From Paramacrobiotus metropolitanus (taxonomy: Eukaryota > Tardigrada > Eutardigrada > Parachela > Macrobiotidae): DNA of 64,000 nucleotides. The stretch lies in NCBI RefSeq assembly GCF_019649055.1, contig NW_026570304.1, positions 248,001-312,000 of the forward strand. The letters are read 5' to 3'. Below the pieces are notes generated by a model. The model was not told the origin of the DNA. It saw nothing but the letters and a program-made list of their open reading frames with translations, and did no database searches. Of the stretch, positions 1 to 64,000 are shown one piece after another; the first letter of the stretch is position 1; every line of letters starts with the position of its first letter. A program made the translations under genes and the position numbers.

Positions 1-1448
1 CGTGCTTCACGAACACTTTAGCGAATTCTTTGGCCGTTGCCGTCTTCATTGGTACCGCAATCACATATTTCGTCAGTTGATCAATAAACACCGCTATGTA
101 TTTGTATCCGTGTTTCTTCGTTGGTAACAGCGGTCCTTTCAGATCAGCGTACACTCGGAAGAACGGATGTCCGACTTTAATCTCTTGTAGTTTTCCCGGT
201 GGGCATTTTCTTGGTGTCTTGCGGAACTGGCAACCTTGGCAGGCGAGTATATAATTCTTCACATCTGTACTCATCCTGTCCCAGTAGTATCGGAGTCTTA
301 TCGCTGACAATGTCTTTTCAAATCCCAAGTGACCTGCTGCTTTCTCGTCGTGCAATGCGTGGATTATCGATCTTCGCATTGACAACGGTACCACGTATGA
401 CCTTTCAAGTCTCCCATTTTTGTCCTTTACCCGGTATAATATACCGTTCCATAACTGGTAGTGCACTTCAAATTTCGATCTTGTTTCCGCGTCTGGTAGG
501 TGTTCCAATTCGTCTATGATCATTGCCAGATGGGGATCTTTCAACTGTTTATTCCGCAATTGCAAGTTGGAATCATCAACCTCTTCTTCGTCACCTTGCA
601 GGTTGACAATGCGAACTGTCGCCGTACTGAGTTCATTCCAATCCTTGATGACCTTGCATCGTGGTAACGGTTTATACCGCTTTTTCGCCTGTTTTGGGAA
701 TCTCAGCAGTTTGATTGGGCATTCGTTCAACGCTTGTGCCACTTTGTCCGTTTCCCAAAGGTCATCTCTATTCTCCGCTCTATCATCAAGTCCCGTGACC
801 TTTCCATTCTGCATTTGAGATTCCGCGTCAATTCCGGTGACCTTTAAGTCACTAACGGCGGGCAACCAGCTTCTCACTCGGTTCACTTTTGCTTCGTTTT
901 CAGCCGACTCGTTCGCCGTAGCTGAGGTGACCTTTAATCGTTTCTCCCTCTGTTCCACCATCTGCAGGAACAGCTGTCCAACTTCAATTGCCGGTTCCTT
1001 CGTATCAAACTCCTTCTTGTAATCCTCGAAATTCGGAATCTCATCAAATTCTTCTTCGTGACACGTCGGACCTTCAATTGGCGCTCTTGATAACGCGTCC
1101 GCGTTGTCACAATATTTTCCCGGTTTGTATTCGATTTTAAATTGGTGGCCTTGTAGTGCCATTGCCCATCTTGTTAAGCGTGGGTTCATTCCAACTTTAT
1201 TCGTTTCTGACCTTAGCAAGTTGGTCAGCGCCTGATGGTCCGTCCTTACGGTGAACTCGGCATAATCGATGTACGGCTTGAATTTCCTGACAGCGAACAC
1301 TACTGCCAGACATTCCCATTCTGTTACACCGTAATTCTTCTCAGCTCCATGTAGAACACGACTGGCGTACGCGATCGGATGTCCATCTTGTGACAGCACA
1401 GCTCCAATTCCTTCTTTACTTGCGTCGCATTCGATTACGGTCGGTTTT
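1..1448 (-). CDS. pol: Pol C-terminal part: RNase H and integrase (partial)
   Basis: The minus-strand frame starting around base 1448 is open to the window edge. It begins with the RNase H strand containing DASKEGIGAVLSQDG and the later motif TDHQALTNLL, then ADALSRAPIEG. An acidic linker holding three AAGGTCAC copies (795, 837, 927), all read as KVT, follows. Next come an H2C2 zinc-binding domain (HALHDEKAAGH ... CQGC, about 290-360) and the start of the DDE integrase core (VYADLKGP ... YIAVFIDQLT). The catalytic core is cut by the window edge. Upstream it joins the RT segment only through a one-base frame change near 1445-1448. RNase H and integrase identity is secure from motif order; the RNase H-integrase linker is longer than usual. 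Confidence 0.88.
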
Positions 1449-3330
1449 GCGGGTCAAACTTTGCCAGTACTGGACCTTCACATAACAACTGTTTCAAACT
1501 GTTGAACTCATCTTCATGTACCTTCGTCCAGTCCTTTTTCACGTGCTTGTCTTGTCTCAGCAACTCGTATAGGTGGCAGGTCTTCTGTGCATATCCCATT
1601 ATGAACTTGCGGTAATAGTTCGCCAGTCCAAGGAATGACCTTAATTGCCTTTCTGTCTGAGGCCGTTTAAAATCTGAGACCGCGGTGACCTTTTCCGGAT
1701 CCATGCGAATTCCGTCTTCACTGAGTATGTGACCCAGGAATCCCATTTGTCTCATTCCGAATTCACATTTCGTTGGCTTTATTGTGAATCCCGCTTCGAC
1801 CAGGCTCATTAGGACGTTTCTCAAATTCTGCATGAAAATTTCCCAAGTTTTTCCAGCGAAGATAACGTCATCAATGTACCCGAAAACGCAACCCTTTCTT
1901 TTCGCTTTTGAGAGTACTTTGTCCATGCACAACTGGAATGTTGCTGGTCCGTTGCACACTCCGAATGGCATTCGTTTAAACCGGTACATTCCATCTTGCG
2001 TTACAAAGGTCGTCTTGTTGATAGACGCCGGATCCATTGGGATCTGCCAGAATCCACTTTGTAGATCCATTTTTCCATAATATTTATTGCCTGCGCACGC
2101 GTCGAGCAATTCATCTGGGTTCGGTAGCGGATAATTGTTCTTTCTTGTTAACTTGTTAAGCATGATATAGTTGACACAAAATCTTGTCCCCATTGTCCCG
2201 TCGCCATTTTTCTTTACTGCCAGAACGACTGGAAAACTCCACTCGGCATCTGACGGTTCGATCACATCTTGTGCCAACATCTCCTCAATATGCTTCGTTA
2301 TAAACTCACGGCCTGTCCAACTCGTTCTGGCCGGGTTACACTTAACTGGCTTTGCATCTCCCGTGTCAATTACGTGAGTGACCCCTTTTACATCTCCATA
2401 CGGTTTCTTTGATGTGGGTAAGACCTTCCAGAATTCCCAGAACGCGTTATACACGTCGTTTTTCTGCTCTTGGGTAAGGTCAGGTCCCAATTTCAAGTTT
2501 TCGATTATCTTTTTCAGTTCAGCTTTCGTTGTATCGTCCACCTCAGGGTCTTCGAGTACGTTTTTCACTGTCCCTGCGTTGACCTTTACATTCTCCATAT
2601 GTTCATACGGCTCAACATAGCCGAGTAGCTGATTTTTCTTCACGATCCGGTATTTGCTACTATGATTCGCAATGACGATTTCAAAGTATTTTCCTCTATG
2701 GTCCGTCACTCCTGCCAACGGTTGAACTTCAGTTTCCACTTGTGGGACCGGTGTAAACATCAACTTGTTTTGGGCCGGTGCATATTTTCCCATCTTGACC
2801 TTTACACGCGTGCAATTTGACGGTTTCAATTTGATTCGCTGGTCGCTGTAAACTTTGATCACGTCCTTCGACATTCTAGCTTTTTCCTCTTTCAATCTTC
2901 TGACTTTAATATCCTTTTCTTTTTCCTCATCTACTTCGTCATCTTCATCCAAGTCCATTAAATCTTCTTGTTCTGAAAGGTCACTTACACCTGAATCTTC
3001 CGAAGTTGTTGAGTTATCACTTGAACTCCTCCACTCGGAGTCCGAGTTACTGCTCTCATATTCTTGTGCAGTAGCTTGACCTTTGTCAGTCTTTTCGAGT
3101 GGGCGCTCATCAACTCCTTCATCTTCTGATGAAAGGTCACTTTCGTTTTCCCCCGAATCGCTAAGTTCTTTCGCTTTCGAATTTTTGAGCAGAGGTTTGT
3201 CCCCTTCTTTTGCCTTTCGCCCATTTCGTGCGGCGACTCTTGGGTGACTCCTTGCTACTCGGATTCTCGCTGGTGACCTTCTGATTGGTCGGAGTTTGAC
3301 CTTTCTTCGTCCGATTTTGACTTTTCCAGT
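1435..3330 (-). CDS. pol: Pol N-terminal part: reverse transcriptase
   Basis: Translated from the minus strand, this segment has the classic Ty3/gypsy RT blocks: an N-terminal linker, VIEPSDAEWSFPVVLAVKK, TRFCVNYIMLNKLT, KMDLQSGFWQIPMD, FKRMPFGVCNGPATFQ, the catalytic YIDD box (1867-1878), TKCEFGMRQMGFLGHILS and the thumb motif LRSFLGLANYYRKF. The frame is open from about 3330 and overlaps the protease ORF by about 75 nt in the -1 frame; the first in-frame ATG is at 2958. It stops at 1435 just before the RNase H strand, where a one-base frame change is needed to continue. The N-terminal 130 codons are very acidic and hold two copies of the repeated 8-mer, both read as SDLS. Initiation by frameshift from the protease ORF is more likely than use of the internal ATG. 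Confidence 0.9.
   Translation of the reverse strand, partial: TGKVKIGRRKVKLRPIRRSPARIRVARSHPRVAARNGRKAKEGDKPLLKNSKAKELSDSGENESDLSSEDEGVDERPLEKTDKGQATAQEYESSNSDSEWRSSSDNSTTSEDSGVSDLSEQEDLMDLDEDDEVDEEKEKDIKVRRLKEEKARMSKDVIKVYSDQRIKLKPSNCTRVKVKMGKYAPAQNKLMFTPVPQVETEVQPLAGVTDHRGKYFEIVIANHSSKYRIVKKNQLLGYVEPYEHMENVKVNAGTVKNVLEDPEVDDTTKAELKKIIENLKLGPDLTQEQKNDVYNAFWEFWKVLPTSKKPYGDVKGVTHVIDTGDAKPVKCNPARTSWTGREFITKHIEEMLAQDVIEPSDAEWSFPVVLAVKKNGDGTMGTRFCVNYIMLNKLTRKNNYPLPNPDELLDACAGNKYYGKMDLQSGFWQIPMDPASINKTTFVTQDGMYRFKRMPFGVCNGPATFQLCMDKVLSKAKRKGCVFGYIDDVIFAGKTWEIFMQNLRNVLMSLVEAGFTIKPTKCEFGMRQMGFLGHILSEDGIRMDPEKVTAVSDFKRPQTERQLRSFLGLANYYRKFIMGYAQKTCHLYELLRQDKHVKKDWTKVHEDEFNSLKQLLCEGPVLAKFDPQNRP
1442..1449 (-). 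other. frame break in pol at an A4 run
   Basis: The RT frame ends at a TAA (1437-1435), while the conserved continuation into RNase H lies in the -1 frame. The two overlap at a run of four A on the coding strand (T at 1445-1448). Programmed shifting inside the RT-RNase H boundary is not expected in this family, so a one-base deletion in the copy or an assembly homopolymer error is the simplest reading. Confidence 0.6.
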
Positions 3331-6300
3331 TCATTTATTTCTTCGGGACTCGTTAATGGCTTTTCGGTCAACTCGACCGGCGGACATTCCTCACCGTTAT
3401 CGAGTGGCCTTTCTCCGTTTTTTGCCTCAGTTGCTGGGTTTTGCTGCTCATTCGATATCCTTTCAACTTCCTCTTTGAACCTTTTCCACATTTCCCCTCT
3501 ATCCGTTAACATCTGCGCAATATCGAAAGCCGACTTTGAACTTTCTTCCGTTTCGTTCGATTGTCCTTCGGCTATCTCTTGAACTGGTTCCTCTTTCTCT
3601 GCTTCTTTGACAGTCCCTTTATTGGCTTCATCCTGTTGAACTGTTTCGTAACCTTTAGGTCGTTTAGTACCAACGAAAATGCAGTTTGCCATCAGCTCTT
3701 CGGTGACCCATTCATCATTTGGAATCGTTTCATACATGCACCATGTATCACCGCCTCGTTCGGGGTGGTCCACTCCATCTGGATCTGGTGCAAAGGTCAC
3801 CTTTTTCTTTTGCACTAATCCCGGTAACCTTCTTTTCCGGGTAACCTGTAGTTCTCGCATCTCTTTTACGTCAAATTTGGGGATTTCTCCCTCGAATTTC
3901 TTCCAGTATTTCTCGAATGCTTTTTCGTTTCCCTCTTTTAACGCGTTGTAGTACACTTCAAGTGATTCGTAGACGGGTGTGCCAAGTCCTGCCGGGAAAA
4001 TAATCGTCCTCCCTTCACCCTTATACATGTGGTTTACACGGAAGTCCCAGAAAAGGTCAACTCTCGCTTCTTCCCACATTTCTCCTTCCTCGGTCATTTC
4101 TTCTATCTCTCGTTCAAATCTCCTTTCTGTTGCTACCGGATCGAGAGGATCTTGGATTCCTTTCTCGACACGTTGCAACCAATGGTTTAGCCATCTGCCT
4201 CTTTCAATTATAAAACTTTCCACACAGGACAACCACGTTCGATATCTATTCCAATGATACCGTTCGATGTGTGGTTTCCACATTCCGTTTGTCCGCATGA
4301 TGCTTTTCGCTTTCTTTTGGGCATGACCTTTAAGGTCTGCTAATGCGGCATTACATCTTGGCCATTCTGAAGGGTCATCTTGAGAGGCATTTTCACAACA
4401 TTCCGCGCATTCCCATTGTGGTTGCACTCTGCACGGATCCTCAAAGTAACCGTGGTGACAACTCCCGGCTCGTTCTTCTGGAGTTAATGTCCTTTGACTC
4501 GCTTCCGGTTTAATCTGTTCCTGTACTGTGGTATCTTCCTCACATTCGATTGGAGTCACGCTTTTATCCTCAGAGGATATTTCAATGACCTCTGGTTCTT
4601 TTTCTGTTTGGTGACCTTTCAATTGTTCAAGTGCCTTGTCGCGGATTTCGCTTGTAAACATCTGTTCCTCTTCAGCTATTCGTTTCAAAACTCGTAACCT
4701 TTCACTCTTTTTATCCTTCCCCACTTTAGCCGTCTTTATTTCCAGTGTCTCTGGTACTGGGATAGGCTTTGCCCACTCCATGTCTGGCACAAGCGATTGT
4801 TTCGCTGCAACTGCCGCTTCTTTCTGTGTGGCAATTATCTCTTCAAGCGTTGGTGACCTTTCGGTAGCAGGTCGTGGTTCGAAAAAGGGTTCCTTTTGAG
4901 AGTCACGTTCTGTTACTTCCTCTTTGGCTTTATCTGGTAGCCTTTCATTTTGGGTAGCAGGTCGTGGTTCGAAAAGGTTCGAATTACGCTCTCGTTCCAA
5001 GTTCTCAGTTGCTGGTGACCTTTTGTCTTCCTTTCCCAGTGCCTCTGGTACTGGGATAACTTTTTCGACATTTCCATTTTCTTTTTTCGATTCCAGTGCC
5101 TCTGGTACTGGGATAATTTCTTCCTGCTGCACTTTTGTCATTCCCGGTGCCTCTGGTACTGGGATGACCTTTTCTCTTCCCTTCTGTGTCAGCAAAGTCC
5201 GATTTAATGTCTTTTCGATCTCCTGCTGGATTACTTGCAACTGCTCAAATGGTGACAATTCTTTTCGCGTCATCTTTTTCTTTTCGTTTCCCGGTGCCTC
5301 TGGTACTGGGATTAGCGCTTTATTAACAGTTTGAGCCTTTTCCTGTTTTGCAAGTTCGGTGACCTTTCCGACTTGTACTTTGGCAACTGGTTTTGGGTCA
5401 TCTTCTTTTTCTTCTTCACCTTCATTATCCATCAGTACAAATTTCTTTTCCAAGAAGTCGAATCCCAGTAACACTTGTACGTCGTCACACTTCGGTCGGA
5501 CGTAGAAGGAATGTTCGCTTGTCTTCTTTCGTAAGGTCACTGGTGCTACACAGTAATGCGTCACCAGGAATCCTGACGTTCCGCTAATTCCGTTAATCTT
5601 CACCAGTCTATCTGGTGGCAGTGGGAGCATATGAAGTCCATTCTTCTCACAAAGCGGTTTGCTGATCAGCGACGTCTCAGCGCCGGTGTCCAACATTGCG
5701 TTGACCTTTATGTCTCCCACTTTCACTTCGTGAGTGTATGCTTCAATTCTTTTAGGCAATTTTCCGTTTTGAATCTTCAATGTGTGAATCTTACATTTCA
5801 CAGGGATGAGCGATACTGGTCCCGGATCCATATCGGAAAGCACTTGTCCTTTTGCTGGAGTGCTATGACCTTTCAGTATCTCGCTCAGCTTATCAATCCT
5901 ATGTGGAACGTTAGTCCGAACATCGTAATATTTTCGAGTCTCTTTCTTGTCTGTTTGCTTCTCAGGAATCTTTTTACTGCTGGTGACCTTTTCGGCATTT
6001 TGCACTTGCTCGTTTGCTTTTGTGCCAGCTGTGTGACCTTTTGTCACTTCGTTTATCGTCTGATGAATCAGTTCCTCTTTACGGTTTTCATTTCGCTTAT
6101 CTCGCAGCTTCTCAATGACTTCACTTGTTATTTGGTCAGCTTGCTTCAGTTCCTCTGCTTCACTATCTTTCATCTCATCTGGTGACCTTTCATATGTGAC
6201 CATATCATATCCCTTTTCGGTCATCCATTCGATTACCTTTGCGGACACTTCATTGTTCGTTTTCGTCTGATCAATTTGTGAAGACATTCCATCTGTTCGG

Positions 6301-7742
6301 CCTGGTGACTTATCGTTGGCATCCTTTTGCAGTGCTTGAGATAAGTCCCGTGACCTTTCAACTGCGCTACTCTGTTGCGTTTGCGCCATCTCGTTTGACC
6401 TTCCTTTCTGTTTATTTTGCGCTAAGTCCTGTGACCTTTCGTTGCGCTTCATGACAAATCCGCCGTTTGTCAGCTTTTGTATAGGGACTTTTTCTCCATA
6501 ATTCGGCGGTTTATCCTGTGGCGGAGCATTGCGTGAATAATTCCAGTCAGCGCATGTCTTCTTATATTCCTCTGCGTTGAATGCTGGGACTGGGTTCGGT
6601 GACCCTTGCGCTGGTTTCCCGGTAACCAACTCTTCTAGTCGCTTTCTTTCACATTGCGTTCGCAACTGTTGCATATCCCAGTAGTCCCCTTGTGACATTT
6701 TCGCTTTCTGCTTTGCCTTCGGCGTTACGGGTATCCACATCCCGTGATTCCCATTCGGTCTGTAGGCCACTTTTTGCCAGATTTCCTTCCGTTGCAGCGT
6801 TATTGCATCTACAAGTGAGTCTTCGGAGTTCTGTTGTGCCGTTTCGCTATTCTTTTGCTGCGCTGTTCGCAGTGTCAAGTCTGTTTCTTGACCTTTTAAC
6901 ACGACGCTGTCGCCGTGACCTTTCGCATTCGCACTCGCTCCTTGACCTTTAACTTGGACCTTTCCAACGGAAGGTGACCTTTCATCTTTACTACTAACGG
7001 TGATATTCTGCTTAATCCATTCTTGCCTTGCCAGCTTCTCTTCTTCGTCTTCTGAACAATTCCAAAACTTTGGCTTTGGCTCCCCGCAACAATCGCAACT
7101 TGGCTCATTCGCCTTATCGTTTTCTGCCAAAAATTTTCGGAATTTCGCATGCTGCTCGTTTTCTTCTTGCGCAGTATCATTCTGCGGTTTCTTCTGATTC
7201 AGCAGCGCCTGTTTAATCTTTGCGTTCCGTTGTGCGCGTCGTTGCGCTAACACTTCTTCGCTGCAATACGGTGACCTTTCATTTTGCTGCACTTTTTGCA
7301 GTGTCGCGCTACCGTCACGACAATTTCCACTCGCAGTACCATTCTGCGGTGACCTTTGGTCCCGTTGCGCGTTTCCATTCGCAGTAACATTCTGCGGTGA
7401 CTTTTTATCCACTTGGACGTTCCCACTCGCAGTACCATTCTGCGGTGACCTTTGATTTTGTGACGGTATCCCTATAACCGTTCCGTTTCCTTTTTGCGAT
7501 GACGGCATCCATATAGCCGTTTCTCTTTGTTGTGGCGGCATCCATCTAGCCGTTTCTTGTGGTTGCGGCATCCATATAGCCGGTCCACTTTGCTTTTTCG
7601 CTGACGGCATCCATATAGCCGTTGCAGTGGTCACGTTCACTGCAGTACCATTCTGCAGTGGTGACCTTTCCCTTTTATCCGGTGGTTTAGGGTCGGGTCG
7701 ATCAGTAGGCTCACCGGTGCCTACTGATCTTGCCCGTTTCCC
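3255..7742 (-). CDS. pro: protease ORF with long repetitive arms (Gag-Pro extension)
   Basis: A frame of about 1495 codons lies in -1 relative to gag and is entered at the GGGAAAC site at 7736-7742; the 7640 position often taken as a start is GTG, so a frameshift start is preferred. The N-terminal 600 residues are low complexity: degenerate IWMP repeats, PQNGTASGN repeats and many ERSP tetrapeptides. A retropepsin-like aspartic protease follows, with VNAMLDTGAETSLIS (DTGA at 5679-5690) and the flap/ILGF-like VLLGFDFLEKK. Then come five IPVPEA-type repeats, two FEPRPAT repeats, and a C-terminal region with Trp-rich segments and a Cys/His cluster (HHGYFEDPC ... CAECC). It ends at TAG 3257-3255, overlapping the RT frame. 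The size is exceptional for a Ty3 protease region; the extra arms have no function I recognise. Confidence 0.85.
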   Translation of the reverse strand, partial: GKRARSVGTGEPTDRPDPKPPDKRERSPLQNGTAVNVTTATAIWMPSAKKQSGPAIWMPQPQETARWMPPQQRETAIWMPSSQKGNGTVIGIPSQNQRSPQNGTASGNVQVDKKSPQNVTANGNAQRDQRSPQNGTASGNCRDGSATLQKVQQNERSPYCSEEVLAQRRAQRNAKIKQALLNQKKPQNDTAQEENEQHAKFRKFLAENDKANEPSCDCCGEPKPKFWNCSEDEEEKLARQEWIKQNITVSSKDERSPSVGKVQVKGQGASANAKGHGDSVVLKGQETDLTLRTAQQKNSETAQQNSEDSLVDAITLQRKEIWQKVAYRPNGNHGMWIPVTPKAKQKAKMSQGDYWDMQQLRTQCERKRLEELVTGKPAQGSPNPVPAFNAEEYKKTCADWNYSRNAPPQDKPPNYGEKVPIQKLTNGGFVMKRNERSQDLAQNKQKGRSNEMAQTQQSSAVERSRDLSQALQKDANDKSPGRTDGMSSQIDQTKTNNEVSAKVIEWMTEKGYDMVTYERSPDEMKDSEAEELKQADQITSEVIEKLRDKRNENRKEELIHQTINEVTKGHTAGTKANEQVQNAEKVTSSKKIPEKQTDKKETRKYYDVRTNVPHRIDKLSEILKGHSTPAKGQVLSDMDPGPVSLIPVKCKIHTLKIQNGKLPKRIEAYTHEVKVGDIKVNAMLDTGAETSLISKPLCEKNGLHMLPLPPDRLVKINGISGTSGFLVTHYCVAPVTLRKKTSEHSFYVRPKCDDVQVLLGFDFLEKKFVLMDNEGEEEKEDDPKPVAKVQVGKVTELAKQEKAQTVNKALIPVPEAPGNEKKKMTRKELSPFEQLQVIQQEIEKTLNRTLLTQKGREKVIPVPEAPGMTKVQQEEIIPVPEALESKKENGNVEKVIPVPEALGKEDKRSPATENLERERNSNLFEPRPATQNERLPDKAKEEVTERDSQKEPFFEPRPATERSPTLEEIIATQKEAAVAAKQSLVPDMEWAKPIPVPETLEIKTAKVGKDKKSERLRVLKRIAEEEQMFTSEIRDKALEQLKGHQTEKEPEVIEISSEDKSVTPIECEEDTTVQEQIKPEASQRTLTPEERAGSCHHGYFEDPCRVQPQWECAECCENASQDDPSEWPRCNAALADLKGHAQKKAKSIMRTNGMWKPHIERYHWNRYRTWLSCVESFIIERGRWLNHWLQRVEKGIQDPLDPVATERRFEREIEEMTEEGEMWEEARVDLFWDFRVNHMYKGEGRTIIFPAGLGTPVYESLEVYYNALKEGNEKAFEKYWKKFEGEIPKFDVKEMRELQVTRKRRLPGLVQKKKVTFAPDPDGVDHPERGGDTWCMYETIPNDEWVTEELMANCIFVGTKRPKGYETVQQDEANKGTVKEAEKEEPVQEIAEGQSNETEESSKSAFDIAQMLTDRGEMWKRFKEEVERISNEQQNPATEAKNGERPLDNGEECPPVELTEKPLTSPEEINELEKSKSDEERSNSDQSEGHQRESE
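4740..5320 (-). repeat. five in-frame IPVPEA/L repeats in the protease ORF
   Basis: On the plus strand the word CCTCTGGTACTGGGAT recurs near 4750, 5043, 5098, 5150 and 5296. On the coding strand each reads IPVPEA(P/L)G or IPVPETLE at the start of a charged segment. Unlike the AAGGTCAC word, this repeat keeps one frame, so it looks protein-driven. Confidence 0.8.
5600..5800 (-). other. retropepsin-like aspartic protease domain
   Basis: Inside the protease ORF, minus-strand residues read KVGDIKVNAMLDTGAETSLI. DTGA is the single active-site triad of retroviral-type proteases, which work as homodimers. About 80 residues later VLLGFDFL fits the conserved Gly-containing C-terminal motif. Confidence 0.85.
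7470..7640 (-). repeat. degenerate IWMP repeats near the start of the protease ORF
   Basis: At least four plus-strand copies of GCATCCATATAGCCG or close variants (about 7505, 7539, 7569, 7607), plus weaker copies near 7476 and 6730, encode AIWMP/ARWMP/MWIP on the coding strand with a spacing of 31-38 nt. Confidence 0.75.
7700..7742 (-). promoter_or_regulatory. -1 ribosomal frameshift signal at the gag/pro junction
   Basis: Read on the minus strand: the heptamer GGGAAAC (7742-7736) sits in gag phase as G GGA AAC. A 6-nt spacer follows, then GATCAGTAGGC, an 8-nt loop, and GCCTACTGATC, an 11-bp perfect stem (7729-7719 paired with 7710-7700). The gag stop TAG (7723-7721) lies inside the 5' arm. 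Slipping -1 onto GGG AAA C enters exactly the protease ORF frame. Heptamer phase, spacer length and stem all match known retroviral -1 sites. Confidence 0.92.
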
Positions 7743-9904
7743 TGAACCGGCGACCCGCCTTGTTGCGCGCCCTGCACATTTCCTTGCGCTTGCACGTTCA
7801 CTGGGCCACCTCCGTTTGGCTGGCCACCACCCTGTTGGTAGTTTCCTTGGCCGCCGCCATTGTTCTGGCCTCCTCTGAAGTTTCCGCGGCCAAAGCCTCT
7901 GTTTCTTCCTCTGAAGCCGCCGCGGCCGAAGCCACCACGGCCGAAGCCGCCATTCTGGCCACCGCCATTTCCATTTCCATAGTTACCGTTTCCGTTCCCT
8001 TGTTGGTTTTGGAAATTTGCCTTATGTTGGTACCATTGGGTGATGAGGTCATATCCGTTTGCGACCGCTGGGCGCCAGCCACCTATAGCTCGGAGGCGTT
8101 GCCACTCGTTAAAGGCAAACAGATTCGGGTTCTGTTCTGGTGGTGTATTGGCGAACTTGCACCCCTGTGTCTGATGGTTGCCGTACATACAATACTGGCA
8201 CATCTGCACATTGTTCGCCACCCATCCGTCAATCATCTGGAACTTAAACTCAGTTCGTGACCCTTGGTTCTGCTGTTGATTCCCTCTGAAGTTTCCTTGA
8301 CCTTGACCTTGTCCCTGATTCTGGAAGTTCCCCTGACCTCCATTCCAGTTTCCGTTTCCGTATCCATTTCCGCCGAAATTTCCCTGTTGCGGTAACCCCA
8401 TATTCGGAGGCATATTCTGAGGTGGCGGCTGGGCTACATTCTGGGGAGCCACATTCTGGGCTACTGGCCTCACCTGGGCCGCTGCCTGTATCGCTGCCAC
8501 CATTGCGTATGTTAACGGTTGCCCGGTCTGACTGTCGATAAAGGTCACTTCCTTTGTGACCTCTTGGACCGGCGCCTCTCTGCGGTACTCGACTGGCTGT
8601 TGGACTGGTGCAGCTGCCATCCTCTGTTGCGGTACATTTTCAACTTGGCCTTGGCGGATGGTCACGTATTCCTGATTACGTTGACCTTTAGGCGCCTTAT
8701 ATTTGTCTTCTCCCGCTGACCAGTGACGGAAGAAATCTTTGATTTCGGTTGGAGTCCTGCACTGTTGCGTGCGTAGTGCCTTATAAAGGTCACCATCCAC
8801 TCTACATCCTTCGATCAGGAACCCGACTGCTTGCTTTTCAGTTATGATCCTCTTCGCCTTGTATTTCATAATCGCTTGATAAAACTGATCAAGCGATTCT
8901 TTTCCAAGGTCAAATTTCCTTGCCATAGCTTCTCGTAAGCCAAGAACTTCCTCGTCACGGTCTCCATATTCATCTTTAAACTTGGCCATCCATTCTGTAA
9001 TGGTGTATTCCGTTTCTTCTTGGAGTGCGATTTCTCTCTCTCCTTCGAACCAGGTCTTCGCCGGTCCTTTGACTGCGCTGGCTATTTCAATCAAAATCTG
9101 ATCGTCAGTGAGATGATATGTCCGTTGGGTGTCTTTGACCAATTGTGTCCACCCATTCACTGCGTCGCGACTTCCATCAAAGGTCACTAGGTTTGTCTTG
9201 CGCCCCATCGATTGGAGTGCGTTCACTAACCTCTGTGTCGCATCACTGTCTTCTGCCGTACTGGAGTCACTATCGTCATCGTCCTTATTTCGCTTCGCTT
9301 TTCCGTAGCGGGACTTCCTTGGGCGTTCTTGCCGGCTAGACGGTCTATCCTGTTTCCTTTCATCAATGAAGATTTTCGTTTCAATATGTGGATGAAATTG
9401 GGTGGGATCACCACGATTCGAATGGGAATAAGTTTCCGATGGTGGCTCCTTGTCATCGTTGACCTTTTCCCCGTCCTTTTCGTTTTTGACACTTCCTCTG
9501 CCAGTACCGGTTCGTAGCGGCATATCAAAGTGGAAGCTTTTGCCCGTGCCCGTTTCGTGCGCCTTGCTGTAACTGGGCGGGGGCGACTCCACTGTTGAAG
9601 TCCTGACTCCATATTGCAGAAGCTGTTCATCTTTGTGCTTATTAGACATAACAAGCGCCTTATTCTCATCCTCAAGGCGACGGACTTTCAACTGGACTTC
9701 CTCTTTCTCCGTTTTCAAGTTCTGATTCTCCTCCTTGACCTTTAACATATGTTGGTGGAGTTGGAAAGTCTTCTCCTGAATGACCTTTTCAGTGTCATTC
9801 TCCACCTTTTTAATGTGTTCCGCCAACTGGGTCACATCCCTTTCCAGCTTCGTGTATTCCTCGACTGCTGCTTTCAGTTGGTTTTTTCGTCTGGGTGACC
9901 TCAT
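7721..9904 (-). CDS. gag: Gag, C-terminal part: capsid-like domain, zinc knuckle, RGG-rich tail
   Basis: The frame opens with coiled-coil sequence (LERDVTQLAEHIKKVENDTE, then KVKEENQNLKTEKEEVQLKV) that continues the upstream segment. A charged linker, a retrotransposon Gag capsid-like domain (NGWTQLVKDTQRTYHL ... TWFEGEREIALQ ... DQFYQAIMKYKAKRI) and a Gln/Pro/Asn-rich stretch follow. Next is one CCHC zinc knuckle, CQYCMYGNHQTQGC (C-x2-C-x4-H-x4-C), then a Gly-Asn/FGRGGFRGRN tail likely to bind RNA. It stops at 7721 inside the frameshift hairpin. The N-terminal codon is not a convincing start; the coding sequence probably continues from the 9810-11480 segment through a one-base frame change at 9882-9887. 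Confidence 0.85.
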   Translation of the reverse strand: MRSPRRKNQLKAAVEEYTKLERDVTQLAEHIKKVENDTEKVIQEKTFQLHQHMLKVKEENQNLKTEKEEVQLKVRRLEDENKALVMSNKHKDEQLLQYGVRTSTVESPPPSYSKAHETGTGKSFHFDMPLRTGTGRGSVKNEKDGEKVNDDKEPPSETYSHSNRGDPTQFHPHIETKIFIDERKQDRPSSRQERPRKSRYGKAKRNKDDDDSDSSTAEDSDATQRLVNALQSMGRKTNLVTFDGSRDAVNGWTQLVKDTQRTYHLTDDQILIEIASAVKGPAKTWFEGEREIALQEETEYTITEWMAKFKDEYGDRDEEVLGLREAMARKFDLGKESLDQFYQAIMKYKAKRIITEKQAVGFLIEGCRVDGDLYKALRTQQCRTPTEIKDFFRHWSAGEDKYKAPKGQRNQEYVTIRQGQVENVPQQRMAAAPVQQPVEYRREAPVQEVTKEVTFIDSQTGQPLTYAMVAAIQAAAQVRPVAQNVAPQNVAQPPPQNMPPNMGLPQQGNFGGNGYGNGNWNGGQGNFQNQGQGQGQGNFRGNQQQNQGSRTEFKFQMIDGWVANNVQMCQYCMYGNHQTQGCKFANTPPEQNPNLFAFNEWQRLRAIGGWRPAVANGYDLITQWYQHKANFQNQQGNGNGNYGNGNGGGQNGGFGRGGFGRGGFRGRNRGFGRGNFRGGQNNGGGQGNYQQGGGQPNGGGPVNVQAQGNVQGAQQGGSPVQGNGQDQ

Positions 9905-11480
9905 CTTCTCTTGTCATCACCGTTTGGGTCATATCAATCAGCTCCGTGTTGAGCTTGATAATCTCCTGCGTCTTCTGGTGGACTGATTGTTGCCACTCCT
10001 TATCTTTCAGTTCAAGTACCGTGACCTTTTCATCCAGGAGGTGTGCCTCGTGTTCCCACCTCATGCCTTGCTCGGCAATTGTCTTAGCAGTCTTTTTCAA
10101 CTCGGTATTCTCTTCGGTGACCTTTTGAACATCTTCTTTCAACGACTTGTTCTCTTCCATCACCTGCTTAATTTCGTTCTTCAACCGCACACCTTCAGTG
10201 GCTTTAAGCTCCCTCAGGTCCTTAGCCACTTTGACAGCGTCGTCGGCTCTCCTCTGATGATCCTGTGATTCTTTTTGAAGGGTTCCGATGTTCTCGTCCC
10301 GTAACTTCAATTCGTTTCTCAGCTTAAACACCTCATTGGTGTTTGTCAACAATCGTTGAGTAGCGTCAACGAGTTTGGCCGCGTATTCATCTCGCTTGGC
10401 TTCCGCTTCGGTGACCTTAAGTTTCAGTGAGGCACATTCATCCTTCAATTCGGCTAAGTGCCGTGACCTTTCCGCTGATTCTTCTGACATGCTCTCATTA
10501 AGGTCACTAACTGCAAGATGACCTTCCATTTCTCTGTCATCTGCCATTTTCAAATATTCATCAGCCAATTCCTTCTGTCTTTCATATTTCACCTTCCAAC
10601 CGTCTGCGGCACTTTGAAGGTCACCCTGTTGCTGCTCCAGATCGAACAGGCGTGCTTCAAGTGTCGTCAGTCTTTCCCGGTATTCCTGTTTTCGCTTATC
10701 CGCTTGACGTTCATTGACTTCAAGTTCATTTTCCAATTCACTGACACGTCTCCTCAAAGTTGACGTGGGACTGTTCGGTGACGGTGGTCGTACACTGATG
10801 ACCTTTCCAGTTTTTGTCCGTTCAATGAGGTGCTCCGGTATGTCCTTGAATGGTGTCATACCTTCAGCACGGTCAGCTTCCTTCATGGCAGTTTGAAAAG
10901 ACATATTCATCGTTGCTTCATCATCCGTGAAGTAGGACTCGTTCGATTCGTCTGAGACCATTGGAGTTGCCCAAAGGTCATCACCTGCGGTCTTATCGTC
11001 CAATGAAAGGTCATCCAGTCCCAGTTCAGCCAAATTCTCTTCGGTGACCTTTATGTTTCCATCTTCCACTTGGGCCAGGTTTACATTTTTATCCTGCTCG
11101 TTTGTTCCGCTGGTGGTAGCATCCAGCTGTGATGCTGCCACTGCTTCCGCTCTTCTTTCTGTGGATTTTTCCTCCCCAGTGACCTTTGTCTGGTTCATCG
11201 GTTCACTTCCCGCCGTAGACGCGGGAGTGTGCTTCTGGTCGTCGCTTGAACTTTCCTGATTGGCGACCGCCTCGAGCGCCTTCTGATAAGTGCTATCAGA
11301 GCCTCGTGAATCCTTCTTCTCGAATGCCTTGGGCGCTCGAGTGTTCCGCTCATGTCCAACTGGACGTGAGTACGGGTACAGATCCTTTTTGTACGGATTT
11401 GGTGCGCTTTGCTGTGAGCTGCGGGAGCTTTTGCTTCCCTGACTGCTGTTAGATGTCGGTTCCTCTTGTTCTTTGTCCAT
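9810..11480 (-). CDS. gag: Gag, N-terminal part: long coiled coil
   Basis: The best start is the ATG at 11480-11478 (MDKEQEEPTSNSS). The first 190 residues are Ser/Glu-rich and disordered, followed by about 300 residues of near-continuous heptad-like coiled coil (ETNELEVNERQ-like, VSELENELEVNERQADKRKQ, then LRELKATEGVRLKNEIKQVM). The coil continues in the +1 frame after a run of six A (9882-9887), into the segment that holds the capsid and zinc knuckle. A long N-terminal coil on Gag is unusual for Ty3/gypsy but recalls spumavirus-like or other coiled-coil Gags; function is inferred only. The nominal end at 9810 follows about 20 out-of-phase residues. Confidence 0.78.
   Translation of the reverse strand: MDKEQEEPTSNSSQGSKSSRSSQQSAPNPYKKDLYPYSRPVGHERNTRAPKAFEKKDSRGSDSTYQKALEAVANQESSSDDQKHTPASTAGSEPMNQTKVTGEEKSTERRAEAVAASQLDATTSGTNEQDKNVNLAQVEDGNIKVTEENLAELGLDDLSLDDKTAGDDLWATPMVSDESNESYFTDDEATMNMSFQTAMKEADRAEGMTPFKDIPEHLIERTKTGKVISVRPPSPNSPTSTLRRRVSELENELEVNERQADKRKQEYRERLTTLEARLFDLEQQQGDLQSAADGWKVKYERQKELADEYLKMADDREMEGHLAVSDLNESMSEESAERSRHLAELKDECASLKLKVTEAEAKRDEYAAKLVDATQRLLTNTNEVFKLRNELKLRDENIGTLQKESQDHQRRADDAVKVAKDLRELKATEGVRLKNEIKQVMEENKSLKEDVQKVTEENTELKKTAKTIAEQGMRWEHEAHLLDEKVTVLELKDKEWQQSVHQKTQEIIKLNTELIDMTQTVMTREDEVTQTKKPTESSSRGIHEAGKGCDPVGGTH
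9881..9888 (-). other. frame break in gag at an A6 run
   Basis: The two coiled-coil segments are joined only if one base of the A6 run (T at 9882-9887) is ignored. The required shift is +1, so the AAAAAAC word here is in the wrong phase for a -1 slip. A one-base insertion in the copy, or an assembly error, is most likely. Confidence 0.6.
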
Positions 11481-11556
11481 GTTGATCGGATAACTTGGAC
11501 GCTCCTGCCAATTGTTCTCACACACACGTTATTGTATGGTTTATTCAAGTATCCTA

Positions 11557-12072
11557 AAGGTCACTTTGTACTTTGAAATTTTTCAAAGTCTTTGTTAAAG
11601 GTCACTGTTCGGTTGAAAAATTTTGACTAAGTCCCGTTTAAAGGTCACTTTTTTGGTAAAAAGTTCGAGAGATTTGCCCCAAAAGGTCACTTTCGGACAA
11701 AACTTCGAAACCGCTTTTACAGCTCAGAATACGTTAGCGAATGAAATCCTACAGCTACTGATATCGCTGTACTATTAATCAACTCAATTCCAACTTCGTT
11801 AAAGGTCACCGTTGATCACTTTCAGATCATAAAGGTCACTAAAATTAGGCCAATTTGATTAATTCCAACTTTTTGGTAAAGGTCACTTTTCAAAGTCAAA
11901 AGTCAACTTCTGGTCTCAAAGGTCACTTTCCGACTCAACTCAACTCAAAGGGTCACTTTCCAGTTCAAATTCTGTTAAAAGGTCACTTTCCCGCTCAATT
12001 CCAGTTAAAGGTCACTTTTAAGCTCAATTCGATCAAAGGTCACTTTTCCTTTGTCTCAACTCAAAAGGTCAC
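11557..12072. repeat. array of 12 AAGGTCAC words in the retroelement leader
   Basis: Exact plus-strand AAGGTCAC occurs at 11557, 11598, 11641, 11683, 11802, 11832, 11879, 11919, 11979, 12008, 12036 and 12065, plus one AGGGTCAC near 11950. Most are AAAGGTCACTTT, and all have the same orientation. Spacing clusters near 41-43 and 28-30 nt. The intervening sequence (TTCAAATTC, CAACTCAATTC) is only loosely repeated, so this is not a simple tandem array. Confidence 0.95.
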
Positions 12073-12162
12073 TTTTCGTCTCAATTATCTTATCTCAAAT
12101 CAAATTTTCCATTACAGCTAGAGTTCAGCGGAAAATCCCCATTCGGGTTGTTTACTTCTTTC

Positions 12163-12375
12163 TGATTGGTCCGCTAGCTCAAATTATTCAGTTCAAATTT
12201 CGGCCAATCACAGCTCAGATAACTGACCAATCACGTTAGTCCACTTAAATTTTAGATCTGCCTGACGTCACGGTCAACGGCCAGACATGCGCGCCGCGTG
12301 CAAAACTCCGCCTACTTCTACGCTCAGCTCAGTACGGACCAATGAAAATTGAGAATTTTACCATCTAACCAATCC
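12163..12375. promoter_or_regulatory. CCAAT-box cluster with CRE palindrome
   Basis: ATTGG/CCAAT pentamers occur near 12163, 12203, 12227, 12340 and 12368, in both orientations, with TGACGTCA at 12263-12270. This matches NF-Y and CREB/ATF site consensus and is a plausible enhancer/promoter for the minus-strand retroelement. It is a motif match only. Confidence 0.45.
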
Positions 12376-12638
12376 CGTAATTAATAACGGGTTTTCTACC
12401 TGTTTCCTCGTCCTTTCCACGAGAATCGTTCCAGATGATCCAGATTCTTCTTCCACTGTCCGTTCCCGCGCTGCCGCCGGTTTTACCGTAACGGTTGTGC
12501 CGCACGCTTTTGGTGGGTTACTGTGCCGGCTGACTGCCGTAGCAACAGTAGTGGCGCTCTACTCCAGTTTGGAGGAGTCTAATCTGTCTTTTCCCGTGCG
12601 CCCCTTTTGGCGCTTCGCCGCTTGTGGCCCACGGCTTA

Positions 12639-12774
12639 GGCTTCGCTGAAGCCCTGCCGAGTAACGGTGACACCAGTGCAGGTCTTCGCTGAAGACTCCG
12701 CACCGAGGAACACCGTCGACTGAACTCTTGAACTCTTTCACAGCAGTGGAACAGCACAGGTCTTCGCTGAAGAC
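12639..12774. repeat. three related short hairpins
   Basis: GGCTTCGCTGAAGCC (12639-12653), GTCTTCGCTGAAGAC (12682-12696) and GTCTTCGCTGAAGAC (12760-12774) are perfect 6-bp stems around GCT. The outer stem bases change together between copy 1 and copies 2-3. Confidence 0.8.
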
Positions 12775-13251
12775 ACTGTACCGAAACCAAGGCTGGTAAT
12801 CCCGTCCGATGAGGAACTTGCACCGCTTGTGGTGTGCGCTTTGCTGTCAGATAGACCTGTGCCTTACTGGTCGGGTTTCCACATCAAATAACAGGCCAAC
12901 TTTGCCTGACACAATTCAGATCAGAGAACCGCTGTCGGCTCTGCTACCATCTAATGGTAGATCCAGAATAGATCCACAGACGGAGACAGAAACGGAATCT
13001 ATCCCGTGGAAGCGAGCAATACGATCTGGATTGCGAACTATTGCGAAATCACAAAACGTCGCACCGTAAACTGCTGACTTTTAATATTGAAAGTCTGGAG
13101 AACAGAAAATCAACAATTGATCGGCGCAGCTCGATCGTAAAACGTAGAGCCAATTCAACAGCGTGCAACGCTGTGCAGCACGTGCTATGCCGCGCCCACT
13201 AACACAACTCAAGCCAATCAGAAGAGACACAACACAGACATGTAATCCTAA

Positions 13252-13276
13252 GGCGTAGCGCCACAGGCGTAGCGCC
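13252..13276. repeat. two GGCGTAGCGCC palindromes 14 bp apart
   Basis: GGCGTAGCGCC occurs at 13252-13262 and 13266-13276; each forms a 4-bp stem. They sit near the likely outer edge of the LTR region. Confidence 0.6.
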
Positions 13277-13756
13277 ACTGACGTGAACGCTAGTGATCCC
13301 GGTCTCACACCGGTATTCCCTGAAAGATAGTCTGTACAATGGAAAACACCACCATCTTCAAAATTACATTATCGGTACAAATCTGTTAAAATTATTGACA
13401 TTTTAAAATTAAAATGAACACTCAAAGCAGTAGCCGTACGAACTCGTACAGATAACTAAGTATCGTATTTATAAGAGAAGCACATAATTATAGAAATTGT
13501 CCATGCACTATTGTCCCGTCCCTCGGCCTTAAACATCCATTATCCCGTCCCCCTAAGCTTTATCCCACCCCCTTGCCGTTCCTTAAAGAAAGGAAAGACC
13601 CTTTTTTTAGTTAAAACTAAATAACTAATCATATTCTTGCCTGCATTTGTCCTTTTCTCCTATATTTTCTCCGTTCTTTCTATGTTCTTCCCATTCTCTC
13701 TGTATTTCTTCTTGTTTTCCTCTCCCGTTCACTGACAAGTGGCACTCAGCATAATA

Positions 13757-14664
13757 CAAAGGACATTCCGAAAATAATTTTCCCTATTTTGTATCTCCCG
13801 GCATTAATGCATTCGGCTAATATTATCCATATTGTTATAAACATCTTTCATAAGCAAACTGTAAAAAGAAATAATTTTGTTTAATTACAATCAACGGGGG
13901 AAGAAATGCCAAAAAAGATACCAAAGGGTTTCAAAGTTTTTCACGTGATTTTCCCGGACAGTTTTTGCTGTTTCTCGCAATCTTTCTGCTCACTTTCCTT
14001 GATACGTAAAATATATTTAGATTAGGAATTCTTTCCTCTTACAAAATAAACATTTGAGCAAAATGTCCTATTCAAACCGCTTTTCCAGAAAAATAGCAAC
14101 TGCTTGGGACCAGGTGTCCAAATCGCAAAGCGCTGCAGCATCCAGACAGTAAAAAACACCAAATTTCATGAAAAAAATTTGCTGTTGTCGGTGCAATGCA
14201 AACTTTCTTGGTATCTGAGGTGCGCACGACTGGCCATAAAATGTGCTTTTTATCGATGGGAAGCATCACGAATCCATGAAAGCGAAACGGCTGAAAAAAA
14301 GGAATTTTGGTGTCTTGTGAAAGAAAAATTTTTACTTCCACCCCTGAGCTTTTCAAAATGCCCTGCCATCACAGTAATATCAAGTACTAAATTTGCAGCT
14401 GTTGTTTGAAATTTTTCGTTGGAAACATTGCCATATCGGAAATGGCATCAAAAAGAATCATTTTTAAAAAAGGTGCTGAAAAAAGTGGAAAAGTAGCATT
14501 CACCATTCTGTTTTTCGTTTGGCATGTTCTTCTTCGATTCTTTTGATTCTTATTTTTTTAGGTAGTTCACATAATGGGTTATCCAGGAAAAATTATATCA
14601 CTTGCGTATAACTTAGAATCGCAGGGATACATGATAGGGAAAATTATTTTTGGAATGTCCTTTG
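13757..14664. mobile_element. non-autonomous TA-flanked MITE, 908 bp
   Basis: The ends are inverted: CAAAGGACATTCC followed by AAAATAATTTTCCCTAT on the left, and the near-perfect reverse complement on the right (about 29 bp, 1 mismatch). Both ends are flanked by TA (13755-13756 and 14665-14666), the target of Tc1/mariner-type elements. The interior has no transposase-like ORF. Confidence 0.75.
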
Positions 14665-14666
14665 TA

Positions 14667-15442
14667 ATATTCTTATAGAATGTTTGCGTGCTTGGTGCCT
14701 GTTCACAAGATTTTAATAAATATTGTTTAGTTTATTATATTCACCTCTATCGCCCACTGACGGACGTTCCTTCACTGAAGATTTAACGGTCTTCTTCAAG
14801 CAATTCATTCATGCCTCAAAACACCAAAAATTCCCTCGGATGATACGCCATTATGCGACCGCAGTCGACCACATCCGCAATCAAGCCATGGCATTCAGCT
14901 TTATTCAGTTTTCTGTATGTAATCAGATAGGCGCAATGTGCGTCATTAAACACCCACTCCGCATCGGTCCACTGCATCCCTACTCATAATCGTCTCTGGA
15001 GACTGCTTTCTTGCACCAACCAGTCCGTCACTTCTGGTCGCCGGTTACACGGTTGTGCCCTTGAACGCGCAATAATCAAACGATCAGCGTTCAACGTGCT
15101 GTTTGCGAAGAAAACGCGCGCGCGCATTTAAGCCGAGCACATTTGGGGGTTGGAAACGCGTGCCTGCGAGCCTCCCGATAACGCCGCTCAAAGCCGCTGC
15201 CCACGTCACGGGCGCGAACTTCGAATTGTGAATTGGCCAAACACTCAAAATATTCTCGCATGCAGCGCGCACACAATTACGCCCTTACGCAGATCATACC
15301 CTTACGAGTATAAAGGACGACAAAGTGAAAATGATACGTGGAGACGACACCGCAGTAAAGAACCGAAATTCACTAACACGACTTTCGGTGAACATTACGA
15401 CCGACGACCGTTGCGCGCATCACAAATGTACAACCCAACAGT
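14667..15442. other. intergenic, no gene seen
   Basis: Short random ORFs only. At about 15057-15098 lies one arm (TGCCCTTGAACGCGC ... GATCAGCGTTCAAC) of an inverted repeat whose partner is at about 20389-20431. Confidence 0.5.
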
Positions 15443-16034
15443 TAGAGCTGGGCGCAGGGCAGGGATCCTGTCCTGAACCTGCAGGATCCTGTCCCTGCAG
15501 GACAGTTTCAGGGTAAAATGCTGACCTGAAATTTGGCTCAGGTTCAGGTTCTGGGCAATTAAACTCCCTGAAAGTTCAGGGACAGGGCGAACTTAGTCCT
15601 GCAGGAATCCTGAATTTTGTAAAGAAAATTAATGTTATCGGAATTTCACAAAGTTGCAAAAGGAAAACATGGCGCGGCATTGGCGCCCGTAAGTTTACAA
15701 CTGCGGGTGATGGCCCCAAGAAGTGAATCACGCGCTAAAAAGTGCAGAAAAACTCGCTACCTCATTACGCTACACTAAGAAATGCGTGCTTAGCTCGTTT
15801 CGCTACTGGCTGCTTATCGTCTTCCAAATGTGAAGATGTGGAAAAAATTATACAACTATAATTTAAGCTAAACACGCTCAGGATTTCAGGTCAGGCTCAG
15901 GGTGAATAGTTTCAGGCTCAGGACAGGTTCAGGTAAATCAGCACGGTGAGTTTCAGGGACAGGACAGGTTCAGGGAGGAAAAAATTAAAAAAGTACAGGT
16001 TCAGGGCAATCTAGCCGTCCTGTTCCCAGCCCTG
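15443..16034. mobile_element. hAT-like non-autonomous element rich in CAGG/CCTG words
   Basis: The right end reads (inverted) CAGGGCTGGGAACAGGAC and the left end TAGAGCTGGGCGCAGGGC, imperfect TIRs of hAT type. Both subterminal zones are packed with TTCAGG, CAGGTTCAGG and CCTGAA words in opposite orientation, like the clustered subterminal transposase sites of hAT elements. No ORF. No clean 8-bp target duplication was found. Confidence 0.5.
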
Positions 16035-16107
16035 TGTCAGAGATGTAATCCCGCAGGTACTGTAGTTGGGTCCCAACTACAGTACCTGCGGGATTACATC
16101 TCTGACA
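16035..16107. repeat. 73-bp perfect palindrome (36-bp arms, 1-nt centre)
   Basis: The arm beginning TGTCAGAGATGTAATCCCGC (16035-16070) is the exact reverse complement of 16072-16107, with T at 16071. It abuts the right end of the hAT-like element. Confidence 0.95.
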
Positions 16108-17580
16108 AAGCGAGTCGCATCCTGTTCCCAACATCTCCATCAGGTGCGATGAATCTCATTTCACGTGCAAACATGGAAACCTCAACACAGACAGCAAGAA
16201 CATCTAACCACCTAGTATATAATCTCCTGTTCATGTACATCTAACTACAATCATATAGTATAATTATAATCTCCTGCGGGCTGTGGCTAAAAGAAGCGCA
16301 TTTCAAGCGCAGTTAAGATGACTTAACGCAGCCTCGACTAATCTTATACCGGTCTTTCCAAAAAATTAGGCTTGCGCATTTGACGATCAATCGTTTTCGA
16401 ACATATAAAGCTACGGACGGTGGCACGGGCTATAAATATGAAAGGATGCACTTCATGCATAAAACAGAGTGCACCACGTCAGATGATTTGAGCGAGATGC
16501 TATCAGTAACTGCCGCAAACACATACTTGATACTAGTAATTAAATCTGAGCAGAGAATGCAACCCATTCACCGACCTGTAGTGAGATCCTCCGAGAAAAC
16601 TTTGGCGGACCCAGTTTACTCAAGCACATATCGGCACTTCCATAGATCACTGAGATTCTGGCTGATTATTCTATAAAAATAGATGGTACACGGCCTATTA
16701 GAAGGTGAAATAGTATGAGAAGGAAAAGCCATACACGGTCAGGATGTAATAATCTGGAATCGGTCAGCTGCGAAGCTAACCACGTTCATTATCAGAAATT
16801 GTAATTAACGGGAACTTACACGTTTTCCGAAGCTATGTTCCCCGATTTTCAAAGCTGCATGCTCCAGAACAGATACGTAAACTGGAATATCGCAACTCGC
16901 AGACACAACGTAAATGATAACAACGCATTCCCGTAATGTATGAGTATAATTCACAAAATATTTTTCAGTTATGATTGTATGGCTGCAGCAATCGGCAGTA
17001 TAATCAGAATTTTCGAGCAGTCCTTTTGTAAAGTCAGACAGAATGACAGAATCGGATAGGATCGCATAACGATCAAAATAATTATGGTACGTACTGAATT
17101 AGTTTAAGAAAACCTTAGCGAGTACATAGCTACGGAGCAATCATAATCATTTTTATAAGGTTACCGAATGTGATGTTTATAACTCTAGGTGCAAACTAAA
17201 CCAATAAAAATTTAGGATATCATAATCATCCGCTGCACAGGGCACAGCCGTCTTCTGCTTTCGTGAGCTAGAATGGCCTGAAAACGCCACTGCTGTCACC
17301 AGGAGAGATAATTATGAAGTTGTGAACGCTTTGGTATTATTGGTAAGCTCATAATCAGCATTTGTCTGGTGAGCGGTGATTTAACTGCCGCCGCCACTGG
17401 TGATCAGCCTGTCTTATCTCGCATGCACCACTGTTGAGGTTATTTTCTCGATGAGGCCATCTTCGGGCAGAAGGGCCGCTGAGGCTTGCCGGATGTTATC
17501 AAGTCCTGTATCGCTATCAACCACCAAGCCATCGTCGCATTGTGCTAGCGGCGTGTGCAGCTTTGGAGTGGTTAATTAGC
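16108..17580. other. intergenic, no gene seen
   Basis: AT-rich single-copy-looking DNA without convincing ORFs, splice patterns or repeats. Confidence 0.5.
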
Positions 17581-17585
17581 CCTTC

Positions 17586-18052
17586 TTATCTCGCAGTGCT
17601 CCAGTATTGATGTGTTTCCGGCATGTGCATTGTGCATCTGCAAGCTCCTTCACAATGTCTAAACCCCGGTATAAGTGGCAAAAGCACCCCTGCGGGCTTT
17701 ACTTTGGGGAGCGTCCTGGTGCTCACCCGAATAGCCTGCGGCGCAAAGGACAATTTCCGAATGTCCAAGGTCATCGTGCTAATTTCTACGGGAGTGACCA
17801 GCTTGTTACTATTAGCGCATCCGTCCACGAGAGGCTACCCGCATGGCCACTCAGCCGGGCGACCAATCTGGCATTCCTAAAAGCAAGACTACCATTGAAA
17901 ATCGGTGCTTTAGCTGTGAAACTTCCATCAACGCAGGCGCATCCGACCTCACCGGCCCTTTTGTCGGCAAACCCGTCAATGTCGATCGCCATAGCCGTCA
18001 AGGACTGAATCATCACTACCTGTATGGCCCTGACTGGCCACTGCAGACGCAC
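17586..18052 (-). pseudogene. fragment of an unknown protein, copy B of a duplicated pair
   Basis: Minus-strand frames read AIQVVMIQSLTAMAIDIDG ... then, after a frame change, SNKLVTPVEISTMTLDIRKL SFAPQAIRVSTRTLP. The same two blocks recur in the same order at 21.3-20.55 kb (AIQVAMTKLLTVTESDV; SNELLAPAEISTMTLDMPKL), with conservation clearest at protein level in this frame. That argues for past coding. I do not recognise the family. Frame changes between blocks suggest decay or unmodelled introns. Confidence 0.45.
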
Positions 18053-18159
18053 CCACCGGCTAAAGCTCGGTGGTGATGCAGGTTATGTACTCAACGTCGG
18101 CTTCGATGGCGGTCCGTGCCGGCTTCGACGCACACTACACACACCATGCTTTTGCTTTT

Positions 18160-19200
18160 CGTCATCTGTATGGTGTGTGATTCCTGCAACGACATTTGGT
18201 TTGGAATAAAAATGTACAGCATACAGACTGATAGTAGATTTGTGTACATTGTTTTTGAAATTCCTCGTTGTTGACCCTGCCGGGAAAGATCGAAAGCGAT
18301 AAGGCAGCACACGTCAACTGGACAGGCGAACAGGTGCCGACGAGACCATAAACGCCGCTCCCAGAAATATCGGATGCTGTCGTATAAAGCTCTACAAGTG
18401 ATGACAGCTGATGTTCCGGAAACATGTAATTGCTGTGTATTTCAAGCCTCTGGTAGAGGCAAACGAATATCAAAACTTGAGATGCGATTTCTACTGGGGA
18501 TGCAGTGTTCAATCTTCATGTGCATGTAGGCGTACTGCGTGGTCACTTCTTTCAGCAGTACCTCGCTCCCACTGGACCTCGGGCATCTGGGCAGCTCGTC
18601 CAAGGACACTGACTGACCACCATTGAGATGATCTGTATGGTGCGCTGTCGTTCTAGCTCTATCTGCTGCCAGTAAGGTTCTGCTGCACCAACAACTCCAT
18701 CCTCTGCTTGCTCGTGCCATCGACCTTGTCCTCCAGTTTACCGACGCTCGATTTCATTCCGATGTTGTCCGCCTTCAAGGCAAACGTATCCGCTCTTATT
18801 TCATTCATGCCCGACGTCAGACCAGTGATGTCTGTCTGCATGCCTGTAATGCCCGCTGTCAACGCCGCGATGTCCGTCTCAATCCATCTGTTGAGGTACT
18901 GAAGTAAAATGGATTGTCAACTCGTAAAACGGTGCAACACCGTTTTAGTTGCACCGTTTTACGAGTTGACAAGCCTCTGTACTCCATAACCGACATGGTC
19001 TAGACGCTCCTTCATCACCTGATGTCTCGGTTAACCTCGTTGATGAAATTGGTACCTTCTCCACTTCCTTCGGTGATCGGCCGTCAGTAGCTGGGCACCT
19101 TGTTCAAGGTCTTGACTAAGCCGTGATACACGCTGATGACCTGCATCTTCTCCATCTCCAGTTCGTAGACCAGATCAAAGAGGGTGCGGTACACGAAAAT
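18160..19200 (-). pseudogene. decayed coiled-coil gene, unknown family
   Basis: In minus order: YRTLFDLVYELEMEKMQVIS ... a stop, then TNFINEVNRDIR, RHQVMKERLDHVGYGVQRLV, a 59-bp foldback, LQYLNRWIETDIAALTAG, and a long heptad-like run (TSGMNEIRADTFALKADNIG), then SLDELPRCPRSSGSEVLLKE. The order and helical character look like one gene, but it needs at least three frame changes or introns. The 18914-18972 hairpin sits in the middle of it. Family unknown. Confidence 0.4.
18914..18972. repeat. perfect 24-bp inverted repeat with 11-nt loop
   Basis: TTGTCAACTCGTAAAACGGT plus GCAA (18914-18937) pairs exactly with 18949-18972; the loop 18938-18948 itself repeats the CACCGTTTTA word. Confidence 0.95.
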
Positions 19201-19204
19201 TTAT

Positions 19205-20480
19205 AATTGTAATTAGGATGTTTCATGTGGTTGTAATGTTGTGCGCTCTTATGGAATCGGTAATACTTTTATGCAAGTGTAGACAGTAGACACGATTCTC
19301 TAACGAAAATCGTCACCCTCGAAGTTAGTTTAAGCAAAGGGAAAAGTGCTTATTTATTGTTAATTCGCTTAATTTCAAGTTCTGGAAACAAGATAGAAAC
19401 TGGTTACTAAAGGTCAAAACGATCAAAAATGCAACCGCACTCTAGGAGAAACGAAAATACGGTACACTCAGTCACACTCTACTGCACAACGGGAATAAAT
19501 TAACAGTATTATGCAGACATACCCCAAAAGCCTCTCCGCAAATTTCGTTAAAGTTTTACGAACGGCTATCAGCAACTGCCGAAAAACGCATAAATCCTTA
19601 CAGGAAAAGCGAAAACTTACCGATTCGGAATGGATAATCCGAACGAACAGTGTAGAAAGACGAGCTTCTCAGAGTGAGTAACCTCGCAACATACAACGCT
19701 TGGTTCTTCCGATCGAGCAATCCGTCGTCCTAAAACAAATCGATATTGAATACAGGCAGGTGTGAGTGGTAGCAGTATGGTTTTATATCACTACTTCCAC
19801 TCAACAATCACCAAAAAATCGTTAGTAGAAAAGATGTTTCCACTCTCTGTTCGAGCCGATGCGCGCAGGTTACTTGTCAGCTTTGCTGTACAGTAGCCCC
19901 GCCCCAAACCGATCTCGCTGTATGGCATTAATTTATTAATGGTTTTAGTTTATGGATAAAAAGTGCACCGAGGATGATTAATAATTACAGCGGTTATATC
20001 AAGTGCTGTACATACGAGTACATATTATGTATATAATGCCCAAATTAACAGTTGACAGTTGTTAGGATAACTCGTGGTAGCCCAACTTGGCGGAAGTTAT
20101 AAATGTACATATTTTGAAACATTCCTAATCCGTACGTCACTACCTTGCTATTAATTGTACAGTAGTACCAGTTTTACTGCACAAATTATCAAACTGCAGT
20201 AATGCAGAATAATTTTACAGCCTGTAAATGTTTACAAATCACTATAATCAATCGTGTGAAAAGTTGACACGCGCATAACCATTCCGGAGCCTATTCATAT
20301 AAATCTATAGTGTCGATGTTTTCCAGTGCGGGCATCGGTTAGCGGCATAGTTTTTCACTCTGGCCGGACGGGACCAAGTGAGTACGCTTCGTTGAACGCT
20401 GATCGTTTGATTAGCGCGTGGTCAAGGGCATATACGAGGCTATTTCACTAGTAAGTGCCAGGACGTTTCCGTTGGAAACG
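19205..20480. other. intergenic, no gene seen
   Basis: AT-rich, no supported ORF. It ends with the arm GTTGAACGCTGATCGTTTGA near 20392, the inverted partner of the 15.06-kb arm. Confidence 0.5.
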
Positions 20481-20549
20481 CGCTGACCTTGAACCGTGAA
20501 CTGGCGCTCGCTCGCAGTCGCTCGGAAATGTCATGTGCAGTGTGCATTT

Positions 20550-21343
20550 GGAAGCGGCATGGTCGTTCATGCTGTCCGGGCCACGATATACAGCATCAGA
20601 AGCACGCCCGTGGGCATTACTGTGGGAATGTCCTGACGCTCGCCCGATTAGCCTGCGACGCGGAGGACAGTTTCGGCATGTCCAAGGTCATCGTGCTGAT
20701 TTCTGCGGGAGCGAGCAGCTCGTTGCTATTCTAGCTGAGTTGCAGCAGTTGAATAAGGGCCTCGACAGCTCCGTCGTATGCGGTCCTGGGTGTTGCTGCA
20801 TGCCGGAAGGACATCGCCGCTGCAGCGGTTTCGCGCTGTCACGTTTCCGTCCACGACAGGGCGACCGCTGTGGTGTACTGAACGGGCGTCCTGTACCTCG
20901 TAGCAACGATGCGTAGTACGTACGTTGAGTACAGCACAGGCGCCACTGCGCCGGACGGCTGGTTGCCATTCTTAAAGGCACGACCACGATGGAAAGTGGC
21001 TGAATACCTGCATAAGCGGCACAGCTGCCGTCCACGCAGACGAACCGACCCCACCCCCCGGCGCTGTGGTCGACAAATGCCGGACGTCGCTCTCCGTGAC
21101 TGTCAAAAGCTTCGTCATTGCTACCTGTATGGCGGTGATCCCATCGGTAAAGGTGGTCAGGTTAAAAGGATACAGGGAAGCTAAAGGATACAAGGAAACA
21201 ACAAGACACTTCGAATATCGCTGCCGGGCAACGGCCGAACTGTGAAAAGAAACCACGAAACGTTCCCTTCCCGCCGTCGTCAAACGCGGTATTAATTTAA
21301 TAGAAAAAACCAAAACTGAATTCCTGTAATTATGAGAAACCAA
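20550..21343 (-). pseudogene. fragment of an unknown protein, copy A of a duplicated pair
   Basis: The minus strand reads AIQVAMTKLLTVTESDVRHL followed (other frame) by SNELLAPAEISTMTLDMPKL SSASQANRASVRTFPQ and an early stop. It aligns with copy B at 17.6-18.05 kb; the plus-strand words CCAAGGTCATCGTGCT and CTACCTGTATGGC are shared as well. In-frame stops after the second block suggest a pseudogene. Confidence 0.45.
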
Positions 21344-21548
21344 AAATGACTAACGTTAATAAACACGAAGAAATTACAAAAATCAGGAAAGTTTGTAAAA
21401 ATATGTAAATCCTTAACAAAATTTTTAAGGCACCCTTCCCAATATCGTCTAACAACAATACCATGAGGCGAGAAGAAAAACAGTGGAGAAAAAAATGAAA
21501 CCAGAGGGACGTTCTACGAAAAGCCCGGAAATGGCAATGTACTGTCGG

Positions 21549-23310
21549 TTATTGCTGGTTATTTGTTAAAAAGTTATGATGATGGATGGGTGCTAACCTG
21601 GTGGGTGACGGAGACGAGGAGGACCAGCCAGAAGCAGCAGTAGTCGGCGTAGTCGCTGACCAGCTGGCTTTCGCTGGCCACCGCGCACCGGTAGGCCATG
21701 AAGGAAAGGACAAGCGCGGAGGCAGCGAAGTGGTTTCGTTGGTCTCGATGCAGTCGTGTCCGGTGATGGATGTCGGGTCGATGTCGTGCTCACATCCGTG
21801 CCTGCAACAATCACCCAGCATACTATCCATATCATGCCATTTTCATCATTCGACTACGATCTGCACCGGTGCATTACGTCTTCAAATGGTTTTCAATTAA
21901 TGTTAAATGTCATGGGAGAAGTAGAAATGCGTGGACCTTGTGATCAAATACAGCACAACATTTAACTAAAAATTTAAATCAGAATTGTGCATAATTCTTT
22001 AATAAAAATTCAAAGCAGAAAAACGCATAATTTTTCACGGTTAATTTTCAGAAAATATTTTCCGATAAACTAACGAGAAAACGAGAATAATGCCATCCAA
22101 AAAGGCTGGACAGCAGCGAACGTACAGATAATTGGTACTGTAACCAAATGAGAAAACACTCATAAAGCTACCATATCTTTTGACTTTTACTAACAACAAA
22201 ATATATTTATCAGCAATTCTGAGAAAAAACGGTAGTTGTATCGGATATAGGTTGCAGTACTCGTGGTAATGTCGGTAATTACAGTTTCGGTTCCCAACTC
22301 CGCAGTACTAGCTGAACTGGTGTGCGTTGTGGATTCAGTGCTGCACGTGGTTGATAATGCTTCAGTTGCAGTTTCGGGCAATGTGGTGACAGCAGTAGTT
22401 AATGACATATCCCTGGTGACGGGCACCTCGTGATCCCTGACGCAGATATTCTGTGTGCTGTCATTCCTCCACGGCAATACACAGGCAGCGCTGTCCACCG
22501 ATCATTCACGTCAAAAATGGAACTGCGCGTCCGAGGACCGGCAGATCCACCTTGATGCTGGACTGCGTTCAGGCCCTTCTTGGATGCGTACTCTGGGCTC
22601 TGGGTTGCCGGCATCCGTATGATGACATGGATGACACCGGAAGGCAACCACTGCTTTGAGTGCTTTCACTGCCAGCTAGCCCAAATAAAAAGTTACTGCT
22701 CTGTGCTCTGTGCCTTGGGAATACAGTATTAACGCTCATCACGACGATACTGGCGAACGTTCGACCAAAAGTTTGTGCACTACCCGGTAAAAACGACACT
22801 TGATAATCTGTAGATTCTGTACAACATTGCACAGAGAAACATTGTTTCTATTTTTCACGCCAGTTATATTTGGATCATTAGATTTTGGAATCATAAAGCT
22901 TTTCAATGATACATGCACAGCTACTGTATAAATAAAAACTGTTGATTAGAGAATTTAGAGGTAATAAAGTCGTAACGAATATAATTAAAATCTTGGCGCA
23001 CCAAAAATGTTTGGGAAAAACTGCAGCAGTTCGATTTATTATCACTGAAAAGGCAGATTCCGTTGATTCTTTAAAAGCGACATGCAGCTCTTACCGGATA
23101 CTGCAGCCCAGCAGCACCCGGGGGTCAGGTGAAATGGAAAGCATGAGAAAGATTGAAGAAAAGAGAACTGCGCTGACGAATTAGGCATGCTTTTAACAGA
23201 ATAATGCTAACCTTGCCGATGACGGGCACATCACTGAACACCCAGGAATGGGCGGCCCGATGCACCCATCCGCTGACGAAATCTACGGTAATTATGCCTC
23301 CCACTGTCAA
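21549..23310 (-). pseudogene. scattered exon-like segments, unidentified
   Basis: Minus-strand coding-like pieces in different frames: TVGGIITVDFVSGWVHRAAH SWVFSDVPVIGK ending at a GTTAGC donor (about 23209); DSAACVLPWRNDSTQNICVR followed by a Thr/Ser-rich mucin-like run (22250-22480); and MAYRCAVASESQLVSDYADY ending at CAG|GTTAGC (about 21595). The first piece resembles an S1-domain strand pattern and could be another RRP5-like exon. The rest are unknown. Low confidence that they form one gene. Confidence 0.25.
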
Positions 23311-23745
23311 ACAGACAACACGCCGTTACTACTGACTCCCACTGGCCATACACGGAAACACACACCACGCTGACGGCGGCCCATAACAACATTGTTGATT
23401 CTCACATTCTATCCTCTCCGGCGGAAATTTGTGTCAATATATACAATTTACACCTAGCAAACTCAACTTCCTCCATTACCGCTAAAGAAATCTTCTCCTA
23501 CGGGCACGTAGCAGTTGAATGCACACCGGGGAAAAGTGTACGCACATTAATCAAAACCGGCTATGCACGAAGAAGAAACGTTAAGAAACCAAAGCGTAAA
23601 ACAGCAGAATGTTCGATTTAAATTTCCGGCAGCAAAATAACTGTTTTGTCAGACATGTTGTGTGCACCGATTACTCACGAAACCGTAAATCACTTTCTAT
23701 AATCAATCAGCCTAAAATTTCAATCACAAACCTAACTGAATTTAC

Positions 23746-26461
23746 CGGCATTTTGGCCACCGCATCCGCTTTAATCAGCCTCAGCGACAACTGCAGATTA
23801 TTGGTCTTTTTATCGCAGCGCAGTAATTTACACCGCATCGTCTGTCCTTCATAATACAAATTCTCCAAACTGATACCTCCACAAATTCGGTAGCCGGCAT
23901 CCATCCCGGCACCCACTGGAGGAAGCGGATCAGCATCAGGCTGTCCCGGATCTTTCCAGTCGCTCCCTGGAACGCATTCCCCGTATCCGCGTCCTGGTAG
24001 GACTGCAGCACTGGTTCCTTAGCGTCCAGAAGACTATTCTGATGTGTCAACACTCAACTGCGCCGCTCCGGATCCACCTCTGTCCCGCGACAAGTCAGCT
24101 GCATGTTGTCGCGGAAATTCTTCTCCCACTGCTTCAGCGGGACTAGACCAGTCGGAGCAAATCCTGTAAAATTATGAAAAATCACCTCCACACGGCACAT
24201 TATTGTTTCCATCTCAAGTGTGCCCATTTCAGGTCAACCGTTTCGAAATCTCAAACGCCGCGAAACATTAATTTTCAATTTTTAATAAATTTAAAAAACT
24301 AGCAAAGCTTCCGTACATGACGCAGACACCAGTTTCGATTATTTTCTGAGGCAATTAAACCACTTACTCTTGCGTCTGTAGAGTCAGTGTACGACATGAA
24401 ACACTTGCAATACAACATATGAATTTTAAAAAAATAAATAGCAAGCACAATACAATTTATAACACTGATGACCGCGCAAACTCCGGGCAACTGATTTTCG
24501 GCGTCATCGTTCTACGACATACACGTTATTGTCACAAGTTTAGAACCATCTAACAGAAAGCTGAAAAGTTCGCTGCAATATAGTCTGAGACGTATACTTT
24601 CTATAAACAGCGCGCTGCAGACTGTTTTAATTTGCAAAAGTTTATTATCCGGTTCTATTACTCACCAGTCACCATATATGGGAACGCCTATCACCCCCAC
24701 AACCCCACCCGGCACCAGTCCGCGCACTTTACACTCCAGGACGTGTCCCCCGTTGACGAACTGACGTCGTGATACGACAGGAGCGGCTGGCTGTTCAGGG
24801 AATGCTTGAAACCGACCAGACCAATCTCATCCAGATCACTGCAGCCTACCACCACGCACGGAGGCTTCAAGCCGGTTGTGAAGCGCATCTGGACGCGGTC
24901 GGTCGATGGAATGCCCAGATTCTGGCCGCGGACGCCACTCGGGTCTCGGTGAGGGTGCAGTACACGCCCACATTTTCCACTGCGGCTAGTACCGTGGCTG
25001 CCGGTATGACGACACCTTCGTATAGATCGCCGTCTGTGCGTTCCACAACGATGTTTTCAGCGAGAAAGCGGTCTGTTAACTCACTGGATCCCTGTAGAGG
25101 ACGCGGGCGGCCGTTTTCTCCTTTTCGTTGTGATTCTCCAGGAAATCGAAGGGACCGATCAAATGAAAACGGGAAACGAAGCCATTTGTATTGCCGGTTA
25201 AAACGTTAATCGAACAAATTAATGTTCTCAACTATTAAACAATAAACATTCTTACACTATACATAAACTCAAGTTACTGATCATACACCATGCAAACTTT
25301 GTGCAGGAAGTGCCGCTTATTTACGCTCCATCGCAGTATATACAAGTACCACGATGCTGACCGACAGTAGTACTGCACGTATAACGTATTGTATGATGAC
25401 AAAAAATTAAAAAGTTTCACAATTAACAAACCGAACCGTCCACATTAACAGAACTGACACATATTCACTTGAACAGATCTACGCGCCACCCGCACACCCG
25501 TCTAACTTTCTCCACCACCACGTCTACAACGGCCCCTGGCAGCAGATGAGCCGGGCTGACGTCATCCTCAGCAAACTCCACCGCCGTCACACGCGCTGCA
25601 GCTGTAGCGCCCGCACCGTGCTGTTCTGCTCCACCCGCCCGCTTCTCAGCAGCACACCACCAACTGTCCGGCCTCCATCACCGGGGCATTCCGCTCCTCC
25701 TCCACAATCCCGTTCGCACTCGGGGTAAAAAGCGCGGATGGAATTGCGCCTCCCGTCCGACATCCACCTCCGCAATGGCGACGGCGGCGGGGATGACGGT
25801 GCCGTTGAAGATATGCTGGCTTATGCGGTGAGGATGTCGCGCGGACTGAGCGTCAGATGGACGGCGATGCGCTCGGGGGTGTGGCGGATTTCGCGGGGTC
25901 CTTGGCGATGGACTTGATCGCGCAGATCATCATGCGACCAGACGGAAACCGGCCCAACAGTTTCTGAATCTCTAACAATTCCCATAGTAGTGCAAATCAC
26001 AGCACGGTAGCAAAATGTTGAAATTTCAGCGAAATTTTTGAAATAAATTTTTGACTGACTTTAAAAACAGTAATTTTTTTCAAATTTCCCATCTTCAAAA
26101 ACCATCGAAAAATTTATTGTACTTACTATTCCCACAAAAAGCTGATAAGTAGCGCAAACATTTTGGAATTTCAAAATGGCCAACAATCAAAGCTGCCGCT
26201 GAACTGCATGTAATGTGTCGTGATGTAGACATTTACGTGAGCATACAGAAAACTGAGTAAAGGGCCAAAAATCACACAAGAAAAGCATCGAAAATCAGAA
26301 TCTATTTTTTTCGACTTACTTTGTCGATTTCCTTGCTGGATGCCGACAGCGCCGCCTCGACCGCGTTCCACATCGCAGCGCCACATGTCCTGTATGTTGT
26401 CGGCCACGTCCACCACGCGGTCACAGCAGAGTGTTGTTGTCGCCCACAGCGTCAATGTCAC
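23746..26461 (-). pseudogene. RRP5/PDCD11-like S1-repeat rRNA-processing factor, pseudogene
   Basis: RRP5/PDCD11 is a nucleolar protein with many S1 RNA-binding repeats needed for small-subunit pre-rRNA processing. Minus-strand exons read in family order: ADNIQDMW (26320-26400, donor GTAAGT); QKLLGRFPSGRMMICAIKSI with HLTLSPRDILTA and FNGTVIPAAVAIAEVDVG; EDDVSPAHLLPGAVVDVVVE; LYEGVVIPAATVLAAVENVG with SDLDEIGLVGFKHSLNSQ and LLSYHDV (donor GTGAGT at 24665); GLVPLKQWEKNFRDNMQLTC, PVLQSYQDADTG and ENLYYEGQTMRCKLLRCDKK with LQLSLR. The spacing of YHD(I/V) and GLVP blocks matches the family. At least four frame changes and an in-frame TGA (about 24058) indicate a dead copy that kept its introns, so it arose by DNA duplication and not retroposition. 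Confidence 0.65.
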
Positions 26462-26469
26462 GGTTCCGC

Positions 26470-27715
26470 TGTCCGCACCACAAACATGGCTGACGATGGA
26501 TTAAGGAACTGTGGCACCGGCTGCCTACCCACAATGATGCAATCAATCACCGACGCCACAATGGAAATAAGCAGACGCATTCCTACGGATCCACAGGATC
26601 GCAGGAATTAAAACAGTTTCGAAGATGGAAGAAGTACCTATACTTGTCTGGTCTTGAGGTGATAAAACCGGAGCAAACTCGAAAAACCCACAAGACAAAC
26701 ACTAACGTCTGCACTCCATTAACAAATTATTTACTGCGAGATATCAATCAGTACGACCACACACCGGATCCTCAGAGGTCACGGCGCAGAGCCAGCAAAA
26801 AGCGCAGCGCAATGCGGGATTGTGCGTAGATAGGGGGTGGCGCAGAGTTTCTCCAAGCGCAGATCCTGTAGTCCTTCCGTGCACCACTTCTTTGTCGTGG
26901 TAATGCGAGGACGGACGCTGATCCGCAGTCTGTATCGTGCATAACAGCTATCCGAGAAAAGAAAAGCGCTTGAATAAATAAGACATGAATAAATCATCAA
27001 TAAATCATGAATAAATCATTAGTTTTCTAATGATTTACGGATAATTTTCATTTCAGAACATTCAACAGATTCGCTTACTCTGCAGACTGTCTTGCGATAC
27101 AGCTCCTGATTCGCGCCCGTCGTCAACCACTCCGACACCAAGCGCATCTTGTCGTCGCCTCCAGCGCATCACACGCCGTGGACGCCACACGCCGCTCACA
27201 TGTCAGCGGCAGACGCGCATTGACCAAGTCAACATCCAACTGCATGTACAACCGACGATCGCCTCGACTCCACAGCAGTTCCTTTAGATCGTAGTCCAGG
27301 CGAACACGGCACCGCACCAGATGGATGACAGCACACGTCAGATCGCGACGGGCGATCAAAGTATGGAGGTGGCGGGGGAACCGAGTCGGAGACACTCCAG
27401 TCGAAGAGCCTGTGCACCTCGCAGAAATAACCGGCAATGCGGATGGATTCCGCAAACCTCGTTACGCCGACCAGATACAGCGCCGTAGGGAGATCCCTGG
27501 GCGGACTCGGGCCAGATAGTGAAGAAAATCCAACATCATCAATAAACGTCCCTTCTCGATGCACTGGCCTCGATCGTGAATGATAAGCTCGTTTTTAGAT
27601 AGAAAACAGTAGAATCTACAGTACGATTCTACCAGACAGCATCCAGAACTGCACACACAGGACCACGAGCACGCCAGCAGTGCAACAAGTAACAGCACGG
27701 TTCTTACACGATAAT
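26470..27715 (-). other. exon-like remnants, unidentified
   Basis: Between 27123 and 27560 the minus strand has successive open stretches in different frames (LYLVGVTRFAESIRIAGYFC; RDLTCAVIHLVRCRVRLDYD; LYMQLDVDLVNARLPLTC) that look protein-like but match no family I know. At 26970-27050 a TGAATAAATCAT repeat leads into a short hairpin (AAATCATTAG / CTAATGATTT). No complete gene. Confidence 0.25.
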
Positions 27716-28215
27716 GGTGGAGGTCAATTACATTTGGGTAAGCGTTGCGCGTCGGGTAACGGGAAAACGCGTAAAAAATGTGACGTAGCAGCGCGTAACC
27801 AAGCAAACATTCTGATTCGCTGTCACAAAATCTGGGATGGGTTTTCAGCTTACTTGTCCGCGTAAGCGTTGCGCTTCGACGTCGAAGCGCAACCATTACA
27901 AACTACGAGTAACTCGTAACTCTCCTGCACAGATCTACAAAATTTTGTGTGTTTGGACCAAAAGTAAATCCAACGACCGAGAGTCATAATCCAAAACTCA
28001 TAATTAACTTTTTTGACGTAATACCACATTTACTACATTACAGCATTAAAAATGAGTTTTTCAGTTCCACTTCGGTGTTCAATTTCTTTCTTCGCACGGA
28101 AGCGTACTCGACTCACGATTGGACGATTGTTTTTCTGCTGAGTCATGGCTAATTTTTTACGCGTCGCTCCATTACCCGACGCGCAACAGTTACCCAAATG
28201 TAATTGACCTCTACC
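27716..28215. mobile_element. MITE, about 500 bp, long imperfect TIRs
   Basis: The left end GGTGGAGGTCAATTACATTT GGGTAAGCGTTGCGCGTCGG and the inverted right end (28161-28215) match over about 45 bp with few differences. Possible 3-bp AAT flank on both sides. The interior includes a perfect 26-bp palindrome (27868-27893) and no transposase. Confidence 0.7.
27868..27893. repeat. 26-bp perfect palindrome
   Basis: GTTGCGCTTCGAC followed directly by GTCGAAGCGCAAC, inside the MITE. Confidence 0.95.
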
Positions 28216-28544
28216 AATGACGATATCTAGTTGGATATTATCAACGCATCAGCAATCTCACCTCAGAAAAACTAGGAAATCTGGAAACAGGAGATACTGA
28301 AAGAGTGTTAAACCTTCAGATCACGCGATACCGGTTGTCTTTGCTGACTGTCAGATTGTGAGTTGGTCGGCTCCTTCCGCCCCTTCGATGAACACGCAGC
28401 TCAGTGTGAAATTAAGAATTCCCACTGTAAAATCGGAAACTTCGCTGTCGTTCTTATTGACGTAACCGGCCACCAAATGTGGTTACGCCGTGCGTCGACT
28501 GTACTACTCGTAGAAAGGATGCGCAGATTCAAAACGCGGACTTA

Positions 28545-28640
28545 CATCGAGCATCTGCGACTTACATCGAAGCGAGAAGTAGGCGTACCAAGTCCCAATT
28601 GGCTGGGCTTCAATGTAAGTCGCTTTTTGCTCGATGTCTG
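28545..28640. repeat. imperfect inverted repeat around CTTACATCGA words
   Basis: GACTTACATCGAGC and GCGACTTACATCGAAGC (28538-28580) pair with GCTTCAATGTAAGTCGC ... GCTCGATG (28607-28638). Function unknown; probably part of a MITE. Confidence 0.55.
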
Positions 28641-30870
28641 TCGGTGGGCGTCAACGAAAACCGTCACCAAGATGGGCGTACCTTGTAATGGGTCTAAGCG
28701 ACGCCCATGTACTTACAAACTTCGCGTTTCCGCGATTTTGATTGGTGGGTCAGCATTTCGAGTTAGATCGAGGCTGCCCACCGCCAATAGCAAAATTTAA
28801 AAACACGTGATCGTTTCTCCATACTTTGAGCTAACAGCGACGGTTTAAGCAATAAAATGATAAGGTTTCTTGTCTTTGTGTGATTTTCTGGTTCTTGCCT
28901 TCTTGTTTGTTTTTAAAATCAGAAATGTCAAAACTGGCAATGTTTTTGGCATTACTGGTGCATTTATAGTACAGGGATGCCTGCATTCTGGGAATCCAGA
29001 TTAGACTGCGCAAGATTAGTGTTTGGCCAGTTGCGCTCCTGTTTACTAATTACTTTTTGCCCTGTTATTGCTTGCTTTACTTTCGATCCCATTACAGCTG
29101 ACTAGCGTATTACAAATTGATTCCGGCTTGCCAAAAGGTTCACAAATCCTTATAGCTGTCTCTAACAATTTGTGGTATACTTGTCATGAATAGCTGCCGT
29201 CGTATCGCAGGGAACCCTGCGCGCTGGCTACCCAGCTGCTGGTGCTGTTTACAGTACACCCCGTTCTGTGCTTTATTTCTTAATCTGACTTAATACCCCA
29301 CCTTGATTAGCACTGCCGGACAGCCTTCCATCGTAAGTCAAAAATTAATTTTTAATATCATGTTAATTCAGTATGAGTTTGTTGGTCGCATAAACTTATT
29401 TCGCCTGTATTTGATTTTCGCCTGTATTTTACGAATACTTGCTTAACCAAGTGGCGGGTTCCCGCTTTGATCTGGATACCCAGAAGTATAGTTAATCGCA
29501 ATCTTCTTTTTATTTAATTCAGCTAGAAACAATACTGCATAGCAATACCCAAGCGCACCTTGTTTTGATGCTTTTAAACATGTTAAATGGCATTTAACTT
29601 CAGAAATGTCGTGATACTATTTAGAACCATAATGTCTGCACGCATGGTGTCAGTCTGTGTGTCATGACAGTTGTGCGCATGCGGTCGAGTTTAGCCCGTA
29701 CATACATACATGCAAGACGTGTAAACGGGCGCGGTTTTGCGTTCGATGTGTGTACGTCAAGGGTAAAAAACGGTGTAAGTAAGTCCGCGTTTGAACTCTG
29801 CGCATTCTGTATACTGATTGTGAGACTGAGCTCTGTCCTGGCCAGTGAGACTATGTGTGACAGTGTGACTCTGTGAGTGTCCTTATTTCTTACGTACGCC
29901 GGTACGGTAATTTAAAGGGATATTTTGTATTCATATGGTTCAATACTTGCAAATTGAAACTGCAATAATATGTTATAGCTAATCCCAAGCTCCCAAATGG
30001 AATTTTTAGAAAATACCACAACATTTGCAATTTCAAAAATAACTGCCCATAAGTTCTGGCATGGTTAGCCGCAGTGTGTGGTCGCTAAATCTTAACTCAT
30101 TCATTCATTCATTCATGTATCAGGAGCAGACAACCCGTTTAACAGGACTTCAATCTCTGGTCGGTAAATAATGCAGCAAAAAATTACAGAAGAGAATATC
30201 TAGACAGATCAACAGTTTTCAGAGCGAACTTGAAAAAGCTAACTTTGAGTATTGCGAATTAACTTTTGAATCCGTTCAAAAGCGTTCTTTAACCGCATGG
30301 CCAGCGTGCTTTCTCCGATTTTCTGTTTCGCTATGGCTTGGATTCGTTTCGGCTTCCGGAGATTGTACTGCGGTGACAGATCCTTGAAGGCTTGAAGTCG
30401 ATCAGTTCAACCAGGTAAGGCGAAAGTTTGTACACTTCATGGTTGTAGATCTTATACAACCATGAAAACTGACTCGACCTCAAATTTTCAGCAAGCGCTT
30501 CGAATGTATTTTTTCAATTGCCAGAAGCCAAACGTTTGCCAAATCAGTTTTTCAGTTTCGACCAGAATAACTAACCTTTTCAACTGTTAACTCCCGTAAA
30601 TTCCGATATTAACGTAAATTCCGACCTTTCCGCTAAAGCCAAGATGATTCGGACAGGCTACCAGTTTTTATAAGACCAAAACTACAGTACTTTGGGTTTG
30701 CAAATTCCCACCAGACTGATCAAACTAAATGACAATGCACGACTAAGACGGCATTACCAGTGTAACATGAACACATTCAGCTGACTGCGGCACACAGCAA
30801 ATAGTTCCACACAAAATGAAGAATATCGTCATAATCCAAAGAAAACAACTCCCTCCATCCACCAATCCAC
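28641..30870. other. intergenic, no gene seen
   Basis: Low coding potential throughout; an (ATTC)n run lies at about 30099-30117. No splice-bounded exon recognised. Confidence 0.5.
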
Positions 30871-30877
30871 TCTCAGC

Positions 30878-31614
30878 AATGCCGCCGGTCGCGGTCGCGG
30901 GACCGACTCCGCCGCTCGGCGCCCGGCGAATCCCTCCGATCCCGGCTGGATGCGCTAGCCGCGGTGGCGCTGCCGTGCTTGCGGTGGGGTGTGCGACTTC
31001 CCGACGACCTTGGTGGCGGGGATCACCAGCGGGAGGTGTGTTCCTCACGGTGCCGATTGTTGCTGCTGGTGTCCTTTTAATTCCCGGCCGAGCCGCTGCT
31101 CATCAGGGACTTGCGCTACTCCTCCACCTGGCTGCTCATCCACTCGCCGACGGTGCGCTTTCGTTTGCCGCTCTCCAGCTCGTCCTGATAAGTCATCACG
31201 CGCATCTGTCAAATAATCAGAAAATTAATGGAGAACAGCTAACATTCAGAACACTGCAGAAAACAATCCGATTTACCTATTAATTTATTTATGGCGCAAA
31301 ACAAGGGCTAAATAGTCACCATTAGGGACAACAGATTGGGTGGTTGCATGCTAACGTGATTAGAAAACCGATAAACATTAAAATGCTAACCGCTAACGTG
31401 AGTAAAAAATTGAGCAAAAATAAACTGATAAATTAAACGGCAGCATGCATGTAAACAGGAATAACAACATAATTTCCGGTCGTACCTCAAATTTCTGTCA
31501 GTTTTTCTCGGACTTCCTTGTCCAGTTCTTTCGCCGGAATGGCTTTGGATGATTCGGATTCCTTCGGAGCACCACCGGCGCCTTCCAAACGATGCCATTT
31601 GCTTGTCGTGATGG
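30878..31614 (-). pseudogene. U2SURP/SR140-like splicing factor, 3' end, pseudogene
   Basis: U2SURP is a U2 snRNP-associated SR-related splicing protein. A minus-strand exon (31614-31486), preceded by TTTCGTTGCAG, reads ITTSKWHRLEGAGGAPKESE ... KELDKEVREKLTEI. The next exon starts after TTATTTGACAG at 31205 and reads MRVMTYQDELESGKRKRTVG EWMSSQVEE, then an RS-rich tail (SGSRTPHRK ... RRSRSRDRDRR). TTSKW, KLxEIE-xVMxxQDELESGKR and QVExYR are hallmark U2SURP motifs in the correct order. One extra T near the first exon end shifts the frame, and TAG, TAA and TGA interrupt the tail, so it is non-functional. The intron is retained. Upstream exons are absent; a palindrome-ended repeat begins at 31840. 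Confidence 0.72.
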
Positions 31615-31839
31615 CTGCAACGAAACTTTAAATAATGCAGCAAACACAACTGATTACTGTCAATGTTTCATTTCACTGCACTTTCAAACTATCAAGGCAA
31701 AACTCATCAATTACGTTATCTAAACGATAATGATTTAACCTTGCCACATTCATCACCCGCGAACGCGTCTGCACGTAATATTTAAACAAGAAATCTAACG
31801 GAAATTATGTGATTTTAATTATTAAATAATAGGTCACTT

Positions 31840-33116
31840 CTATGCGCCCTAAAATTTTAGGGCGCATAGTTAATTTGCTATGCGCCCCAAAATTTCCGGT
31901 CAAAATAGAAAAGCCAGTAATTCAAAACGTTGTAGAACGTTAAAACATGGTATCAGCGAATCCGTAATGTTGCTGTAAAAGTGGTACTGACCCAGGCAAC
32001 TATTGCAAAAAAACAATGTACTTGCCTCAGTTGCCTGTACTCGTGCAATGCATAACGGCACTTTAATACAGAACATTACAATACAACTATTTATGATGGC
32101 TCACTGACCAGGCATAATCAGATTTTAATCCAAAAGAAACTGCTGCAGTATTTCCTATTTAATCTGTTATAAACTAAGAAAACTGTCCGTGAATATTGAT
32201 TGAATTTACGAACTTTATTAATGGAGTGCTTGTACTTCTTAATTTTGGTGGATATAGCCGACAAATAGTTTTTCAATCAGGCATGCAAGCAAGCTCTACG
32301 TTAAAATGTTGAAGCATGCATTCGCAATACCCATAGAAGCCATAACGCATTGCTAACTAAATAACACATAACCAGTGCTGAAGAAAACCTAAATAAGCAA
32401 ACAAATTTTGTTTTTAACAACCTGCCAGATGCAGAGTACGTTTGATTGTAAATTTAGATGATAACTATGCCGAAATACAGATATACGCAAAGTTAAGTTT
32501 ACATTTTTATGTCACTATGTACCGGTAATTGTTGTTCTGATAACTATTTATCTTTAGAAAATCATATTCTCCAATTTGATATTCTCATATCTCACAATAA
32601 ATGTCCGAAAAACTGTAAACACGGCTGAAACACCCTCTGTAATCGAAACAGAGGCATGGAATTATGGAAGCCGTCTCGGAAGCGCGGCCCAAATTCTGGT
32701 AACCACAGAAAAACTGGTTGCAGTTTAAAGCTTTTAATATCGATAACCGCAAAAGAAAGAAATTGATGAAATTCACGGAGAACGAAATTTACCGGAAAAA
32801 TGGATGAGGTCAACGGTGTGCCATTTATACTTTTACAGCCTGAATACGAAATGTGCCAGTTCAAGTCTGGTAAATCTAACTGGTAAATCAGCGGGGTACA
32901 TATGTACTGTACACATACACGAAAAAATGCATCAGATTTCGCGGACAACTCAAAAACAACACAACAACTTCTAAAAGCAGAAAACGAACGTAGAATTGAT
33001 TTTCCCGTTAAAAGAAAGAAACAAAAACGGTAAAAGTTGAAATACAGAATGTTTATCTGCAATTTTTTGGGCACATGGCAAATTAACTATGCGCACTAAA
33101 ATTTTGGGGCGCATAG
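31840..33116. mobile_element. repeat element bounded by near-identical palindromes
   Basis: The left boundary is a perfect 30-bp palindrome CTATGCGCCCTAAAA/TTTTAGGGCGCATAG (31840-31869), followed by TTAATTTGCTATGCGCCCC. The right boundary (33068-33116) has CAAATTAACTATGCG and a 30-bp palindrome with two mismatches. The interior is AT-rich without a transposase. Probably a foldback/MITE-type element; no target duplication identified. Confidence 0.55.
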
Positions 33117-33449
33117 CACTTTCGTAAATAATATTAAGATACTATTAAGATACTAATATTTAAGCTGAAAGCTTCCAGTTAATAGTTTCAGACTTATAAT
33201 GTGGACCAGCTGTAACCAGCTTTAAAATAAACCGCTGCCACGGCCCGGCCTGGCAGTGGCAGTATTTACATAATGCTGTACGTACCTATGTATGCAGTAT
33301 GCTGGTGGACCTGTGGTTGACTTTCGAATATTCGTAATACTAATTATTAGCTTCCTTTTCTCCTTTTTCTAAGTTGTTTGACGGTGTTAGGAAACGTCGG
33401 AATCGATTATCCTTCATCGTTTTTTCATTCATACAACTTATAACTAAGA
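33117..33449. other. upstream region of the F-box gene
   Basis: No ORF. A short GC-rich imperfect hairpin GCTGCCACGGCCCGG/CCTGGCAGTGGC lies near 33234. No TATA box stands out. Confidence 0.4.
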
Positions 33450-35312
33450 ATGCACATATACGAAGATACGGAACGTTCTGTTGACGACTGGAATTCTGTG
33501 GATGTGGAAATAGATGGCCAGCTGCAGCATGGCCATGTCATCGGCCTGGAAGAGAAGCCACGGAACGGTAACACTCCGCTGCGTCTGATTGTCGATTTCG
33601 GGGGCCCGTCACAACAGGCGGTACTGGTGGAATACGGGAAGATCTGGGACTGTTCCGCACATCGATCCACGCGTGTGCACGAGGGAGATGAAGTGGAGGT
33701 GCTGCTGCACGAGGGCCGGGATCGTCCTTGGAAATGGTATCGCGGGAAAATGCTGATTCGAAGGTTCAACCAGTTGTATCATATGGCGCTGGTGGAGGTG
33801 ATGGTGAATGGACAGTCTCGTCGCGAACTGCTTCCCTGGCAACAGATTCGCGATCGAGCGGGAGAAGCAGTTAAGCCTCAACCCATTGCAGCGGGCCATT
33901 TCGTTATGCGGACGTGCAGCGTGCCTAACGGTTTCTGGACTCTCCAGCCGTCCGTCGCTTCATGGCTGCTACGCAGAATGCAGTTCCACTTGCATCTGCA
34001 GTTTGTCAAGGTTCTCAGCCAGGAGATGCACTGTTTGATGGTGCGACGGCGTCCGGAGGGGCCTCTGCGGGACGAAGATGTGGTAAAGCAGTTGCTGCTA
34101 CAGTAAACTCAACGTTTTGCCTTGGACTTTTTGTTAGAAATGTCTTTTGCTGTAGGCCGCCAACTTCGAATTTGCGAGAATGGAGTTCGGGGGGAGTGTG
34201 TTTTGTGGAAAACGGCCCAAGACAATCGAAGAGTGGGATGGTGAGCGGAAGCGGGAAAAGCCGTTATGTCTCGAGGAAGGCGATTTGCCGTTGTCGCTGA
34301 ATGTGCTGAAGGAGGTCTTCCTCTCCCTGGACACCATCGATCAGCAGCGCTGCCGCCGCACCTGTCAGCTGTGGGAAACGATGCTGTCGTCTTTGGATGT
34401 GCGCTCCGTTGTGCGTGTCTCAGTGCAGAATCCCAGCGAATCAGCAGCGGTGATGTGGGATCGGAACTATTTTCTGTACGCCTGCATCTTCAAGCTCATC
34501 ACGCCGGCCACCCGCACCGTCTCTATTCGCGGGGCCATGCCGCCCTCCCGTCATCGATGGAACCTGCGCGTGGCCAATGAATCCGTAAGCCTGATTAAGA
34601 AGGTCTTGGGCGGCGCTGGCTTGCGCCTAGACCGCCTCATCATGGATCAGCGATCGATGAAGATCGCATACGACTATCCATGGACACGGCTTTCCTTTGA
34701 AGTCTTCGCGCACCTGTCCAAGCTTTTGTCGTGCTGCGATCACGTGATTTTGAAAAGTTATGTGTTCGCACTTTCGGACGAAAATCGCGCGCCCTTGATG
34801 GAGTTCCGTATTCCCGCTGCCGTCTTCACCCGGGAGCCGATCGATCACGCGCAGATTGCGGACATGCTGGAGCAGCATCTGAGCTATGAAGGGCCTCCGA
34901 TAGATGTGCAGCACATTGCGCAGTGCCTGGCCAGTCGGATCGATATGTCCCACAAAGCCAACAATGTCAAAAAGGTACGACATGCTGATATTTGCCTTAG
35001 AAATATCTCGCAACGGCTGTCTTGCCGTTGTGTTGTTGACACTGCTGGGTCATTCGGCAGATTCTGGAACGCTACCAATCCGGCGATCCGCGTCCGTCCG
35101 CATATTATCGAAAACACCCGTGGACGCTGAACAACGTGGCCGGCGTGGACGTGGCCAAGCTGAACCGAATGTGTCTGTACGCGTTATGGCGCTACATACA
35201 GGACTGGGGCCCGGCATTCGCGCATGACAACGCACGAACTGAGCCGTTCATGGAGCTAAGCTATATAGAACTCGATTCCTTATCCAGCCCCTCCGAGCCC
35301 GACGATTTCTGA
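33450..35312 (+). CDS. tandem Tudor/Agenet-like and F-box protein, three exons
   Basis: The proposed model is exon 1 33450-34082, intron 34083-34155 (GTAAAG...CTGTAG, 73 nt), exon 2 34156-34974, intron 34975-35060 (GTACGA...CGGCAG, 86 nt), exon 3 35061-35312 (TGA). All junctions are phase 0 and the product is 567 aa. Residues 10-135 (SVDVEIDGQLQHGHVIGLEE; VHEGDEVEVLLHEGRDRPWK) resemble the tandem Agenet/Tudor modules of FMRP, which bind methylated lysine or arginine. Residues about 240-285 (LPLSLNVLKEVFLSLDTIDQ QRCRRTCQLWE) form an F-box, the SKP1-binding element of SCF ubiquitin ligases. The C-terminal half is a helical family-specific region. This is the only host gene in the window with intact frame and clean splice sites. 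The fusion is my reconstruction; two separate genes (33450-34106 and 34180-35312) are possible. It resembles a tardigrade-expanded family, from memory. Confidence 0.7.
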
Positions 35313-35673
35313 TCCTACGAGGACGAGGAATGAAAAGAGGCTACAGTTTCCGAAGATGCCAGCTGCAAAAAAGATTCAGTTATTTCTACTATTCTTAATG
35401 GAATGTCTAGAAATTTTTTCAGCAAAATCACTCGCTGGCTTCGCGCGAAACTAAGTACTTGTTGTAATTTTTTAAGCGGCAACCAGTATTCGTTTATTTT
35501 ATAGCTAGCCAGCCGCACGGGTCTAATAATTAATGATAATATCGTTTCGCTGTTGTGCCCGGTTTGGTAGATTACGACACGTTCTGTTCACCTCATTGCA
35601 TTAGATTTTTTATGAATAATTAAAAACTACCGTCAGTTATTTGGTAAACTACGGAATAGACGTGGGAATAGTG
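35313..35673. other. 3' flank of the F-box gene, no gene seen
   Basis: AT-rich; no canonical AATAAA close to the stop. Confidence 0.4.
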
Positions 35674-35770
35674 AAATGACTCGTTTGTACTGCCCTTAGC
35701 CAAACTATGATGTGGACTGTAGTGACAATAGTGTTTTGTTGTGAAATGTAGAGGCAATAGCGTTTGCCAA
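35674..35770. repeat. truncated end of a Mutator-like element
   Basis: This 97-bp stretch (TTAGCCAAACTATGATGTGG ACTGTAGTGACAATAGTGTT) is about 85% like the right terminal repeat at 46660-46755. No opposite end is nearby, so it is a fragment. Confidence 0.75.
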
Positions 35771-37684
35771 AAAGGCCTTTTCAGCCTATATCCAAATATA
35801 TGTTGGTATGACGATGTATAAATACCGTTTTCAAGAATCAGGATTATTTGTATATATGTAAAGCATAAGAAAGTTCAGAGTCAGTCAAAACGGCTTTTGC
35901 ACACACGCTGGGCTAATAATTGTCCGCTGTTTCAGAAATCGAACAGATCGTGACTGTTGTGCTTTTTCAAAGAGCACCTTACAAAAAAAGAGCATAAAAT
36001 AATAGAACTGCAGTACTGCAGTTTCCCACTTCACATAAATGTTGTGCATAAATTCTGATTATGATTAAGAAAACAATTTAAATGAAGCATTCCAAAGGAA
36101 TCCAAGCGACCACGAGAGGAAGCAATCGACGAAGTGTGTTAATTGGTTTTCGCGCTTCCCCACAGATACTGGAATATCAGAGCATTGACACGCGGTGCTC
36201 AAGTGCTTACATGCGATGCCTGACCGGGGTAAGGCAGCGGGTGGTGCAACTCGGACTGGATCGAGTATGTACCGTGAATTTGCAGCCGGTGCGCCCTGAA
36301 CTGAATTTGATAATGTCAATATAATGCGTCGTGTTACTTGATGCGTTCCATCACGTATGTTTTGTAGCAGTTGTAATAAGCGATTTTGCCGGCAGAATCC
36401 TGCTGTTCCGGGCGCTTGATGGCCGGCGAGGAAGTTATGCCGAGCAGTGGAGACCCTGCTTCAACAGCAGTGCTAAACTGCCCTCAAGCCAGTGGTCAAT
36501 TTGACTGCTTTAGCACTGTGCGTGGAGACAAAGTGGGACACATGTGCTTCTGTCTGTTGTGCTGCGTGTTGTGTCTGTTACTTTGAAATGTGAATTTTCA
36601 GCAAAATTTTCAGTACAGTAATAACAGTAGTTTTCCGTTTATCACGGTCAACGTTTGGCTTCTTAAGTGAATAGGTACGATATCAGCGCCAGTGCCAGGC
36701 TGCCAGTTATTGCTATTGGAATCGTTTTGATTGCAGCCTGGTTCCCTTGCACTTTGCGCGGAAGCAGCGGTGATTAGGAATTTAACACGCAACATTCATG
36801 CTCTTGCGGTGGTCGACTGGATTATATTGTTGTTCCTGGATTCGGCTGATCCTCCGCAGAATCACAGACAGCGACGTGTGGTGTGATTTGTTGTGTCCAT
36901 TGTCCGAGCCATCGCGTTCGTTTTTTGCAGCGTGCGTTTCTTCGCTCTCCCGAATCCGAATTATCCACGTTTAAGATTTTAAATTTCCGCGTACGCCCAT
37001 AATCGGGAACCAATAGAAAATGGGAAGTTACTACTTTATGCCGGCATGAAGGCTTTAAAGTCTGTAAAATAAAATTAAGTTGCAAGATGACTCTACGGTA
37101 ATTTACCTAATACCGTACAAACATACCTGAGCCGACGGTGAACAAACTGCACACACATATTTACTGGCCGCTTCGAGAATGGTCACGAAGGCAACTGCGA
37201 TCCCGAAAGCTGTTACATATTCAATAGGAAAATCTGTTAGACTTATGGTTAGTTGCCTTCTGTTAGACTTATGGAAAATCTGAATTATGAAGTTTTATTC
37301 TGAGAAATTTTGCACATTTTCTTGATCTTCAGTAACCGCTTGTCAAACGGCATATCACACAAGGAGTGCGTACCGGCATATCACACAATCATATGTTTTT
37401 GTCGAACGTGGAGATTCGAGAAAAGTTTAAATTTGTCCTGCGTTTGTACAGATTGTACCACCCGGCTCAAGAAACACCATGGTGTAACGTACACATCATG
37501 CATTCTCAAATTTGAATTTTCGATTATTACATAACATCTTACATAGTAGATACATGTACTTGAATTTCTGATCTTTATAATACCGAAGTGATCCAATGTG
37601 CATTTACACGATCACTATTCACTGGTAGGTGGCGTTGCCGTCAATCCGATACCGGTAACGTCAACCCGTTCCAGAAGGCCAGTG
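35771..37684. other. intergenic, no gene seen
   Basis: Short ORFs in several frames but none with domain-like sequence or supported splice sites. Confidence 0.45.
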
Positions 37685-37795
37685 TCAGAACGCCGGCAGA
37701 ATTTTCTGCCGACCGAATTTTTGTGTGGTCAAAACGCCGGCCGAATATCCTGCCGGCAGAATTTCGGGTGGTCAAAACGCTAGCAGAATTTCTTC
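37685..37795. repeat. tandem repeat, about 44 bp x 2.5
   Basis: Units start TCAGAACGCCGGCAGAAT, TCAAAACGCCGGCCGAAT and TCAAAACGCTAGCAGAAT. Each carries GCCGGC-type palindromes. Confidence 0.8.
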
Positions 37796-39399
37796 CATGT
37801 AAATTTTTTTATGGAAATGCAAAATTAGGTAGAAAATCATCGCATTGTCATCACTGAAAGTAAAAAAAAAACGGTTTGCTTGAAAACAATCTTTTTCAGT
37901 TAGAATGAGTACTTCAACGCAATATCGAATACGCGATATTTATTGAAAGTTTACCGACGAGTGTTAATTCGTCTTTCATCCAAATTTCTACACTCGACCA
38001 GCGAGAGAACGATAAAGCCACAACTGCGAAAATCGTTCGGATCTTGTTTTGCAATTTATGACGCAAGGAAGCGCACTTCCGTACTAGAGCATGGCCAGTT
38101 GGAGTCGGATTAGCGTCCTTGTACGTGACGGCATGATGCCGTGATCGTGCGGCGGAGCGACCAACACCTATGCACATTCGCACTCAGAGCTTATCAGAAT
38201 CGGTGATCTCCGGGATGATGGCTCCTGGCGGCAGCTGTCGAGATTGCCGGGACCCTTGTGTTTCCCCTGGTGTATGCCAAGTTCTGACTGTAACAGACAA
38301 GGCTGCTGGCGTTCGGTCCGCAACTGCTTTGTCAAACGTTTTTGTGTTGCGTTTGTTTGTGTAGCGTATGTGCAAGGATATTGTACTTGTATATGTAAAA
38401 GTTTTGGTTAACGGAAGCCTGTTTGTTCCGTATTTAATTCGAACAATGGCAACGAACCGGAAGATAATGGTCAGGGTTCCAAAATGGAGGAGAAGCAATG
38501 GATCCCTAAGTCGAGGAACACTTTTTCCACTCTTGCAGTATGATCGCTCTTGGCCTCTTGCAGTGTGATCTGTTTTACGAATGAATGCTTTTGTACTTTG
38601 TAGAGTCCTTCCACCGAATCTATTACTTTTTCCTTCGGAAACACAGAGGGCTGTTATTACTATACAGCAGCATGTATTGAATTAGGTGACAAAAACCTGC
38701 GGTTAGCACTATGGAGGTGAAGCAGAATCGAGTCCACCCAAGTAAAATTTGGCATGTATTACAGTACGACGTGTTATATATGGGGTTAACTAAACCAATA
38801 AATATGTAGGAATTGATTGTGGGTTTATAACTGTTTCTTACTAATCGCAAAAAGCGTTACGTGTTGGCTCGCTTATTAACTTTACCGACTCGCTTACTAA
38901 TTTTACCGAAGTAGTTTGTACTTAGCAACATTACAGAACTTCCGGCTCTGTATCTTACAGAACTCTTTTAAAGTGCGTGTCGAGTAGTACTAATAGCCGT
39001 TTAACTCATACGAATCTCATGAACCGTCCAAATAAACTGATAAGTTTACTTGGATTATTATGAAGTTGTATGTTACTTATCACGTATTGCGAATAGGAAT
39101 AATTAATACGACATTTACGCTGGCCAGTCAGTATGAGAACTGAGTACAAAACAGCAGGAATACGGCTACCACAAACAACTGTTATTTTGTGACCACCCCT
39201 TATCTCTGATTGGACGCCCGAGTTAAAGTGTTCTGTATCTAAAAGGAACTCTCCTGGCTCCGTTACGATACACCAAGTCAAAATTATTTTTTGATGTGGA
39301 TGCTCAGCCCCCGTACGTCGAAAGTCCTGTTTTTAGTTTTGAGGGCGTAATAAGCGGGAATTTAATTGTTTCTATTGAAACAATATTCCAGTTCTGCTT
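37796..39399. other. intergenic flank of the tyrosine-recombinase element
   Basis: No gene recognised. A 62-bp segment at 38931-38992 (TTACAGAACTTCCGG ... GTGTCGAGTAGTACTA) recurs at 45073-45134 on the other side of the element. Confidence 0.5.
38931..38992. repeat. 62-bp dispersed repeat, copy 1
   Basis: About 88% identical to 45073-45134, same orientation. Each copy contains TTACAGAACT twice. Confidence 0.8.
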
Positions 39400-39404
39400 G
39401 TTAA

Positions 39405-39840
39405 TGGAAGTTTGCGCCGGGGCGCTAACTTTGTTTAACGCGGTAAGAGAAACGCCGGCCAGCCTGATTTCTCGTTTATGCAGGGCATTAATGGACAATT
39501 GCTTGGACTTCGCACGGACCTGATGACTGCCTCCTCTCTATCTCCGTGGAATGCGGAATCGTCCTGTTTACCAGCGGATCGTCTGCCTGCCCTTTGTCGT
39601 TGCAGTGGATCCCGCGCTCGCCTGTCCATCGCCAGTTATGCCTGTCCAGTCCTCTGATTGCCTCTCCGTCCCTTTCACTGGCAGCGGGAGTTAACCTATT
39701 TACCTGATAGCATTTCGCGAAAAGATTGTTCATGTGCGTTGGGTGATGGCTGTCATTTCATTCGGTTTGCACGCGTGTCGGATTGAATAATTTCTGCAAC
39801 AGTTAGCGCTTGAATGTGACCTTTCAACTACTGGGAGTTA
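39405..39840 (+). repeat. split direct repeat A1
   Basis: Almost identical to A2 (43892-44327); one difference seen is CTAACTTTG versus CTAATTTTG. It ends TTTCAACTACTGGGAGTTA and includes one GTGACCTT word. Confidence 0.93.
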
Positions 39841-39908
39841 AACTACTAGAAGTTATCTCATCCATTGCGTGGGATTGATCGCGAGTGCATCTGATATTCA
39901 ACATCACA

Positions 39909-41093
39909 ATGTCGGGAAGACGGGGCAGAAGAACCAACGCCAACGCTCCCCAACCACCGGCAAAGCGACCAGCAAGGGGACGTCCACGGGCGCAGATGAT
40001 TCTCAACTCTGGCGAATTTCCTGCTAACAGCAACGCCACGGTAAGCACGGGAAGCACAGTCAGCATCGATGCCCAGGTTACCGCGGCCAGACAGCATTTG
40101 GAGTCACTGCTGGCACAGAGGAGCCCGGAGGTACAGCTTTTACCGGGTCCTCCCACGCCTCCAACGGCCGTCCAGTCCCAGCCAACGGAAACCGCCATGC
40201 TTATTCAGTTGATGCTCTCCCAGCAGAATCATCTCACCCAGCTAACACAAAAGGTCAACGATCTCTCCCCATCGACGTCCGCGGGCACAAGCGCAGGAGC
40301 CACAAACAGTAAGAAACCACCACCGTTGCCGGCTGGGTTTCCTCTTGTTAGTGATAAATGTCTGGAAGAACTGTATGACCTTACGGTTAACGTCGATTTA
40401 GACAAGCTGCTGCGGGCGAATAGCATTATGTCACCAATCCAGGGCGAAGCTAAGATCGAGATTAGAGATAGTGATTTCGTACTATCTGATTCTAAACCGC
40501 GAAAGGTCACGATTACATCATTTACATTGTGGTGCGAAGCGTTCATTGTTTTTCGTCGTGTACGTAGTCATTATCATCCTGAGCTTAGAGATCCGTTAGA
40601 TTCATACCAGGCTACCATCACCGACCTGGCGGGCACGTACACGGCTGCGGTGTGGCTAGAGTACGATAAAACCTTCCGTGCCGGCCGCACCCGCGACACA
40701 AGCCATGACGACTGGTACCGGCTTGACCGAAACCTACTGGACCGCTGCGTCGCTCGCCTCCCACATCGTGCACATCTCCAGCTATGCCGCGAGTGCGTGA
40801 TCGCGGACCATACCGAGCAGGACTGTGCCAAGAAGCTCCAATTCCCAGCACAAGGTCGACAGGACATCAAGGCGGATCGGCCCTTTCGACACATCCCGCC
40901 AGACCTGTGCAGAAACTGGAATAACGGGAGATGCACCAGAGGAGCTAACTGTCCCTACAGCCACAAGTGCGCAGTATGCCGCGCCACTGACCACCCCGTC
41001 GCCGAACACGATGCAGCTCAGCATAAGCATGGCAACGGTCACAATGCCAAACCCGGAAGTGACCACACCGGTCTCCGTCGAGAGACTCGCTGA
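39909..41093 (+). CDS. gag: Gag-like ORF1 of the tyrosine-recombinase element
   Basis: The ATG at 39909 (MSGRRGRRTNANAPQPPAKR) is the best start; the upstream GTG at 39885 is not a eukaryotic start. The product is 394 aa. It starts basic and Pro-rich, then has a predicted helical Gag domain (KCLEELYDLTVNVDLDKLLR ... TLWCEAFIVFRRVRSHYHPE). The C-terminal zinc-binding region has a CRECVIADHTEQDC cluster and a CCCH finger, CRNWNNGRCTRGANCPYSH (C-x7-C-x5-C-x3-H), typical of Gag proteins of this group. It overlaps ORF2 in the +1 frame. Confidence 0.88.
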   Translation: MSGRRGRRTNANAPQPPAKRPARGRPRAQMILNSGEFPANSNATVSTGSTVSIDAQVTAARQHLESLLAQRSPEVQLLPGPPTPPTAVQSQPTETAMLIQLMLSQQNHLTQLTQKVNDLSPSTSAGTSAGATNSKKPPPLPAGFPLVSDKCLEELYDLTVNVDLDKLLRANSIMSPIQGEAKIEIRDSDFVLSDSKPRKVTITSFTLWCEAFIVFRRVRSHYHPELRDPLDSYQATITDLAGTYTAAVWLEYDKTFRAGRTRDTSHDDWYRLDRNLLDRCVARLPHRAHLQLCRECVIADHTEQDCAKKLQFPAQGRQDIKADRPFRHIPPDLCRNWNNGRCTRGANCPYSHKCAVCRATDHPVAEHDAAQHKHGNGHNAKPGSDHTGLRRETR

Positions 41094-42765
41094 GTTATTG
41101 GTACACAATACTGATCGCGAAACTGTTTGTTTCCTCTTGCAGGGCTTTAGGTTTGGTTTCGCGGTCGGCTACTTGGGCCCGCAGTTTCGCCGTTTTACTA
41201 GCAATGCCCGTTCAGCATTAGATGATCCGCAGGTTATAGCGTCGATGATTGCCAAAGAAGTGCAGGCAAACCATGCGAGAGGCCCGTTTCCTACTGAGCC
41301 CTTTCTGCAATTTGTGACCAACCCACTAGGACTGCGCCCGAAGCGGCCTTTAGGACACCGCGTCATTATGGATCTGTCACAACCGTTTGGATGCAGTGTC
41401 AACGACTACATCCAAAAAGATAAGTACTCATTAAAATATGTGGGTGTAGACGATGCGGTTGAACTGGTAATGCGGCAGGGAAGGGGATCGCTTATGGCAA
41501 AAATCGACGTTGAAAGTGCCTTCAGAATTTTACCGGTTAGGCAAGAGGATTGGCATTTGCTAGGATATCAGTGGGAGGGGAAGTTTTACTACGATATAGT
41601 CATTTCATTCGGTCTTCGGTCGGGTCCATACCTTTTCGATAAATTTGCTGGTGTACTTGAGTGGATTTTTAAGACGTGTACAGGCAGTGATGCGTTCCTA
41701 CATTTCCTCGATGATTTTTTCATGTGTGGGAAACCAGCAAGCACAGCGTGCGAGCGGATGGTAAAGCAAGTGCAAGCAGTCTGTACGTATCTAGGTGTGC
41801 CGATAAACGATAAAAAGTTAGTTGGACCGGCTACGGTGGTTGAGTTTCTTGGCATAATCATCGACAGTAACAACTTTACATTGTCAGTATCGCATGACAG
41901 GCTGCAAGAGTTAACAGCACTCCTCAATAACTTTGCAGCTTGTAAGCAGTGCACAAAGCGGGAACTTTTGAGTCTGATTGGAAAGCTGTCGTTTGTTACA
42001 AAGTGTATTCCAGCAAGCCGGATATTTTTGAGGCGCATGATTGAGCTAAGTTGCAAAGTTCATCGGCTGCACTATAAAATCACATTAACAGACGGGTTCC
42101 GACGTGACATTGCATGGTGGAGAGAATTCCTGCCCGTATGGAATGGTACCGCTGGGTTTGTACAGCCGCAATGGGAGCCGGCAAGTGCACTGCATTTGTA
42201 TACCGACGCAGCGGGTTCGATTGGTTATGGGGGAGTTTTGGAAAATGAGTGGTTTCAGGGACTTTGGCCAGCTTGGGTGACTGAATTAAAACCCTCGATA
42301 ACATTCCTTGAGATGTATCCTATATATATCGCCTGTGCCATATGGGGTCATCAGTTGTACGGTAAACGCATATTAATTCACAGTGACAATAGCGGCACGG
42401 TGCAAGCATGGTCAGCAAGTAAATGTCGAAACCCAGCCGTAATGGAAATTTTGCGCAGAATTCATTTTATTACAGCTCAGTGCAATTTTGTCATCAAAGT
42501 CACGCATATCGCCGGTGTTAATAACAACATTGCTGATGCGTTGTCTCGGTTTCAGACACAACGTTTTCGGGAGCTGCAACCGACAGCCAACAGAAATGGC
42601 ATAACACCACCGGATCTGCTTACCCGATTGCGGCCGTTTCTAACGGGGCAAGAACCGCCCATACCGCTGTCAGCGCCGGTGACCTCTTCGCAGCCGGAGT
42701 GGCACCTTCTACCCGAAGAGCTTACGCTAATGGAGAGCACAGTTTCGAGCAGTTCTGCAGAATGA
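41011..42765 (+). CDS. pol: reverse transcriptase-RNase H ORF2
   Basis: The frame opens upstream inside ORF1 but the first ATG is at 41011 (MQLSISMATVTMPNPE). RT blocks: RVIMDLSQPFGCSVNDYI, LMAKIDVESAFRILPV, DIVISFGLRSGPYLFDKFAG, the catalytic FLDD (41704-41715; LDD in place of the usual YxDD, common in this group) and EFLGIIIDSNNF. RNase H follows: LYTDAAGSIGYGGVL, EMYPIYIACAIWG, IHSDNSGTVQAWSASKCRNP and HIAGVNNNIADALSRF. It ends TGA 42763-42765, overlapping the ORF3 frame by 67 nt. Function: copies element RNA and removes the template strand to make a circular DNA for recombinase-mediated insertion (family knowledge). Confidence 0.92.
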   Translation: MQLSISMATVTMPNPEVTTPVSVERLAELLVHNTDRETVCFLLQGFRFGFAVGYLGPQFRRFTSNARSALDDPQVIASMIAKEVQANHARGPFPTEPFLQFVTNPLGLRPKRPLGHRVIMDLSQPFGCSVNDYIQKDKYSLKYVGVDDAVELVMRQGRGSLMAKIDVESAFRILPVRQEDWHLLGYQWEGKFYYDIVISFGLRSGPYLFDKFAGVLEWIFKTCTGSDAFLHFLDDFFMCGKPASTACERMVKQVQAVCTYLGVPINDKKLVGPATVVEFLGIIIDSNNFTLSVSHDRLQELTALLNNFAACKQCTKRELLSLIGKLSFVTKCIPASRIFLRRMIELSCKVHRLHYKITLTDGFRRDIAWWREFLPVWNGTAGFVQPQWEPASALHLYTDAAGSIGYGGVLENEWFQGLWPAWVTELKPSITFLEMYPIYIACAIWGHQLYGKRILIHSDNSGTVQAWSASKCRNPAVMEILRRIHFITAQCNFVIKVTHIAGVNNNIADALSRFQTQRFRELQPTANRNGITPPDLLTRLRPFLTGQEPPIPLSAPVTSSQPEWHLLPEELTLMESTVSSSSAE

Positions 42766-43661
42766 CCAGGAAAGATCCATGGCCAGCCACCCCGCAGACA
42801 GTAGAAGAATATGTAGCGCACCTGTTCAACCGGAAGTGTTCACCATCAACAATCACAGTGTACCTGTCAGCAGTAGCAAGGCGTCACCTGTCGCAGCAGC
42901 TGACCGATCCAACTACCAATCCCAGGCTGAAGCATATCGTGGAGGGTGCCCGTCGCTTGAGCAGCAGAAAGTCAGATCAACGGTTGCCGGTAACGCCTGA
43001 CCTCCTGCAACGCTTATCCACTCGACTGCATTTAGCTGCCCCTACCTGCTACGATCAACACATGGTTTGGGCCGCTTTTACGATGGCGCAGCATTTCCTC
43101 CTCCGTGCTTCGGAACTGACATCACCATCGCCAACCACATTCGAAGCATCCGCTACACTCCTTCTGCAGGATGTGCGTTGGGACACGATCACACTACAGC
43201 TGACGATTAAGCGGTCCAAAACGGATCAGCACCAAAACGGGATCACCTTGTCTCTGACGTCCAACGCCGCGCCGGCAGTACACAGCGCCTGCGTCACTTA
43301 CGGGCGACAGCGCCAGCAGCAGCGGCCGCCTAATCTACCGTTCTTCATTTTCGGCAGCGGCCGATATTTGACCCGCACAGACCTGTCACAAGCGCTTAAG
43401 AGAACTCTCCCGGAAGGAGAGGACCCTCGGCGCTATTCATCGCACAGTTTCCGCATCGGCGGAGCTACAGCAGCTGCCACCGGCGGCTGTTCGCCGGAAG
43501 CCATACGCGAACTTGGACGATGGAAATCGTCCGCGTTCAAGCGTTACATCCGCCCGCAAAGTCTGCGCGTACCATCATGTTTGGGGCACTTCCTCACTCG
43601 CGCAGCTCTCTCGCAATGGTACGCACAGAACCGCACCGGAAGGTGCACTCATACATCCTGA
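42699..43661 (+). CDS. tyrosine recombinase ORF3
   Basis: About 320 codons in the -1 frame relative to ORF2. The N-terminal SAM-like core-binding domain starts APSTRRAYANGEHSFEQFCR, then TITVYLSAVARRHL. Catalytic residues are visible: Arg in FLLRASELTSP, Lys region TIKRSKTDQ, HSFRIGGATAAA (H-x-x-R), LGRWKSSAFKRYIRP (Trp and nucleophile Tyr). This integrates the element's circular DNA. The first ATG (42762) overlaps the ORF2 TGA as ATGA, but it would remove the conserved start of the core-binding domain. A frameshift or non-AUG start upstream is therefore likely. The last 25 codons lie inside repeat B1. Confidence 0.9.
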   Translation: MAPSTRRAYANGEHSFEQFCRMTRKDPWPATPQTVEEYVAHLFNRKCSPSTITVYLSAVARRHLSQQLTDPTTNPRLKHIVEGARRLSSRKSDQRLPVTPDLLQRLSTRLHLAAPTCYDQHMVWAAFTMAQHFLLRASELTSPSPTTFEASATLLLQDVRWDTITLQLTIKRSKTDQHQNGITLSLTSNAAPAVHSACVTYGRQRQQQRPPNLPFFIFGSGRYLTRTDLSQALKRTLPEGEDPRRYSSHSFRIGGATAAATGGCSPEAIRELGRWKSSAFKRYIRPQSLRVPSCLGHFLTRAALSQWYAQNRTGRCTHTS

Positions 43662-43891
43662 CCACGAATCAGGATCCATCACCTGGCCACGAATCAGGTG
43701 CCGTAAAACCTCCCTGGCCACGTATCAGGGAGCAGCTATTCACCTGGCCACGCATCAGGTGTCCCACTCCACGCATACGCTCCTTCCGGTGGTCGAGCAT
43801 GTTCTGACGTTTCCACGAGACTCCGCGGCCGAGCTGAGGCTGGCCACATGCCCCAACACAATCGCCGGCGTCTCTCTTATTATGTCGTTAA
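43587..43891 (+). repeat. split direct repeat B1
   Basis: 305 bp, nearly identical to B2 (44418-44722). It starts CACTTCCTCACTCGC and ends TTATTATGTCGTTAA. It contains the end of the recombinase ORF and a four-hairpin array. Confidence 0.93.
43655..43761 (+). repeat. array of four small hairpins with shared loop
   Basis: ATCCTG/CAGGAT (43655-43675), CACCTG/CAGGTG (43680-43700), CTCCCTG/CAGGGAG (43710-43732), CACCTG/CAGGTG (43741-43761), each around (G/A)CCACGNAT. Stems differ between hairpins but stay fully paired. The same array is in B2 (44486-44592); the first hairpin is damaged in the solo copy near 52375. Confidence 0.92.
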
Positions 43892-44327
43892 TGGAAGTTT
43901 GCGCCGGGGCGCTAATTTTGTTTAACGCGGTAAGAGAAACGCCGGCCAGCCTGATTTCTCGTTTATGCAGGGCATTAATGGACAATTGCTTGGACTTCGC
44001 ACGGACCTGATGACTGCCTCCTCTCTATCTCCGTGGAATGCGGAATCGTCCTGTTTACCAGCGGATCGTCTGCCTGCCCTTTGTCGTTGCAGTGGATCCC
44101 GCGCTCGCCTGTCCATCGCCAGTTATGCCTGTCCAGTCCTCTGATTGCCTCTCCGTCCCTTTCACTGGCAGCGGGAGTTAACCTATTTACCTGATAGCAT
44201 TTCGCGAAAAGATTGTTCATGTGCGTTGGGTGATGGCTGTCATTTCATTCGGTTTGCACGCGTGTCGGATTGAATAATTTCTGCAACAGTTAGCGCTTGA
44301 ATGTGACCTTTCAACTACTGGGAGTTA
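43892..44327 (+). repeat. split direct repeat A2
   Basis: 436 bp copy of A1, directly joined to B1 at GTTAA; followed by the 90-bp spacer CCCGCCTTCCCACCC... Confidence 0.93.
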
Positions 44328-44417
44328 CCCGCCTTCCCACCCTTTTTTAGCATCATGGTTCTACTGCTTAAACTTCCGCATTGGTACTTTGTAAAATTTT
44401 GAATAAAGGCCAGTTCT

Positions 44418-44722
44418 CACTTCCTCACTCGCGCAGCTCTCTCGCAATGGTACGCACAGAACCGCACCGGAAGGTGCACTCATACATCCTGACCACGAAT
44501 CAGGATCCATCACCTGGCCACGAATCAGGTGCCGTAAAACCTCCCTGGCCACGTATCAGGGAGCAGCTATTCACCTGGCCACGCATCAGGTGTCCCACTC
44601 CACGCATACGCTCCTTCCGGTGGTCGAGCATGTTCTGACGTTTCCACGAGACTCCGCGGCCCAGCTGAGGCTGGCCACATGCCCCAACACAATCGCCGGC
44701 GTCTCTCTTATTATGTCGTTAA
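44418..44722 (+). repeat. split direct repeat B2
   Basis: 305 bp copy of B1, ending at the right junction GTTAA 44718-44722. Confidence 0.93.
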
Positions 44723-45072
44723 CTGTTTTTAGCTGCCTAAGACTGTGCATGTTTCATGATGTTTGAATTTGTATCGATGGCAACTTCGCCATAGCCGTCA
44801 GCGCAGAGCTGCGAGGAATGATAAATTCCACCTCACCGTACTTCACGTGCGAGGTTGTCTTTCGCTTTTTCACTAGTCATTTGATTTCTTCAACATACCA
44901 CAACTTTGAAATGTCAGTAAAACAGAAAGGGAACGGCTGCAAAATTGAAATGAAAAATACATGAATTGTTGACAAATTCGGCTACAGTAACTGGGCACTG
45001 TTTGACGTTAATGGTCTCGTTGCTCTGTAACGCTCTATAAGATTCAGTGCTGTACCATTGGTAGATTCACTT

Positions 45073-45134
45073 TTACAGAACTTCCGGTACTTTATGTTAC
45101 AGAACTCATTTAAAGTGCGTGTCGAGTAGTACTA
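45073..45134. repeat. 62-bp dispersed repeat, copy 2
   Basis: Partner of 38931-38992, same orientation, on the opposite side of the tyrosine-recombinase element. Confidence 0.8.
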
Positions 45135-45379
45135 TTATTCTTAAGCAACAGTGTTTGCAACACCCAGCTAGGATACTGATTCAAAAATGCTTGGCAGAAA
45201 CCGGTATATTGATACTGTCACTATCGACTAATGATTCCAATATCGGTAACGAATCCCATCGCCTGTGACTTACAAAAACGCCCCTACGGACGTTTCTGCA
45301 GCGCTTTTTTACGATTTTTACCAAAAGCAATAATCTTTTGATCATATCGGTGAGATGACCACCGGCCAATGTATACGGC

Positions 45380-45560
45380 TACCGTGCATATGTGCGCATC
45401 CCTTTAAAAAAACATCACCGTGCACATTTGCATTTTATGGCGTTGACCGACGCACCGAAACCACGAGCTACATGAGGCGTGAGTAAAAAAGGCCGCCGTG
45501 CATGTGTGCATTCGGTTACACAAACCGCCGCGCATATGTGCATTTGGTGGCGGTGCGCCG
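45380..45560. repeat. dispersed GTGCAYATGTGCAT words
   Basis: Four variants near 45384, 45421, 45498 and 45531, alternating with two GACCGACGCAC words. Otherwise 44723-45782 has no recognised gene. Confidence 0.5.
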
Positions 45561-45782
45561 GTGACCGACGCACAGACACCACAATTTGCATTATCCTCGA
45601 ACATAGAAGACCTTCGCTACGCTTCGGTCGATAATAATGTTGTATGTATGTTGGCAGCCTTATACAATTTGCTAACCTGTACAGTGTGCATCTAAAAGCT
45701 TTCTCGGAGGCCTGCATACTCAATTCAATTAGAAAACAGCAGCAACATCGATATCAAACGTACTGCACTCTGTAAAATAATA

Positions 45783-46755
45783 TGGCTTGGGCTAATGCCA
45801 CATCAGTTCACATCAAAACACTATTGTCACTACAGTCCACATCACGATTTGGCTAATGGCACTACAAAGGGTCATTTGACTTTTTTTTCGTATGCACAAC
45901 AGTTCGCTAATGGCACTACTACAGTCAATTGACCACGTGTTTCAGTTTCATAAACTACAAAACGCTAACGACACTACATAAATGATTCAGAAAATATTTA
46001 CAGCGGAAACGTTAACATAGTAGGTGCTGCAGCCTTTGGCATTTCACGGTTAGTGTAGTAAACGTTTCTGTCTTGTAACGCTGCAGAGCTGTTGTAAATT
46101 TACTGTAAGAACCGAATGTTGCACCCTCATAAACAGAATCGTGTTCTCGCGCAGCGGCGGGTTCTGAAAGGTTACTGTCATCCACTTCACTGCCATCCGT
46201 TTCAACGTCAGATTCGTAATCATCGCTAGTGTCGGAAATATGGCTCTTGTCTACATACGCATGATCTATATCCGAATCGTAACCGTCAAATTCTTCAAAA
46301 TTTGCCATGTATTACAGCTGTATTGCAAATTACTGCAGAAGTTTAACTAATTTAAAACTATTATTTCTGAATATCTATTAACCGTGACTCCTTGCTTGTT
46401 TAGCCAGTTCGTTAAGGACAAGCAAGTCACTGTAAAACTACAACAAATTGCAACTTAGCAACTTCTGCACCAAGTTGATTAGTGCATCCAGTACACCCCG
46501 TACATTAAATACAAAAGTACATGTACACAGCTTTAATGCATGGCTGCATGTAAACAGTGTAATGTAGTAGCATTAGTGCAATGTAGTGCAAGTGTAATAG
46601 AGTCAATTGATTATAGTTGTAGTGCTATTAGCGTTTTCTAGTTTTTCATAAAAAAAGTCAAATGACTCTTTTGTAGTGCCATTAGCCAAATTGTGATGTG
46701 GACTGTAGTGACAATAGTGTTTTGATGTGAACTGTAGTGGCAATAGCGTTCGCCA
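45783..46755. mobile_element. Mutator-like (MULE) deletion derivative, 973 bp
   Basis: Terminal inverted repeats of about 190 bp carry many GGCTAATGGCACTAC-type words. The element starts TGGCTTGGGC and ends GCGTTCGCCA, flanked by AATAATA on both sides (45776-45782, 46756-46762). Long TIRs, a 7-8 bp target duplication and a remnant transposase N-terminus fit MULEs. Confidence 0.7.
46012..46308 (-). pseudogene. remnant MULE transposase N-terminus
   Basis: 98 codons starting MANFEEFDGYDSDIDHAYVD, an acidic leader, then ATFGSYSKFTTALQRYKTET, which resembles the conserved start of MULE transposases. It is cut by the deletion that produced the element; no catalytic domain remains. Its start ATG and acidic N-terminus are intact, so a truncated product is possible. 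Confidence 0.5.
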
Positions 46756-46955
46756 AATAATATTGTCACTTGTCAGGTCAGTTCGTAACGCCTACGTGAA
46801 GCTACCCAAGCATGAGGCTACAACTAAATTATTCCTCACTGGGCTACAATGCAGTACTGCGCGGTGCGCATACGGCCCCGGGTAGCTGTCAACAAGGGTT
46901 ACGAAATGAAATGGTACTGAAAAGTACAACACCCTAATTTACAATTATCTACACA

Positions 46956-47204
46956 GTGGACCGTTGGTGTGCTTGCCGGCAGAGGAAAGGTCTGTCAACC
47001 AAAAATACGATGGGAGAGCTGCACAGGTTCAGGTTGCACGATACGATGACAGACTTTATATCTGCGAACCACTTTTCTACCGGTGGCTCCCATTCTTTTG
47101 TTGGACTCTTTCGTGAGAAACATCAGTTGCTGTGTTTTCCGTATGCAGTGTGCCATCGCCCTTCTGTACTTGGCAAGGTGACCGGTTTCCCATCAGGTGG
47201 CTAA
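46956..47204 (+). other. exon-like segment, family copy 1
   Basis: From 47049 the plus strand encodes TDFISANHFSTGGSHSFVGL ... CHRPSVLGKVTGFPSGG. The minus strand at 48925-48777 encodes TDFISEIHLFIGSSHSFLGR ... CNRPDLFGKVTGFTSG. Similarity is clear at protein level; both end near CAGGT, a possible donor. Function unknown. Confidence 0.35.
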
Positions 47205-48776
47205 AGCAAAACAATACGTCCGACCACATACTTTGACTCCCTAATAGCATCCGCCATCAAATAGGAAATGTAATAAGATATGTACGTACCATAATAATCT
47301 GATGGCATTTTCCGCAAAAAATTACCAGACTGCGCTCGGAGGACGAGAAACCTAATGGCATGCAAAGAACTGTTTACTGCGCATACCAAATGAGGAGTTT
47401 AACCGGACTGCAACGTAGTACCTGTACTTAATACACTTCGAACAGATACTATGTAGGTATTACACAGCCGCATTAGTTTTGCTTGCAAATAAATAGTAAG
47501 TCACCTTACTCGCTCATATCATCTTTTGGGCTGGAAGAAAGCCAGAGAAGTGCAGTACGTAGCGATCCGGAATGCTTCCAGTTCTTCCAAGCCAAATAAA
47601 AAAAACTGTATCAGCAACGGAACTGACAACCTGGATTGCGGTACAATGCGGCATCGGCGTTATCCGTGCGATCTTAATTGTCTTATTGCTTATTGTAATA
47701 GTGCGACTGCGGACATTGCGTGCACCGATTCCGGACTGATAATCGCACATTCCCTGTTGATCGATTTCATATTTTGCACAATGGCCAAGCCTGTCAGCAA
47801 TTTGCCCATATTATTTACACATACGCACTTTCCCCTGCTGCGGAATGATTGTGTATACCGCCGCGTGTTTCACGTACTGATTATCTATGCCGGCAACTAG
47901 AGCGCGGTCATTCTTGGTTTCAACCGCTTACCTAATCGCCATCGTGCTGCCGCACTTTTATACTCGTAAAACATCCCTTCGGTTCTGTCTATGCCTAATC
48001 GGGTTTACGTAAAATATTGCGTTCCTGTGCAATATTCCAACTTCAACGTGTGCGAGAAAGTGGAATGCGGGACTTTGCCCTCTGGCGTTTGTAGCTGGGT
48101 GTGCACTGCGCGGTGATGGCGTGACCTCTACCGTTGCCGGGGTATTTGCGACATATATACGTGCCCATGACGTTGTTGGGAGTGATGTACACTGGTTTAT
48201 TTCTGCACCCACATTTCGCGCGCATCGGAAAAAATGCCGGCAGTGCGCGTCAGCGGGCTATCTTTACCCGGCGATTATCCATTGCTAAGGCGTTGTTTTT
48301 CACCTTTCCCTGGTACTTTATGAGCACGCGACCACCGCCGATCTTGACCATATTCTACGCTGGCTGGTGGCGGAGTGAAGGGCGGCGGCTGTTGTATACA
48401 TGAACCACGCTGGTGCGGGGATATGCGGCGAGTCCGGCGCGCTGCGAAGCTGTAACGCTTCTTGAAACTAAGCTTGCTTTATGCGTTCATGTGCGAGCCG
48501 GACAACACCACCGATGTGGCACCTCTTACCCACAAATGTTGCAAAATGTTCTTACACAATATGATGTTTCTCTGTCTGCACGCACACCAAAACAGGCAAT
48601 ATGAATTATTGCGATAAAAACGAAATTTTACAAATGTCCTACTAATAAATATTCTTCCATTTAGAATGGTTCGAACAGCGGGACAGCTGGGTATAGACTT
48701 TTCCCAGCAGTGCCCCACCGTCCTGCATAAAGAAATCTTGGGCCCACTTTGGACGTTCTTCTGGCGATAGCTACCT
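47205..48776. other. intergenic with possible exon remnants
   Basis: The minus-strand segment 48225-48043 (CGCRNKPVYITPNNVMGTYI C ... AQCTPSYK) has a Cys pattern that could be part of an extracellular domain such as CCP/sushi, but it is too short to call. Nothing else stands out. Confidence 0.25.
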
Positions 48777-48925
48777 GATGTGAACCCGGTGACCTTTCCA
48801 AATAGATCAGGGCGATTACACCGTGCGAACGAGACAGCACAGACACTGATGTTCTCAGGAATGCGCCCCAGAAAAGAGTGGGAGCTACCGATAAACAAGT
48901 GGATCTCCGATATGAAGTCTGTCAC
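48777..48925 (-). other. exon-like segment, family copy 2
   Basis: Inverted relative of 47049-47204 (about 70% at DNA level). It is head-to-head with a third, short plus-strand copy of its start (48921-48964), which makes an imperfect hairpin centred on CACGTG at 48923. Confidence 0.4.
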
Positions 48926-49167
48926 GTGACAAACTTCATATCGCGGACCACTTGTCTACCGGTGCACTGTATCCTGCCACCGGCGCAGCTCCCGTGTTTC
49001 TGGTTAACAGACCGTTCCTTTGCCGGTAAACACATCAACTGCCCAGGCATCGTGCATCGCACTCGCACTGTTGACCAGTGAGCGCTTATATTACACACGT
49101 AATTACGTGCTTGTAATGCCATGCCCGGGTAACTTAACGAAGGCGTAGCGAGCGGAAATGGTAACTT

Positions 49168-49506
49168 TCAACCAGATTCCTGTTCATTCAGTTCGAATTG
49201 GGCACGCACCGAGCGATAAGCAAGCGTCACGACAATCCCGATAGCAGCCGCCACGGCGATTATCACGGAAACGGAAAGCACCGATTCCGATAAGACCAGC
49301 ATGCAAATGTGCAAAGGTGTTGGTCGCTCCATCCAGCGATAATGCCGTCGAACAATAATGTGCAAGAAAGCTGATCCGACTCCGAGCGGCCGTAACCGTG
49401 TACGGAAATGCGCCTTCCATCCGTCATTAGTTGCAAAACAAGATTTCGTTTTCTCGCTAGGCGAAGGAGAAAGAATGATGAAACCGGCGACGAAAAACAG
49501 GTGCAT
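49168..49506 (-). other. possible C-terminal exon of a single-pass membrane protein
   Basis: The minus-strand frame ends with a hydrophobic run SVLSVSVIIAVAAAIGIVVT LAY followed by a short tail RSVRAQFELNEQESG and a stop: one transmembrane helix and cytoplasmic tail. Upstream residues DGWKAHFRTRLRPLGVGSAF look coding, but no clear acceptor was found. Family unknown. Confidence 0.35.
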
Positions 49507-49729
49507 TTATTTTTTAAAGTCGTGGCCATTTGAGAGCCATTTGAGAATTCCCTTTTGAGAATTCCCTTTTTATGTAGAGATTTCCCTTTTAATTGACAGC
49601 TATTATTTTGAGTGTACAAAACACGCGCCCCACCCGTCACATTTCCCCTTTCTTGGGTTGATTTGGCGACGCCAGTGGAGGACTACTCGCGTTACGCTAC
49701 ACTACCTACAGATTGGCTGTACTTGTACG

Positions 49730-49822
49730 TGTACCTTTGTGAGTCCCTATGCTACCTACATGTACCTATATGTGTCCCTACGCTACCTTCGTGTTCCTAT
49801 ATTTGTCCCTATGCTACATACC
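49730..49822. repeat. 31-bp tandem repeat x 3
   Basis: Units begin at 49730, 49761 and 49792, each close to TGTACCTATATGTGTCCCTA followed by YGCTACCTWC. Confidence 0.88.
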
Positions 49823-50734
49823 TACTGCTATGCCCTACGCACATTCACAGTAACAGACACAACACATACAGAGATAGACAGAACGAAATGCATCCCGCTT
49901 CGTCAGCGCATCGTTCTCATATCAACCACTCGCTTGAAGGCAGTTTCGCTCTGTAGGTAAAGCAAGGGCTCCTCTCATCAGCTAAATTCACCGCAGGCTG
50001 TCAAACGTGTCGGGTAGATCAGGATTCTGCCGGCGTGCACTGTTTGTTACAACATCTCCACGATGGACCGCACTCAAAGCATTATTACGGACATTATCAA
50101 ATTAAACTCAGGGCACACCGGTTGGAAATTTCCGGTACCCGCTCCAGTTAGGTTGCACCACCGGTAGGCTCCGCTGCCTTTCCCCGATTGAGCATCGAAA
50201 TATTCAAATTTAAGCACCGTGTGTAAATGCTTTCGTAATCTGGACTTTGTGGGAAAGTGCGAAGCCGGATTAAAACATTTTCTTGGTTTTCTTTTGTGAT
50301 CTTTTGGGATGCGTTTTTAATGTCACGTTCAGGAGTTTTCTGCGCATCTGTCTTGGATAGGGCGCTTTTTAAAAAGGGACCGGAGACACGATCTATTCAG
50401 TTTTTTAAACAGCGGGTAAGTATCAGTCTAGCGTGTGAGCAGGAGCCGTTTTGCATTGACTATTGAGTATTGACATTAAAGTTTTCTTATGTTTCATAAC
50501 TGAACAATATTGTTGAATATTTACATGATCATATCACTCTATATTTGGGTGCAGATTGGAAAGTAGTGGTGCAAAAGAAAAATATCGAATACCTATATGA
50601 AAATGTATACGGACATAATAGCTGAAAGATGCTGGTAAGTGGTGGCTAACACATACCGTCTGATACCAATATGGACTGATATTTTTATAATGGTACATAT
50701 CAACGATGGTAATGGCAATAATGCCGGCAGCTGT
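49823..50734. other. intergenic, no gene seen
   Basis: AT-rich with short ORFs only. Confidence 0.45.
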
Positions 50735-51270
50735 CCGTGCTTCGTGGCTGGACCCGCACCAAACTGGACCCTAAGCGCGTCATAAACGAAGTTGGCTGTC
50801 GCCACCATCGATTTCTACCACGCCATGATCAACTCCCGTGCCGCCCGGGAAGCCGACCCTCGCTACGCCGGCCACCTCCTCATCGACCTCCACGGACAGT
50901 CGCACATCCACAAATTTCACCAAGACTAGTTACAGCCGCACCTCCGACGAGTTGCACCAATAGTCTCCGCACTGGCAAACACGTCAGGTAGCTCTAGCCA
51001 GTGGAAAAATCGGTCTGGGTCGGCACTTGGAGAACACTGCGTTAAAGGTCATGCCGGAACCCCGGGAAACGAGGGTCAACGGGCAGAAGTAGTTTGACGG
51101 GGGGTATACGGTGGAGGCGCATGCAAGGGTTAACAGCGATGTCATCCAGGTTGAGTTGGCGCGCAGTTTCAAGCTGGCGGAAGCGGAACAGTTCGACAAG
51201 AATGTGCAGAATCTGACCGAAGGACTGCTGCGGCACCTCCGTCAACATCACCCGGAAGCGCTGGCGTTGC
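50735..51270 (+). pseudogene. N-formylglutamate amidohydrolase-like, pseudogene
   Basis: The family hydrolyses N-formyl amino acids (HutG-like). Plus-strand pieces: WTRTKLDPKRVINE, then in another frame ATIDFYHAMINSRAARE, GHLLIDLHGQSH (DLHGQ at 50885-50899, metal-binding His), and after a gap FDGGYTVEAHARVNSDVIQV ELARSFKL. The order of RTxLDPxRxxNE, LIDLHGQ(S/T)H and (N/D)GGYT(V) ... IQ(I/V)E matches this family. A frame change near 50793 and an in-frame TAG just before FDGGYT show decay. Confidence 0.62.
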
Positions 51271-51339
51271 GGTTCGAGTTTGATCGTTTTGTGGTGACCT
51301 TTCACTACTTTTTTTCACGCCTGCCTAACTTAATCTAAG

Positions 51340-51782
51340 TGTTGTTCTTGCATACAACACGCAGCTACGTTGTAAACATTTTAAAAAAGAAAATACTGCT
51401 TCCGATTCTAGGCATACAGAAAAAACTTCGTGTGAGGCAAAACGTGCTTGATATTACTGTGAGCGGGTCAACAGCAGAGCTGTCGAACGGGTCAAAAAGG
51501 AATGGCGATAGCATTGAAATTGCGCCGCCCTGCCCTTTAAGTGAGTGGCACGTTATGTCGGTACAAAAAGCGTCAAATAGAACTCTTCATTCGATTTCTG
51601 CTATCACTTAATTCCAGAGCCACAAGCCTGTACTGTATCTCGGCATACCGACAGGGTGGCTATTAAACATAATCCCTCAGTAAATTCGTTGTCCTAACTG
51701 AGGAATGCTCGGTAAACCTTCCAAACCACGCGGTCGCGACAGGACATCACACTAGAATACAGTTCCTGAGTTCCACGATATC
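51340..51782. other. intergenic, no gene seen
   Basis: No feature recognised before the solo repeat. Confidence 0.4.
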
Positions 51783-52608
51783 GTTAATGGAAGTTTGCGC
51801 CGGTGCGCTAACTTTGTTTAACGCGGTAAGAGAAACGCCGGCCAGCCTGATTTCTCGTTAAAGCAGGGCATTAACGGACAGTTGCTTGGACTTCGCACGG
51901 ACCTGATGACTACCTCCTCTCCATCTCCGTGGAATGCGGAATCGTCCTGTTTACCAGCGGATCGCCTGCCTGCCCTTTGTCGTTGCAGTTGATCCCGCGC
52001 TTGCCTGTCCATCGCCAGTTATGCCTGTCCAATCCTCTATTACCTCTCCGTCCCTTTCACTGGCAGCGGGAGTTAACCTATTTACTTTGATAGCATTTCG
52101 CGAAAGATTGTTCATGTGCGTTGGGTAATGGATGTCATTTCATTCGGTTTGCACGCGTGTCGGATTGAATAATTTTTGCAACAGTTAACGCTTGAATGTG
52201 ACCTTTCAACTACTGGAAGTTACCCGCCTTCCCACCCTTTTTTAGCATCATGTTTATACTGTCTAAACTTCCGCATTGGTACTTTGTAAAATATTGATTA
52301 AAGGCTAGTTCTCACTCGCGCAGCTCTCTCGCAATGGTACGCACAGAACCGCGCCGGAAGGTGCACTCATACATCCTGACCACGAATCAGGTCCATCACC
52401 TGGCCACGAATCAGGTGCCGTAAAACCTCCCTGGCCACGTATCAGGGAGCAGCTATTCACCTGGCCACGCATCAGGTGTCCCACTCCACGCATACGCTCC
52501 TTCCGGTGGTCGAGCATGTTCTGACGTTTCCACGAGACTCCGCGGCCGATCTGAGGCTGGTCACATGCCCCAACACAATCGCCGGCGTTTCTCTTATTAT
52601 GTCGTTAA
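51783..52608 (+). mobile_element. solo A-B terminal unit of the tyrosine-recombinase element
   Basis: The sequence matches A2-spacer-B2 of the full element (43887-44722) from end to end, about 95% by eye, with GTTAA at both edges (51783-51787, 52604-52608) and no ORFs. This is what A1 x A2 recombination, or an A2-B2 unit left after loss of the body, would leave: the counterpart of a solo LTR. Confidence 0.88.
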
Positions 52609-53193
52609 TAAGCCACCAACGAACGAAAAAAACTTGCCATCCATATTTAGGGAGCGTCTTTACAGCATCTTCTTTACACGCTCGACATGCGCGCCGGTAT
52701 TTTCTACGATTTGCTTCGCATACTATAGCTTACAGCCGACGAACGTGCAGCTCATAGTACTGTAATAAGTTTACGAACAGAAATACGTTCGAACGAAATT
52801 TATTAAATCTCTTGTAATACAAAAATTCTAACTCGACATTTACCGGTGGAATAATATTTATTTCCCGGGAATATTAGTTATTTGCCATCTAAGTTAATCG
52901 CAAATAAATAATATTCCCGGTGGAATGCGAGGCATGTTGACTTGCCTGCCAGCTGCCGAAGAGCAATAAGCGAGAGAATTCGAAGCGCAACGTCGTTGGT
53001 ACTTTGTTGGCCAAAAACACAGCCGGGTTCAAACTGGACACTCTCGTCATACGGAGCAACAGCTTGGTGTGCTCAACCCCGACCGAGCCACCGAGCAAAG
53101 GTTGTGAGCGAGCTGGAATTACTGCGCCTGACCGCTCATGTTAATTTTTGGGAATATTACACTGGTATCAGATCTGGATGGGATGCACGTGCA
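52609..53193. other. intergenic with one inverted repeat
   Basis: CCGGTGGAATAATATTTATTT (about 52842) pairs with AAATAAATAATATTCCCGGT (about 52902). No gene. Confidence 0.5.
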
Positions 53194-53593
53194 CAGGGCC
53201 GTAGGGAGGTTATAGACGCACTGGGCACGCCTATCCCTCCTCGGCCAACTTTTGCAGGCAATTTGCGCCCGCATCGGGCGCACGGGCGCACCATTTCTGG
53301 GTTTCTTAAAGGGCGCAGCGGGCGCAATTAGCCATGCGCCCGTGGCTCAGACTAAACTTTGGCGTAATGTACCTTTGGCCACATGTATGGTAAAAAATAA
53401 ACCAAACTAAGTATAAAAATAAAACTACCCGGCCGGTATTTAGGACAAAATAAAGTGGGCGCGTCTTTTTTTGCGTTTTTGGGTTTTTTTAAAAAAGTTT
53501 TGCGGGCGCAACGGGCGCAGGCACTGGACTTTGTGGGCGCATTAGGCGCAAATCAATACCCTACCCCATCCCGCGGATCTCGCTACGGCCCTG
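53194..53593. mobile_element. hAT-like MITE, 400 bp
   Basis: 11-bp TIRs CAGGGCCGTAG ... CTACGGCCCTG with 8-bp flanks CACGTGCA and CACATGCA (one mismatch). The interior repeats GGGCGCA words on both strands, likely subterminal transposase sites. No ORF of note. Confidence 0.88.
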
Positions 53594-53601
53594 CACATGC
53601 A

Positions 53602-54427
53602 CATTACTCGATGCATTTGTTCATAAAAAAATTAATGTTAAAAACCTTTGACGTCAAGTGTTCTGTCGAATGCGAAACATGAGAAAATGCATAAACATAA
53701 GAATCTGATGAAACCCGCAACTTTTCTAACCGAAATCATGCGCTAATAGATATGGCATTATTTGTGTATGCACGTTGCCGTAAATTCTTTTGCTGTAGCC
53801 CACACACTACGCCCAGCGCCCACCGGCATGCAACGCATTCAAAATCAATAACAATTTCCGGTGTCAGTATATAATGAACCTGGCAGGAAACAAAGATTGA
53901 ACGATTGAATTACTGTCTTTTCCACTGCATTGTTTTAGCATGCTGCCCTTAGCCATGCACTCTTCTAGTGAATTATGTAGTATGATTTATTTAAAAATTG
54001 ATTCAGAAAATAATAAATGGCATCTCAGCTTGCATATATTATCCGAGTGCTTCAACACAACTGCTGCTTATAGTTCCGCGTGTTTTTTCCTTTGTATGCG
54101 TACTGCGTTTTTGATTTGACCAGTAAAGTGACTTAAGTGAGACTACCACTGCTGACGTTTCAGGCTGTAATGTTATGACGCATCGGGAGCATGATGAAAA
54201 AGCGTAGTACAGTGACCGTAAATGTTGCGCAAGTATCACCGCGGGCTAGCAGTTTATTCCTCGGCAATGGATTTATTTTCAAATTAGAGAAACTGGTTTT
54301 TTTATGCCAGGTTGCATGAATGCTAATAAATGACCATAATTTTTGCGGTAAAAAAGGGTAAATATATATGCCTATTGCCTAATATTATCAGTAATTTGTC
54401 GTTAAATATACGGGATGAAATCAGTAC
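53602..54427. other. intergenic, no gene seen
   Basis: AT-rich, no supported feature. Confidence 0.45.
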
Positions 54428-54431
54428 AGAC

Positions 54432-54689
54432 TGTTACGTGGGGCCTTATGGGCGCCCACGTACCTTCGACGGCGAAACAGCGGCGAACCCGGATTGAGGC
54501 TTTAATGCCGAAATCTAACTCGCGCACCGTGGCGCAGCAACACCAGACTAATGAGATCGGATCCTACAGCCAGCGCAGCTGTGCTGTAGGTCCGTCAAAA
54601 CAGCAGCAATGTGTGGGATGGAAATCCCCAGAACAGCAAAACACAATGGCGAATGGCCAATCATGAAGGCGGAGCTATCGGCCTTCACA
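54432..54689. repeat. LTR 1 of the miniature element
   Basis: 258 bp; starts with a hairpin TACGTGGG/CCCACGTA and contains CCTACAG ... CTGTAGG. Confidence 0.85.
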
Positions 54690-54889
54690 TCCCTGTACTG
54701 TCCAACACTGAGCCCCTGCGAAGTGCATGAAAATGGCGGTATGCGCCGTAAATAAGAAAATGTATGAAGTCATGTCAGTATGCATGCAGTACAAGTAACA
54801 TAAGATCAAATGAAAAAAAACACGGCGTAGTACAGGCCCGTCCCTGTACTACGTCCAATTGACTTTACTACCGGATACACGGTTCCACT

Positions 54890-55025
54890 TCGGGCGGCTT
54901 ACGGTCCGGTTCGGTCAGTACAGGTCAGGTAAGGTGGTCCGGTCGGCTTATTCTTGTCGGCTCGAATCCGGTTCGGCTCAAGTCGGGTTCCGGGTCAGGT
55001 CGGCTCCGGTTCGGTCAGAGGTCGA
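54890..55025. repeat. cluster of CCGGTTCGGYC words
   Basis: Repeated GGTCCGGTTCGGTC, GGTCCGGTCGGC, AATCCGGTTCGGCTC and GCTCCGGTTCGGTC words, interspersed with CAGGTCAGG, inside the miniature element. Confidence 0.7.
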
Positions 55026-55618
55026 CCTATTGGGTCAACGCACTGTCGCAAAAGATCCAGGGTCCAACCGGGAAACAGGCAAGTTCCGAAGTTTCTTCAG
55101 TAGGGAAAGGTCACGTTCTGGGGAAATTTGGGCAGGGGTTTGGGGCATCGGTACGCTCGTGACCCTGCAAACACAAGAATACGCTGCTCCGGTGGGGAAA
55201 ATCCACTGTTCCGTCCGGGGAAAGGTCGCCGTCCCAGGAAATACGGGCAGTGCTTTGGTGTGGGGAATTCTTCGGCGTGATGCTGGTGGTCGATCCGGCC
55301 GTGGGGATCGGAGTGGGTGCTGCTGGTCGCGGTGTATCCGTTCTGGTTTCCCGCTGAATCCGGGCCGCGTCCGCCGTCGGCATCGCAGGAGACGATTCTC
55401 GCTCCGCGGCATCATCTCCATCGCTTTCTGGTGGAGGCATCCAATGCGTTCCGCATCGGGGTGCATTCTGCACGGCAGGTGGCTTATCCCGGGGGGGCTA
55501 CGGATGGAGCTCCATACCGGGGGTTGCATCGGCAGCGATCTGGTCCACAGCTCAGAGGTGGCCCGTGAGCGGGGCAAGCGCGCTGTGGGAACACGATCGT
55601 CACCGTGATCTGCTACCA

Positions 55619-55876
55619 TGTTACGTGGGGCCTTATGGGCGCCCACGTACCTTCGTCGGCGAAACAGCGGCGAACCCGGATTGAGGCTTTAATGCCGAAA
55701 TCTAACTCGCGCACCGTGGCGCAGCAACACCAGACTAATGAGATCGGATCCTACAGCCAGCGCAGCTGTGCTGTAGGTCCGTCAAAACAGCAGCGATGTG
55801 TGGGATGGAAATCCCCAGAACAGCAAAACACAATGGCGAATGGCCAATCATGAAGGCGGAGCTATCGGCCTTCACA
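55619..55876. repeat. LTR 2 of the miniature element
   Basis: 258 bp, nearly identical to LTR 1, same orientation. Confidence 0.85.
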
Positions 55877-55880
55877 AGAC

Positions 55881-57350
55881 AGGCATTTAAAACCGATTGC
55901 TATTTCAAGAGACACGGCAAACAGAAAAATTGATTGTAGAAACGGTCGCTTTTATCGGAATCTTCCGGACGTTCAGTTCTCTTGCTATGCAGCCGCAACA
56001 CTGTTACACTGTGACCGGGAAATAGTCCTGCAATTTGCAAATCAAATTCGCAACTTGTGAGAAACACCGGAATTTTTCTGACATTATTTTTATTTACTCA
56101 TCCCCTTTTGTGAAACTTACTTAATTGAAGTCCATTTGTTGAAATAACATGGGAGTTACAGCCACTAACAATTACAAGCAAAAATACAAACACACTTTTC
56201 AACTTCTTCCACTGTCGCGCCGCGCCCATTATACTTAGATTTCTAATTTACATAAATTAAAAATCTGGGCTCAGTGGTTGATAATGCCGAACATCCAAAC
56301 ATAATAGAATTAACATCCAAACATTTTTCTCTTTTCCAAAAGTGAATTCAATTCCACTGTGTTTTTAAATTTATTCCTTAAATCTTGTCGGAAACGGATG
56401 TCGGTTTGTAAAGTGTCTGTACTTCGACATATCTGAACTCCGACATGTTAGACGTTCCGGCTCTCCTTGCAAATCGGTTACGCATTTCGGCTCCCCGCTA
56501 AATGAAAATGATCTTTCACATGGATTACTGGCTAACGTTTGTATACAACAGCACAGTGCATCTCGAAGTACAGATGCTACCGACTTTGATGCCGTGCTTA
56601 TGTAAGTACTGTACGAGATGCAGTCAGAGAAATTAACGCGTTCTCGGTTCTACGAAACCGCGGCGATTAACAGCCAGCATTTCCCTAGCCGAGCTCAAAC
56701 AAGTGCCGGTGTTGGTTAAACTGAGCGTGCCTATCATTGTCGTGACAATGTCGTCGTTTGTGGTTTCCGGTGACCGGCGTCTAATTACCGGTGTGCTGAA
56801 TTCCAACAGCCGGCATAATTATCTCGGTTCGGATTCTCCATGACCTTTTGTACCGTCCCATACAAAATTTATGTGGATTTGGCATGACAGTTGTCTGATT
56901 CAGTGCACTGAGGGCAGTACTGGCTCGTTGGTGAGCGTTCAGTTGTGCTCCAGCCCCTCAGTCTGAAGAGTTTGCTTGCAGCTTGATACTAACAAGTTAG
57001 GGTTTTGCGCTACAGTAGATCCAAATCGCCGATCAGTAGCCTCTTGCGCGATGCTCAGAACAAAGACGTGTCCGCCATGAAGTATGCCCTTCCCATGCAG
57101 AGCTCCAATCCGCACGCTAAACACGTGTATATCGTGCATTTTGTGACTTTTCTGCGGTTGTAACTGTTTCGTAATTTCTCATTTTGCTTAGTTTTCTGAA
57201 GGAAAGAAGTAAGGTCACCTAAGAAAAAGTGTTCTCTAATATAAGAATTAGCGAGCATAAACCTCAAATATGTAGTATTTTGCTAGTCTGAATAAGACTA
57301 CCCGACCAGTTGCTTTAATAAAAAATATATGATCGATAGGTTGTTAAATC
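55881..57350. other. intergenic, no gene seen
   Basis: No ORF or repeat with support. Confidence 0.45.
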
Positions 57351-57353
57351 TAA

Positions 57354-57417
57354 CCAGGGCACATAGGGGTCCTCCAAATTCAGAAAAATTTCATATTTTG
57401 CAGAAACGTAGTATACT
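57354..57417 (+). repeat. left 64-bp TIR of the Tc5-like element
   Basis: Exact reverse complement of 60543-60606. Confidence 0.95.
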
Positions 57418-57676
57418 TGCCCAGTATTTATAACAAAATAGTTTCAAGTGCCATGGCCAAGACGGCGCACTGAGAAGCAATTTTGAAACTACAGTTTACT
57501 GCAGTACTTTGCTTCAGTATAACTGCAGTACTTTGCTTCAGTATTACTGCACTTCACCATTAATGTAGGTAGCACTGCATCGCTGTGTATTGTCGTTGTC
57601 TCTCTATTCGATGATTGAGCTTTTTCGTTACTTCCCTTCCGAAACTTGTGGTGAATGTTGAAGACTGTTTGATATC

Positions 57677-59596
57677 ATGGAATCCATAGCTAACCCTTGG
57701 AATATTGTCAACATTTTACGAGATTTATATGGCACCAGCGAACGTATCGAAAGTCCCGAAAAGGAACGGATGCTTGCATTTCAACTGAAAGGTACGTGGC
57801 AAGAGAATCTTCGTATTCTGGCGTATTCCTAACAATTTATTAAATCGTTAACAAATGTACCCTGCTTCATCAGAGATTATTGGTGAATGTTTGGCCAAGC
57901 GGTATGCCTTCGAACCTACGACAAGTTTAGAAGTGGACGAATGCTTTGGTGAACCCACCATAATTCTTGACGAAGTGCAACATATGTTGGAGGATCTCGA
58001 GAAAGATGCAGCGCATTCCTTACAACCAACTCCTGGTAATTCCCAACCAACTCCTGGTTATTCGCAGAAGTCAGTTGGATCACTTTACACGCCTTCTCCA
58101 CAAGATGCCGGGCAGGCCCACGGTTATAGTTTTGCAGAAAAGAAGGAAATCGTCGAGTTCTGGAACAGTGGTAAAACAGGGCCCTTATCGTTTAAGACCG
58201 TCAAGAAGAGATACCGGCGCCTTACTGATGCCAAGCAGCTATACGACTTTGAGAAACAAGTAGCTGCAGCGGGCACTGTGCAGGACAAATTAGAAAAGAT
58301 TTGTGCGCTGACGTTGGACAAGTTCATCGAAAAACGATCAGCGCGGGTGACGGTGCACGATGCTCATTTAAGGAAACGGGCACTTGAGGCGAACAAGGAA
58401 GTTCAGCTTGATGGCTTTAAAGCGTCATCTTGGTGGATTCTGCGTTTCAAAAAAGCAAACGGAATTGTTTCAAGGTGAACACAACTATACTACAGTAAAG
58501 AAAAAGTTACAAAATTGTGTTACTGCAGTTACGTAGTGCCATCGGTGCTTTAACAGCAGTTTTTCTATAACAGAAAAATGACGAAGTTCGTCACTTCGTC
58601 TTACGAGGAAGATGTTACGGACAAAACCCTCAAAGCTGCAGATTTTGTTCATGAAGTGACTCGACTTATTGGAATCTACGGCCCGGAGAGAGTTTTCAAC
58701 ACCGACCAATCAGGGATGAATCTGGAACAGTACACAAAGCGGACTTAAATCTTCGAGGTCCGAAACGAATTTTTTCTCGCGTTCAATCAGTGGATTCTAC
58801 AACCCACAGTTTTACAATCCAGCCGACAATTTCCGCAGCAGGGCAACTGCTATCGCCTCTGTTTATTGTCTTGCAAGAACTGAGCGAACGCAACTGCTTG
58901 TTTGGACCGCAAATTGGGAAGGGGCTTTTTTCTCCTCCTAATGTGTATGTACTGTGTTCAAGGTCTGGAAAATGTACAAAAGAGCACATTCTCCATTACA
59001 TGCGTGATTGTTTTGGCCGCCCCCTAATTGACAAAGGTGATTTCCGTTTATTAATTCACTCTTGGTCGGGACACAAAGACGAGGATGCAATTTGGTCGGC
59101 ATTTAAGGACGTATGTCAAGTACAATATTTAGAGATCGAAAAAATTCCTCCCGGAACCACAACATTTGCGCAGCCCCTCGATGTTTATTTTAATCGCCTT
59201 TAGAAAATTTGTGACCGAACGATTTGCGATTACGTCATAGCAATTTCAGATGACGAAGAAATGCGAGTCATGCTTAAGGACCGTAACGAGCGCATTAAAC
59301 GCTGTTCTTTACTGCACCACTTATTTGCTGCTCCGCGATTTCAAAACGCTTGGCGATACGCGTGGTACGCATCTGGATATCTTGCAGATCGTCCGCCAGC
59401 GTTTCAGAGCCCACCAGAATACTGCTTCAAATTTGACGAGGTGGACTGTGTGAAGTGTGACGGTGCGGCATTCATCCGGTGCAGCTGGTGTGAAAGTGTG
59501 TTATGTTTTAAATGTTTCTACATTGACTTCCACACTTGCGGCCTGAGTAACCTTTTTAAAAACCAGTCTTATCAAGTAAGATGGCAAGTGGAATAG
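57677..59596 (+). pseudogene. CENP-B/jerky-like DDE transposase, inactivated
   Basis: Exon 1 57677-57791 (MESIANPWNIVNILRDLYGT), an 82-nt intron to 57873, exon 2 57874-58474, a 99-nt intron to 58573, exon 3 from 58574. Both introns keep frame. Domains: an N-terminal HTH (YSFAEKKEIVEFWNSG), a Tc5/CENP-B-type DNA-binding domain (RSARVTVHDAHLRKRALEAN ... SWWILRFKKANGI), DDE core with FNTDQSG, LLIHSWSGHKDEDAIW and QPLDVYFNR, then a C-terminal Cys/His zinc region (CVKCDGAAFIRCSWCE ... CFKCF ... H-TC). Lesions: a one-base loss near 58748, an in-frame TAG at 59201-59203, and His where the second catalytic Asp is expected in LLIHSW. AATAAA lies at 59709. Confidence 0.85.
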
Positions 59597-59796
59597 GTTT
59601 TGCTAAGGCTTCAACACGCTGAAACAACTATTAGCTGAAAATGTTCTATGCTTGTATGCGAGCAACATCTTGTGTTACTACGTTTCTTTTTGTATTCTTT
59701 TTGTGGAAAATAAAGGTTAAACAGTCAAACCACAGTTACTGTACCTACAACCTTCGATATTGTCACTCGTGCAAACGAAAAAGAACAAAGTACAAA

Positions 59797-59865
59797 CATA
59801 CATATGTACATATACATATCTATATACTAGTACATATACATATCTATATCTATATACTAGGGTAA
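59797..59865. repeat. TACATATACATATCTATA-type microsatellite
   Basis: Simple-sequence stretch inside the Tc5-like element. Confidence 0.85.
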
Positions 59866-59959
59866 CTGCAGTTGGTGCTAAGTATTTTGGCAACTTTCAC
59901 TATGTTTGGCCACGCCCATATTGACCATGGCACATGAAACTATTTTTTTATAAACACTA

Positions 59960-60536
59960 CAGTGGACACCATAAATGTGGTTACACTAGACAATCGGTCC
60001 GAGGACCGATATTTTAACGGCAAGACCAACAGCAGACCAAAATAAGTCGGTCATGTCCATTGCGCGTAGATTCGTATGCTAAACTCAGGCACTTGGAACT
60101 TGCACATTTCTCAACGAAAACCATCAAGCGATATCTCAAAAGAATAAGAAAAAAATTCTAACAATTTTGATACCAAACAAATTAGTTTTTATTACATCTA
60201 AGAGAAAATCGAGGCTCCTAAAGTTTCCCGTAGACAGAGCATAGGATTTGAATCCACGGTTTGGTTTGTTTTCACGCGTATGCTTTGTCTACGGGAAACT
60301 TCAGGAACCTCGATTTTCTCTTAGATGAAACAAAAACGAATCTGTATGGTATCAAAATTCTTAGAATTTTTTTCTCATTCTTTTGAGATATCGTTTGATA
60401 GTTTTCGTTGGGAAGTGTGCAAGGTGCAAGTGTAAACATCAGCAGGCCGATGGCCAGCACGGAATTGGCTGTCTGAGTACAGATAAGTATCTGGTTGCGC
60501 GCGGTTTAAGTGTAACCACATTTATGGTGTCCATTG
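59960..60536. mobile_element. nested foldback MITE, 577 bp
   Basis: Ends CAGTGGACACCATAAATGTG and its inverse with one mismatch (CATTGTCC-type end), flanked by TA (59958-59959, 60537-60538). A second, internal inverted repeat of about 130 bp (60115-60243 versus 60278-60415) leaves a short central loop. Tc1/mariner-type target; no ORF. Confidence 0.8.
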
Positions 60537-60542
60537 TAGGTT

Positions 60543-60606
60543 AGTATACTACGTTTCTGCAAAATATGAAATTTTTCTGAATTTGGAGGACCCCTATGTG
60601 CCCTGG
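60543..60606 (-). repeat. right 64-bp TIR of the Tc5-like element
   Basis: Exact reverse complement of 57354-57417. Confidence 0.95.
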
Positions 60607-60609
60607 TAA

Positions 60610-61400
60610 GAAACCTAAGAAAGCATACAAATACATCAAGGTATTCAAGAACCTGGTCAGCAACTAACTGGCAAAAAAGGCAATACGTTCGCCATCATAC
60701 AAAATACACAGCACACACACCTGCAGTTTTTCTGCCTTGTTGAGGAATGTCCGGCAGGCCGCAGCCCGCTGAATTGTACTGTACATCAACAGAGAAAAAA
60801 AATCAACAAATCAACGCATAGAAAAAATGCCTCAACAGTTTAAAATCCCAAGAAATTCTTTAGCGTTAAAATTATATTACAAATTAACTCAGAATTTTCC
60901 GTAATAATTAACTCATAATTAATGAAGCAACATTTGGCAACGAATAAGATGATAACTTAACTATTTATGAAGGAAATTTGAAGTTTTATGCCTATTAGCG
61001 AGGACAAATCATGGGTAGGGAACATTTCCGCCGATTTTAAGCCAAACAACTAAAATTAATAAACTCATTCGATGTGATGAGAGTTCAAAAAAGAAATCAT
61101 TAGTTAAAACACGGCAAAAATAATTTGCAATTACAATTTGGAGAAATGAAACTAAAAGTTTAGCGGTTGGAATACAGCATACATACTTTCAGAGACTAAA
61201 AACACTGCGAGAACAAATTGAAAAATTACTAATATAAAAAACGCCTAAGATAAATGAAACTGATCAACGGTGGAAAAATGATACAATATTTGTTTACTTC
61301 CGGTAAATTACCGTACAGTCGGTACAGAGACAATTACTGTACATAGAAATACAAGTAGTAAATACATACAAGCAGCCAGTAAGTTTTCAAAATTAAAGGA
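60610..61400. other. intergenic, no gene seen
   Basis: AT-rich, no feature supported. Confidence 0.45.
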
Positions 61401-61501
61401 TCAAAACTGCAGTTTGTCCCTTTCCCCCTGTTTCTCGATCCGCCCTTTCGTTTTCTCGTCGATATGGGGATCCTGTTCGTATCTGTACAAAGGTAGAACG
61501 T
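61401..61501 (-). other. possible terminal exon, unknown gene
   Basis: After GAGTTTTCAG the minus strand reads DVLPLYRYEQDPHIDEKTKG RIEKQGERDKLQF and a stop. A good acceptor and a highly charged protein-like tail suggest a real last exon; the gene body is not found upstream and the family is unknown. Confidence 0.3.
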
Positions 61502-63757
61502 CTGAAAACTCTTAAATAATTAAGGAACGCACAATTTCCAAAGTAAAATGTCACACGCTACTAAATTAGAAAAAAAACGTGTTCTTAAATAAAATGTTAT
61601 CGTGTATTTTAACGAATAAAGTACAGTGTACCTCTCAGAACTGTCCAGTTGAAAATAAATTCCAAACAAGTTCCAAAATACAGAACTACTGCTTTACAAC
61701 TTTAGATAAAGCATAACAGCTTTAAAAAGGGCGGCATAGAAAGCAGTGCTGAAGTGTTTTTCGCCCGCCTATCGATGACCAACGATTAGGCTCGACTCGC
61801 TTTAGGCCAAAAGCAGTTGCACATCGCTCATCTAGCTCGCGAGCCTTCATTTATTAAATAAACTGTATCTACTGAAATCAATTTCTTAATTTAGATTTCA
61901 TTAATTACTGGTGCGAATTTGTGTAACGGAAATATTTATAGTATGTTGCTTAATATAGAATAAAACAATAAAATATTAAAAATGTGGGAGTGGCTTATGT
62001 GATTTAAGTAAAAATAATTTACTGTGATTTTAATTTCTAGAAAAATTATAGGTAAGTGGATCTATTAACCAAGCAAAACCTACCTCTAATATTTAGTAGG
62101 AAATTACTGTCTATAGAGACGATTTTTAAAAAAAGCTGAGGACCGTTCGGCATTATTGCTTATAACTCTAAAAAAGGAGTGCAACCCTGCTCCAAATTCT
62201 AAATTTTGTTTCAGCTGAAGATAAAAAAGAGCAAGTTGGTTTGCAAAACAGTCTGTCTGATATGGGCCTGAACCGCTGTACTACAAAAGCCTTAATGTTA
62301 GTTGCGGGGTACGATTCAGAAAACACCTTCGTTCAAAAATAGCTGCTATCGCACCGGTTACACATACTGTACACGTACAGTTGTACGTAGGATCACGCTT
62401 TGCACAACTAAACATTTTGTCCACACTTTGCAAATCAATGAAATCCGGATACCGGATTTTTTTTTGCGTCGAGGGGCACTGTCCACGTGGACGATATCGG
62501 CGACTGCGACCCCTGACGCGTTGACGCCCTTTGCAGTCTGTCTATAGGTCCAGTGCCTCTTTCTGATCTTCCATCGTTTCCTCCACTTCGGCTGAATTGC
62601 GATGGCGATGGGCCATGGCCAAGGATACACGGCACAAAATATCGCGGGAATGCTTTTACTTTTTACCGCGTTCCTTAGCTCGAGATTAGAATCCATATAT
62701 GTAATTACCGCAAATATAAGTTTGCGAACTGCGAAGAACAACAGGTACAGGATCCCGATAGCATCCCCATCCCGAACCGCGTTAATATGTACTTATTAAA
62801 CTTCTTTCCAATTTTTATCGTAGAATAAAAACACGAAGAAAAGGAACAAAAAATCTAAACGTTTAACGTTTAAACGTTTTTCTTAATAGTTTGGTAAATC
62901 AGTCATTCTGACTCATTTGGTATAATGCAGGCACTTCATACTACTGCCAGTACACTACGAGGTGCCATTTATAGCAGAGTTGTACTCGTATGACGCTGAC
63001 TGTCGAAAATTGCCTGCAGTCTTCCTGCCTGCTGTTTGCTTCAAACATTCCAAAAGAGCACAACAAAAACCTAAACTGCTGCATATTTTTCCTACGTTTT
63101 CTGATAGGATACGTAGGTTACAGTTTTTTGTGGAAATATGAAGTAATGTGGCTTTTTTCGTTTATAACACTACAAATTCAACAATGTAAGTTGAAAAAAT
63201 GATACTTCGTTTTCCCACAATATTCTAAACCTGCAAATCAAATTCATCATTTGTGAAAAAAATTTATTTTTTTATTTATTTTTATTAATTTATTTATTTT
63301 ATTTATTTTTTCTTTATCAAACCTTTTCTCGTAGGATATATGTAAGTGCTCAGCGTGGTCACTTTACCGTTCGCTAGATGCGACTCGCGCTGTTGGATGA
63401 ATTACTCACACATATTAAGGTAGCCTGTTATTTTGTGATTTTCTGCAATAAAATGTGGCGCCAGCGGCAAAAAACGGTTTAAAATTGATATTCACTTGTA
63501 TTTATTTTTAGATAGTGGGATTTGTAAGAATTTTTAACGGAAGACGTTGGCGCTGCTTCATTGTTCCCACTTGACAAATTTGGAATTTGCGTTCCTGTAA
63601 TCGTTATGAGATGCGCTGCCAATTGTGGGTTGGAATTAACTGGAATTTTGTAGCGAAAACGTTTTCGGTCAACGTTTGCGAAAGTGCATTTGTTTGTCCC
63701 GCGATAAATTTTACTGATCAGAATATCTCCTAAGTTAATTTTTTTTATAATTTACTG
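61502..63757. other. AT-rich intergenic, no gene seen
   Basis: A minus-strand open stretch at 62358-62741 (including VNASGVAVADIVHVDSAPRR) is not convincing. A T/A low-complexity tract lies at 63240-63320. Confidence 0.4.
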
Positions 63758-63850
63758 CAATAATGTTTCAGCTATCTGTATGTATTAAATGCAATAATGT
63801 TTCAGCTGAAAAAAAAAACTGCAAAAATGTTTCAGCTACTTATTGCAATA
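63758..63850. repeat. three GCAATAATGTTTCAGCT repeats
   Basis: Copies near 63758, 63789 and 63820 with one variant; followed by AATTAAATCC-type low complexity to the window end. Confidence 0.7.
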
Positions 63851-64000
63851 AATGTTAATAATTGTTATAACTATTTCACAACTAATTGCACTAATTATTA
63901 TGTATGTAATTGTTCACTGCCCCCACCCGCATTGGGATCTAACAATCAATAATATAATCCAATTAATCCAATTAAAATCTAATTAAATCCAAATTTAATC

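What the first reader, a model, noticed from the sequence alone, without database searches (positions are those of the whole stretch)
795..12072. Retrotransposon saturated with AAGGTCAC, core of a nuclear-receptor monomer site
Seen: about 47 exact AAGGTCAC/GTGACCTT words in 12.1 kb (35 in the ORFs, 12 in the leader), against about 0.4 expected for one 8-mer on both strands at equal base use. Many extend to AAAGGTCAC. Known: AAAGGTCA is the NBRE bound by NR4A/NGFI-B monomers, and closely related sites bind ERR and FTZ-F1/NR5A. Inference: the element may have spread a host-factor binding site, or an element-protein site, through its whole body, possibly for transcription, tethering or genome packaging. 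At least 8 more copies occur in the other 52 kb (for example 39816, 40505, 48790, 51296, 55108), a mild excess. I know of no Ty3 element with this pattern.
Basis: partly seen in the sequence, partly recalled or inferred. Interest (0 to 1): 0.9.

Follow-up and report, generated by a model that had tools for sequence, protein, structure and literature searches.

The report
Tardigrade retrotransposon packed with one motif
A very large virus-like jumping gene in a water bear carries the same eight-letter DNA word about every 250 letters along its length, evolution has kept the word at the DNA level, and the word also stands out in the rest of the animal's genome, so the element has probably loaded itself with docking sites for a protein of its host.

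Summary
In detail: 47 AAGGTCAC/GTGACCTT words in 12.1 kb (12 leader, 35 coding body); AAAGGTCA occurs 62 times against 1.2 expected. The window is from the tardigrade Paramacrobiotus metropolitanus. The element is a young 24.6-kb Ty3-type LTR retrotransposon on the minus strand, with 96 AAAGGTCA counted over its three pieces.

The word is kept by selection on DNA, not protein. In the ORFs 46 are seen against 3.8 after synonymous shuffling, in three sense and two antisense frames. In related copies (L039, L040, L041) synonymous changes inside words are 2/67, 4/60 and 1/26, against 15.8, 13.4 and 13.1 expected. A copy of another family (L042), close by RT, lacks most words and shows no constraint (14/29 against 12.8).

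The "mild excess" elsewhere is the larger story: in 205 kb without detected homology to the element, AAAGGTCA is the most over-represented 8-mer (46 against 6.1). AAAGGTCAC occurs 19,414 times genome-wide, CAAGGTCAC 1,895, which suits an NBRE (NR4A) rather than an ERR or FTZ-F1 site.

Best reading: arrays of a host protein's DNA site, like gypsy's Su(Hw) array, but extended through the coding body. The protein and the purpose are inferred; no binding was tested.

The parts
12950..13309 (-). 5' LTR of the element (partner LTR at G000:C84:236704-237056, outside the window)
   Evidence: 353 ungapped columns with 1 mismatch plus 7 gap columns; CCGG at both outer ends, so the element spans C84:236704-261309 (24,606 bp)
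12939..12949 (-). candidate primer-binding site (TGGTAGCAGAG) directly after the LTR
   Evidence: sequence; likeness to the 3' end of initiator Met tRNA is recalled, not tested
11556..12072 (-). leader array: 12 exact AAAGGTCAC, all antisense to the element, starts 28 to 119 bases apart, usually followed by TTT; one near-match AAAGGGTCAC at 11947
   Evidence: arrays of the same orientation relative to the element in copies L001, L002, L006, L008
9813..11528 (-). ORF1 (open frame, about 571 aa), no recognised domain
7721..9904 (-). Gag-like ORF (727 aa); named so by position and by a CX2CX4HX4C knuckle seen by eye, no Pfam match
3255..7640 (-). long ORF with retroviral-type aspartic protease
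   Evidence: PF13650 6e-08, PF13975 6.6e-08
1435..3330 (-). reverse transcriptase ORF (stop-to-stop frame; ATG form 1435-2958)
   Evidence: PF00078 3.4e-26; the three best proteins are from Paramacrobiotus metropolitanus
2..1453 (-). RNase H / integrase frame, continues beyond the window (L083 9498-8080)
   Evidence: RT_RNaseH, Integrase_H2C2 and rve shown on the relative L084, and on L083 rve only below the curated cut-off (6e-4)
398..11187 (.). body words: 50 AAAGGTCA (40 sense, 10 antisense to the element), part of 64 AAGGTCA in 1-11528, mean spacing of AAGGTCA 171 bases
   Evidence: 38 sense + 8 antisense in the ORF frames used for the null
39816..39824 (-). word outside the element, next to a tyrosine-recombinase (DIRS-like) retroelement; the same repeat gives words at 44303-44311 and 52198-52206
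40502..40510 (+). word inside the ORF region of the DIRS-like element; a copy on C1 (L077) has the same site
   Evidence: 99% identical over 310 bases
48789..48797 (-). isolated word outside the element
51294..51302 (-). isolated word outside the element
55106..55114 (+). word in another dispersed repeat (copies L070, L075)
57211..57218 (+). AAGGTCAC preceded by T, outside the element

Best explanation
The word AAAGGTCA is the recognition site of a sequence-specific double-stranded-DNA-binding protein of the tardigrade host, most likely the NR4A-type nuclear receptor or another protein with its site preference (NBRE). The host genome carries it at scattered single places. This 24.6-kb Ty3-type element has accumulated it in antisense arrays near both LTRs and, through codon choice and protein segments that tolerate it, about every 250 bases along its length. 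The sites together would load the host protein onto the whole integrated copy, as gypsy's leader array loads Su(Hw), to secure transcription or keep the copy from being silenced. Shown: the word, its excess, its conservation, DNA-level selection, the excess outside the element. Inferred: that a protein binds it, which protein, and the benefit to the element.
For: Excess over Markov and synonymous-shuffle nulls. Three sense frames and two antisense frames are used; the remaining antisense frame would be a stop. Synonymous changes in words 2/67, 4/60, 1/26 against 15.8, 13.4, 13.1 expected in L039, L040, L041, and 0/14 and 0/12 against 5.8 and 3.3 in the adjoining pieces L002 and L008. Per-base identity 88-100% in the word; in flanks 75-97% (L039, L040) or 43-92% (L041). 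Antisense words in ORFs are enriched at least as much as sense (8 against 0.28; 38 against 3.52) and kept 7/8, 4/5, 4/5 (sense 25/34, 21/28, 11/11) in L039, L040, L041: recognition does not depend on strand, hence dsDNA. AAAGGTCAC 19,414 against 3,461 for the reversed pattern; top 8-mer and 9-mer in 205 kb without detected homology to the element. Same-strand pairs 10-40 bases apart 1,777 against 9 (these include element copies). NBRE-type first base. The genome has a DBD whose best solved matches are NR4A1/NGFI-B (6lc1, 1cit) and NR4A2. A small gene-like pair (L087/L088, 80% identical) keeps 5 of 5 words, 3 of them within 120 bases before the L087 start codon.
Against: No binding, expression or chromatin data. 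The word is stricter than I would expect of a nuclear-receptor site: one-base neighbours total 56 against 30.9 expected in the element and 196 against 161 in the background. The family of L042/L005 has few words (7 AAAGGTCA in 8.6 kb of L042), so a Ty3 element can spread with few; L042 has interrupted frames, but so have the word-rich copies L039 and L040. Part of the background excess lies in other repeats. In the 60 kb of random loci alone AAAGGTCA ranks fourth among 8-mers, behind AAGGTCAC and two others. The L087/L088 proteins have no detected homologues, so they are not proven host genes.
Confidence: 0.5

Rival explanations
1. Element-encoded recognition, VANC-like: one of the element's own proteins (ORF1, Gag, or the extra ORFs after integrase) binds the word along the element for anti-silencing or cDNA/chromatin handling.
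For: Sites follow the whole element; the 697-aa extra ORF has 11 homologues in the 5.8-billion protein database, all named P. metropolitanus (7,991 candidates scored), and the extra ORFs carry words too. VANC proteins bind a 9-base motif accumulated in VANDAL elements (PMC5735166, passages).
Against: The word is the top 8-mer in 205 kb with no detected homology to the element and occurs in unrelated repeats and in an upstream region kept between paralogues. No domain above its cut-off was found in the extra ORFs or ORF1, nor a useful solved-structure match; the structure model was too poor to use (mean pLDDT 35), so DNA binding by them is not excluded.
Confidence: 0.12
2. RNA-level function: AAAGGUCAC in the body pairs with GUGACCUUU in the leader, or the RNA word is bound by Gag for packaging.
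For: All 12 leader words are antisense and most body words sense in this copy, and leader and body have the same arrangement in the far family L001/L006/L041.
Against: The sense excess in ORFs is what coding allows (codon-order shuffles give 0.64 sense against 0.06 antisense); antisense words are enriched at least as much and kept as well. The word is also enriched in DNA unrelated to the element.
Confidence: 0.08
3. The binder is a different nuclear receptor (ERR, FTZ-F1/NR5A) or an unrelated zinc-finger or insulator protein with an AAAGGTCA site.
For: ERR-like (L011, L014) and FTZ-F1-like (L009) DBDs are in the genome (assigned by eye from recall). The strictness of the word suits a multi-finger protein as well.
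Against: Against ERR and NR5A only: they prefer TCAAGGTCA (recalled); TCAAGGTCA is at chance in the background (1 against 0.81) and CAAGGTCAC is not above its reversed control (1,895 against 1,871). Nothing here speaks against an unrelated protein.
Confidence: 0.25
4. Protein-level or tandem-duplication artefact: repeated peptides (KVT, ERS, KGH) or copied repeat units carry the word along.
For: Some words lie in tandem repeats (7324-7456, 11915-12075).
Against: Five different reading frames; word contexts in the body are mostly different from each other; synonymous positions inside words hardly change while others do.
Confidence: 0.03

Closest known systems
gypsy (Drosophila, Ty3-type) insulator with Su(Hw) sites
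   Same: Ty3-type LTR element; 12 clustered copies of a host protein's short site in the 5' untranslated leader; the host's own sites are generally isolated (PMC2374998, passages). Here 12 words lie in 517 bp of the leader, and scattered words in the rest of the genome.
   Different: Here the word is also spread through the ORFs and near the 3' LTR and is kept at synonymous sites; the motif is NBRE-like, not the Su(Hw) consensus; no insulator activity is known.
VANDAL / VANC anti-silencing system (Arabidopsis)
   Same: A short motif accumulated along a mobile element, partly as tandem repeats, and shared with at least one unrelated element (PMC5735166, passages).
   Different: VANDAL motifs sit in non-coding regions and are read by an element-encoded protein; here the coding body is loaded and the word is also enriched in other DNA.
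Burro (planarian) and Ogre (plant) giant Ty3/gypsy elements
   Same: Size above 20 kb and extra ORFs or domains (PMC6431247, passages).
   Different: Short LTRs (353-360 bp) here; the extra ORFs have no recognised domain; the passages read mention no repeated host-factor word in Burro or Ogre.
NBRE response element of NR4A nuclear receptors
   Same: Core AAAGGTCA, bound by a monomer (PMC4777543, passage).
   Different: Known there as a regulatory site of genes; here 96 copies in one mobile element.

Membership tests
Ty3/gypsy LTR retrotransposon | two LTRs with target-site duplication | tested here: met
   LTRs with 1 mismatch in 353 ungapped columns, CCGG at both outer ends, 24,606 bp end to end
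Ty3/gypsy LTR retrotransposon | order protease, RT, RNase H, integrase | tested here: met
   protease ORF, RT ORF, then RNase H/integrase frame; on this copy's own L083 piece rve is weak (6e-4, below cut-off), on the relative L084 all three later domains are clear
Ty3/gypsy LTR retrotransposon | RT placement in the Ty3 clade | not tested
   no tree was built; one of the 120 listed hits (P0067) is labelled transposon gypsy
gypsy-type host-factor array | dense array of one short site in the 5' leader | tested here: met
gypsy-type host-factor array | site bound by a host insulator protein with enhancer-blocking activity | not testable with these tools
   no binding or reporter data
VANC-type anti-silencing system | element-encoded protein that binds the motif | tested here: inconclusive
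   no recognised DNA-binding domain; model unusable
VANC-type anti-silencing system | motif confined to target elements and their non-coding regions | tested here: not met
   35 of 47 words in the coding body; excess in 205 kb of other DNA
NBRE | AAAGGTCA core with A, not C, before AAGGTCA | tested here: met
NBRE | bound by an NR4A receptor of this animal | not testable with these tools
   an NR4A-like DBD is encoded in two pieces at C45:296809-297642; binding not tested

The most novel reading that the evidence does not exclude
The tardigrade genome carries AAAGGTCA as a genome-wide 'self' or licensing mark read by an NR4A-like DNA-binding protein, and this giant retrotransposon lineage has shaped its coding sequence, down to synonymous sites, to mimic that mark along its whole length and so escape silencing of the inserted copy.
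Probability: 0.2. Interest if true: 0.92.

Novelty: new variant of a known kind. Interest (0 to 1): 0.76.

Why it matters
Host-factor sites in mobile elements are usually thought of as promoter or insulator parts in non-coding ends. Here one 8-base site appears to be selected through the coding body of a 24.6-kb element, with synonymous positions nearly frozen inside the word, and the same site is the strongest 8-mer signal in the 205 kb sampled from the rest of a tardigrade genome. If a protein reads it, this gives a direct handle on a widely used regulator in tardigrades and a natural test, with word-rich and word-poor families side by side, of what an element gains by coating its length with a host protein.

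Tried and rejected
Rejected: chance or base composition; protein repeats as the sole cause; RNA pairing or packaging as the main cause; ERR/FTZ-F1-type site; background words as remnants of this element: blastn (E 1e-4) found no homology in the 145 kb nor in the 20 random loci. But 3 of the 20 single-site loci on C1 (L065, L070, L079), which I picked by eye from the + strand list, do hold stretches with homology to it.

Led nowhere: a winged-helix or linker-histone reading of the extra 3' ORF, suggested by eye, got no support (Pfam; solved structures; AlphaFold mean pLDDT 35). The RT-based survey of the whole genome never ran (six tries unanswered). Rfam found nothing. Spacing of body words is irregular (coefficient of variation 0.86).

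Limits: conservation with L041 depends partly on alignment. Unmasked, words shared at aligned places are L039 32/39 (17.2 expected from 8-mer identity), L040 25/33 (14.8), L002 16/17 (5.2), L008 16/18 (7.7), L041 15/16 (1.8), L005 2/3 (0.3), L006 3/3 (0.6), L042 3/23 (2.2). With words masked before alignment: L039 33/39, L040 23/31, L041 6/7, L042 2/16; only 7 of L041's 45 words then lie in aligned places. The window is the common partner of every comparison, so they are not independent. The one-mismatch genome count may be a lower bound. The 205-kb background counts about 4.8 kb twice (overlapping loci L024/L033 and L028/L038). Copy number is a lower bound: 40 of 306 LTR candidates were scored, all at 90% identity or more; 40 of 200 candidates for a 577-base body probe.
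Full report
What the window is. The window is G000:C84:248001-312000 of a 169.8-Mb genome. The closest proteins to the RT ORF are 99%, 96% and 68% identical (over 38-45% of the query) and named as Paramacrobiotus metropolitanus, a tardigrade.

The observation. The 47 exact AAGGTCAC/GTGACCTT words in 12.1 kb are there, 12 in the leader and 35 in the coding body, and 8 more in the other 52 kb. In window 1-13000 AAAGGTCA occurs 62 times against 1.23 expected from a second-order Markov model and is the top 8-mer. The motif is sharply bounded: A before AAGGTCA in 78% of 64 ORF-region sites and all 12 leader sites, rarely G after it, weaker preferences further out in the ORFs. The leader sites also share a following TTT.

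The element. It lies on the minus strand. The 5' LTR is at window 12950-13309 and its partner at C84:236704-237056, with one mismatch in 353 ungapped columns, 7 gap columns, and CCGG at both outer ends, so the insertion looks young and is 24,606 bp long. Order: LTR, candidate primer site, leader with array, ORF1, Gag-like ORF, protease ORF, RT, RNase H/integrase, then further ORFs outside the window. The longest extra ORF of this copy (697 aa) has 11 homologues in a database of 5.8 billion proteins, all named P. metropolitanus (7,991 candidates scored). Same-strand LTR matches 24.3-24.6 kb apart on C56, C70, C104 and C8 suggest that this size is usual for the family; other such pairs are 17.9-22.4 kb apart (paired by position only). 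Counted piece by piece, the element has 62 + 27 + 7 = 96 AAAGGTCA (window 1-13309, L083, L090 7204-9000). Six words with the leader's orientation, and one of the other, lie within 1.1 kb of the 3' LTR.

Selection on the word. In the ORFs the word is read as KVT, (mostly E/Q/K/R)RS, KGH/Q, XDL and VTF/L, that is in all three sense frames and the two antisense frames without a stop. Synonymous shuffling gives 3.52 sense and 0.28 antisense AAAGGTCA; 38 and 8 are seen. Against copies at about 86% DNA identity (L039, L040) and a far family (L041, protease ORF about 43% identical in amino acids), codons wholly inside words with the same amino acid show 2/67, 4/60 and 1/26 synonymous differences, where rates outside words predict 15.8, 13.4 and 13.1; the adjoining pieces L002 and L008 give 0/14 (5.8) and 0/12 (3.3). 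Per-base identity is 88-100% inside the word and drops on both sides. With words masked before alignment the sharing is 33 of 39, 23 of 31 and 6 of 7 for L039, L040 and L041. For L042, whose RT (86% amino-acid identity over 335 residues) is closer to the window's than L041's (81% over 388), only 2 of 16 are shared (3 of 23 without masking, 2.2 expected), and synonymous differences are 14/29 against 12.8 expected: no constraint. L042 has interrupted frames, as have L039 and L040. L042+L005 are still enriched in the word, less strongly (11 against 0.44).

Both strands. Antisense words in ORFs are enriched over the null at least as strongly as sense words and kept 7/8, 4/5, 4/5 in L039, L040, L041, sense words 25/34, 21/28, 11/11. 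The sense bias is what coding permits. This points to recognition of double-stranded DNA.

The rest of the genome. AAAGGTCAC occurs 19,414 times against 3,461 for the reversed pattern; with up to one mismatch 79,611 against 72,050 (possibly a lower bound), so the excess is in the exact word. Two words in the same orientation 10-40 bases apart: 1,777 against 9, element arrays included. In 205 kb (the window right of the element, 30 loci around nuclear-receptor DBDs, 20 random 3-kb loci) AAAGGTCA is the strongest 8-mer by z-score (46 against 6.07), AAAGGTCAC the strongest 9-mer (21 against 1.28) and AAGGTCA the strongest 7-mer (68 against 16.6). In the 60 kb of random loci alone AAGGTCAC heads the 8-mers (9 against 1.04), AAAGGTCA is fourth (11 against 1.88), AAGGTCA fifth among 7-mers, and AAAGGTCAC (5 against 0.38) is not the top 9-mer. 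Of 20 single C1 sites picked by eye, 3 loci hold stretches with homology to this element and 2 more (L075, L077) lie in other repeats that the window also holds; the site in L070 lies in such a repeat as well. Two paralogous loci (L087/L088, 80% identical) share 5 of 5 words, three of them within 120 bases upstream of a short ORF in L087 that starts like a secreted protein by eye; 27% of all 8-mers there are identical. That ORF has no detected homologue.

Which protein. Genome-wide the base before AAGGTCAC is A 19,414 times, C 1,895 times, G or T 4,488 times (a GAAGGTCAC satellite on C1 inflates the last). TCAAGGTCA, the extended ERR/NR5A site as I recall it, is at chance in the background (1 against 0.81). 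AAAGGTCA is the NBRE of NR4A receptors (PMC4777543, passage). The genome has 63 zf-C4 matches, counted by exon piece; one DBD in two pieces at C45:296809-297642, joined by me, matches NR4A1/NGFI-B (6lc1, 1cit) and NR4A2 best among solved structures. No binding was tested.

How it most likely works. gypsy carries 12 Su(Hw) sites in 340 bp of its 5' untranslated region while endogenous sites are generally isolated (PMC2374998, passages). The present element repeats that pattern with a different site, and extends it through the body and towards the 3' end. I infer that a host protein coats the integrated copy. Protection from silencing and help in transcription are both possible; the body-wide spread favours something that acts along the whole copy rather than at the promoter alone. 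VANC/VANDAL shows that motif accumulation along an element can serve anti-silencing (PMC5735166, passages; PMC10398659, abstract and outline), but there the motif is non-coding and its reader element-encoded.

What is in print. Four searches of the held library listed no paper whose title or abstract start speaks of this word in tardigrades or of a Ty3 element with such a word through its ORFs; most subscription journals are not held. Of papers, I saw passages of four, abstract and outline of one, and otherwise search listings only.

Noticed in passing
G000:C84:236704-261309 (window 1-13309 plus L083, L090): The element is 24.6 kb with LTRs of about 360 bp and large extra ORFs after integrase; the longest of them has homologues only in P. 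metropolitanus in the database searched. A giant Ty3-type element worth describing in its own right.
   Followed up: partly
L085, L086 (C1:1543686, 1547784, 2686082, 2688826, 3224810): An unrelated dispersed repeat carries a 28-base unit with two words, AAAGGTCAC(R)TGGCGACCTAAAGGTCAC and close variants.
   Followed up: partly
window 39816-44311 and 52198-52206: A DIRS-like tyrosine-recombinase retroelement with the word in its ORF region and in a repeated flank present three times in the window.
   Followed up: partly
205-kb background sample: The word ACCGGAAG (ETS-like, recalled) is also enriched there (27 against 5.78) but not in the element (1 against 1.70), so the element is not loaded with host-type motifs in general.
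   Followed up: partly
G000:C1:2657237-2662759: Satellite of about 137-base period carrying GAAGGTCAC in nearly every unit.
   Followed up: no
window 9813-11528: ORF1 upstream of the Gag-like ORF, coiled-coil-like by eye, no recognised domain.
   Followed up: partly
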